Positions 1 through 37,929 of a stretch of 37,929 nucleotides of DNA are shown here, piece by piece. Source of the DNA: a bacterium. GTDB taxonomy: Bacteria; B130-G9. The translations under genes and the position numbers were made by a program. How positions within the stretch are numbered: the stretch's first letter is position 1; each line of letters begins with the position of its first letter. Where the stretch lies: positions 1-37,929 of the forward strand of contig JAGHCW010000188.1 of NCBI GenBank assembly GCA_021160245.1. Direction: 5' to 3'. The notes under the pieces were generated by a model. The model saw nothing but the letters and a program-made list of their open reading frames with translations, was not told where the DNA came from and searched no databases.

Positions 1-1121
1 CAAGACTTCGCCTCGTTCTGGATTATCTCAATGTAATCCGGATTCTGCTCAATCAGCACGAATCTCCGCTCGAGCTTCGTGGCGGCCTTTCCCACTGTGC
101 CAATACCGGCAAATGGGTCCATAACAACGTCTCCCTGAAAAGAATAGTAGGAAATCACTTTTTCTGCCAACTCAACCGGAAAAACGGCTGGGTGGCGCTT
201 GTCGTGAGCAGGTTTGATATGCCAGACGTTAGTGCGCTCATAATCCCCTTCAATCCGAGAAGCCTTGACCATGTGAGGTTCGGGATGTGCCCGGATGTTC
301 CAGTCTATAAGTTTGTCAGTTTGCTTGCGATAGACAAGAACATATTCAGTGACTGGGACCGGTTTGTATTGAAGCGGATTCCGATCGGCAGCAAATCGCC
401 GCCCTCGGCCTGTTGCCCAGCCGGCCCCCTCTGGCTTTGCCCAAATAATATCGTCAATGAAGTCGTATCCCTCGTCAATAAAAAGCCTATGCATGTCAAA
501 CGGCACAGCGATTCGCTGGGAGGCTTTAGTCCGATTGGCACGCCTAATGAGCACAGGGGACACGTTCATTACGAAGAACCGCCCTTCGGCAAGGACACGA
601 TGACAGTTGTGTATCACCTTGCGGATTTTCAGCAGATACTCTTCATAGCAAATGTAGTCCGTGTATTCTGGCCTGGCGTTGTAGTAAGGTGGGGAAGTGA
701 AGACGAGGTCCGCACTGCCGGCCGGCAGGTCTTGGAGAATCTGCTCGCAGTCGCCTGAGGCGATGGTGTTGCGCATGGACAGAGGCAGCTGGTGGCTATT
801 TGATCTTGTCCGGGCTCGCTCCCTCACCTTTTCACTTCTGCCCAGCAGGCGAGCCTCCAGAACGGAGGCTTCTGTGGATTTGTTTTCGAGAACAAGCGAC
901 GTGCGAGCGTCTATAACAACTTCGCCAACCCGTTCCTGAGTGGCCTGGCTGACCAGCGGCGTGCGCCAAACGTGATAGCGATCATCAACCTCAGGCAGAC
1001 CAAAGCCGACTACTTTCTCCAATTGGGCTTTTTCTAGCCAAAGAACAGCAACCTGCCTGGCCGATTGCACGTCTAGGACAGCGTAATTCCGTTCCTTGGT
1101 GACCTTAGCGCTTCTTTTCAT
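1..1121 (-). CDS. Site-specific DNA methyltransferase (N6-adenine/N4-cytosine type), partial: C-terminus beyond the left edge
   Basis: Manual minus-strand translation from ATG at 1121 ([19 protein letters not shown]...) is open to position 1. It contains [14 protein letters not shown] (motif IV) followed by [14 protein letters not shown] (motif I), an order consistent with a beta-class MTase. Absent from the ORF track because no stop lies in the window. Confidence 0.88.
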
Positions 1122-1254
1122 AATTGCTCATAGCGTTATTATCAACGAGTCACCCAATTGTCTAACACACCCCAATACGCATCTCAATCTCAAGTTCAAG
1201 AACACCCACAATGTAACGCCGCACACACCCAAGAGACTCTAAACAATCAAAGAC

Positions 1255-1923
1255 CTAACCGCGAGCGGCGTGCGATAGATTCTGCACCATATCCCCTACG
1301 GAAGAAGACCCGCGCGCGATGTCAATTATGCCTTCGAGGCGCATCGATTTCCCATGGGCGACAGCACTCGCTTGTGTCAGGACGAAGCATATTGCGCATT
1401 CATCTTCGGCCCAAACGGCCAGCATTGCCGGCGCCTCTTCATGAGTAATCATCTCATCTGCGTAGCCAAGCAATGAGACGATATGGTCTTTGGAGAAGGC
1501 GAGATGGAGAAGAGGCCCCTGAAAGCCGAAATGAGCGGCTGCTTCGGCCAGCGGGGTCGATGGCAGAGTATAGATGAAGAGATTGGCTCGCCCGAGCGTC
1601 CGGCCACAAGCGGCGTAGTCCTTGAAGTAATCGAGATTCGTCCGAAGGGCGCCGGCCTCGTTTATGCCAAGGATCCCTATGTCCTGCTTACTCTTCTTGG
1701 AATAGACAATCCCCGCGTCATGCAAAGCAAGCGCGCAGGCACTGACAACGGCTTTTGAAGCGGCGTCAAATCGCCGAAATCCCGCGACCTTATACCGAAG
1801 CACGGATTCATCCAGCAGTCGCTTTGTCAGCGACCTCGGATCAGCGTAAGGCCATTGCTGTTGCTGCATGACGCAGCCGAATTCATCTCGATTTAGCCAT
1901 CCGACGCCGGTGATGGCGATCAC
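1255..1923 (-). CDS. Beta-ketoacyl-synthase-like N-terminal domain protein (ApeC-like chain length factor)
   Basis: 222 aa, MIAITGVGWLNRDEFG...AASKAVVSACALALHDAG; KS N-terminal fold only, with no nucleophilic Cys in the expected region (GPLLHLAFSKDH). Size and context match the short ketoacyl-synt_2/CLF proteins of APE clusters. Confidence 0.7.
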   Translation of the reverse strand: MIAITGVGWLNRDEFGCVMQQQQWPYADPRSLTKRLLDESVLRYKVAGFRRFDAASKAVVSACALALHDAGIVYSKKSKQDIGILGINEAGALRTNLDYFKDYAACGRTLGRANLFIYTLPSTPLAEAAAHFGFQGPLLHLAFSKDHIVSLLGYADEMITHEEAPAMLAVWAEDECAICFVLTQASAVAHGKSMRLEGIIDIARGSSSVGDMVQNLSHAARG

Positions 1924-1962
1924 ACGTTTGTCGATCTTCTTTCTCCTGAATTAGCAGCGGGC

Positions 1963-2682
1963 TCAGCGGGAATGGGAGGCGCTCAAGTTCTTGAGCTTCT
2001 CACCCGCCGTGTTCGCATAATTATTGAGAAGAATCCTAAAAAGTTTTCGCCAATTGGTGGTGTCGGCCATCTGACACATCGTTGCCGCCGACGCCTCGAG
2101 CACAATCGCCTTGTCGAGGCCCTGCACGCGTATCGTAGTGGCAACCTCAGCTTCCAGAGCCATCATCCAAGGCCCGGGCACAAACCACCCCCAGAACTTG
2201 TCTATCGCCATGTCCATTACGATAGCGTTCGCTTCCGCCTCGCCTTCATTCTGCACAACCGCGTATCCCTCTGCGCGCAAATCATTACTCACTACATCGT
2301 AGATAACCGTCTCAACGGTCTGTCCTTCGGGGAGCAGTATCTCGCCAAGTGCCATGTCGAGATGATTGCGCTTTCTGGCTATGGCTCTTCTCTTTGTATC
2401 TTCCGTTGCCCGCCGCACGCCTCCGAATCCCAGGGATGGCGTGCTTGGTGAGGGGGAATTGTCCTGAAAGTTACGATTGTCCCGAATCGAGCGAATGAGA
2501 ATTTGCTTACCATTTCCATCGCCCGGTTTTAACTTGGGCAGGTCCAATTTCAAATAGCCACGGTAAATCGGACGTCTAACCGTTCCCCACTTTGGTTCAC
2601 ACCCGGCAACACCAAGAGCGCTCATGAGGACGAGCAGTAACGCAAGACCCCTCATCGTAGCTTTCATCATCCTCTTACCCAT
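1963..2682 (-). CDS. Predicted lipoprotein, possibly YajG-like
   Basis: Signal peptide with lipobox LGVAGC; 239 aa; co-directional in the operon. Confidence 0.6.
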   Translation of the reverse strand: MGKRMMKATMRGLALLLVLMSALGVAGCEPKWGTVRRPIYRGYLKLDLPKLKPGDGNGKQILIRSIRDNRNFQDNSPSPSTPSLGFGGVRRATEDTKRRAIARKRNHLDMALGEILLPEGQTVETVIYDVVSNDLRAEGYAVVQNEGEAEANAIVMDMAIDKFWGWFVPGPWMMALEAEVATTIRVQGLDKAIVLEASAATMCQMADTTNWRKLFRILLNNYANTAGEKLKNLSASHSR

Positions 2683-2718
2683 AAATCATGGTTTGCTTAA
2701 TGGTCGCTCACAAGAAAC

Positions 2719-3888
2719 TCACGCTCTCAGAACCAAAGCCCCATTGATGCCTCCGAAGCCGGCGCTTGTTGACAGCGCAACTTCGCCATCTATGCGGCAC
2801 GCCTTATTTGAGACCCAACCCCTCGCGTCATCATCAATGTCCAGAAGACCGATTGTCGGCGGCAAGACACCCTCCTTCAGCGCTCTCAGTGTGATGATCA
2901 CCTCTATAAGGCCGGCCGCGCCCAACGTGTGCCCTATCGCGCCCTTGATTGAGAATGTTGGAACTGATCGTTCGCCGAGGGCCGATTTCAAAGCTCTTAT
3001 CTCCATCGCGTCATTATATACCGTAGCCGTTCCGTGCGCCGAGACACAATCGATCTCGCCTTTGTCTATTCCTGACGATTCCAGCGCCTTTCGAATGGCG
3101 ATCGCAAGACCGCTGCCATCGCGCAATGGGCCGGTCATGTGATGAGCGTCGTTGCTCAATCCCAGGCCCAGAACCTCCCCCAGAACGGGGCGACTCTCGC
3201 GCCTCGCCCGGTCCTCACTCATAACCAGCACAAGACCCGCCGCCTCGCCTAAGGTAAGACCATTGCGGTTCTTGTCAAAGGGACGTGCCATATCGGTGTC
3301 GAGCGCCATCAGCGAGGAGAAGCCGGAGAAGACGAACTCGCTCACGCAATCACACGCAACCACAAGCACGCAATCGCGCTCCATACGGCGGACCATCTCA
3401 GCAGCCCTTCCGACCGCAGCCGTCGAAGACACACATGCGGCCGAGATGACCATGCCCGGCCCATCGGTTCCGAAAAGCCGCATGACTTTTTTTAGCAGCA
3501 GATCGAGCCTGCTATCATCTCTATCTGGGCCGTTGTCTCCGCGGAGGACATGTCGCTCTAAAAGGTCGATCTCACCGACCGTCGTGGCCAGAATAGTAGA
3601 GGCATCTGGAGGGATGAGCGAGGCGCACCGGCGCATGATGGGGGAGAGCATTTGCATCACGAGCGACGAATCTGCATTCGGGTTGAGGTCAGGGGCGATG
3701 GCCGCATTGAGTGTTCTGAACGCGTTTGTGTCGAGCCGCTTGAGTTTCTTTACGGCGGTTTTGCCCGACATCAGACCGTCCCAACAGGCGTCCTCGCCAA
3801 GTCCGTAGGGGGTCATAAGCTCGCAGGTCGTGATGACCGCTCTTATCTCATCCAGTCGAACTCTCCCCTCACCCAGCGCTCGCGGCAC
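2719..3888 (-). CDS. Beta-ketoacyl-ACP synthase (KAS I/II type)
   Basis: SAACVSSTAAVGRA active-site Cys, SAHGTATVYNDAMEI and KGAIGHTLGAAG His motifs. Start uncertain: overlaps the 3' end of the upstream thioesterase. Confidence 0.92.
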   Translation of the reverse strand: MPRALGEGRVRLDEIRAVITTCELMTPYGLGEDACWDGLMSGKTAVKKLKRLDTNAFRTLNAAIAPDLNPNADSSLVMQMLSPIMRRCASLIPPDASTILATTVGEIDLLERHVLRGDNGPDRDDSRLDLLLKKVMRLFGTDGPGMVISAACVSSTAAVGRAAEMVRRMERDCVLVVACDCVSEFVFSGFSSLMALDTDMARPFDKNRNGLTLGEAAGLVLVMSEDRARRESRPVLGEVLGLGLSNDAHHMTGPLRDGSGLAIAIRKALESSGIDKGEIDCVSAHGTATVYNDAMEIRALKSALGERSVPTFSIKGAIGHTLGAAGLIEVIITLRALKEGVLPPTIGLLDIDDDARGWVSNKACRIDGEVALSTSAGFGGINGALVLRA

Positions 3889-4343
3889 TTTAGAAGAATC
3901 TCGGGCGCTGATATATAAAAATCCCTATCCAAGCCGGTAAGCATCTGGACGGTGAATCCCGTCGCGGCGAGACTGTTGTCCAGCCGGCGGACCTCGTATT
4001 CGATGTTTATCCTTGCGCCTTCGCAATAAAATAGCGACGCCACAATGGAGAATTCCTCATCCAGCAGGAGAGGACCGTAGTAGTCAACGTGCAGCTGGAC
4101 AATCGGCGCCCGCACCTTGGCCTTCCTGAAATCCTCGAACGATAGGCCAATGTGCCTGAAGAGCTCGGTGAATCCCTGCTCAAAGTATGATGTATAACGG
4201 CCGAACCAGACGATGCCCATTGCATCAACCTCGCTGAAGCTCGCGCGCCCCTTGACTCTTATGACCAGTGGTTTGGGCGCCCCGGCCTGCTGTTCAAAAT
4301 AACCATTTTGCTTGCGTCTAGCATTCATCTGACTCCAAACCAC
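3843..4343 (-). CDS. Acyl-CoA/ACP thioesterase, 4HBT hotdog family (ApeK-like)
   Basis: FSEVDAMGIVWFGRYTSYFEQGFTELFR motif of YbgC/FadM-type thioesterases. Confidence 0.87.
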   Translation of the reverse strand: MVWSQMNARRKQNGYFEQQAGAPKPLVIRVKGRASFSEVDAMGIVWFGRYTSYFEQGFTELFRHIGLSFEDFRKAKVRAPIVQLHVDYYGPLLLDEEFSIVASLFYCEGARINIEYEVRRLDNSLAATGFTVQMLTGLDRDFYISAPEILLKCRERWVRGEFDWMR

Positions 4344-4719
4344 CCGTTTTGAGAGCGACTCGCAGCCGCAGCTCGCATACGCGCTCGTCGCCGTTTGAGA
4401 TCGACGACCTTACCGCAACTTCATTCACTGTGATCATATTCAAGTTGCACTCAACGAGCAAATCCTGCTCGCTAGTTACGGGCAGAAAGAACTTCGCGGA
4501 GACTATCTCGATGAGCTCAACATCATCCGCAAGTTGGGCCTCGAGCATAGCAATCACAGCTCCCACTTGACAGACGGCAGGCAAAACAGGCCTGCCCGGA
4601 AAATGACCCTGAAAGCCCACAAAATCGTCCGCAAATCGGAAATGAGCGCAGAGCCCTCCGTCCTCGGTAGCCGTGAGGCCGGACATGCTACGAAATATCT
4701 GATATGACATGAGGCTCAT
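4318..4719 (-). CDS. FabZ/FabA-like hotdog dehydratase (ApeI-like)
   Basis: FVGFQGHFPGRPVLPAVCQVGAV, cf. HFPGxPVxPGV of 3-hydroxyacyl-ACP dehydratases. Confidence 0.82.
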   Translation of the reverse strand: MSLMSYQIFRSMSGLTATEDGGLCAHFRFADDFVGFQGHFPGRPVLPAVCQVGAVIAMLEAQLADDVELIEIVSAKFFLPVTSEQDLLVECNLNMITVNEVAVRSSISNGDERVCELRLRVALKTGGLESDEC

Positions 4720-5387
4720 TGGCGAACTTCCTTCAACCGAATGATGAGACTATAGCACCCGCGATGATTCTTGAGCAAGATGCCGTCCGGGTATAGCTTT
4801 CCGTTGCGCCGTGTGTATTCTCGATAGTGGATGGTTCTAACGAGCCGGCCATCCTCGAAACATCGCTTCCTAACAAGCGCCTTGTGTGGCCCCGCGAATA
4901 CGTATTCGAGAGTGCGCGCCTCGTCTTTCGACACAAAGGTCACCCTATTGCGACTCTTCTTCACCTGGGCCGATGTGGGGGGAACGCGGTCGAAATAAAT
5001 CGCCCGAATGTCACCGGCGATATTCTGCGCCCAATTTGGCATACGGGAGAATTGCTCAATTGCGAAGCTTGAGTCTATCGCATCGGCGTTTCCTGCAAGC
5101 TCAAAGAGCTTGAGCCCGACCGGGCTAAGGCCAACTGCTGTGAAGGTCTTTTGCTCATCGTTTACTGCGAGCAGACCTAGGGCCGCATAAGCGCGGAAGC
5201 CGAAGCGAAAGACAATGCTGCAAGTCAGATATTGCTCGTTGTGAAGGTCTTCTGCGAATTGCTCCCTGATGTCAGTAGGGCTATCACCCTTGACCGAGAC
5301 GTATTTGACCCGCTCGAAGGGGACCCTACTGCATCCGGCGAGGCCCAGGAATAGTGTGAACATGGTCAGGGCTATGGCGCGTCGCAT
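4716..5387 (-). CDS. Lipoprotein, DUF3261-like (ApeN-like)
   Basis: Start trimmed to internal ATG at 5387 (MRRAIALTMFTLFLGLAGCSRVPF, lipobox LAGC). Overlaps the next start by ATGA. Family by operon context and size. Confidence 0.65.
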   Translation of the reverse strand: MRRAIALTMFTLFLGLAGCSRVPFERVKYVSVKGDSPTDIREQFAEDLHNEQYLTCSIVFRFGFRAYAALGLLAVNDEQKTFTAVGLSPVGLKLFELAGNADAIDSSFAIEQFSRMPNWAQNIAGDIRAIYFDRVPPTSAQVKKSRNRVTFVSKDEARTLEYVFAGPHKALVRKRCFEDGRLVRTIHYREYTRRNGKLYPDGILLKNHRGCYSLIIRLKEVRQ

Positions 5388-5389
5388 AA

Positions 5390-7840
5390 TCAAGTGCAGG
5401 ATGAGCCTTGGGGCCGTGCCCAAAGCCGATATAGCGAAGGCACGACGAGTATTGATGTGATGTAGCCGGCAAGCACTCCGATCACGAGCGTCTGGCCGAT
5501 GGAAAATAGGAGCGCGTGCTTGGCAAACAGAAGCGCGCCTGCGCCAATTACAGTGGTCAACATGGATATACATATCGCCATCGAGGTTCCTATTCTTAGT
5601 CTATTGTGGCAAGCATAAACCATGAATACTCCGTAATCAATTGAGAGGCCAACCACGACCAGGGCTGCGACGACTCTTGCGGCATTCAAGCGCATCCCGA
5701 AGAGAGGAATCGCTCCAAGGACTATCAAGAGCGACGAGACCACAGGAACCAGCGCGATGGCGGCAAGTTTGACCCTACGCAGCAGCAGAAGCGTCAAGAG
5801 CGGTATTATGACAGCGGCAATTGCGGAGAGATAGAGCAACTCCGAGAAGACTGCGTCGGAAATGGCCTGGGAAAGAGCGCTGCGCGAGACGATGAACGTC
5901 CCGGAATGATGCTCGCTGATTTTCGTGAGCGCCGATACGGATGACTCATCGTCGGGGAAATAAGACAAGACCTGATAGCCCTCGTCTTTTTTTAGCACAA
6001 ACTGGTCCTTAAGACTCTCGAAGAAACTGAGACCTTCTGGCCAATCACTAGAGTTCATCTTGGGGTACATGTCGTCGAAGAACGGAGCGAAAGCGTCCAA
6101 AGAGAAATGATGCTCGCTGCCGTGTTCACGAAGAAGGTCCGCTAACTTGGCCTCCCTGCCGGCTCTCCAGAAATCATTCCACCGGGCAAGATTCCTACCC
6201 CGTGTCCTCTTTGATGGCCAGACGGAGGTGAGTCGCGTGAAGTTCTTCTGCCCTAACTTCCGGGTGGCCTCACCTGACACATCTTCCTCGAGCTGAAGAG
6301 CATCCTCCAGCGTCTTGCCGGAACAGACGAGTATGGCAGGCCTATCTCGCCCGCCCCACACATCATGGAATCGTCTCTCCGCCTCCTTAATCTCAGGCTC
6401 GCTTCCGTCAAACTGATTTACATCGCTGTCGAATTTCACGCCGAGCGTGAAGAAGAGTGCGCCGAGTACGATGATGCCCCAGAGCGCCACGAGCAGATAG
6501 TCGGGGAATGCCCCAGATGGCCGTTCGTCAAATCGAAAGGCGCCGGGGAATCGGCTGCAATCGCCGGCTCGCCAGAATTGGGGAAGAATGAGAAGCGCGC
6601 CCGCGAGGCAGAGGGCGATGCTGATTGTGGCAAACAGAGCCAGATGATGATAGCCGATGACGCTGGAGAATACGAGCGACGCGAATACGCCCAGCGTCGT
6701 CAACGCGCCGATTGTTATGGGTTTGGCGACCGCTCGAATGGAATCTGCCCCAGGGCCTTTCATGCGGACCGCCATATAAGTATGAATCCCGTAATCTGCC
6801 GCAATGCCGATGACCACGGCCCCCATACCCACGGCGACATGCGAGATACTCCCAAGCAGAAAGCTCGAGACGTTGATCGACATGAGAACGGCCACAAGCG
6901 GCATGATGAAGATGGTGATCGCCCTAATATCTTTGAAGACAAAAAGGAACAGGAATAAGAATGCGGCCGAGACGATGATGATCGTCAGCCTGACGTCTCG
7001 TTTGACGACTTCCTCGTTGCTGATCGTGTGCAGATGCGCCGCGATGATATCGGTCGATACGAACTCCGGCAGGGCTTTTAGCTGTTTTCTTAGATATGAA
7101 ATCAATTTCCTTGTGCCGTCCGCATCTGTGAGTGGCACTGGGGTCTCGAGCACAAGCATGGCATGCCTCCCGTCTTTGCTGACGAGATGACCATTCTCGA
7201 TCAGAAGGTCGAATCCCGATGAGGATGATAGAGTCTTCAGCGAGCTCAGGATGCCCGTCTTAACGCCTAGCGGATCGGCCCTGATAAACGGTATCGTGAC
7301 CGCGCTCGCGGGTGTCAACAGCTGCCGGAAGTTCTCTGCCATCTTCTTTTTGACGCCGTCCGGTGTTATCTGCTCGTTTGCCTCTTTCAGGGCTGATTCA
7401 TCCAGGATTTGAGGCGCAAAGCTCAAGAACTCGAGCATCTCTTCCATAATGTTCGCCTCGGACGCAATGCCGATAATCTTCGTGATTTGTGGCGGCTTAA
7501 GCGTCTCAGCAAGAGCATCCACCGATTGAAGCAAGTCGTTTTTTGTGTATTCGGGAGACACAAGTCCGAAGGAGAGCACGACCCGGTCTGAGAGCTTTGA
7601 CTCGCGCAAGAATCTCATGCAGCGGCGAACTTGGTTGTTTTGGGGGATGATCAGGTCAAAGTCGGCATCAAACGAGACGAAGCGAAGGCCGATGAGGGCG
7701 GCGATTACGAGTATAGAAATCGAGACGAGAGTTGACCACCTGCGCCCCCCAATCCAGCCGTATAGCTGTGAAAACCAATCAGGACGGATGTCAGGGGGCA
7801 CGAGGCGGGATTTCCCAAACGGAGGCATCGATCTTTTCAT
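5390..7840 (-). CDS. MMPL/RND-superfamily exporter
   Basis: 816 aa; duplicated TM blocks with VIGIAADYGIHTYMAVRM and VVGLSIDYGVFMVYACHN motifs. Confidence 0.92.
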   Translation of the reverse strand: MKRSMPPFGKSRLVPPDIRPDWFSQLYGWIGGRRWSTLVSISILVIAALIGLRFVSFDADFDLIIPQNNQVRRCMRFLRESKLSDRVVLSFGLVSPEYTKNDLLQSVDALAETLKPPQITKIIGIASEANIMEEMLEFLSFAPQILDESALKEANEQITPDGVKKKMAENFRQLLTPASAVTIPFIRADPLGVKTGILSSLKTLSSSSGFDLLIENGHLVSKDGRHAMLVLETPVPLTDADGTRKLISYLRKQLKALPEFVSTDIIAAHLHTISNEEVVKRDVRLTIIIVSAAFLFLFLFVFKDIRAITIFIMPLVAVLMSINVSSFLLGSISHVAVGMGAVVIGIAADYGIHTYMAVRMKGPGADSIRAVAKPITIGALTTLGVFASLVFSSVIGYHHLALFATISIALCLAGALLILPQFWRAGDCSRFPGAFRFDERPSGAFPDYLLVALWGIIVLGALFFTLGVKFDSDVNQFDGSEPEIKEAERRFHDVWGGRDRPAILVCSGKTLEDALQLEEDVSGEATRKLGQKNFTRLTSVWPSKRTRGRNLARWNDFWRAGREAKLADLLREHGSEHHFSLDAFAPFFDDMYPKMNSSDWPEGLSFFESLKDQFVLKKDEGYQVLSYFPDDESSVSALTKISEHHSGTFIVSRSALSQAISDAVFSELLYLSAIAAVIIPLLTLLLLRRVKLAAIALVPVVSSLLIVLGAIPLFGMRLNAARVVAALVVVGLSIDYGVFMVYACHNRLRIGTSMAICISMLTTVIGAGALLFAKHALLFSIGQTLVIGVLAGYITSILVVPSLYRLWARPQGSSCT

Positions 7841-8513
7841 TTAAGCGCGTATCTGAGAATATGAGCCGCGTGCTGTCGCCGCATTTCTCCTGGATGCGAA
7901 TTTCCTGAATGTACTTCTCATCCGGCCTGAATGAGATCTCAATGCTCTTGATGACTTTTGAGATGACGGAGCTCTTTCTGGGCACGAATTTGAGCACTAC
8001 GGGGCAGCTCTTGATAACGGATACTTCGTATTCGCGGCTGAGCAATAGGTACTCGCCGGATAGCCATTGTTTCATCTGCTCGACGGCCTTCTGCATCGGC
8101 GGGTTTTTTGAGAGCGGCGATTTCGTGGTCTTTTTTGTGTCCTCGTCCCACTGATATAGGACATTGTCCTTGATGATCATTGAGTATCGAAGAGGAGTTT
8201 TGACGTGCCAGGCAAGTTGAGCCGGTCTCTTTACGAACAGGTTGCCCTTCAACACGAGTTCTTGGTCCAAAATGGCCAGGCTCTTTCTCTGGACGAATCC
8301 GCTCTCAAGGGAGGTCAGTGATGACATCGTCTTCTGAAGCCTTTGAAGGACGGCCTCCACGTCGGGACCTATCTGGCCGGACGTGTTAGCTGAGGCTTCG
8401 CCGGCCGAGGCGCTGAAGGCGGCCAGGCACAGAGTAATGATGGATAGCGCGCGGCAGGCCCTCAATGCAAAAGCTCTCCTGCTCTCATCCCGCTCCCTTC
8501 GCATGTTTGCCAT
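7791..8513 (-). CDS. LolA-like outer-membrane lipoprotein carrier/sorting protein
   Basis: Signal peptide; LTSLESGFVQRKSLAILDQELVLKGNLFVKRPAQLAWHVKTPLRYSMIIKDNVLYQWD is typical of LolA-like proteins. Confidence 0.83.
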   Translation of the reverse strand: MANMRRERDESRRAFALRACRALSIITLCLAAFSASAGEASANTSGQIGPDVEAVLQRLQKTMSSLTSLESGFVQRKSLAILDQELVLKGNLFVKRPAQLAWHVKTPLRYSMIIKDNVLYQWDEDTKKTTKSPLSKNPPMQKAVEQMKQWLSGEYLLLSREYEVSVIKSCPVVLKFVPRKSSVISKVIKSIEISFRPDEKYIQEIRIQEKCGDSTRLIFSDTRLNEKIDASVWEIPPRAP

Positions 8514-9987
8514 TTGCGCCTTCGTCCTCCCATATCTTTATCTCGCCCTTAGCGAGCAGTTTCCCATTAAGCGAGACCGTTCCTTCGACGATTCCAAAAC
8601 CGCCATACTTCGCGGTCTCCTTCACCCTGATTTCCAGCACATCCCCGACATTCGCGGTTCCAAGAACCTTGAGATTCTTGACGGCAACTAGGAAACCCTC
8701 TAGCGAATAGCCCGGCGCGGCCATCATTCGGAAGCATTTGTGCGCAGCCTTTGTCTGGGCAATCATCTCGATGAAAACGAGCGCATCCAGCGTCCCATCC
8801 TCGGCGACGAACGGCATGGCCTCCGTGATGGTCACGGTGGCCTTGGCGGTGCGCTCGCCAACCTCGATAAGATGGTCAACGACCCGTATCGGCAGACGGT
8901 GTGGAATGATCCCCTCAATCAAGAGCGGCAGAGCGGTAATCTCGTCTTGTCGTTCTATATTCATCCAGCATAGTGGGTCGGAGGCGAGGTAGTTGCCCGT
9001 CAACTGGTATGCCGCGCCTCGGCAGCCATAGCAGCCGTCCTTTTTCTCGCACGTTCCACAAGGGCCTTGTATTGTGTTGTGATAGTTCTTCAGGTCTCGC
9101 ATGACCTCGCTTGTGCTCAAGATGTCGGCAAGGGCCAGCTGCCTTATGCTGCCAATTGGGATGGTTACGCCGACGCACGGGAAGACGTCACCATGCGAAC
9201 TTACGAGGCAGGAAAAAAGATGCCGCATACATCGGTGCCCGAGTAGTGGGGGCTGAGGGTCCCAGGCGAGGCCGTATTCATTCCGGTCGATTGCGCAAAC
9301 CTCGGAAAAAAGAGCATGGAGCCTCTCTGGCTCAACTTCCAGCCACTGATTGCTATTCGCGTTTCCCTGAGGCGTTATCATCTCGAAGTAGGGGACGATC
9401 TCCTGGTCTCGCAACCACCTCCACATTTTTGGCAGATCGTCGATGTTCTGCTTGCAGATGATAGTGCTGACCGCCAAAACCGCGCTCTTGGAGGGGTAGC
9501 CCGCTTCCTTTAGATTTGCGAATGCTGAGCGGATTATCTTGAATGACCCGGGCCTGCCGGTAAGCGTGTCCTGTGTTTTCTCATCAAATGAGTTCATCTT
9601 CAATATGACCCGAACGTCCAGGTCAATGAGCTCTTTTGCGACTTCGGCCGATAGATTCGTCCCGTTTGTGAACATCTCCACGCAAAGTCCCTCGTTCCTG
9701 ATGAACCTCAGCGTCGGGAGTATCCTGGGGTGGAGCATCGGCTCTCCGCCTAGGATGATAATCCGCTTTGCCCCTAAGTCTTTTGCCTGCCGGATAACAT
9801 CGCGAACTTCCTCGTCCGTGAGCTCATTTACGAGGTCAGACGCCTTTGGGACATAGCAATATGGGCAGTTGAAATCGCAGCGCAAGCTCAGCTCGAGCTC
9901 CATAGATAGAAGCCGCCCCTCTCTGACAGCCTGCTCAATCTGCTCTTGAGACTCGCACCCCGGAACGCTTATGTGGCAGAGCGGCAA
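8485..9987 (-). CDS. Radical SAM/SPASM enzyme fused to C-terminal ApeP/FabZ-like hotdog dehydratase domain
   Basis: N-term CDFNCPYC (CxxxCxxC), GGEPML; SPASM cysteines CVGV...CGTCEKKDGCYGC...DPLC. C-term IIPHRLPIRVVDHLIEVGERTAKATVTI...LVFIEMIAQTKAAHK...GTVSLNGKLLAKGEIKIWE. One uninterrupted 500-aa frame. Confidence 0.87.
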   Translation of the reverse strand: MPLCHISVPGCESQEQIEQAVREGRLLSMELELSLRCDFNCPYCYVPKASDLVNELTDEEVRDVIRQAKDLGAKRIIILGGEPMLHPRILPTLRFIRNEGLCVEMFTNGTNLSAEVAKELIDLDVRVILKMNSFDEKTQDTLTGRPGSFKIIRSAFANLKEAGYPSKSAVLAVSTIICKQNIDDLPKMWRWLRDQEIVPYFEMITPQGNANSNQWLEVEPERLHALFSEVCAIDRNEYGLAWDPQPPLLGHRCMRHLFSCLVSSHGDVFPCVGVTIPIGSIRQLALADILSTSEVMRDLKNYHNTIQGPCGTCEKKDGCYGCRGAAYQLTGNYLASDPLCWMNIERQDEITALPLLIEGIIPHRLPIRVVDHLIEVGERTAKATVTITEAMPFVAEDGTLDALVFIEMIAQTKAAHKCFRMMAAPGYSLEGFLVAVKNLKVLGTANVGDVLEIRVKETAKYGGFGIVEGTVSLNGKLLAKGEIKIWEDEGANGKHAKGAG

Positions 9988-11267
9988 CTTGCTGGCTCCT
10001 CTCTAAAAAAGCGAACCGGTTTTCGCGACCCCTCGTCATAGACGCGTCGTCGAATTGCAGCCTCATCCAAGACAACCACCTCGGGTCTCACTCGCAGTCT
10101 AGCCTGGAGCCTCCGGATTATCTCGTTCGCCTCGGCAGACGGGTCCTTCAGCGCTACATATATGGTTAGGATATCGGATAGATTGGCATCTGTCCGCAAC
10201 TCAAGATAATAGTCGCAGACGGCGTCAATCTCGTCTAGTACCGAGTAAACGGTCTGGGGGTATAGCGTCGTACCTCGGACTTTCATCATCTGCTGCTTTC
10301 TGCCGAGAATGGGACCCAGCCGAGGCGTTATTCGTCCGCATGAACAAGGCTCGTCGATAAGGAAGCTGATGTCTCCCGTCTTGAAGCGGATGAGCGGCAT
10401 TCCCTCAACCATCATGGGTGTTATCACGAGCTCTCCGATCTGTCCCGGCGGCAAGACTGAGCCCTCGTTATCTACTATCTCGGCGATGGCGAGGTCGGGA
10501 TGCAGATGCCCCCCCGCCTGGGCTGCGCATTCGCAGAAAGTCGTTACCATCTCGGACGAGGCGTATGTGGAGAAGACCTTTGCGCCCCAGATGCTCTCCA
10601 AGTCTGCGCCCACCTTCAGAGGCGCAAGTCGCTCATCACGCAACGGCTCCCCTATGCAGACAAGTCGCTTAACTGCGGTCCTTCTGGGGTCGATGCCCTT
10701 CTTCTGAAGATGAATCCCAAGCCTCCTCAGGAATGTGGGGACACCCACAATCGCGGTAGGGTTCATCCTCGCTATGATCTCCGTGTGGCTCTGAGGCGTA
10801 TTGACGCCGTTGCGAATCGCCGCAGCGCCTAAGGCCCGGGTCCCAAGGAAATAGGCCAGGCCCGCGACGAAGCATCTGTCAATCGTGCAGGTCAAGAGGA
10901 CTATGTCGCTAGCTGTGATGCCACAAGCTGCAAACGACTTCATCTCGTTATACTCCAGCCGCCGCAGGTCGTGTTCAGTGTACATCACCTGGGTTGGCTT
11001 GCCGCAGGTCCCGGACGACAGAACGATATCGACTATCTGATTTGAAGAGACGGCGCGGAACTCATCGTTTGCCAGCTCAAAATCCGTCTTATCCGTAAAT
11101 GGCAGATCGGACATCTGGTCAAGAGTTATCCGCTCGATGTCCGGGGCTAGGTCTTCGAGAAGCTTTCTATAATAAGGCGAATTAGCCCGACAATAGGCCA
11201 GATGCTCTCGCAGGTTCTTCTGCTGGACGTCCCTGATGGCCTTGGGATCGGAGAATGCTATGTCCAA
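9969..11267 (-). CDS. Adenylate-forming ligase, phenylacetate-CoA ligase (PaaK/CapK)-like
   Basis: VLSSGTCGKPTQVMYTEHDLRR (P-loop), STYASSEMVTTFCEC, IRFKTGDISFL, C-terminal MKVRGTTLYPQTVY. Confidence 0.88.
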   Translation of the reverse strand: MDIAFSDPKAIRDVQQKNLREHLAYCRANSPYYRKLLEDLAPDIERITLDQMSDLPFTDKTDFELANDEFRAVSSNQIVDIVLSSGTCGKPTQVMYTEHDLRRLEYNEMKSFAACGITASDIVLLTCTIDRCFVAGLAYFLGTRALGAAAIRNGVNTPQSHTEIIARMNPTAIVGVPTFLRRLGIHLQKKGIDPRRTAVKRLVCIGEPLRDERLAPLKVGADLESIWGAKVFSTYASSEMVTTFCECAAQAGGHLHPDLAIAEIVDNEGSVLPPGQIGELVITPMMVEGMPLIRFKTGDISFLIDEPCSCGRITPRLGPILGRKQQMMKVRGTTLYPQTVYSVLDEIDAVCDYYLELRTDANLSDILTIYVALKDPSAEANEIIRRLQARLRVRPEVVVLDEAAIRRRVYDEGSRKPVRFFREEPASCRSAT

Positions 11268-11284
11268 ATGTCGATGGAGCTCGA

Positions 11285-12091
11285 TTATTCCGCCTCTTGA
11301 TCCATTTCAGCAGTCCGGGCCGCGATGATTGCTCGGACGTGATTCTTCAGTTCAAACGGTTTCATTTTCTTAAACACTTCCCACTTAAGTGCAGGGAGCT
11401 TATACAGCTTTATCTTACCCGGTTGAAGCACAAAGTCACGTGAGGGTATTTTCTCATTCCCGACGACGCACATGGGCACGATGGCGCATTGAGATTCAAG
11501 CGCGATGCGGAAGATAGAACCGTGGAATTGCCCCATGTCGGAGCTTCCTGACCGCGTCCCCTCAGGAAACGCGACTATGGAGACGCCATCTTTGAGCAAT
11601 CTGAGCGCCTTGGCGGAGAAATCAGCGAATGATATCTCGTTGACGCTGAGATAGCCCGCCATCCGTGCTGCTCTACCCAGAATAGGGATATTAAATGTCC
11701 AGGTATTCGCTACTTGGACAGCTTCAAACGGGAGACAGCCCATCAGGAATGGGTCCGAGGCGGAACGGTGATTACAGATGAAGATGAAGGGGCCAGGGCC
11801 GTCATCGGGACCGAGATTTCTGTAGCGAACTCTTATCAACGGGAAGGCAAGCCCATATATCACTGCAAGGCCATACCAGCTGATGCTTCGGCGAAGCCGC
11901 CTCAAAGCGAGCCTTCGAGAGAAAATGCCAATGATAAGAACCGCCGGGACCAATGCTAAAACGGCGAGCGGTGTAAAGAGCAGCAGCCACACGTAGAAGA
12001 ACGTGTTGAGATAGACGACGCGAAAATCTCTGTATTTTCTAAGGCCCCAGAAGAATGACAATGTGGATTTGAGTCGCCGGAGACGGGGCAT
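11285..12091 (-). CDS. 1-acyl-sn-glycerol-3-phosphate acyltransferase-like (LPLAT) protein
   Basis: FICNHRSASDPF (NHxxxxD) and VAFPEGTRSGSSDMGQFHGSIFRIA. Start trimmed to MPRLRRLKSTL to limit overlap with the ACP. Confidence 0.86.
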   Translation of the reverse strand: MPRLRRLKSTLSFFWGLRKYRDFRVVYLNTFFYVWLLLFTPLAVLALVPAVLIIGIFSRRLALRRLRRSISWYGLAVIYGLAFPLIRVRYRNLGPDDGPGPFIFICNHRSASDPFLMGCLPFEAVQVANTWTFNIPILGRAARMAGYLSVNEISFADFSAKALRLLKDGVSIVAFPEGTRSGSSDMGQFHGSIFRIALESQCAIVPMCVVGNEKIPSRDFVLQPGKIKLYKLPALKWEVFKKMKPFELKNHVRAIIAARTAEMDQEAE

Positions 12092-12104
12092 CTCTACACC
12101 GTCC

Positions 12105-12383
12105 TCAAACCGGTTTCTTGTCCGATTGGCTTTCCAAAGAGAGCTCAATGACATAATCATAAACGTCGCCTAAGGTCCGGATGCCTCTGAGTCTGGGGTC
12201 ATCACGAACCTTGACGTCGAACTTCTGCTGCAATCCAACGGCCAGGTCCACAACATCTAGGCTGTCCAAACCCAAATCATCAAACAAGTGCCTCTCGCGC
12301 AGAAGGTCGGCTTGCTTGATCTCAAAGGACTCCTTGAAAACCTCGTTGACCGCCGCGACTATCTGCTCATTTGTCATATCCAA
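12105..12383 (-). CDS. Acyl carrier protein
   Basis: 92 aa with LFDDLGLDSLDVVDLAVGLQQKF phosphopantetheine attachment motif. Confidence 0.92.
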   Translation of the reverse strand: MDMTNEQIVAAVNEVFKESFEIKQADLLRERHLFDDLGLDSLDVVDLAVGLQQKFDVKVRDDPRLRGIRTLGDVYDYVIELSLESQSDKKPV

Positions 12384-12399
12384 CCAGGTCTCGCTCCTA

Positions 12400-13626
12400 T
12401 CAATTCTCGGCCTTCTTGCAGACTAAGGCCGCGTTTATTCCGCCAAATGCAAAGCAGTTCTTGATAAAAATATCAATCTTGCGGCGTAGTAGGTTGATTA
12501 CATGATGCGGTCCACTGCAATCTGGGTCAACATTCACAAGGTTCAGCGTCGGGAATATCGCGCCTTCTGCCATCATGGCAAGTGACACTATAAGCTCAAG
12601 CGCGCCCGATGCGCCGAGGGTATGTCCGATATGCCCTTTGAGGCTGCTCACAGGCACGTTGTCCCCCAATATCTGGCTTATCGCTTCCGCCTCTTCCTTA
12701 TCCCCCTGGAGCGTCGCAGTTGCGTGGGCATTGATGTAATCAACGTCCGCCGGGGAAATCCCCGCGTCTTTCATCGCATTGCTGAGGCAGGAGATTATTG
12801 AGGCGCTGTTTGATTGGCTGATGTGCGCTCCGCTGCCGCAGGTGTTGTATCCGATGATCTCCCCATAGACCTTCGCCTCTCTTCTCCGAGCATGATCGTA
12901 TTCCTCAAGCACTATCATTCCGCTACCCTCGCCGCAGACAAGTCCGTCTCTATCTTTGTCGAATGGCCTCGGCGTTTTTTGCGGCTCGTTATTGTAGTTT
13001 GTGGAAGTCGCCATAAGAACGTCAAATATCCCGGTTACCGTCGGATGAAGCTCCTCTGCCCCGCCGCAAAGCGCCAAGTCCTGCCTGCCGAGACGGATCA
13101 AATCGTATCCGACGCCGATTGCCTGCAAGGCAGACGCACACGCCGCAGACGTTGCCATCACGCAGCCCGTAATTCCGAGCAGCTGCGCCACGTTCATCGC
13201 TGCCGTGTGAGAAACGCACTGAAAGAACTTTGTCGAGGTTAGGTTCGTGATGTTCCGCTCTGGCAGAATCGTATCATAAGCCTCGAATATGCTCTGAGCG
13301 CCGCCCATTGTTGAGCCGATAATGCACCCCATACGACCCGAAGTCCGCGCCTCGTCCTCTATGCGCGCGTCCTTGAGAGCTTGCTGAGCAGCCTGCGCGG
13401 CGAAGAGACTCATCCGGCCCATTGTCCGCCGATACTTTCGGGGGATCGCTTTGGGATTCACAAGCTCGGCCGGCGCCGCGACGAGGCTTTTGAGACCGGT
13501 CAGTTCATCCCACCCGTCCATGAACCTGACGGCGCTTCTGCCTTGTCTTATGCCCTCAATAAGCGAGGGGACATCGCCGCCCAAACCAGAAACAGCGCCT
13601 ACTCCGGATATAATAACTCTCTTCAA
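12400..13626 (-). CDS. Beta-ketoacyl-ACP synthase II-like
   Basis: TSAACASALQAIGVGYDLI (Cys), NAHATATLQGDKEEAEA, KGHIGHTLGASG. Probable TTG start (LKRVIISGVGAVSGLG); ORF extends to 13716. Confidence 0.9.
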   Translation of the reverse strand: MKRVIISGVGAVSGLGGDVPSLIEGIRQGRSAVRFMDGWDELTGLKSLVAAPAELVNPKAIPRKYRRTMGRMSLFAAQAAQQALKDARIEDEARTSGRMGCIIGSTMGGAQSIFEAYDTILPERNITNLTSTKFFQCVSHTAAMNVAQLLGITGCVMATSAACASALQAIGVGYDLIRLGRQDLALCGGAEELHPTVTGIFDVLMATSTNYNNEPQKTPRPFDKDRDGLVCGEGSGMIVLEEYDHARRREAKVYGEIIGYNTCGSGAHISQSNSASIISCLSNAMKDAGISPADVDYINAHATATLQGDKEEAEAISQILGDNVPVSSLKGHIGHTLGASGALELIVSLAMMAEGAIFPTLNLVNVDPDCSGPHHVINLLRRKIDIFIKNCFAFGGINAALVCKKAEN

Positions 13627-13737
13627 TCTTGTATTCTCCGATTTCTTAGGTCGCCCGTCGCCTTGCTCGTGCGCCAGGCTATGTCCGACAAGTTGGCGAA
13701 GGAGGATTCTTCCCATATTCCGCCTGCCGGAAACATC

Positions 13738-14469
13738 TTACATGGCCATGCCGCCGTTGACGCCGATGACCTGTCCATGAATGTACATGTTCTCCTCGGT
13801 GCAGAGGAAATCAACGAGCGCAGCTACGTCTTCTGGCATGCCGAAGCGATTTAGTGGAATGAGCGGCAGTATCTCGCCCTTGTTAAGACCAGCAGTCATG
13901 TCAGTCTCGATAACGCCCGGGGCAACCACATTGACTAGTATGTGCTTCCGTCCGACCTCTCTCGCCAGCGCTTTCGCGGCGCCTATTAGCCCCGCCTTTG
14001 ACGCCGAGTAATTGACCTGACCTCCGTGTCCGATTTGGCCAGAAATCGAGGAGATAACTACGATGCGGCCTCGTTTGACACGAAGCATCGGAAACAGAAT
14101 CGAATGTATCACATTGTAAAAGCCGTCGAGATTGGTGGACAGCACGGTATCCCACTCATCTTTTGTCATCCAAACAAGGAGATTGTCACGGGCGATTCCA
14201 GCGCAGAACACAACGGCATCTGGGGGGGTCTCATTCGCTCTATCCTCAAGAGACTCTCTCGTCTGCTCATAATTAGAGATATCGAATGACAGTGGCAGGC
14301 ACAACCGTCCTAGCGACTCAACCTCCGCTCCAACCGCCGCCGCCGCCTCGTGATTGCTGTAGTATCCGAGCCATATATCAAAGCCGGAACGGGCGAGGCG
14401 CAACGCTATTGCGCGTCCAATGCCACGGCTACCTCCGATAACAAGCGCGGTTTTCTCATCTCTGCTCAT
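13738..14469 (-). CDS. 3-oxoacyl-ACP reductase (FabG-like SDR)
   Basis: ALVIGGSRGIGRAIALRLARSG, VISSISGQIGHGGQVNYSASKAGLIGAAKALARE, PGVIETDMT. Start trimmed to MSRDEKTALVIGG. Confidence 0.93.
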   Translation of the reverse strand: MSRDEKTALVIGGSRGIGRAIALRLARSGFDIWLGYYSNHEAAAAVGAEVESLGRLCLPLSFDISNYEQTRESLEDRANETPPDAVVFCAGIARDNLLVWMTKDEWDTVLSTNLDGFYNVIHSILFPMLRVKRGRIVVISSISGQIGHGGQVNYSASKAGLIGAAKALAREVGRKHILVNVVAPGVIETDMTAGLNKGEILPLIPLNRFGMPEDVAALVDFLCTEENMYIHGQVIGVNGGMAM

Positions 14470-14482
14470 TTGCAGATATCCC

Positions 14483-15103
14483 TTAGAAAAATGTTCCCAC
14501 GATAAACGCCACGAAATCAGTTCCGGCGTTATCTCGATGAAACCCGCCGTTTGAGATGTGCCCAAATCGTATGGCTGCGAAGATTGGCTCCCACGTCTTG
14601 AACGAGAGCTCCACGCCCAGTCCGGCCCTCGGGTTGAAATTGAACCTAAGTCCCTGCCCCGACCGCCGGAAATCTGTGTAAATAACGCCTATTCCCGCCT
14701 CGAGATAGGGACGTATGCCGCCGGGGAAATCGCCCAGATAGTTGAATACTAGCATTCCGATCGAGGCCATAGCTCGACGGTTGGGACGGACTGTCATTCC
14801 GGTCGCGCACTCGAGTTTCAGGCGCAAGCGCTTTGGTACCTCGTGGTGACTGAACTTCGCATAGTCGAGGATCGCACAGCCCGAAAGCAGAGCGAAGCTG
14901 CGGTCGAAGTCTGGGTTATAGGTGTTCCCAAGCACTGCTGACACCCCATAGCGGTTACGGATGCTTTTGGTCTCATTCTCCTCTGAGCAAGCTCTGCCTG
15001 GAATCGCCACTGCAATGACAACCAAGAGAACCAGCGGAAATAATGCAGTACGAACCGGATGCAGACCAGCTGCTGTCAAATCTGTGATCGAATGGGAGCC
15101 CAT
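14483..15103 (-). CDS. PagL-like lipid A 3-O-deacylase / acyloxyacyl hydrolase family
   Basis: Signal peptide, beta-barrel-like C-terminus with RFGHISNGGFHRDNAGTDFVAFIVGTFF (PagL-type HxSN...N.G motif, terminal Phe). Confidence 0.78.
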   Translation of the reverse strand: MGSHSITDLTAAGLHPVRTALFPLVLLVVIAVAIPGRACSEENETKSIRNRYGVSAVLGNTYNPDFDRSFALLSGCAILDYAKFSHHEVPKRLRLKLECATGMTVRPNRRAMASIGMLVFNYLGDFPGGIRPYLEAGIGVIYTDFRRSGQGLRFNFNPRAGLGVELSFKTWEPIFAAIRFGHISNGGFHRDNAGTDFVAFIVGTFF

Positions 15104-15277
15104 TAAGAATTGCCTCTTGGTGTCATCTAAGGAGATTCCATATAGCTGATGGCGCAGATTACTGGATTAGTATAGATTTGCAAGGGCAAGAGAACGAGGT
15201 AGAGAATCAGATTGAAGTTTAGGGCGGGCTTTCCAAAGGCAGAGCATAAGTCGGATTTTGGGGTCGTGGCGTGCCGG

Positions 15278-15325
15278 GGCTTGTCTCCGCCCGTCTATGT
15301 ATTAGGGCAGACACAAGGCCTGCCC
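15278..15325 (+). repeat. Dispersed REP-like repeat, copy 1
   Basis: GGCTTGTCTCCGCCCGTCTATGTATTAGGGCAGACACAAGGCCTGCCC; second copy at 18921. Contains GGGCAG...CTGCCC inverted repeat. Confidence 0.72.
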
Positions 15326-15406
15326 TTTTGTGTGGTATGCCGAATTCAGATATCCCGTTGCATTCCTATCGAAAAGGCCCTCATGTCATTGCCTTTTCTT
15401 TGGCTC

Positions 15407-16330
15407 TCAGCTCTTCAGCGCGGCCCGGACTTTCGACGCTAGCAGGGCGAGTTGATATGGCTTCTGCGCTAGATCGAGCGCGCCATCATCAATCATCTTC
15501 TGCACCTTATCATCCATAGTATAGCCCGAAGCAAGAATGGCCCGAACATTCGGATCGATCTTTTTGAGCGCTGTAAAGCACTCACTGCCGCCCATCTCAG
15601 GCATGATCATGTCGATTTTTAACACCCCCAGTTCGAGAATGGCCACCTGTTGGGTTTGAGTCCTCAACAGATGCGCATACATCTCCTCTTCCGCAATCTT
15701 CCGTTCTGCAACATCGCGACTGGCGACGGAGATCACATCCCGATCGTCCAAGATGCCGCGTGAAAGCTCCGTCTCAACGTGTAATATCCCACCATCTTTG
15801 GTCCGAAATCTCTCTTTCGTTTTCTGCCGTCTCCCATAAGCCGCCTCAGCAAGAGCTCACCCCGCCTTAGCCATTTGATCGGGCGCATATAGCAACCGGA
15901 AACTCTTGCCCAAAAGGTCTTGCTCAGAATAGCCTAAAGACTCTTCCACAGCCCTATTGGCACGGATTATGGCTCCCCCGAGATCCGTGATTAGCATAAT
16001 GTGGTCCTTGGGGTTGCGATGCCCCTTCATTTCGTCATCCAAGTGTCGTTCATCCGCGCCGTCGGGCGATAGCGCCGAGGAGGCGGCACGATCAGGGGAG
16101 AAGGCCTGAGAGTCGCCGGGCAAGTCCACGGACAACTCTCGATCGATGCATTGCTGAAGAACTTTCAGCACGAGATTCTCGTCTTGCGGCTGCCATACAT
16201 ATTGTGCGATGCTGTTCTCGCAGAACAACTCCATGCAGACGAAACTCATTCCGGGAGGGGAAGATGGGAAATCAGAACCGCAGGATGACACTCTCAATAG
16301 TAATCCTCTTATCCGCATTTCTGTTCTCAA
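15407..16330 (-). pseudogene. Remnant of PAS-containing hybrid sensor kinase: PAS, premature TGA, second PAS end, then receiver fragment with histidine kinase core missing
   Basis: ORFs 15857..16330 and 15407..15751 share a frame and are joined by ...DQMAKAG*ALAEAAYGRRQKTKERFRTKDGGILHVETELSRGILDDRDVIS. The following ERKIAEEEMYAHLLRTQTQQ jumps directly into a receiver tail (IDMIMPEMGGSECFTALKKIDPNVRAILASGYT). Confidence 0.8.
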
Positions 16331-18879
16331 GCGCCTCGGCAGCCGGCTCCGACATCAAGGAACTGGATAAAGCTCTTATCGAAGTGATCGAGCAATTTGA
16401 CAAGATCATAGTTCAAGATGGCCCGGAACGCATCAGCTTTCCTTGGGACCCGGGTCAGCACGAGATCGACGTAACCGTTAAACCGCCTGATTTCACATCT
16501 TATTGGACGTTTACGCCAAAGATCGGCGAGAGACCGCGGGTGCGGGATATTGACGGCGCTATCACGAGTAGCATATTCGTCGGCACAAAGCGCGTGGGCA
16601 AGAGATTCGCGGTCGAGAACTGGCGCGTAACCTGGGAGCGTCGAGGCGATGGCTATATCGCCAAATCAAAGGAGATTGTTCAGAGGTTTGACGAGCTCTA
16701 CATCCCGTTCAACAGTGAGAAAGACAAGCTCTTCCCGCAGAAGGTCTATCAGTTTGAGAATATGCAGTTTGAGCACGACCGAATGCAATACACAATCCCG
16801 AAGGGCAAGATGGTCATCGTCGAGGCGGACGGCAAGCCGTTTGCGGCATACATATTTGGCAAGGGTAAGCTCTATTACGATCCGCCGAGGCAGCTTGCCA
16901 AAGACGTTTTGGATTCTGACCGCGAGGCGCAGCAGCTGAGGTTCCATTTGAAGACGGATAAGCTCAAGGGCTCTAAATTCAAGAATGCGGTTATTCTAGG
17001 TCACCCAGTTTGGTTTGGGTCTTTCCTCGGTGAACTTGAGCTGACGGAAGTTTCCGATCCCAAGCTCGAAAAGAGAGCCCACAAGGCTTTTTTTGAGAGG
17101 CTGTTGCCCTCAATGAGGGGCCTAGGCCTGGCATTCGGCGGATCGAAGCGGACGATCTGCCGCTTCCTGACCGATCCCGGTTCATTTTTCATTGATTTTG
17201 ACACTGCAAAGCACGACCTGCTGTGCTACTCATACCAGCCCTCGAGGGTCAGAGAGGTGAGACTATTGGGGCGCTCCAAGAGGCGGCTCTCTGCGAGAAA
17301 ATACAAGTGGTTCAAGATATATTGTGAGTATGACGAGGCGAGGCAGCGGGAGACCATGTCCAGACATCAATTGGAGCGCGAGAGCAAGGACGAGGTCAAG
17401 ACGAACTCGTGGTCTGTGGATGTGAAGTTCGAGAAGGGCATGCTCGACAAGGTCAAAAAGGGCAAGTTCGAGATAGCTTTTGAATACGAGACGCTAAGGC
17501 CAAATGCCAGTACTGCCGAATTCGACTTCTCTACCCTTAAACCGACTGCAGTAACCGACCCTGGCGGCGATGATATCCTGTTCTTCGATATGGGATGGAA
17601 GCTGCTCATCCCGGTGGACCCCGTCGATGCGGCAGCGCGCAGAATGAACGTGCTCCATGCTGAGGGCAGGGAACCTGGCGATATCGACTGGACGCACAGT
17701 TATATGGATGGTTGGCTTCCTGATACCGGCTACTTGGATTGCAAAGCCTTTGAACTGAAGATAACCGTTCCGGAGAAATTCGATGTCGCTTCAGTGGGGA
17801 AACTACTCGAAGAGCGCGTGCAAGACGGATATCGAATGAAACACTGGATTGGGGAACACTGCGTTAGATTCCCCGGATTCATCATAGGGGAGTTCTCACT
17901 TCTTAATTCGTCTGCGACCACGCCCATTCTGGTTTATTCCAAGGACGACAGTCAGGCTAGAAAATACGTCCTCCCGGAGATAGAGAGCAGTTTGCTCTTG
18001 TACAGCAAGCTATTCGGTGAGTACCCCTATTCGAAACTCTCCGTCTGCCCTGTTAATTATGGCCATGGCAGGGGCTTTGCCTCGCTTGTAACGATTACAA
18101 AACGGAGAGCGAGCCTAGGCGATAGGCAGGCGGGGCTTTATTGCCACGAGGTGTCTCATCAGTGGTGGGGCAATATCGTCGGGTGGTTTTCGTCAAATGA
18201 CCAATGGCTCTCCGAGGGTTTCGCCGAGATGTCCACGCTTCTGTATCTTCAGTCCGCACGTGACAACAAATCGGTCAAGAAGAGGCTCAAGGACTGGGGC
18301 TACATGGCGAAAAAACAGGATGAGAAGGGAGCGATTTGGCTTGGTGGGTACCGTCTGCGAGAGGGTTATTTCGATCTCACCTATAGCAAGGGCGCGTACG
18401 TGATGCACATGTTGCGGATGATGCTGGGCGATGATGAGTTTATTCGCATCTTACGGACATTCGTTGACCAATTTCGGTGGAAGCGGGCCACGACGTCCGA
18501 CTTCCAGGACGTCTGCGAGCTCGCGCTCGGCCACGACAGGTTGATTGAGCTCGGCGGCGAGCCAACGCTTTCATGGTTCTTCGAGCAGTGGATATACAGC
18601 AACGGCTACCCTAAATACGAGTATTCTTGGACGAGTAAGGAGGCCGAGGGTGGCACTTGGGAGCTTACCTGCAAGATCAAGCAGGTCGGCGACAAGCTCT
18701 TTAAGATGCCGATACCGATATGGGTCTATGCGGAAGACGACGATCAATACCTGTTGAGAAAACTGGTTTTTGAGAGAGAGCATGAATTCGTCATGTCCGT
18801 CCCCAAAAAGCCGAAGAAGGTCGAGCTCGACCCATTCAACAGCGTTCTCTGCGACGTGAAATCAGTCAGGGCAAGATAG
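16264..18879 (+). CDS. M1-family-like zinc metallopeptidase
   Basis: LYCHEVSHQWWGNIVGWFSSNDQWLSEGFAEMSTLLYL (HExxH-x18-E). Start trimmed to MGNQNRRMTLSIVILLSAFLFSSASA (signal peptide). Confidence 0.9.
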   Translation: MGNQNRRMTLSIVILLSAFLFSSASAAGSDIKELDKALIEVIEQFDKIIVQDGPERISFPWDPGQHEIDVTVKPPDFTSYWTFTPKIGERPRVRDIDGAITSSIFVGTKRVGKRFAVENWRVTWERRGDGYIAKSKEIVQRFDELYIPFNSEKDKLFPQKVYQFENMQFEHDRMQYTIPKGKMVIVEADGKPFAAYIFGKGKLYYDPPRQLAKDVLDSDREAQQLRFHLKTDKLKGSKFKNAVILGHPVWFGSFLGELELTEVSDPKLEKRAHKAFFERLLPSMRGLGLAFGGSKRTICRFLTDPGSFFIDFDTAKHDLLCYSYQPSRVREVRLLGRSKRRLSARKYKWFKIYCEYDEARQRETMSRHQLERESKDEVKTNSWSVDVKFEKGMLDKVKKGKFEIAFEYETLRPNASTAEFDFSTLKPTAVTDPGGDDILFFDMGWKLLIPVDPVDAAARRMNVLHAEGREPGDIDWTHSYMDGWLPDTGYLDCKAFELKITVPEKFDVASVGKLLEERVQDGYRMKHWIGEHCVRFPGFIIGEFSLLNSSATTPILVYSKDDSQARKYVLPEIESSLLLYSKLFGEYPYSKLSVCPVNYGHGRGFASLVTITKRRASLGDRQAGLYCHEVSHQWWGNIVGWFSSNDQWLSEGFAEMSTLLYLQSARDNKSVKKRLKDWGYMAKKQDEKGAIWLGGYRLREGYFDLTYSKGAYVMHMLRMMLGDDEFIRILRTFVDQFRWKRATTSDFQDVCELALGHDRLIELGGEPTLSWFFEQWIYSNGYPKYEYSWTSKEAEGGTWELTCKIKQVGDKLFKMPIPIWVYAEDDDQYLLRKLVFEREHEFVMSVPKKPKKVELDPFNSVLCDVKSVRAR

Positions 18880-18920
18880 AGGCGGATTTCTTCATCTGGT
18901 CAGAGGCTGTGTAGGATGGT

Positions 18921-18968
18921 GGCCTGTCTCCGCGCATCTATATATTTGGGCAGACACAAGGCCCGTCC
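18921..18968 (+). repeat. Dispersed REP-like repeat, copy 2
   Basis: GGCCTGTCTCCGCGCATCTATATATTTGGGCAGACACAAGGCCCGTCC; same orientation as copy 1 with only a few mismatches. Confidence 0.72.
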
Positions 18969-19062
18969 CTACATGTTGTCCGCTCTGTCGAGACCTGACT
19001 TATTGGACGGCAGGTTGTCATCCTGAATATGAATAGAGATTGAGAGAGAGTCGTTTGCTGCA

Positions 19063-19442
19063 TTGTTTGGGAAGGTATTGGAGAAAGTTGGTGTTCTTAT
19101 GAAGAGTTGGATTGATGAGCTATTCTCTCCGGAGAGGCTTCAGACGGATTGGGGGAAGGGGCAGGACAGCCCAGAAGCGCAAGATGACGCCTCGACTCCG
19201 AGTGCGAAAAGGAAGAGCGTGAGGCTTTGTTACAGAGGCTCAGGGCTTTGATTGATGAGCGGTTCGCGGACGGTGCGAGCGCCTGGATGATGATGAAGGA
19301 GCTTGATAGGCTTGTTGCCGCGAATTATTCGGAGGATGAGGAAAGCTCTGATGAGGATAAAGATGCTGTTGATGCTGACATTGATGAGATTCTGATCTGT
19401 ATGGAGGACCTGATCTGCGCTGTGAATCTTGCCGAGAGATAG
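19063..19442 (+). pseudogene. Small hypothetical acidic protein, apparently split by a frameshift
   Basis: ORF 19063..19251 (...DDASTP) and the second frame reading DSECEKEEREALLQRLRALIDERFADGASAWMMMKELDRL... to 19442 look like one protein with a frame change near 19190-19205. Confidence 0.45.
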
Positions 19443-19625
19443 TAATGGCCGCGGGAACGCCTGCCTGAGTTGCAAGCGCGAGTTAGATTTAGCATGACCA
19501 CTCCGGCGTACGCTTCGATGGCTAAGAATCTTCTTGCACAACGCCGCCGGAAGGGTAGAACATCTACAACGGTCTTGATGTGTGAGGCTGGATTCTAGCG
19601 ATAGTACTTATGATAGATATGTCAT

Positions 19626-20237
19626 TTGATGCAAAGGTTGATTGGAGGATTGCAGATGACTGCTGATAAGAAAGCCAAAGCCGTAGAAGAGAGTCCTGAG
19701 AAGGTGCAACCAGAGCATGAGGATGCTGGGGCAAGCGATAGCCTCGACAGCGTTAGGAATATACTCTTTGGGGCACAGCAGAGGGACGCAGAGCGGCGAT
19801 TTGCTCGCCTTGAGAAGAAGGTTAAAAAAGATATTAGCGACCTCAAAGAGGAGATAGGCAAGCGCATGGGCTCGCTAGAGACGCATTTTAGGGGAGAGGT
19901 CGAGTCCCTTTCGTCACTCCTGAAAGCCGACCAGGAGCGCCTCGAAGAACACGCGAACGCATCAACACAGAGGCTCTCCGACATTGAGAAGACTGCCGCC
20001 AAGCACAGCGAATTGGTCAGCAATTCACTACGAGAGATACGGCAACAGATTCTCGATCAATCGAAGACGCTTAGGGACGAGATATTTGAGAAGTGCGAAA
20101 AGATCTCCGCCACACTTGATCGTGAGGCGAAGGACCTTCAGGACGCCAAAGTCGATAGGTCAATGCTCGGAACACTTCTCGCGGAGATGGGAATGAGGCT
20201 TTGTGAAGATAACACGGACGAGCAGAACGAGTCATAA
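19626..20237 (+). CDS. Coiled-coil protein of unknown function; start may be 19656 (MTADKKAKAVEES)
   Basis: Heptad-rich sequence EKKVKKDISDLKEEIGKRMGSLETHFRGEVESLSSLL; co-directional with the OmpA-domain gene. Confidence 0.72.
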   Translation: MMQRLIGGLQMTADKKAKAVEESPEKVQPEHEDAGASDSLDSVRNILFGAQQRDAERRFARLEKKVKKDISDLKEEIGKRMGSLETHFRGEVESLSSLLKADQERLEEHANASTQRLSDIEKTAAKHSELVSNSLREIRQQILDQSKTLRDEIFEKCEKISATLDREAKDLQDAKVDRSMLGTLLAEMGMRLCEDNTDEQNES

Positions 20238-20253
20238 TCGGAAAATCCCATAG

Positions 20254-22020
20254 ATGAGTGATTCCCAGGCTGAGGCTCGCCAGCAGGGCCCAGTTGAAAG
20301 CGAAGTTTCTTCCGATAAGCGCAAGCTTGAGAAGCTGCAAGATGTGATAATTGGCGCCCATAGAGCGGAGCTCGAGCGGCTGAAGAGGCTGCTAAACGAC
20401 CCCAAACTTCACGCCGAGCAGATTGGTAGAGACCTCCCAGAGGCGGTTATTCTTAGAACGAGCCGAGATGATATGCTCGCAAAGGCGCTGATGCCGACAA
20501 TGGAGGAGGCGCTAAAGGCCTCGGTCAAACGGCAGCCCAAGATTCTAGTTGACACGATTTTTCCGCTAATGGGCCCGGCCATTCGCAAGTCAATCGCCAG
20601 CACATTTCGGGAGATGATGCAATCGCTCAACAAGACACTTGCCCACAGTTTTTCACTGCGCGGGCTGAAGTGGAGGCTGGAGGCGCTTCGGACAGGAAAG
20701 CAATTCGCTGAGATTGTTCTTCTGCATACACTCGAGTATCGCGTTGAGCAGGTGTTCTTGATTCATAAGGACACCGGTCTCCTGCTGCTGCATGTGGCGG
20801 AGGGATCGGCCGCCATCAAGGACAGCGACCTGGTGTCCGGGATGCTGACCGCCATTCGGGACTTCGTGCGGGACTCGTTTGAGGCGAAAGAGGACGACAC
20901 GCTGGAGACTTTGCAGGTTGGTGGGCTGAACGTCTGGATACAGGAGAGTCCGGACATGGTCATGGCGGCAGTCATAAGAGGCGAGGCGCCTCAGCGATTG
21001 CGGACTTCACTGCGCGACACTATCGAGAGCATTCACCTCGAGCTTTCGAGCGAGCTTGCTTCTTGGAATGGCGATACAGCACCGTTTGAGAGGGCCCGGC
21101 CTTATCTTGAGGACTGTCTTGTTGAAGTCTTGGCGGACAGCAAGAAGGGACGGGTATCTCTGATTCCCTTCATCTTGATAGCCGCCATAGTGCTTGGCGC
21201 ATTGGGAACTTGGGTGGGTCTTAACGTCAAAGAGAGCCGCCGCTGGGAGAAGTGTCAGCAGACCCTAAATGCCGAGCCAGGGATTCTCGTCACCTCAATC
21301 GACAAGCGAGCGGGGAAGCATTTCATCTCCGGACTGCGTGACCCTCTGTCGAAAGACCCGATGGCGATTTTGAAGCAGCTCGGTATCTCCGCGGATGAGG
21401 TCGAGATCGAATGGCGACATTATCAGGCGCTCTCGCCGCAGTTTATCCTGAGGCGAGCCAGAGGCCTTTTGAGGCCGCCGGGCAAAGTATCTCTGAGTCT
21501 GGAGAGCGGAACTCTGTACGCCTCAGGTTCCGCGCCTCATAGATGGATCATGCGCGCTCGGAATACTGCGCGGATGATCGCGGGCGTCGATGACTACCAG
21601 GATGGGAAGCTCAAAGACTTAGACCTTATGAAATTGAAGACGGCCAAGCGTCGGGTTGAAAGTACAGTGATCCTGTTCTTGATCGGCACGACTGATTATG
21701 TCCCGGAGCAGTCGGGAACACATGATGCTCTGTATCATAATCTCGCAGAGCTTTACGAGATGGCCCGACTATTCGAGAGGAAAGTCTTTATCCGCATCAT
21801 TGGGCGCACGGACAAGAGCGGACCGGAAAGCTTGAATGCCGAATTGAGTCAGCAGCGCGCAGATCGGGTTCTGTCCGAGCTAGTTCACCGGGGATTTGGC
21901 ACGGCCGGAGAGCTACAAGCGATAGGGGTGGGTTTCTCGCGTCCCCTTCGTGAGGAGACTACTGAGGCCGACAGGCAGTTCAACAGAAGTGTTTCATTCG
22001 AGGTAATCCTGAAAGACTAG
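20254..22020 (+). CDS. OmpA-family C-terminal domain protein with single TM helix and N-terminal cytoplasmic-like sensory region
   Basis: GRVSLIPFILIAAIVLGALGTWVGL TM segment; C-terminal IRIIGRTDKSGPESLNAELSQQRADRVLSELVHRGFG...NRSVSFEV matches OmpA/MotB peptidoglycan-binding domain. Confidence 0.85.
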   Translation: MSDSQAEARQQGPVESEVSSDKRKLEKLQDVIIGAHRAELERLKRLLNDPKLHAEQIGRDLPEAVILRTSRDDMLAKALMPTMEEALKASVKRQPKILVDTIFPLMGPAIRKSIASTFREMMQSLNKTLAHSFSLRGLKWRLEALRTGKQFAEIVLLHTLEYRVEQVFLIHKDTGLLLLHVAEGSAAIKDSDLVSGMLTAIRDFVRDSFEAKEDDTLETLQVGGLNVWIQESPDMVMAAVIRGEAPQRLRTSLRDTIESIHLELSSELASWNGDTAPFERARPYLEDCLVEVLADSKKGRVSLIPFILIAAIVLGALGTWVGLNVKESRRWEKCQQTLNAEPGILVTSIDKRAGKHFISGLRDPLSKDPMAILKQLGISADEVEIEWRHYQALSPQFILRRARGLLRPPGKVSLSLESGTLYASGSAPHRWIMRARNTARMIAGVDDYQDGKLKDLDLMKLKTAKRRVESTVILFLIGTTDYVPEQSGTHDALYHNLAELYEMARLFERKVFIRIIGRTDKSGPESLNAELSQQRADRVLSELVHRGFGTAGELQAIGVGFSRPLREETTEADRQFNRSVSFEVILKD

Positions 22021-22043
22021 ACCACTGGAGTGGCTAACCCGAG

Positions 22044-22385
22044 ACGATCAAAAAGAAGGTGTGTTTGTTGGGAGCGTTCGCGGTGGGTAAGACGAGTCTA
22101 GCGCGTCGCTTTGTGGAGGGGATATTCTCAGAGGACTATATAACAACAGTCGGTGTGAAGATCGACAAGAAGCAAATCGAGGTCGATGGCGAGGCGATCA
22201 GCCTTATCCCCTTTGTCGTGATTTTCAGCAAATCAGACCTCAAGAACAACTGGGATGTTGAAGAGGCCGATATTGAGGGATTCGAGGCGATAGGTTGGCC
22301 TGTTATCAGATCAAGCGCTAAGACCGGACATGGGATTGAAGAGGCTTTCCGAGTCCTTACGACAAAGATGCTTGAGCATAAATGA
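22044..22385 (+). pseudogene. Small Ras/Rab-like GTPase with internal deletion and probably lost start codon
   Basis: Reads (ACG)IKKKVCLLGAFAVGKTSLARRFVEGIFSEDYITTVGVKIDKKQIEVDGEAISLI then directly PFVVIFSKSDLKNNW...IRSSAKTGHGIEEAF. G1 and the NKxD-like region are present; the DxxG (G3) segment is missing. Confidence 0.7.
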
Positions 22386-22965
22386 GCGACCTGCCTGTTC
22401 CGGTCATAAATTATATAAACTCTCTCCCAGCTGAAACCCAGAGCGATCGCTCGCCGGCCTATCTTCTCGTTGACAAGGACGGCCGGCTGCTCCATTCAGG
22501 CGGCTCAGTGAAGGTGTACGGCATCGAGACTCTTCAAATGGGCCAGGCGATGATGAACTCGACTTTTCGCCGGCGATCGAGAACACCGCGATCACAGGCA
22601 ACTCGACTAGTCGTAGGGGCGGCGGGATTTACCTTTACTACGATGCGCCCACGTTGAGACACTGCATCATCACGAACAACAGCGCAAGATATGGGGCTAG
22701 TATCTACATCAGGTACTCCTCGCCAGAGATCACAGACTCAACAATCGCGGAGAACAGCGACTCCGTCTGTGGCGGCGGGATATGCGGTATATACCGCTAC
22801 CGGAGCTCGCCGATAATCTCTAACAACACAATAGCCCACAATTCTGCCAGCCGGCGAGGAGGGGGAATGTACTGTGGTTACGGGAGCTCTCCGACCGTTT
22901 TCGACTCGATTCTCTGGGGTGATTTACCACAGGATGTTTATTTGTACCGTGTAACACGGGAATAG
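22382..22965 (+). pseudogene. Chimeric remnant: 5' piece of a PAS-like protein joined out of frame to a right-handed beta-helix repeat fragment
   Basis: MSDLPVPVINYINSLPAETQSDRSPAYLLVDKDGRLLHSGG...QMGQ, then from about 22562 in another frame DFSPAIENTAITGNSTSRRGGGIYLYYDAPTLRHCIITNNSARYG...SILWGDLP (Pmp-like parallel beta-helix repeats). Confidence 0.65.
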
Positions 22966-23083
22966 TGGATATGGGCTACCATTACCCGATTTTGGAGCGC
23001 TGATAGTAACAGCAAACTAATCTGGTGGGTCGGGGGGCGCGCAGCGACTCGGGCTTCTGGTTCTTCATTGCCGGGAAGGGGCT

Positions 23084-23166
23084 CGGAGGGGGTAGGATTC
23101 GAACCCACGGACCTTTCGGTCTGCGGTTTTCAAGACCGCCGCCTTCGACCTCTCGGCCACCCCTCC
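23084..23166 (-). tRNA. tRNA-Ser (anticodon TGA)
   Basis: Minus strand GGAGGGGTGGCCGAGAGGTCGAAGGCGGCGGTCTTGAAAACCGCAGACCGAAAGGTCCGTGGGTTCGAATCCTACCCCCTCCG: 7-bp acceptor stem, long variable arm, GTTCGAATC T-loop, TGA anticodon. CCA not encoded. Confidence 0.95.
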
Positions 23167-23245
23167 AGAGTACATTTCGGTTTATAGTATAGCCCTTTCG
23201 CGGAGATATACAATGCGCACTCGGAAATGATCAAGAGATTTGTAG

Positions 23246-23274
23246 TTGCATTTTAATGAGGAAGGAGTTATATT
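23246..23274 (+). promoter_or_regulatory. Putative sigma70-like promoter upstream of the lipoprotein/xer genes
   Basis: TTGCAT - 17 nt - TATATT. Confidence 0.35.
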
Positions 23275-23369
23275 TATTGTAGAATAGTTGAAACAGAATG
23301 GCTAGCATCAACGGTTGTTCCTTTGTTAGGCAAGGCATGCGGCAGCTGCGCTCTGAAAGGAGGAGTGTG

Positions 23370-23819
23370 ATGTTAAGCGGTTTTAAGTTCCAGGCCTTAT
23401 TTGTGCTGCTGGCCTGTATCACCATGCTTGGGTGCTCGGGAGAGCCGTTTGTGACACCTGAAACCACGGTGGCAGAGTACGTCGAGGCATACAACGACGG
23501 TGACACAAAGTCGATGGCGGTATGCGGCAATGATGTTGATGTGCGCAAGATATTCGTCAAGTCCGAGGAGAATCTGCTGGGCGAGCGGATACTGATTCCG
23601 ATTAAGGACATCAAGTTCGAGGTCATTAGCGTGAATCAGAGGCCCCGCACGACTTTAGCAAACCAGTTCTTGACGGAGGATGCCTGGGTCGAGGCGGAAT
23701 TCACATCAGCTGACGACAGCGATTTCCGCAGAATAACGACCATCAGGCTTGTCAATAGGACGCATAGCTACTACATCGAGGCCCCTCATTGGCAGATTGT
23801 CCCCTTGAAGGGCGATTGA
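23370..23819 (+). CDS. Small predicted lipoprotein (NTF2/DUF4878-like fold suspected)
   Basis: Start trimmed to MLSGFKFQALFVLLACITMLGCSGEP (lipobox); ETTVAEYVEAYNDGDTKSM. Confidence 0.6.
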   Translation: MLSGFKFQALFVLLACITMLGCSGEPFVTPETTVAEYVEAYNDGDTKSMAVCGNDVDVRKIFVKSEENLLGERILIPIKDIKFEVISVNQRPRTTLANQFLTEDAWVEAEFTSADDSDFRRITTIRLVNRTHSYYIEAPHWQIVPLKGD

Positions 23820-23858
23820 TGTCCGGTCTCTCAGAAGTCCTTCGCCCGGCCTGAGATT

Positions 23859-24824
23859 TTGGCAGACACCGAAATAGGGGACGTGCTGCGCTTCGGGCAG
23901 TACCTTTCGGCGCACGCGTATTCGGTGCATACCGTCAGGAACTATTGCTCGGATATCGAGGTCTTCATTCGGTATCTGATTGGCAATGGGACCGTTCATC
24001 TGTGCAAAGTCGACCCCGGAGAGAGCCAGCTTGAACTGGACGCCTCCGAACTTTCCCGCTTGAGCCCCGCGACCATAGGGGCCTACGTCAGCTATCTGTT
24101 CCTCGAAGGCAATTCCAAGGCCAGCATAAAGCGGCGACTTGCCTCCGTAAAAGCCTTCTTCAGATTCAAGTGCCGGCAGGAAGATTTCCCCGATAATCCC
24201 GCCCTTTTAGTCTCTGCACCCAAGTCAACGAGCAAGCCTCCCGTATTCCTTAGCGTTAACGAGGCGTTCGCGCTAGTTGAGTCGGCCGGGACAAAGCAGA
24301 CATTTTTCTCGATTCGGGATAGGGCGATTCTTGAGATTCTGTATAGCACGGGCATAAGAGTCGCTGAGCTCTGCGCGCTCTCGCTTTTCGATCTTGATCC
24401 AGGCGCGGGTCAGATTCGCGTTTTCGGCAAGGGCGGCAAGGAGCGACTTGTGCCGATGGGCAATGCTGCAAGCAAGTCCCTAAAGAGCTATTTGAGTTTG
24501 CGGTCAAGGCCGTCTGTTCGATATAAGGGCCCCAAGGACCCGCGGGAGAAGGCCGTCTTTCTGAATAGAGCCGGAACCAGGCTTTCGGACAGATCGGTCA
24601 ATAAGATCGTGCATAGATATACCGCTATATCCGGAATGGTTAAGGAGATTGGCCCGCATAAGCTCCGCCACACGTGCGCGACGCACCTATATGATTCGGG
24701 GATGGGTATTCGGGATTTGCAGGAGTTACTCGGCCATGAGAGCATTAGCACGACGTCGATTTACACTCACGCGGGCATAGAGCGACTCAAGAAAGTCTAT
24801 AAGAAAGCACACCCGAGAGCTTGA
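23859..24824 (+). CDS. Tyrosine recombinase, XerC/XerD-like
   Basis: R...HxxR...H/W...Y set: LYSTGIRVAELCAL, GPHKLRHTCATHLYDSGMGIRDLQELLGHESISTTSIYTHAGIERLKKVYKKAHPRA. First codon TTG or nearby. Confidence 0.92.
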   Translation: MADTEIGDVLRFGQYLSAHAYSVHTVRNYCSDIEVFIRYLIGNGTVHLCKVDPGESQLELDASELSRLSPATIGAYVSYLFLEGNSKASIKRRLASVKAFFRFKCRQEDFPDNPALLVSAPKSTSKPPVFLSVNEAFALVESAGTKQTFFSIRDRAILEILYSTGIRVAELCALSLFDLDPGAGQIRVFGKGGKERLVPMGNAASKSLKSYLSLRSRPSVRYKGPKDPREKAVFLNRAGTRLSDRSVNKIVHRYTAISGMVKEIGPHKLRHTCATHLYDSGMGIRDLQELLGHESISTTSIYTHAGIERLKKVYKKAHPRA

Positions 24825-24873
24825 GGCGGCTTTGCTTCCGAGGATTTTATGAACCAGCGTCTTCTGGCGGCTA

Positions 24874-26262
24874 TCACTTCCGGGGCGATTTGGCGCCCGC
24901 TCTGCCCAAAACCCTCAGCCGCAGCTTGTTGAAAATGTAAGAAGGGGACCACCTGATGATTCTATGGACCTTGGCATAGAGCTCCACAATGTCTTGCCTA
25001 GTCATGCCCTCCAACTTGATCGTAGGCCCAAAGACATCGCTATAGGTCTCGTCGTTGAGCTCGCATAAAAACAAGTCGTGCTCCTTGCAGTAATCGAACA
25101 TCTCGGTTCCCGGATACGGCCTTGCGAGGTTTAGAACCACAGAATCAAGATGCAAACTCCTAGCGAACCTCGCAGTCGTCAATATCTCCTCCCTCGTCTC
25201 GGTCGGGTAGCCAACCATGAATGCCCCGCATGTATTCAGGCCGCTCCTCTTCGCCTGCTTCACGGCTTCGCGGGCCTTTGATAGCGTAAGGCCCTTCTTG
25301 CAGAGGTTGAGAAGGCGTTGCGTCCCAAACTCCAGACCGAACAGAACGAATCTGCACCCCGCCTTCTTCATCCACCTCAGCGCCTCGTCATCAACGGAAT
25401 GCGCCCGGACGTCGCACGACCAGCCGATGTCCGAGAGTCCGGCATCAATGTACTTTTGGCAAAACTCGATCAGCACTTTCTTGTTTGTGCTCATCAGATC
25501 GTCATAGCCGAAGAGAACGTCCATGTCGTATTTCTCTCGCATGAAGATGATCTCCTCGATAACGCTGTCTATTGAGCGCTGCCTCAGGCCGCCCCACATC
25601 CTGGCCGCGGCGCAGAACGTGCATTTCCAGTGGCAACCTCTCCCGAGCATGAACGGCATGATCTTGTCATTTTTGGTGGAGAGCCCCTGATATTCGTAAT
25701 AGTATTCGTGAAGCGGCAAGAGGTCGTATGCTGGATAGGGCAACGAGTCCAGGTCCTCAATCAACGGTCTGTTCTCATTGATGATGACATCATCGCCTCG
25801 TTTGAATGTGATGCCTTTCACATTACTCACGTCCTGACCTTTCCAAAGCCTCTCGATCAGCTCGTGCGCCGTTCGCTCACCCTCGCCTCGGACGCAGTAA
25901 TCGACGAAATCATTCTCTCTAATGACTTCCTCGTGGACTATTGTGGCGTGGCAGCCGCCGATGAGTGTTACGATGTCGGGGAACTTCTCCTTGACTACCC
26001 TAAGGTGCTTGAGCGCGCTCTGGTGCATCTGGGCAATGGATGTCACGCCAAAAAAGTCGGGCTTGGTCTGCGAGGCGTATTCAAGAACCTGCTCGTGCGT
26101 TATGCCCTGAATTGTCGCGTCCAAGATGTCAACCTCGATATCGCGCTCCCTGAGATAGGCGGCCAGGCAGGCAACTCCAAGTAGGGGCAACGACTGATAC
26201 TTCGGTCGACTAGTGTGAGGACTTATCAGAAGAACCTTGGGGTTTCTTGACACAGTATTCAT
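24874..26262 (-). CDS. B12-binding domain radical SAM protein (BchE/HpnJ-type)
   Basis: N-term PKVLLISPHTSRPKYQSLPLLGVACLAAYLRERDIEVDILD (B12-binding); GRGCHWKCTFCAA (CxxxCxxC). Start trimmed to MNTVSRNPKVLL. Confidence 0.9.
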   Translation of the reverse strand: MNTVSRNPKVLLISPHTSRPKYQSLPLLGVACLAAYLRERDIEVDILDATIQGITHEQVLEYASQTKPDFFGVTSIAQMHQSALKHLRVVKEKFPDIVTLIGGCHATIVHEEVIRENDFVDYCVRGEGERTAHELIERLWKGQDVSNVKGITFKRGDDVIINENRPLIEDLDSLPYPAYDLLPLHEYYYEYQGLSTKNDKIMPFMLGRGCHWKCTFCAAARMWGGLRQRSIDSVIEEIIFMREKYDMDVLFGYDDLMSTNKKVLIEFCQKYIDAGLSDIGWSCDVRAHSVDDEALRWMKKAGCRFVLFGLEFGTQRLLNLCKKGLTLSKAREAVKQAKRSGLNTCGAFMVGYPTETREEILTTARFARSLHLDSVVLNLARPYPGTEMFDYCKEHDLFLCELNDETYSDVFGPTIKLEGMTRQDIVELYAKVHRIIRWSPSYIFNKLRLRVLGRAGAKSPRK

Positions 26263-26463
26263 CCATAAGAGACTCCAAACCGAGATTGATCGATCGTGCC
26301 ATCTTGCCATTTCCGAGCGCTATGTCAACAGAACCGCATGAGACTTTGACCTCCAATAGTACTCTGTGGTATATTCCGGACGGGAGGCGCCCTCTCATTG
26401 AGTTCGTGTGTACCGGTGATTGCTGAGGCGCGGCCGGATATGGATTTCAGGAAGGATAATTGT

Positions 26464-27681
26464 ATGACCTATGACGTTCAAGAGCTGCGCCGGGAGTTTC
26501 CGGCCATCAATCAGACCCTTGAGGGCAAGCCACTTATCTATCTCGATAGCGCATGCACGACCGTGATATGCCAGGCTGCGATAGATGCCCAGCTTCGCTA
26601 CTACACGCAATTCCCCGGCTGCGTCGGCCGCGCCGATCACAGGTTCGGCAGTCTTGCTACCGAAGGCTGGAACGAGGCCAGAGTGAAGATAGCGGATTTC
26701 TTAAGCGCCGAGTCTCCCTCCTACGTCGTCATCACGAAGAACACGACGGAGGGCGTGAATCTTGTGGCCAATTCCTTCCCATTTGACGACGGCGACTGCG
26801 TCCTGCTTAGCGATTTCGAGCACAATTCGAATACACTTCCGTGGCTTGCACTCAAGGCCCGGGGGAAGATTGTGCTTTCCTTCGTCAAGACACATGAGGA
26901 TTCGAGCTTCGACCTTGAGGCGTTCTCAAAACTCCTTGAGACCAAGAAGCCCAGGTTGGTGAGCCTGCTGCATAAGTCGAACCTCACTGGCGTGGAGTTC
27001 CCGATCAAAAAGATCATAGAGATGGCACACGAGCACGGCGCGTTGGTCATGCTTGATGCAGCGCAGAGCCCCCTGACCTCCAAGCTAGACGTCCAGGAGT
27101 TGGACTGCGATTTTCTGGCCTTCTCATCGCACAAGGCGATCGGTCCCTCCGGCGTGGGCGTCCTTTATGGCAAGCCGGAACTGCTTGAGAAACTGAGCAA
27201 CTTCCTGGTCGGTGGCGGCACAGCGCGTTGGATATCCAAGACAAAGGGACCGATATTCACCGACCTGCCTACCAGGCTTGAGGCCGGCCTTCAGAACTGC
27301 CCCGGTGTCATGGGTCTTGCGGCGGCGCTCAATTTCTTGGAATCCATAGGTCAGGATAATATCAGCGCCCACATCATCTCGCTCAATGAGTATTGCAGTT
27401 CGAGGCTTGTTGAAGTTCCCGGACTCTCAATCCTAGGTCCACAGGAGCCCAGCAAACGAGGGGTCATACTATCCTTCAGAATCGACGGAGTGGACTCGAG
27501 GACATTTGCAAAAAGGCTAAATGACGAGGCCAACGTCATGGTTCGCGCTGGCAAAAACTGCGTCCATTATTGGTTCAGCACGCGAGGCGGTGACGATGTC
27601 ATTCGCGCCTCGTTTGGTCCATACAATACCATTGAGGAATGCGAGGTATTTTGTCAGGCGGTCGAGGCGATGGCGGGCTAG
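26464..27681 (+). CDS. PLP-dependent aminotransferase class V / SufS-like cysteine desulfurase
   Basis: REFPAINQTLEGKPLIYLDSACTT, VITKNTTEGVNLVA, FLAFSSHKAIGPSGVGVLYG (Lys), RAGKNCVHYWF (candidate catalytic Cys). Confidence 0.85.
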   Translation: MTYDVQELRREFPAINQTLEGKPLIYLDSACTTVICQAAIDAQLRYYTQFPGCVGRADHRFGSLATEGWNEARVKIADFLSAESPSYVVITKNTTEGVNLVANSFPFDDGDCVLLSDFEHNSNTLPWLALKARGKIVLSFVKTHEDSSFDLEAFSKLLETKKPRLVSLLHKSNLTGVEFPIKKIIEMAHEHGALVMLDAAQSPLTSKLDVQELDCDFLAFSSHKAIGPSGVGVLYGKPELLEKLSNFLVGGGTARWISKTKGPIFTDLPTRLEAGLQNCPGVMGLAAALNFLESIGQDNISAHIISLNEYCSSRLVEVPGLSILGPQEPSKRGVILSFRIDGVDSRTFAKRLNDEANVMVRAGKNCVHYWFSTRGGDDVIRASFGPYNTIEECEVFCQAVEAMAG

Positions 27682-27753
27682 AATTGTGCGATTGCATCCC
27701 CTAAGGACGACTTGTGCGTTGCGGGAATGCCATAGCCCATTCGGAATGCACCG

Positions 27754-28296
27754 TTGAGGGGGCAAAGTAGCGGCAGAGCGAGAAGGGATATGTCTTCCGG
27801 TGGCTCGAGAATAAGGCCCACGAGCAGCCTTTTAAGAAAGGTCATTTTCGATACGATCAGGCCGGATATTGGCGAGGCGTCATTCCTCGACCTTTTCGCA
27901 GGGACTGGCTCCGTCGGGCTTGAATCGCTGGCCGAGGGCGCGGCGCATTGCGTCTTGGTGGAGAGGGACCGCCCCACATTCAAATCGCTTCAAAAAAGCA
28001 TTGAAGCCGCTGGAGTAAAAGACAGCTCGCTCGCGCTCTGCCTGGACGCGGTTCTCTACATCAAGCGGAGCTACTCACCGAGTGAGTTCGACATTGTCTT
28101 TGCCGACCCGCCTTATGACCGGGGCTATTTTGCGATTTTGATCAGGCTGCTTTTCTCTGCTGAGATGCTACCCAACCGATTGCTGATTGCTCAAGTATCA
28201 AAGCGGGAGCGACAGGCAGCCAGGCTCCCCCAAGACTTGAACTATCGGGAGAAGATAGTCGGCGATACGGTGCTGCTTTTTGCCCGCCGGGCTTAG
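27754..28296 (+). CDS. rsmD: 16S rRNA (guanine966-N2)-methyltransferase RsmD
   Basis: SRIRPTSSLLRKVIFDTI, FLDLFAGTGSVGLESLAEGA, IVFADPPYDRGY. TTG start assumed. Confidence 0.85.
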   Translation: MRGQSSGRARRDMSSGGSRIRPTSSLLRKVIFDTIRPDIGEASFLDLFAGTGSVGLESLAEGAAHCVLVERDRPTFKSLQKSIEAAGVKDSSLALCLDAVLYIKRSYSPSEFDIVFADPPYDRGYFAILIRLLFSAEMLPNRLLIAQVSKRERQAARLPQDLNYREKIVGDTVLLFARRA

Positions 28297-28429
28297 CTGC
28301 CGCCATTTGATCGAGAATGAAGAACAAGGAGATCGTCATTCGTCGGGCCTCGACGGCGCAGGGGCCGTACGTTCATCCCCACCGAAGATGCGGTCAAATG
28401 ACAATTGCCGAGGATACACGCAGTCGCTG

Positions 28430-29999
28430 CTATTCAGTTTGAATGATGGGAATCCCTTGAGGGTCAGACTCGTGAGGTCTATGACCAGTTTGTCCGGTCT
28501 TTGCACGGGTATCACCAGATGTTTCAGCCTTCTCGCGTTTCGACCCGGCGACCCACTCAACAAACTCTGGTGGTGCGTTTTTCACAAGATACGCTGCGCG
28601 CTTCAGATGTTCAGCTCTGGCGATGCATGACAACACTGGAAAGCGCTCGATGTTGTGCCCGTCTATTCGAGCCATGTCATTGAAGCACCCGCCCGCGCAA
28701 TTATACCTCATTGGGCACTTCCCACAGACAGGCGAGTCCCAGAAGAACTTGCGCCGCTCGCGCATTAGCGATTGCTGGTCGAAACCTCCGAATACATCGC
28801 CAATCCTATAATCTTCATTATCTAAGAACGTATAGCACGAGAAAAGGGCCCCGTCGGGTCGCACGGAGTAACTCCCTCGGCAAGCTCCGCAGCCGCTAAG
28901 CGGGAAAGCAGGCTCCAGAACTTCTGAAGAGAGGCTGAAGATGGGATTGACGACCACTCTACGCCCGGCTGCCATCAACCTCACCCACCTGTCAGTTAAC
29001 TCATCAGAAAAAGAGCGAAATACATCAATGTTGTCCTGTTGCCAAGAGGAGGCCATGGGCGCCGCAGGTCGGTCGGTGACGTAATCATGGGCAGCCGTGA
29101 ATGAATACTTGATAGGCGCCGAAAGAGAAGAGAAAATCCAGGTTCTCGTCTATGAGCTTTCTGGGTCCAGGAACGACCGTGACCCTAAAATGGACATTTC
29201 GGTTCATTTGGCCGACGACGAGGCGTATCTTTGCCAGGAGGTCCTCATATCTACGGCGGGAGTTGCCAATCCGATAGCGCTGGAACTCGAACATTCCATC
29301 GAAGCTTAATACCGGCACGATGTTTTTCTCGATGAACAGATCGACAATGCTATCTGTAAGGAGTGATCCATTTGTGGTTATTGCGAAGATGATCTTCCTG
29401 CCATGTCTCTCTGCGGCATGCTCTGCATACTCAATAGTCTGTCTCATCAAGCTCTCACAGAGTAGAGGTTCTCCACCGAAGAATGTTAAGGATATTGGGT
29501 GCTTCCCCGGTGTTTGCATCAAGAAATCAACCGCGCTTCTAGCTGTATTAACCGACATGTGCGTTCGATACTGTGGCGGAATGCCCTTCAAGTTGCAGTA
29601 TTCACACGAGAAGTTGCACCGGAGTGTCACGCAGAGCGTGAGCCCCGTGGGGCAATAACGCGGTCGCAACCTCGCCCGTTTGCTCGCAGGTGGGATGAGA
29701 TTTCACAAGCTGTTCATAGAGCACGGGGACATGCTCGGGTTCAGGGCCCAGCCCCTCCGGCCAACACTCATAGCGGACATCTGACCAATTCTCGCTTTCG
29801 AGGTATCTGTTGATGCGCGGAACGCCCCGCCATTGTGATCTGGGTAGTGGTTCGTCACCTGGAGGTAACTCAGGGACTTTGTAAAAGCGGCAGTTTCCGG
29901 CTGCCACAAGAAGGCCATATTCCGAAAATAATACCCTAAGTAGTATGGACGATCCCTAAGCTCTGTAGAATATAACAGTCTCGATCTCCTGCTACCCAT
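28430..29999 (-). pseudogene. Radical SAM/SPASM peptide-maturase-like gene split over several reading frames
   Basis: Ordered minus-strand segments: 29999 MGSRRSRLLYSTELRD...; then a second frame PELPPGDEPLPRSQWRGVPRINRYLESENWSD...EQTGE; then RPRYCPTGLTLCVTLRCNFSCEYCNLKG (CxxxCxxC)...FGAYQVFIH; then AAHDYVTDRPAAPMASSWQQDNIDVF... with SPASM cysteines CGAC...SCYTF...CGKCPMRYNCAGGCF...LSC. Three frame changes near 29880, 29660 and 29090. Confidence 0.82.
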
Positions 30000-30027
30000 T
30001 CCTCACCGTGATAGAGAAACAAGCGAA

Positions 30028-30123
30028 TCAGAGAAACTGACCATGGCACGAACCTCTATAACCCCTAGTCCCAGTCTGGTAGTTGCCCCAGCTTCCACCT
30101 CCACTAGTGCCCCCCATTTTCAT
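30028..30123 (-). CDS. Candidate RiPP precursor / Gly-rich microprotein, 31 aa
   Basis: Manual translation: MKMGGTSGGGSWGNYQTGTRGYRGSCHGQFL*. AGGA about 8 nt before ATG. Stop lies about 28 nt before the maturase-like gene start at 29999. Not in the supplied ORF track (below length cut-off). In-frame alternative ATG at 30147. Confidence 0.5.
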   Translation of the reverse strand: MKMGGTSGGGSWGNYQTGTRGYRGSCHGQFL

Positions 30124-30185
30124 CTCAACGGTCCTATCGCGGGGCATTGCACCTGGCCGCTATCGCTTGAACGCATAGTAAGGAT

Positions 30186-30215
30186 ATAATACCGGGTTTC
30201 AGGGCTTTCTGTCAA
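30186..30215 (-). promoter_or_regulatory. Sigma70-like promoter upstream of microORF and radical SAM gene
   Basis: Minus strand TTGACA (30215-30210) - 18 nt - TATTAT (30191-30186), 63 nt upstream of the microORF ATG. Confidence 0.6.
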
Positions 30216-30350
30216 ACAGGGAAACCCCGAAGGTGGAAGCCCGCCGCGGACAAGGGGAAAAGAGGAGGTAGGGACGCCTCGGCAGGTTATGGCGCCATTC
30301 GGGAAATCGCGGGATGGGCGCCCTCCTCATCAAGCCCTTTGATTATTGCA

Positions 30351-31499
30351 TTAGTCCTGACCCAGCGCGCCCGCGTAGGCCTCCTCAAGGCGTTTAAGCG
30401 TGTTCGTGAGGATATACTCGCCCCGAACAGAATCCGTGGCGGCGCCCGATAGTCGCGTGGCGAGCTCCTCATCCGAGAGCGCCCGACAGATTTGCCTCGC
30501 AAGGTCTTCGTGATCACCCGGCTCAAACAGGAGCCCCGTCTGGCCATCTTTGACGAGTTCAGTAACGCCAGGTATGCGGGATGCGATAACGAGCCGGCCC
30601 CGGGCCATCGCCTCGAGCGCCACGAGGCCAAACGTCTCCTCGAACGATGCGAGGACGACGATGCTGGTCCGGTCGTAAAGCGCGCGAAGATCGCTCACGT
30701 AGCCTGTGAATTCGACGGAATCAGAAATGCCGAGTTCTTGGACGAGTGAATCCAGAGTATGCCGAAAGCCGAGCTCCTCGAGCGAGGTCTTGTACTCATT
30801 TCCAGCGACGACGAATCGCGTATTGGGGAGGCTCTCTTTGACTATTGCGGCGGCTTTTAGGAACACCTGCTGGCCCTTGCCCGGGTGCAGTCTCCCCACT
30901 GTGAGAATGGTCTTGGCCTCGCCCTTGGGAGAACTGACCGGCTCGGCAAACCACTCGGGCGAGAGGCCATTCGGGATGACGATGGTTTTCTCCGATGGGG
31001 CTTTGTCCTCTATCAGGGCGACTCTCAAGGCCTGGGAGACGGCAACGACGCTGCTTGCCCGCGCGTAGCAGAAGCGCCTCGTCAAGATGTGGACGAATCT
31101 CTTTAAGCGGCTGTGTATCTTGGGGTATGCGTGGATCATCGCAACCAAAGGTCTGCCGCTCATTATTGAGGCGATTGTGCTGAACTTCAGCGTCCAGAGT
31201 GAGTTTGCGTGGATGATGTCGATGCGTTCGCGCTTGATGATCTTGATCAGCCTGGACAACGTGAGAAGCACCGGAAAGACCAGTCTGCAATCGCGTTTTA
31301 GCTTCTCTAGATCGAGCAGCTCAACTTCGGCATGGCGTCTGCGGAGTTCGCGGCTGAACTTTTCTTCTCTCGGAGCAATGACGATGGGCGAGAATCGAGA
31401 TCGGTCTATGTGTGAGACGGTCTGCAAAACGACTCTCTCGGCGCCCCCTATATGGGGGAAGTCAGTGACTATCAGGAGTCTTTTGGATGTCACGCTCAA
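30351..31499 (-). CDS. Glycosyltransferase family 4 (group 1)
   Basis: DFPHIGGAERVV, TILTVGRLHPGKGQQVFLKAA, VLASFEETFGLVALEAMARGRLVIAS. Confidence 0.92.
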   Translation of the reverse strand: MSVTSKRLLIVTDFPHIGGAERVVLQTVSHIDRSRFSPIVIAPREEKFSRELRRRHAEVELLDLEKLKRDCRLVFPVLLTLSRLIKIIKRERIDIIHANSLWTLKFSTIASIMSGRPLVAMIHAYPKIHSRLKRFVHILTRRFCYARASSVVAVSQALRVALIEDKAPSEKTIVIPNGLSPEWFAEPVSSPKGEAKTILTVGRLHPGKGQQVFLKAAAIVKESLPNTRFVVAGNEYKTSLEELGFRHTLDSLVQELGISDSVEFTGYVSDLRALYDRTSIVVLASFEETFGLVALEAMARGRLVIASRIPGVTELVKDGQTGLLFEPGDHEDLARQICRALSDEELATRLSGAATDSVRGEYILTNTLKRLEEAYAGALGQD

Positions 31500-32358
31500 G
31501 CTTCTTTGGTGTGATCTTTTTCACGCCTTCAGGAATGGACATTGAAAATGCACGGCCTGCTAGGGGGACATTAGCCCTAAGCGAGGTTATCTTGATCTTG
31601 ATGACGAATCCATCCTTCTTTGAGATGAATTTCAGCGCAAGCGGTAATTGTCCATCTTGGACACGCTCGTATTCCGAGAAGAACACCTCAAACAGAGACT
31701 CGCCGTTTTTGGTGAATACCTCGCGCCTAATGGGCAATAGGCTCTCGGGACACACGAGCGTCCGCTGCCAGAAATCCCTGCCCGACGGAGCTTCGTAAAG
31801 CCAAAGACCATCCTCGGCCCATTCCCAGAATGTGTCTTTTTCCAAAACTCTAGGCAGAAAGAGCTCGCCCAGGTCCGTTTTCACTAGATGATCGATTCCA
31901 TATTTCCGAACAGAAGGCACATTCTCAAACCTCGTCCTTAATCCCTCTATCAGCTCGTTGCGAGTGGGAAGCAGAAGCCTTATCTTCCAGCGCTTCACCA
32001 TAAGATCGAACGCGGGTATGCCTCCTGCGGCATAGCCCTTCATCCGAAACTTGTCGGGCAATTCGCAAACGAGCTCACAGCGAAAGCTCTTGGACAAGGC
32101 AGTGCCGCCATTGCGAGAGATGGACATCTGCAGGCTGGCGGCAAATGTCTTGATGGTCTCCTGTCGCTTGTTCAGGTCCTCCAGCCTCTGCTTAAGCTCC
32201 CGTTCCGACGGTCTTGGCGGTCTCTTTTGTCCCTTGCTCTGATGGGCAACATGCCCGGCGCACCCTAAGAGCAGAAGCGAAGCCGCAATCGTGCAAAATG
32301 CGAATGACCTCAGACCAATAGGCCAGCGATGCGTACTCAACTCAGCAATTCGCCTCAA
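31462..32358 (-). CDS. Predicted lipoprotein, LolA/LolB-like fold suspected
   Basis: Lipobox LLLLGCAGH; IKTFAASLQMSISRNGG...FRCELVCELPDKFRMKGYAAGGIPAFDLMV resembles LolB-like/DUF4292 proteins. Confidence 0.6.
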   Translation of the reverse strand: MRRIAELSTHRWPIGLRSFAFCTIAASLLLLGCAGHVAHQSKGQKRPPRPSERELKQRLEDLNKRQETIKTFAASLQMSISRNGGTALSKSFRCELVCELPDKFRMKGYAAGGIPAFDLMVKRWKIRLLLPTRNELIEGLRTRFENVPSVRKYGIDHLVKTDLGELFLPRVLEKDTFWEWAEDGLWLYEAPSGRDFWQRTLVCPESLLPIRREVFTKNGESLFEVFFSEYERVQDGQLPLALKFISKKDGFVIKIKITSLRANVPLAGRAFSMSIPEGVKKITPKKLERDIQKTPDSH

Positions 32359-32947
32359 GGTACTCTCGCGCCTTTGCCATGGCCATCGCGCGGTGGCTTA
32401 GTTTGTTCTTGACCTCGACGCCAAGCTCGCCCAGCGTCTTCTCATATCCATCAGGAATAAAGACAGGATCGTATCCAAAGCCGCGGTTGCCCCTCTCCTC
32501 AACAGCTATCCGACCAGAACACTCTCCTCGAAAAGTCCTCACGGCTCCAGATGGCTCTGCAATTGCCACCAAAGAGACGAACTTCGCTGCTCTTTCCTCA
32601 TCAGGTGTCTTCTCCAGCTCGCCAAGAAGCGCCTCGTTTTTTTGGGTCGCGGTCGCGTCGGGGGAGACGTATCTTGCGGACATTGGACCGGGCTTTCCGC
32701 CAAGCCATTCTACCTCCAGCCCAGAATCCTCACCCAAAGCAGTCTTCCCCTCTACTTCAGCGGCCCGGCGCGCCTTTGCGATGGCGTTTTGCTCGTAGTC
32801 GCTTTTCCCCTCAACGCCATCAAGCTTTGCCTTTGCATCGCAAAGCATTGTTACTTTAACGGGAACACTTTCAAGAAAATGGGCAAGCTCTCTCGCCTTG
32901 CCGAAATTCGATGTTGCGAGCACCATCATTGGAATGGCTTTTATCAA
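32342..32947 (-). CDS. rdgB: RdgB/HAM1-family non-canonical purine NTP pyrophosphatase
   Basis: VLATSNFGKARELAHFL, GKTALGEDSGLEVEWLGGKPGPMSARY, RGFGYDPVFIPDGYEKTLGEL...KNKLSHRAMA. Confidence 0.93.
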   Translation of the reverse strand: MIKAIPMMVLATSNFGKARELAHFLESVPVKVTMLCDAKAKLDGVEGKSDYEQNAIAKARRAAEVEGKTALGEDSGLEVEWLGGKPGPMSARYVSPDATATQKNEALLGELEKTPDEERAAKFVSLVAIAEPSGAVRTFRGECSGRIAVEERGNRGFGYDPVFIPDGYEKTLGELGVEVKNKLSHRAMAMAKAREYLEANC

Positions 32948-33082
32948 TTCTCTACCTCCGAGTGTCTAACGATTCGCCCTTGCCAAAGGCTCAAGCGCAA
33001 AGCCTGTTGAGTATCATTACATAGATGAAACTGTCAACGGTTTCCCAAGTTCCAGAAAGTGTTGTCTAATCGAGCATCACGG

Positions 33083-34294
33083 CTACTTGAATACGCACTC
33101 GAGGCCGGCTTTCATGCCAACCACGATCTTGCCATCGGGCCAAGAAGCTGCGCGACATGAGATCATCGACCCAAGGAACCGTTCGACGAGAACCTTGCCG
33201 GTTTCGACATCCAACGCCGTGAATCCGCCATCCCAACCACCTATGTAGATTCTCCCATCGGAAGCAACAATAGGCGAGGCCTCGAGCACATCAGCGCATT
33301 TATTAGACCAGAGAATCTCGCCGCTTGCTGCGTCAATCGCATAAACTAGGCCATTCATTGTCGCTGCGATGATCCAAGCGCCGGATACTGCCGGAGTCGA
33401 TTTGATGAAACCGTCGAGTTGGGTGACGAATGTCTGGTGAGGCGCGGATTTTAAGAGGCCAAAGAGCCCGCCGTCCCAGCACGCGAAAAAGACGCGATCG
33501 CCCGAAATGACCGGGGCCGACCTGATCGCGTTGCCCGCGTCATAAGACCACTTGAGACCGCCGGTCTTAGCGTCAATCGCGAGCAGCTTCCCGGAATCTG
33601 TTCCGACATAAACATCGACGCCATCGGTCACGGGAGATGAGGAGTTCCCCGAGTCGTCCTCGTAAACCCAGAGTTCCTTTCCGAAGTCACTCTTGAGCGC
33701 AAATATATCGCCCTGTCGTGACGAGAAGAAGACCCGCCCGTCAGCAATGCACGGCGTTGTCGTTATCTCAGATTTGGCGTCAAACCGGAAAACCTGCTGG
33801 CCCGTGATGGGGTTAAGCGCGTAGAGGTTGTTGTCCTCTGAACCAAAGAAGAGCCGTTCCCCGGCAATGGCCGGCGCGCCGACCCTCGTGCCCCTGGTCT
33901 CAAAGCTCCAGAGCATCTTCCCGTCTGTTGATACGCAATAGAGAAAGCCGCCTTCGCATCCGAAATAGGCCCTGTCCTCGGCGACGATGATGTCGGTGCA
34001 GACCATCCCGCCTCGTTGCTCGACTGTTTCGTTCTTAAACGGGTCCCGATATAGCCACTTGTGCGTCGGGCGGAACGACCAAACCAGGCCTAATGAGCGC
34101 CTCGAGGCGCCGTCCGGCCTTGCCTCCGATTGCTGTGGCCTCAAGGGAGTGATGGCAGTTGAGGCGCGCGCATCGGGTTGCATTGCGGGAGTTGAGCCTT
34201 CGGAAGTCAGTTTCGCCCACTCAGGATAAATAAACAGCAAGAGCGACCCAAATAGGACGGCAGAGAGGATAAGGAGGGAAAGCGGCGATTTCAT
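33083..34294 (-). CDS. PQQ-binding-like beta-propeller repeat protein (BamB-like)
   Basis: N-terminal TM/signal segment and repeated blades such as GVDVYVGTDSGKLLAIDAKTGGLKWSYDAGNAIRSAPVISGDRVFFACWDG. Confidence 0.87.
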   Translation of the reverse strand: MKSPLSLLILSAVLFGSLLLFIYPEWAKLTSEGSTPAMQPDARASTAITPLRPQQSEARPDGASRRSLGLVWSFRPTHKWLYRDPFKNETVEQRGGMVCTDIIVAEDRAYFGCEGGFLYCVSTDGKMLWSFETRGTRVGAPAIAGERLFFGSEDNNLYALNPITGQQVFRFDAKSEITTTPCIADGRVFFSSRQGDIFALKSDFGKELWVYEDDSGNSSSPVTDGVDVYVGTDSGKLLAIDAKTGGLKWSYDAGNAIRSAPVISGDRVFFACWDGGLFGLLKSAPHQTFVTQLDGFIKSTPAVSGAWIIAATMNGLVYAIDAASGEILWSNKCADVLEASPIVASDGRIYIGGWDGGFTALDVETGKVLVERFLGSMISCRAASWPDGKIVVGMKAGLECVFK

Positions 34295-34459
34295 ATCAAA
34301 TAGTCATCCACAAAATCAACTCGACATCAGTTCAGTAGCAGTATCAGCCTAACATACTAAAGATGCAAGTATGTGTTTTATCGCCAAAGACCCGGATGGG
34401 ATAGCTTCATCACACAAAATGGGACTGACATTTCTCTATATTGATATTACCGTGCTATA

Positions 34460-34750
34460 TGCGCCACCGGGCCGATTCGCTATGATGGTTCTGGCCGGCA
34501 ACATCGGTTACACAACGGCAACGTGGCGAAGACGGTCGATGCCGAGGACGGGGAGCACGAGTGGGAATACAATTCATCCGGATGGATGACAACACTCACT
34601 GACCCTCGCGACTTCTCAAGTCATTATTACTGTGACGATATGGGGCGTTCAACGCAGGTTATGGACCCGGCCACAAACTCAACGTTCACGTTCTACGATG
34701 ATGCAGGGAGAGTTACGCAGCGAAGGGATGCCCTGGCCAACTCCTCTTAA
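34460..34750 (+). pseudogene. RHS/YD-repeat fragment
   Basis: RYDGSGRQHRLHNGNVAKTVDAEDGEHEWEYNSSGWMTTLTDPRDFSSHYYCDDMGRSTQVMDPATNSTFTFYDDAGRVTQRRDALANSS*; 2-3 YD-type repeats, no flanking RHS core. Confidence 0.7.
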
Positions 34751-35005
34751 AGGCATCTGATTGACAAAGTAAATCAAGCCGCTTGACTTCAATCTGCACA
34801 CCTATTGATGCTAGCTCTTCTTTTCAGCCATAACTCGCTAGACTTTTCCGTGGTATGTTTGTTCAGTGTTGGGTGTAACTTGAAATGATAGGCCTGGGTT
34901 AGTATTTGGGTGTTAGAACAGCTCGCTATGCGTATGCCTAACGCGTTTTCTGATTTCGAGTTATTTGTGTTTAGTTAAGTGATGCAACCGTAAGGGAGAG
35001 CTTTG

Positions 35006-36261
35006 ATGTCCAAGACCTTTAATGAGATTGTATTGGAACATCTGGATGAAGCAGCGAAGAAGGTCAACTTGGACCCGGACTGCTATGTGAGGATGAAACA
35101 GCCTGAGCGCGAGCTGAAGGTCTCGATCCCGGTGAGAATGGATGATGGACACGTTGATGTCTTCACTGGATATCGAGTGCAACACTCCACCTCAAGAGGC
35201 CCTTGCAAGGGCGGGATCAGATATCATCCCGACGTGACGCTGGACGAGGTCAAGGCGCTCGCAATGCTAATGACATGGAAGTGCGCGGTGGTGAATATCC
35301 CCTATGGCGGGGCAAAGGGGGCTGTCCGGTGTAACCCGATGGAGATGTCGGAAAGCGAGCTGGTGCGTTTAACCAGGCGCTACACGGTCATGATCATGCC
35401 GATTATCGGCCGCCAGAAGGACATTCCAGCGCCCGACGTAGGGACTGACGAGGACACTATGGGTTGGATGATGGACACGGTCAGCATGTTTCAAGGCCAG
35501 ACGGTTCTGGACATGGTTACCGGTAAGCCTGTCAGTCTAGGTGGTTCGCTCGGTAGGCGCGAAGCAACTGGCCGAGGCGTCATGATCTGCACCCTCGAGA
35601 TTCTAAAGAAGTTCGGAAAGGACATCTCAGCCACAACTGTGGCCGTACAGGGATTCGGCAACGTTGGATCAGTGGCGGCAGACCTTCTCGCTGAAAAGGG
35701 ATGCAAAGTGGTCGCGGTAGGCGATGTCACCGGAGGCTACTACAACCCTAAAGGACTAGACATAAAGGGAATGATTGAGCACGCCACAAAGCACCCATTC
35801 AAACTCCTCGAAGGCTACGAATGCAACGGGACAAGTCGCATCTCAAACGAGGAACTGCTTACCCTTGATGTGGACGTGCTTGCGCCCTGCGCTTTGGAGC
35901 GGCAGATTGTGAAGAGGAATGCCGCCGATGTTAGAGCGAAGTTCATAGTTGCCGGCGCAAATGGCCCAGTTAGCAGGATGGCGAGAGAATACTTCAGGAC
36001 AAAGGGACTATAATAATCCCCGACATTCTCGCCAATAGCGGTGGCGTAATAGTTTCCTACTTCGAATGGGTGCAGGACATTCAGGTCTTCTTCTGGGATG
36101 TGGGCCAGATCAACAATCACCTCGAGCGACTGATAATTCGAGCATTCGACGAAATCTGGGAACTCTCTCAGAAGGAAAAAGTGAGCATGAGGATGGCGGC
36201 GTATATGATAGCCATTAAGAGGGTTGCCGACTCCATCAATAAGAGACGCATCTTCCCGTAG
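35006..36261 (+). pseudogene. gdhA: Glu/Leu/Phe dehydrogenase (glutamate dehydrogenase), frameshifted near the C-terminus
   Basis: GPCKGGIRYHPDVTLDEVKALAMLMTWKCAVVNIPYGGAKGAV, GFGNVGSVAADLL, IVAGANGPVSRMAREYFRTKGL* then in another frame IIPDILANSGGVIVSYFEWVQDIQVFFWD...NKRRIFP* (36013-36261). The two halves are contiguous parts of one GDH. Confidence 0.9.
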
Positions 36262-36370
36262 TTAAGAGCGATTTACGCGCAGCAATCGAGCGGCATGTGC
36301 GCTTCTGGCCCGCCTTTGCTCTGCTCTAAAGAGCAAGCCAGAGCATCCTGCCGCATTGCACAGCTGGCTT

Positions 36371-36400
36371 GTATCTGGGGAGCCTCTGCTCCCCAGATAC
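36371..36400. terminator. Perfect 12-bp inverted repeat in convergent intergenic region (possible bidirectional terminator)
   Basis: GTATCTGGGGAG-CCTCTG-CTCCCCAGATAC between gdhA (+) and the GltD-like gene (-). No strong poly-T tract. Confidence 0.5.
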
Positions 36401-36529
36401 TAAATCAGGAGTCTTCGCAATTCTCGGGCTTGGCTGTTGATACAGAAAAATCGCCTTCAACAGAGCAGGTCCGGGAACGAATACGAAAACTCCTCATGTT
36501 GATCCCTTGAACATCGGTGTCGATTAGTG

Positions 36530-37929
36530 TCAATTCGCGGTTAGATACTCGTGTATGGCGCGGGAGGCGACGCGGCCGTCGCCCATAGCTAAGATGACGG
36601 TGGCGGCGCCTCGGACAATATCACCGCCGGCGAATACACCCTTCATGCTGGTCATTGCTGTCTCGGAATCGACCTCAATATAGCCCCATTTGTTCAACTT
36701 GAGGCCGGGCGTTGACTTGGTTAAAAGCGGATTTGCGCCGTTGCCTATCGCCGGGACAACCACATCCACCTCAATCTGGTATTCGCTCCCCTCAATGGGA
36801 ATCGGCCTTCGCCTGCCGGATGCGTCGGGCTCGCCAAGCTCCATCTTGATAATCTCCATAGCAGCAACGTTGCCGTGGCCATCTCCGATGATCTTTGTCG
36901 GATTCCTGAGTATCTGAAGATCAATGCCCTCCTGAATCGCGTGCTCGATCTCCTCACGCCTCGATGGCATTTCTTCCCTGCTTCGTCTATAGACCAAGAA
37001 GACTTGCTCCGCGCCGAGGCGCACGGCGATTCTCGCAGAATCTATCGCCACGTTACCACCGCCGACCACTGCGACATTTGTGCCTCGTCTAATCGGCGTG
37101 TCGTATTCGGGGAAAAGATATGCCTTCATGAGGTTGCTGCGGGTCAGGTATTCATTCGCGGAATAGACACCGGCGAGGTTCTCACCCGGGATACCCAGGA
37201 AATAGGGCAGACCGGCGCCGAGCCCGAGATACACGGCATCAAACTGCGCAAGTAGCTCTTTGACAGAGAAGATTGCGCCGATTAGGGCATCCATCCGAAA
37301 CTCCACGCCCATTCTGGCAAGCACGTCAAGCTCCGCCTCCAGAATAGATTTGGGCAACCTAAACTCCGGTATCCCATAGACCAGAACGCCACCGAGCTTA
37401 TGCAACGCCTCGAATACTGTTACCTTGTGGCCGAGTCGCGCGCAGTCTGCTGCGACCGTCAATCCTCCGGGACCGCTTCCCACTACGGCGATCTTCTTTC
37501 CTGTTGAGGGCGCGATATTGGGAAGCTCTATGCCCCCCTCATTCCGCTCCCAATCGGCGATGAAATGCTCCAGGTTGCCGATACTGACCGATGCGCCCTT
37601 TTTGCCCAGAACACATTTCGCCTGGCACTGCCTCGACTGGGGGCATACTCTTCCGCAAACGGCTGGTAGAAGATTGTTCTGCTTCACGATTCCTATCGCA
37701 CGCCTGAAATTGCCGTCGGCTATCGCGCCCACGAAGCCCGGTATATCTATGCCTACCGGACATCCGGATATGCAGGGCGCTTTCTTGCATTGTAGGCAGC
37801 GTCTGGCCTCTCCAATCGCTTGTTCTTTTGAGTAGCCGAGGGCCACTTCATTGAAGTTGTGGACGCGGAGCTCGGGAAGCTGCTCGGGCATTGGCATATT
37901 CTTACGAGCCGGGCCAGGCAGTATGGGAG
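36530..37929 (-). CDS. gltA: Glutamate synthase small subunit / NADPH-dependent FeS flavoprotein (GltD/GltA-like), probably continuing past the right edge
   Basis: EARRCLQCKKAPCISGCPVGIDIPGFV, CGRVCPQSRQCQAKCV, VAVVGSGPGGLTVAADCARLGHKVTVFE, VAVVGGGNVAIDSARIAVRLGA. Upstream of the ATG at 37897 the frame stays open and coding-like (PILPGPARKNMPMPEQ). Confidence 0.9.
   Translation of the reverse strand, partial: PILPGPARKNMPMPEQLPELRVHNFNEVALGYSKEQAIGEARRCLQCKKAPCISGCPVGIDIPGFVGAIADGNFRRAIGIVKQNNLLPAVCGRVCPQSRQCQAKCVLGKKGASVSIGNLEHFIADWERNEGGIELPNIAPSTGKKIAVVGSGPGGLTVAADCARLGHKVTVFEALHKLGGVLVYGIPEFRLPKSILEAELDVLARMGVEFRMDALIGAIFSVKELLAQFDAVYLGLGAGLPYFLGIPGENLAGVYSANEYLTRSNLMKAYLFPEYDTPIRRGTNVAVVGGGNVAIDSARIAVRLGAEQVFLVYRRSREEMPSRREEIEHAIQEGIDLQILRNPTKIIGDGHGNVAAMEIIKMELGEPDASGRRRPIPIEGSEYQIEVDVVVPAIGNGANPLLTKSTPGLKLNKWGYIEVDSETAMTSMKGVFAGGDIVRGAATVILAMGDGRVASRAIHEYLTAN

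Follow-up and report, generated by a model that had tools for sequence, protein, structure and literature searches.

A radical SAM/SPASM enzyme fused to an ApeP-type hotdog domain recurs in polyene/fatty-acid-like operons

What does a radical SAM/SPASM enzyme act on when it shares one polypeptide with a dehydratase-type hotdog domain, inside an operon for polyene- or fatty-acid-like synthesis? The question arises from a stretch of 37,929 nucleotides (hereafter the window; contig JAGHCW010000188.1 of assembly GCA_021160245.1), for which such a fusion had been predicted from the letters of the DNA. The fusion is not described in the literature that we found, in a search that reached few subscription papers, and the same search returned no paper combining radical SAM, SPASM, acyl carrier protein (ACP) and polyketide, or the polyene/cyclopropane combination.

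Results

A single frame joins the two halves

The original prediction of an uninterrupted frame of 500 aa at 8485-9987 was borne out, and the frame lies on the minus strand, a detail that the prediction had not given; its TTG start is aligned with the ATG of the homologues. The radical SAM domain covers residues ~28-240 and the SPASM region ~253-341, and a short linker leads to the hotdog domain at ~355-489 (Table 1). Residues 33-191 match Pfam Radical_SAM (PF04055) with 90.8 bits (cut-off 29.5), and residues 253-313 match SPASM (PF13186) with 28.0 bits (cut-off 21.5). The cluster motif C37, C41, C44 (CxxxCxxC) is invariant in an alignment of 20 fusions, and the SPASM-region cysteines C253, C260, C271, C310, C313, C319, C322 and C340 are invariant across 20 homologues, with a spacing (C253-x12-G266-x4-C271, C310xxC313x5C319xxC322, C340) in which the auxiliary-cluster set is present. 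The last spacing in SPASM domains is usually x3; in the fusion it is x2.

An AlphaFold2 model of the fusion, built from 20 fusions, reached a mean pLDDT of 82.9 and a pTM of 0.80, and the best fold matches of its first part include the radical SAM/SPASM enzymes SkfB and PqqE. The matches listed from a plasmid collection were all partial, at 24-32% identity, to PqqE/MftC-like and other radical SAM proteins. No NCBIfam equivalog scored above its cut-off for the fusion; the AhbD match (131 bits, cut-off 500) is one at the level of the superfamily, and no reaction was assigned from it.

Table 1 Features of the fusion gene and its operon in the window
Feature	Position	Strand	Basis or remark
Short KS-like protein without active-site Cys (KSx)	1255..1923	-	same place in homologous operons
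Lipoprotein-like protein	1963..2682	-	no family match
Second ketosynthase, active-site Cys (SAACVS)	2719..3888	-	
4HBT-type thioesterase (ApeK-like)	3843..4343	-	
ApeI-like hotdog, likely dehydratase partner	4318..4719	-	GHFP His kept, acid position replaced
DUF3261 (ApeN/LolB-like) protein	4716..5573	-	true start probably later than frame start; function per PMC8253772
RND/MMPL-type exporter (HpnN-like)	5390..7840	-	
LolA2-like lipid carrier	7791..8513	-	
Radical SAM/SPASM - ApeP-type hotdog fusion, 500 aa	8485..9987	-	ORF, Pfam, alignment, profile, model
ApeP-type hotdog half	8488..8925	-	invariant Glu407, Gln411; no FabZ-type His (Phe393 instead)
Radical SAM + SPASM half	8947..9987	-	C37xxxC41xxC44 and eight invariant SPASM-region Cys
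PaaK/FlxY-like AMP ligase	9969..11267	-	455 bits to FlxY (cut-off 520); shares 19 bases with the fusion start
1-Acylglycerol-3-phosphate-type acyltransferase (ApeD-like)	11285..12160	-	
Acyl carrier protein (GLDSLD)	12105..12383	-	
Ketosynthase, active-site Cys (SAACAS)	12400..13716	-	kept in all homologous loci
Ketoreductase FabG/FlxB-like	13738..14565	-	

The hotdog half is of ApeP type and probably one half of a split dehydratase

Taken alone, the C-terminal ~145 residues of the window's protein match no Pfam family significantly. Of nine fusion hotdogs in an alignment, eight match the ApeP-like family PF22817 (E<=1, best E 1.9e-7), the window's own giving no match. A profile of the fusion hotdogs has chain B of 6QSR as its best PDB match (E 8e-13), and the same chain, part of the heterocomplex of the ApeI:P dehydratase, is matched by the second part of the AlphaFold2 model over 146 columns (E 4e-11, TMt 0.78). 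Judged by the family matches of its homologues, by the PDB profile and by the fold of the model, the domain is of ApeP type, with the Glu of ApeP kept, and the initial reading of the frame as a radical SAM/SPASM enzyme with an ApeP-type hotdog domain is upheld.

Glu407 and Gln411 are invariant in the hotdogs of 20 fusions, and by our reading of the alignments the position of the FabZ His is taken by Phe393. A separate ApeI-like protein of the operon shows the complementary pattern, keeping GHFP in all 18 loci of 18 with the acid position substituted; it is closest to chain A of 6QSR, the fusion hotdog to chain B. Since the dehydratases of aryl polyene (APE) synthesis are ApeI/ApeP heterodimers with a single active site (PMC8041823), the Glu of the hotdog and the His of ApeI lead us to predict that the fused hotdog is half of a split dehydratase. 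The two proteins thus likely form a heterodimer of the ApeI:ApeP kind, which would act on beta-hydroxyacyl-ACP. The earlier description of a dehydratase domain therefore stands as regards the ApeP-type hotdog, but not as regards a complete dehydratase, for by its residues the domain is one partner of a split-site pair.

The missing His could also be taken to mean that the hotdog, predicted from sequence to be inactive alone, is a recognition domain without dehydratase activity, and that the radical SAM half modifies a finished, released or lipid-bound chain, a thought to which the export and acyltransfer genes of these operons lend some colour. We consider this quite improbable: almost all operons of sufficient length hold an ApeI with the complementary His, and no other ApeP is seen in them, so that without the fused hotdog the dehydratase half would be missing.

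The fusion is found in several phyla and is under selection in both halves

The fusion was found in 24 genomes from at least three phyla: that of the window, 17 of Nitrospirota and six more that lie outside the phylum of the window. A scan of a genome collection returned three Nitrospirota genomes at 51-55% identity over the whole length, and a profile search of 396 Nitrospirota genomes gave 15 fusions, including one of the three scan matches and one (L057) whose start is lost at the end of its contig; five other matches covered the radical SAM half alone. Three fusions outside the window's phylum and one match to the radical SAM half only came from 386 genomes (the window's family and a sample of the domain), and nine genomes of a further phylum (around G665) added three more fusions. 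Three other genomes of the window's phylum lack it.

The window's assembly is fragmented (244 contigs), and an error of assembly or annotation could in principle have joined two genes. The chance of this is, in our judgement, practically nil, and we rejected it on the 24 genomes in which the fusion occurs: the homologues align through the junction, at 47-58% identity to the window's protein for those compared, and dN/dS in three close pairs is low in both the radical SAM half (0.09-0.12) and the hotdog half (0.07-0.20), which indicates purifying selection on each. Neither a fusion confined to this assembly nor a pair of unlinked genes, the two outcomes named in advance as fatal to the idea, was what we found; within the fused clade the halves are not two genes.

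In a tree of the radical SAM half, the 21 fusions tested form one clade (100/100) together with a single un-fused sequence, and the un-fused enzymes of anammox type branch outside it. With the un-fused member nested in this way, one fusion event followed by one later loss is apparently the simplest account. That member (L072:3447-4613, genome G626) is a radical SAM/SPASM enzyme of 388 aa with a C-terminal tail unlike a hotdog; it appears to have lost the fused domain, and the tether is thus not essential everywhere. More distant un-fused relatives, L097:9659-10843 (G785) and L063:9162-10211 (G265), have no recognised ketosynthase (KS), ACP or ligase neighbours, and G785 carries a fused copy elsewhere in addition.

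The operon is nearly constant

The surroundings had been described as a polyene/fatty-acid-like operon, and the KS, ketoreductase (KR), ACP, acyltransferase, ApeI and thioesterase genes are indeed present. Genes are spaced by -184 to +39 bases, the fusion overlapping the ligase by 19 and LolA by 29; the overlap of 184 bases probably reflects a start of the DUF3261 frame that is set too early. In Nitrospirota the order is KR, CrtI-like oxidase, KS, ACP, acyltransferase, ligase, fusion, LolA, RND, DUF3261, ApeI, thioesterase, KS, KS-like and two B12-radical SAM genes, and the loci of other phyla match it, except for the rearranged L070 and small differences. The recurrent linkage to the same KS and ACP genes, named beforehand as evidence that would support the idea, is thus seen as a near-constant operon order.

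The window's operon is the Nitrospirota core without the CrtI-like oxidase, which was not found in the window's genome at E 1e-10, so the full Nitrospirota pathway may be absent here. Another contig of the same genome (C139) carries a second operon (L079:5036-12608, minus strand) with homologues of the two B12-radical SAM genes (B12a, B12b), a glycosyltransferase, an ACP and the ketosynthases KSu1/KSu2, genes that in one Nitrospirota genome border the fusion operon; the pathway seems to be split over two genomic places in the window's genome. In one Nitrospirota genome (L017:230-3853, minus strand), a HemN-like radical SAM gene and two more ketosynthase genes point away from the fusion operon. 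Within the window, upstream of the operon, a gene for a PagL-type lipid A deacylase (14483-15103, minus strand) shares bases with the start of the ketoreductase frame. A second radical SAM/SPASM gene at 28430-29669 (minus strand) is divided between two frames, one with the radical SAM part (194 aa) and one with the SPASM part (208 aa), as if frameshifted or split.

In loci L046 (G362) and L047 (G198) the operon has no ligase gene between the acyltransferase and the fusion, and the fusion is intact. An aromatic ammonia-lyase (PF00221) is missing in 10 of the 11 fusion genomes tested, leaving a starter supply of the flexirubin type, through TAL/HAL, unsupported.

These observations bear on what the radical SAM half might do. 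It could make or modify a starter acid, for example an aryl one, to be loaded by the PaaK/FlxY-like ligase, with the ApeP fusion as a scaffold only. The ligase does directly precede the radical SAM gene in nearly all fused loci and in the un-fused ones of ladderane type, and the rarity of the ammonia-lyase suggests that a starter is not made in the flexirubin manner. We nevertheless think this account fairly unlikely: it is weakened by L046 and L047, which keep the fusion where the ligase is lacking, and a dehydratase subunit as fusion partner suggests a place in elongation rather than in loading. Since SPASM enzymes often act on peptides, and in view of the SkfB and PqqE fold matches, the half might instead be a peptide (RiPP-type) maturase that stands beside a lipid operon. 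This we hold to be very improbable, given the strict linkage to KS, ACP, KR and ligase genes over several phyla, the ApeP-type hotdog fused to it, and an N-terminus that directly abuts the radical SAM core and shows no peptide-recognition domain.

Un-fused homologues lie in candidate ladderane clusters of the anammox type

Un-fused homologues of the radical SAM half, in frames of 342-377 aa, directly follow the same kind of ligase in loci L059-L062, and the window's half is 43% identical to the stand-alone enzyme of L059. The genes of L059 run KS, KS-like, methyltransferase, KS, KS-like, ligase, radical SAM, B12-radical SAM, KR, ACP, FabZ, methyltransferase, RND, CrtI-like and glycosyltransferase, which is the order of Kuste3349 to Kuste3335 as given in PMC4790861, with the RND gene at the place of Kuste3337 (unlisted there). 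The first of these methyltransferases matches 8HD2, the PDB entry of AmxMT1 from Brocadia fulgida, over its full length (460 bits, E=5e-137). Judged by gene order and the AmxMT1 homologue, the un-fused enzyme appears to correspond to the Kuste3343 position of the anammox 'ladderane' candidate cluster. AmxMT1 binds an anammox ACP (PMC9821293), which fits ACP-bound intermediates in a ladderane-type pathway. As a separate observation, the FabZ-like protein of L059 (6213-6653, minus strand) reads GRFRENPVMPG, with Arg at the position of the FabZ catalytic His.

Radical SAM genes have been known as ladderane candidates since 2009 (PMC2649909), and the cluster was taken up again in 2016 (PMC4790861), when expression of Kuste3342/3343 in E. 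coli led to neither detectable protein nor new fatty acids. A radical SAM enzyme in a cluster of this kind is therefore nothing new, in view of the un-fused homologue at the apparent Kuste3343 position; it is the fusion for which we found no description.

Discussion

A proposed role for the fusion

From the fold, the split active site and the synteny, which are observed, we infer a substrate and a chemistry for the fusion. Our preferred reading, to which we give a little better than an even chance, is that lipid synthesis of the aryl-polyene type and of the ladderane type are combined here, the dehydratase being tethered to an enzyme that tailors the ACP-bound chain by radical chemistry. The product of the fusion gene would be bifunctional and belong to a type II PKS/fatty-acid-like pathway; this pathway, probably an anaerobic one, would build a polyene-type acyl chain and export it to the outer membrane. 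The hotdog and ApeI would together provide a single-site dehydratase for beta-hydroxyacyl-ACP during elongation, while the radical SAM half would take the same ACP-delivered chain and perform radical C-H chemistry on it (oxidative desaturation, a shift or ring closure), and the role of the fusion would be to hold both ACP-dependent steps side by side. That the radical SAM half acts on this same ACP-bound chain is moderately likely, its fusion to a subunit of an ACP-dependent dehydratase making this more probable. The CrtI-like oxidase (not found here) and the B12-dependent radical SAM enzymes (here on a second contig) may act in the same pathway, and outward transport of the acylated lipid would fall to the LolA, RND and DUF3261 proteins.

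One could also speculate further, in terms that we regard as decidedly unlikely to hold in full, that the dehydratase-tethered radical SAM enzyme works in the elongation cycle on ACP-bound polyenoyl chains and forms rings or unusual unsaturation, which would give Nitrospirota and other phyla a novel polyene lipid, cyclic or cross-linked, and would show the step of the related ladderane enzyme.

To our knowledge, the radical SAM enzymes of the ladderane candidate clusters have no known substrate, and ladderane biosynthesis has been open since those clusters were listed. That an enzyme of this kind is found joined to a subunit of an ACP-dependent dehydratase hints at acyl-ACP, during elongation, as the substrate of the ladderane-type radical step; the fusions are also alternative proteins to express, as against the anammox ones that went undetected in E. 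coli. The fused loci would define hybrid aryl-polyene-type/ladderane-type clusters in several largely uncultured phyla.

Comparison with known systems

The Kuste3343 cluster of Kuenenia stuttgartiensis (Rattray 2009, PMC2649909; Javidpour 2016, PMC4790861) resembles the fused loci in that a radical SAM/SPASM gene adjoins a phenylacetyl-CoA-ligase-like gene, and clusters of its type likewise hold KS/KR/ACP genes, a B12-type radical SAM gene, an RND gene and a phytoene-desaturase-like oxidase. The fused loci thus show the arrangement of a Kuste3343-type radical SAM gene beside a PaaK-like ligase with KS, KR and ACP. In the Kuste3343 type, however, the radical SAM enzyme is un-fused, and loci such as L059 have a separate FabZ-like dehydratase and two methyltransferases, of which (the AmxMT1-type and the second methyltransferase as well as the FabZ) the window's operon has no counterpart; the fused loci have ApeI/ApeP, LolA, DUF3261 and a thioesterase instead.

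The ApeI:ApeP pair of Xenorhabdus doucetiae (PDB 6QSR) is alike in its complementary Glu and His, with our hotdog resembling chain B and the ApeI-like protein chain A. It differs in that ApeP is a separate gene in the E. coli APE cluster (PMC8253772), whereas the ApeP of our loci forms the C-terminal part of a fusion with a radical SAM/SPASM enzyme; a fused dehydratase subunit has a precedent in the ApeH-ApeI protein of Acinetobacter baumannii (PMC8041823). The APE gene set (PMC8253772) is nearly complete in the window, with a KS pair present and radical enzymes added. Compared with aryl polyene and flexirubin clusters (E. coli ApeA-R, Flx), the fusion loci have counterparts of KS, KR, ACP, acyltransferase, FlxY-like ligase, ApeI, ApeP, thioesterase, LolA, RND and DUF3261. 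They differ by the addition of a radical SAM/SPASM enzyme, B12-radical SAM enzymes and a CrtI-like oxidase, and by the ammonia-lyase lacking in all but one of the 11 fusion genomes tested.

HemN-like cyclopropanases of the Jaw5 type act on the growing ACP-bound chain. Jaw5 and its homologues, polyketide cyclopropanases (PMC13389473), share with the fusion the presence of a radical SAM enzyme in a polyketide pathway, but they are HemN-like, carry a Cx7CxxC motif, and have neither a SPASM domain nor a fusion to a dehydratase.

What the first reader, a model, noticed from the sequence alone, without database searches (positions are those of the whole stretch)
30028..30123. Uncalled 31-aa Gly-rich microORF upstream of a radical SAM/SPASM gene: candidate RiPP precursor
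Seen: MKMGGTSGGGSWGNYQTGTRGYRGSCHGQFL*, same strand as and about 28 nt upstream of the maturase-like gene, with an SD-like AGGA. Established: many RiPP systems have a short Gly-rich precursor beside a SPASM maturase, and three-residue cyclophane enzymes act on aromatic-X-X motifs. The peptide contains W-G-N, Y-Q-T and Y-R-G. Inference: possible cyclophane or other C-C/thioether-linked RiPP. The leader is unusually short.
Basis: partly seen in the sequence, partly recalled or inferred. Interest (0 to 1): 0.75.

Follow-up and report, generated by a model that had tools for sequence, protein, structure and literature searches.

The report
Gly-rich small ORF beside broken maturase
A short glycine-rich reading frame really does sit between a strong promoter and a disrupted radical-SAM enzyme gene, but no relative of it was found anywhere searched, so it is an unproven and possibly accidental candidate for a small modified peptide.

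Summary
The 31-aa frame exists as described (minus strand, 30028-30123; an in-frame ATG at 30147 would make it 39 aa) and has an AGGA 8 nt before its ATG. ORFs of this length are common by chance here (66% of shuffles), but none of 2000 shuffles gave one both SD-preceded and this Gly-rich. Codon bias is neutral. No homologue of the peptide or its GGGSWGN(Y) motif was found above chance. The neighbour is a genuine radical SAM/SPASM protein on the QhpD/PapB (thioether) side of the family, with no orthologue found (best full-length match 33%). It is split into at least two frames, has no recognisable RRE in any frame, and is absent from the three related genomes held. A housekeeping GDH in the window is also frameshifted, so assembly error and gene decay cannot be separated. 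The peptide has one Cys and no Asp or Glu, and the enzyme is not close to cyclophane-forming families. The precursor reading is neither supported nor excluded; I put it at about 30%.

The parts
30028..30123 (-). 31-aa Gly-rich microORF (MKMGGTSGGGSWGNYQTGTRGYRGSCHGQFL), stop included
   Evidence: SD AGGA 8 nt upstream; chance tests
30124..30147 (-). in-frame upstream extension (ATG 30147, MPRDRTVE) giving a 39-aa alternative
30186..30215 (-). sigma70-type promoter-like site TTGACA-N18-TATTAT, 11 of 12 matches, the only one that good in the window
   Evidence: 0.23 expected in shuffles of the whole window
29085..29669 (-). radical SAM half of the maturase (CNFSCEYC, GGEP), 194 codons open
   Evidence: PapB model 117 bits, Pfam Radical_SAM 1.2e-13
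28430..29056 (-). SPASM half of the maturase in a different frame (frame change near 29100)
   Evidence: TIGR04085 43 bits; profile of homologues continues from position 282 to 289 across the frame change
29602..29907 (-). 101-codon open frame (GTG), possible maturase N-terminus in a third frame; no RRE or other family match
   Evidence: AlphaFold without alignment pLDDT 40, uninformative
29703..29999 (-).

Best explanation
The locus holds a lineage-specific, diverged QhpD/PapB-side radical SAM/SPASM gene between two conserved housekeeping blocks. The promoter at 30215-30186 would transcribe a leader that contains the microORF and then the maturase (inferred). The maturase reading frame is disrupted as assembled (shown). 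Most likely the microORF is not a functioning RiPP precursor but a fortuitous short frame in the G-rich leader of a decayed, or mis-assembled, maturase gene, giving no modified product.
For: ORFs of this length arise in 66% of shuffles of this stretch; neutral codon score; no relative in the own genome, phylum members, plasmids, or near homologous maturases, where shuffled peptides score as high as the real one (maxima 38-53 against 45); motif hits in 386 genomes about as frequent as the backward control, and none of the viral motif hits has a radical SAM gene nearby; maturase in at least two frames and no RRE found; no maturase next to the conserved flanking genes in G001-G003.
Against: A near-perfect promoter and a well-placed SD stand directly before the ORF, and the Gly content with SD is not reproduced in 2000 shuffles. 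The GDH gene in the same window is frameshifted although intact in all three relatives, so the maturase breaks may be assembly errors and the gene may be whole in the organism. No orthologous loci exist in the collections to test constraint.
Confidence: 0.5

Rival explanations
1. The microORF is the precursor of a RiPP: it is co-transcribed with the maturase from the promoter at 30215, translated from ATG 30123 or 30147, and the maturase links Cys (thioether to Thr, Asn or an alpha carbon) or Trp-Gly-Asn (three-residue cyclophane).
For: Order, strand, promoter and SD; SD plus Gly-rich ORF unique in the window; related ranthipeptide enzymes form Cys-Asp, Cys-Glu, Cys-Thr or Cys-Asn links and Trp-X-Asn is a known cyclophane motif (PMC11002830).
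Against: No conservation detectable; one Cys and no Asp/Glu; almost no leader and no RRE found; enzyme scores far better with thioether families (PapB 117, nif11-like 111, QhpD 102 bits) than with cyclophane ones (AmcB 52, YhhB 47); maturase disrupted as assembled.
Confidence: 0.3
2. The ORF is a translated or untranslated 5' leader element that controls the maturase (upstream ORF or leader RNA), not a product.
For: It lies between promoter and maturase.
Against: No Rfam match and no unusual RNA folding (z = 0.61).
Confidence: 0.1
3. The ORF is a scrap of the decayed 5' end of the maturase or of another lost gene.
For: The whole 28.4-30.2 kb stretch is broken into several frames and the true N-terminus of the maturase cannot be placed.
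Against: No frame upstream of about 29700 matches any homologue N-terminus.
Confidence: 0.1

Closest known systems
PapB family ranthipeptide maturases (NCBIfam NF047865) and freyrasin-type precursors
   Same: Radical SAM plus SPASM arrangement; best profile match of both halves (117.4 and 48.9 bits).
   Different: Far below the family cut-off of 340 bits even when summed; frame broken; the peptide has one Cys and no Asp/Glu, whereas freyrasin has six Cys-Asp rings (PMC11002830).
QhpD, quinohemoprotein amine dehydrogenase maturase (TIGR03906)
   Same: Third-best match of the radical SAM half, 101.6 bits; the best long relative found (G311, L058/L085, 33%) appears to lie in a qhp-like operon (my reading).
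   Different: I saw no qhp-type structural genes next to the maturase here; both halves are below the 453-bit cut-off.
Triceptides (three-residue cyclophane RiPPs: XncB, OscB, MscB)
   Same: The peptide contains W-G-N, fitting the Trp-X-Asn pattern reported for XncB/OscB.
   Different: Single motif; the enzyme's 25 best family matches are led by thioether-type maturases and the cyclophane enzymes among them score low; no characteristic leader.

Membership tests
PapB-type ranthipeptide system | Maturase over the PapB family cut-off (340 bits) | tested here: not met
   117.4 and 48.9 bits on the two halves; the gene is broken, so the test is partial
PapB-type ranthipeptide system | Cys-rich precursor with Cys/Asp or Cys/Glu pairs | tested here: not met
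   31 aa: one Cys, no Asp or Glu
PapB-type ranthipeptide system | RRE or leader-recognition domain | tested here: inconclusive
   No match of homologue N-termini in any frame; the N-terminal frame is uncertain
Triceptide (3-residue cyclophane) | Aromatic-X-X core motif | tested here: met
   W-G-N present once; Trp-X-Asn links described in PMC11002830
Triceptide (3-residue cyclophane) | Maturase of XncB/OscB/MscB or related cyclophane families | tested here: not met
   Best matches PapB, nif11-like, QhpD, CcpM; AmcB 52 bits and YhhB 47 bits, far below their cut-offs of 425 and 445; broken gene, so partial
RiPP precursor in general | Conserved beside orthologous maturases | tested here: inconclusive
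   No orthologous loci found; no peptide relative near distant homologues
RiPP precursor in general | Peptide made and modified | not testable with these tools
   Needs expression and mass spectrometry

The most novel reading that the evidence does not exclude
A nearly leaderless, Gly-rich 31-39-aa precursor is cross-linked (W-G-N cyclophane or a Cys thioether to Thr/Asn) by a QhpD/PapB-side maturase without a recognisable RRE, in a poorly sampled phylum; the frame breaks would be assembly errors.
Probability: 0.12. Interest if true: 0.55.

Novelty: new member of a known kind. Interest (0 to 1): 0.25.

Why it matters
If real, it would extend radical SAM RiPPs to a sparsely sampled bacterial phylum, with an enzyme only about a third identical to anything found and an unusually short precursor. 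If not, it is a useful example of how a promoter, an SD and a Gly-rich frame beside a broken maturase can look like a RiPP cluster.

Tried and rejected
Peptide searches in the own genome and relatives (only weak hits with E of 0.2 or more, one with two stops inside), in plasmids (none) and in viral contigs (query too short). Motif GGGSWGNY back-translated and scanned in viral contigs (7 unrelated frames) and GGGSWGN in 386 genomes (9 genomes with hits including this one, about as many hits as the backward control). Rfam (only a tRNA). RNA fold of the leader (ordinary). AlphaFold of the 101-codon frame alone (pLDDT 40, meaningless). An apparent N-terminal match of L072 in the radical SAM frame vanished when composition adjustment was switched off, so it was dropped. 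The metagenome collection, where orthologues are most likely, could not be scanned. Scans of genome contigs and viral contigs for the maturase gave only distant relatives.

Full report
Observation. The peptide is encoded exactly as stated, on the minus strand. The frame also opens at ATG 30147 (39 aa). AGGA precedes ATG 30123 by 8 nt, and a promoter-like TTGACA-N18-TATTAT at 30215-30186 (11 of 12) is the only site that good in the 38-kb window, with 0.23 expected in shuffles. ATG ORFs of at least 31 codons occur in 66% of shuffles of the 443-nt intergenic stretch, SD-preceded ones in 12.5%, and SD-preceded ones with at least 29% Gly in none of 2000. The last criterion was chosen after the fact. 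Codon usage neither supports nor excludes coding: the microORF scores -0.003 bits per codon, but the homology-verified SPASM stretch scores only 0.011.

The neighbour. The radical SAM half (29669-29085) and the SPASM half (29056-28430) are clear by homology but lie in different frames. A profile of 23 homologues runs from position 282 to 289 across the break, and its N-terminal part matches nothing upstream in any frame. Neither has homologues, so '28 nt upstream of the maturase' is not established. Family placement is on the thioether side: PapB 117 bits, nif11-like 111, QhpD 102, CcpM 96; cyclophane enzymes AmcB and YhhB score 52 and 47. The best long relative found is 33% identical (G311, L058). 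It sits between a 546-aa protein with CxxCH motifs and a small Cys/Trp-containing ORF followed by a repeat protein, which I read as a qhp operon (inference, not tested with family models).

Broken gene or bad assembly. In the same window the Glu dehydrogenase gene changes frame near 36010: relatives' single proteins match 35003-36010 and 35965-36258 in two frames. A signalling gene at about 15.2-16.3 kb looks truly decayed (fragments of PAS and receiver domains, an in-frame stop). So both assembly indels and real decay are possible here, and the maturase cannot be called dead with confidence.

Comparative evidence. Only three other genomes of the phylum are held. They keep the glycosyltransferase (about 60% identity) and the SufS-like gene (65-71%) with neighbours as far as their contigs reach (LolA-like and RdgB; RsmD). 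Downstream of the glycosyltransferase G001 and G002 have other genes (a cytidine deaminase-like ORF; an AAA-type ATPase-like ORF, my reading of the translations), and none has an orthologue of the maturase. So the maturase and microORF are lineage-specific among the genomes available. No relative of the peptide was found in those genomes, in plasmids, or in 83 loci around radical SAM homologues, where shuffled versions of the peptide score as well. The GGGSWGN motif in 386 genomes is at about the level of the backward control.

Interpretation. A precursor is plausible by position and promoter. The peptide has one Cys and no acidic residue, almost no leader, and a single W-G-N that fits the Trp-X-Asn cyclophane pattern (PMC11002830), while the enzyme lies nearer thioether-forming families. 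I judge a fortuitous ORF in the leader of a disrupted maturase gene most likely (0.5), a real precursor next (0.3). The deciding evidence, orthologous loci or reads, was out of reach.

Noticed in passing
window 35003-36258 (+): Glu dehydrogenase gene with one frame change near 36010, although its orthologues in all three related genomes are intact; suggests indel errors in this assembly or very recent inactivation.
   Followed up: yes
window 15400-16330 (-): Remnants of a PAS/response-regulator signalling gene with an in-frame stop and apparently a large part of the protein missing.
   Followed up: partly
window 23084-24824: A tRNA (23084-23166, minus) lies about 0.7 kb from a tyrosine recombinase gene (23859-24824, plus).
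   Followed up: no
window 1963-14565 (-): Cluster of beta-ketoacyl-ACP synthases, FabG-like reductase, FlxY-like acyl-CoA ligase, acyltransferase, HpnN-like RND transporter and a radical SAM/SPASM protein, resembling an aryl-polyene/flexirubin-type pathway.
   Followed up: no
L085 3079-7730: Divergent qhp-like operon in genome G311: CxxCH-containing subunit, QhpD-like maturase (4476-6167), small Cys/Trp-containing ORF (6272-6610) and a beta-propeller-like subunit.
   Followed up: partly
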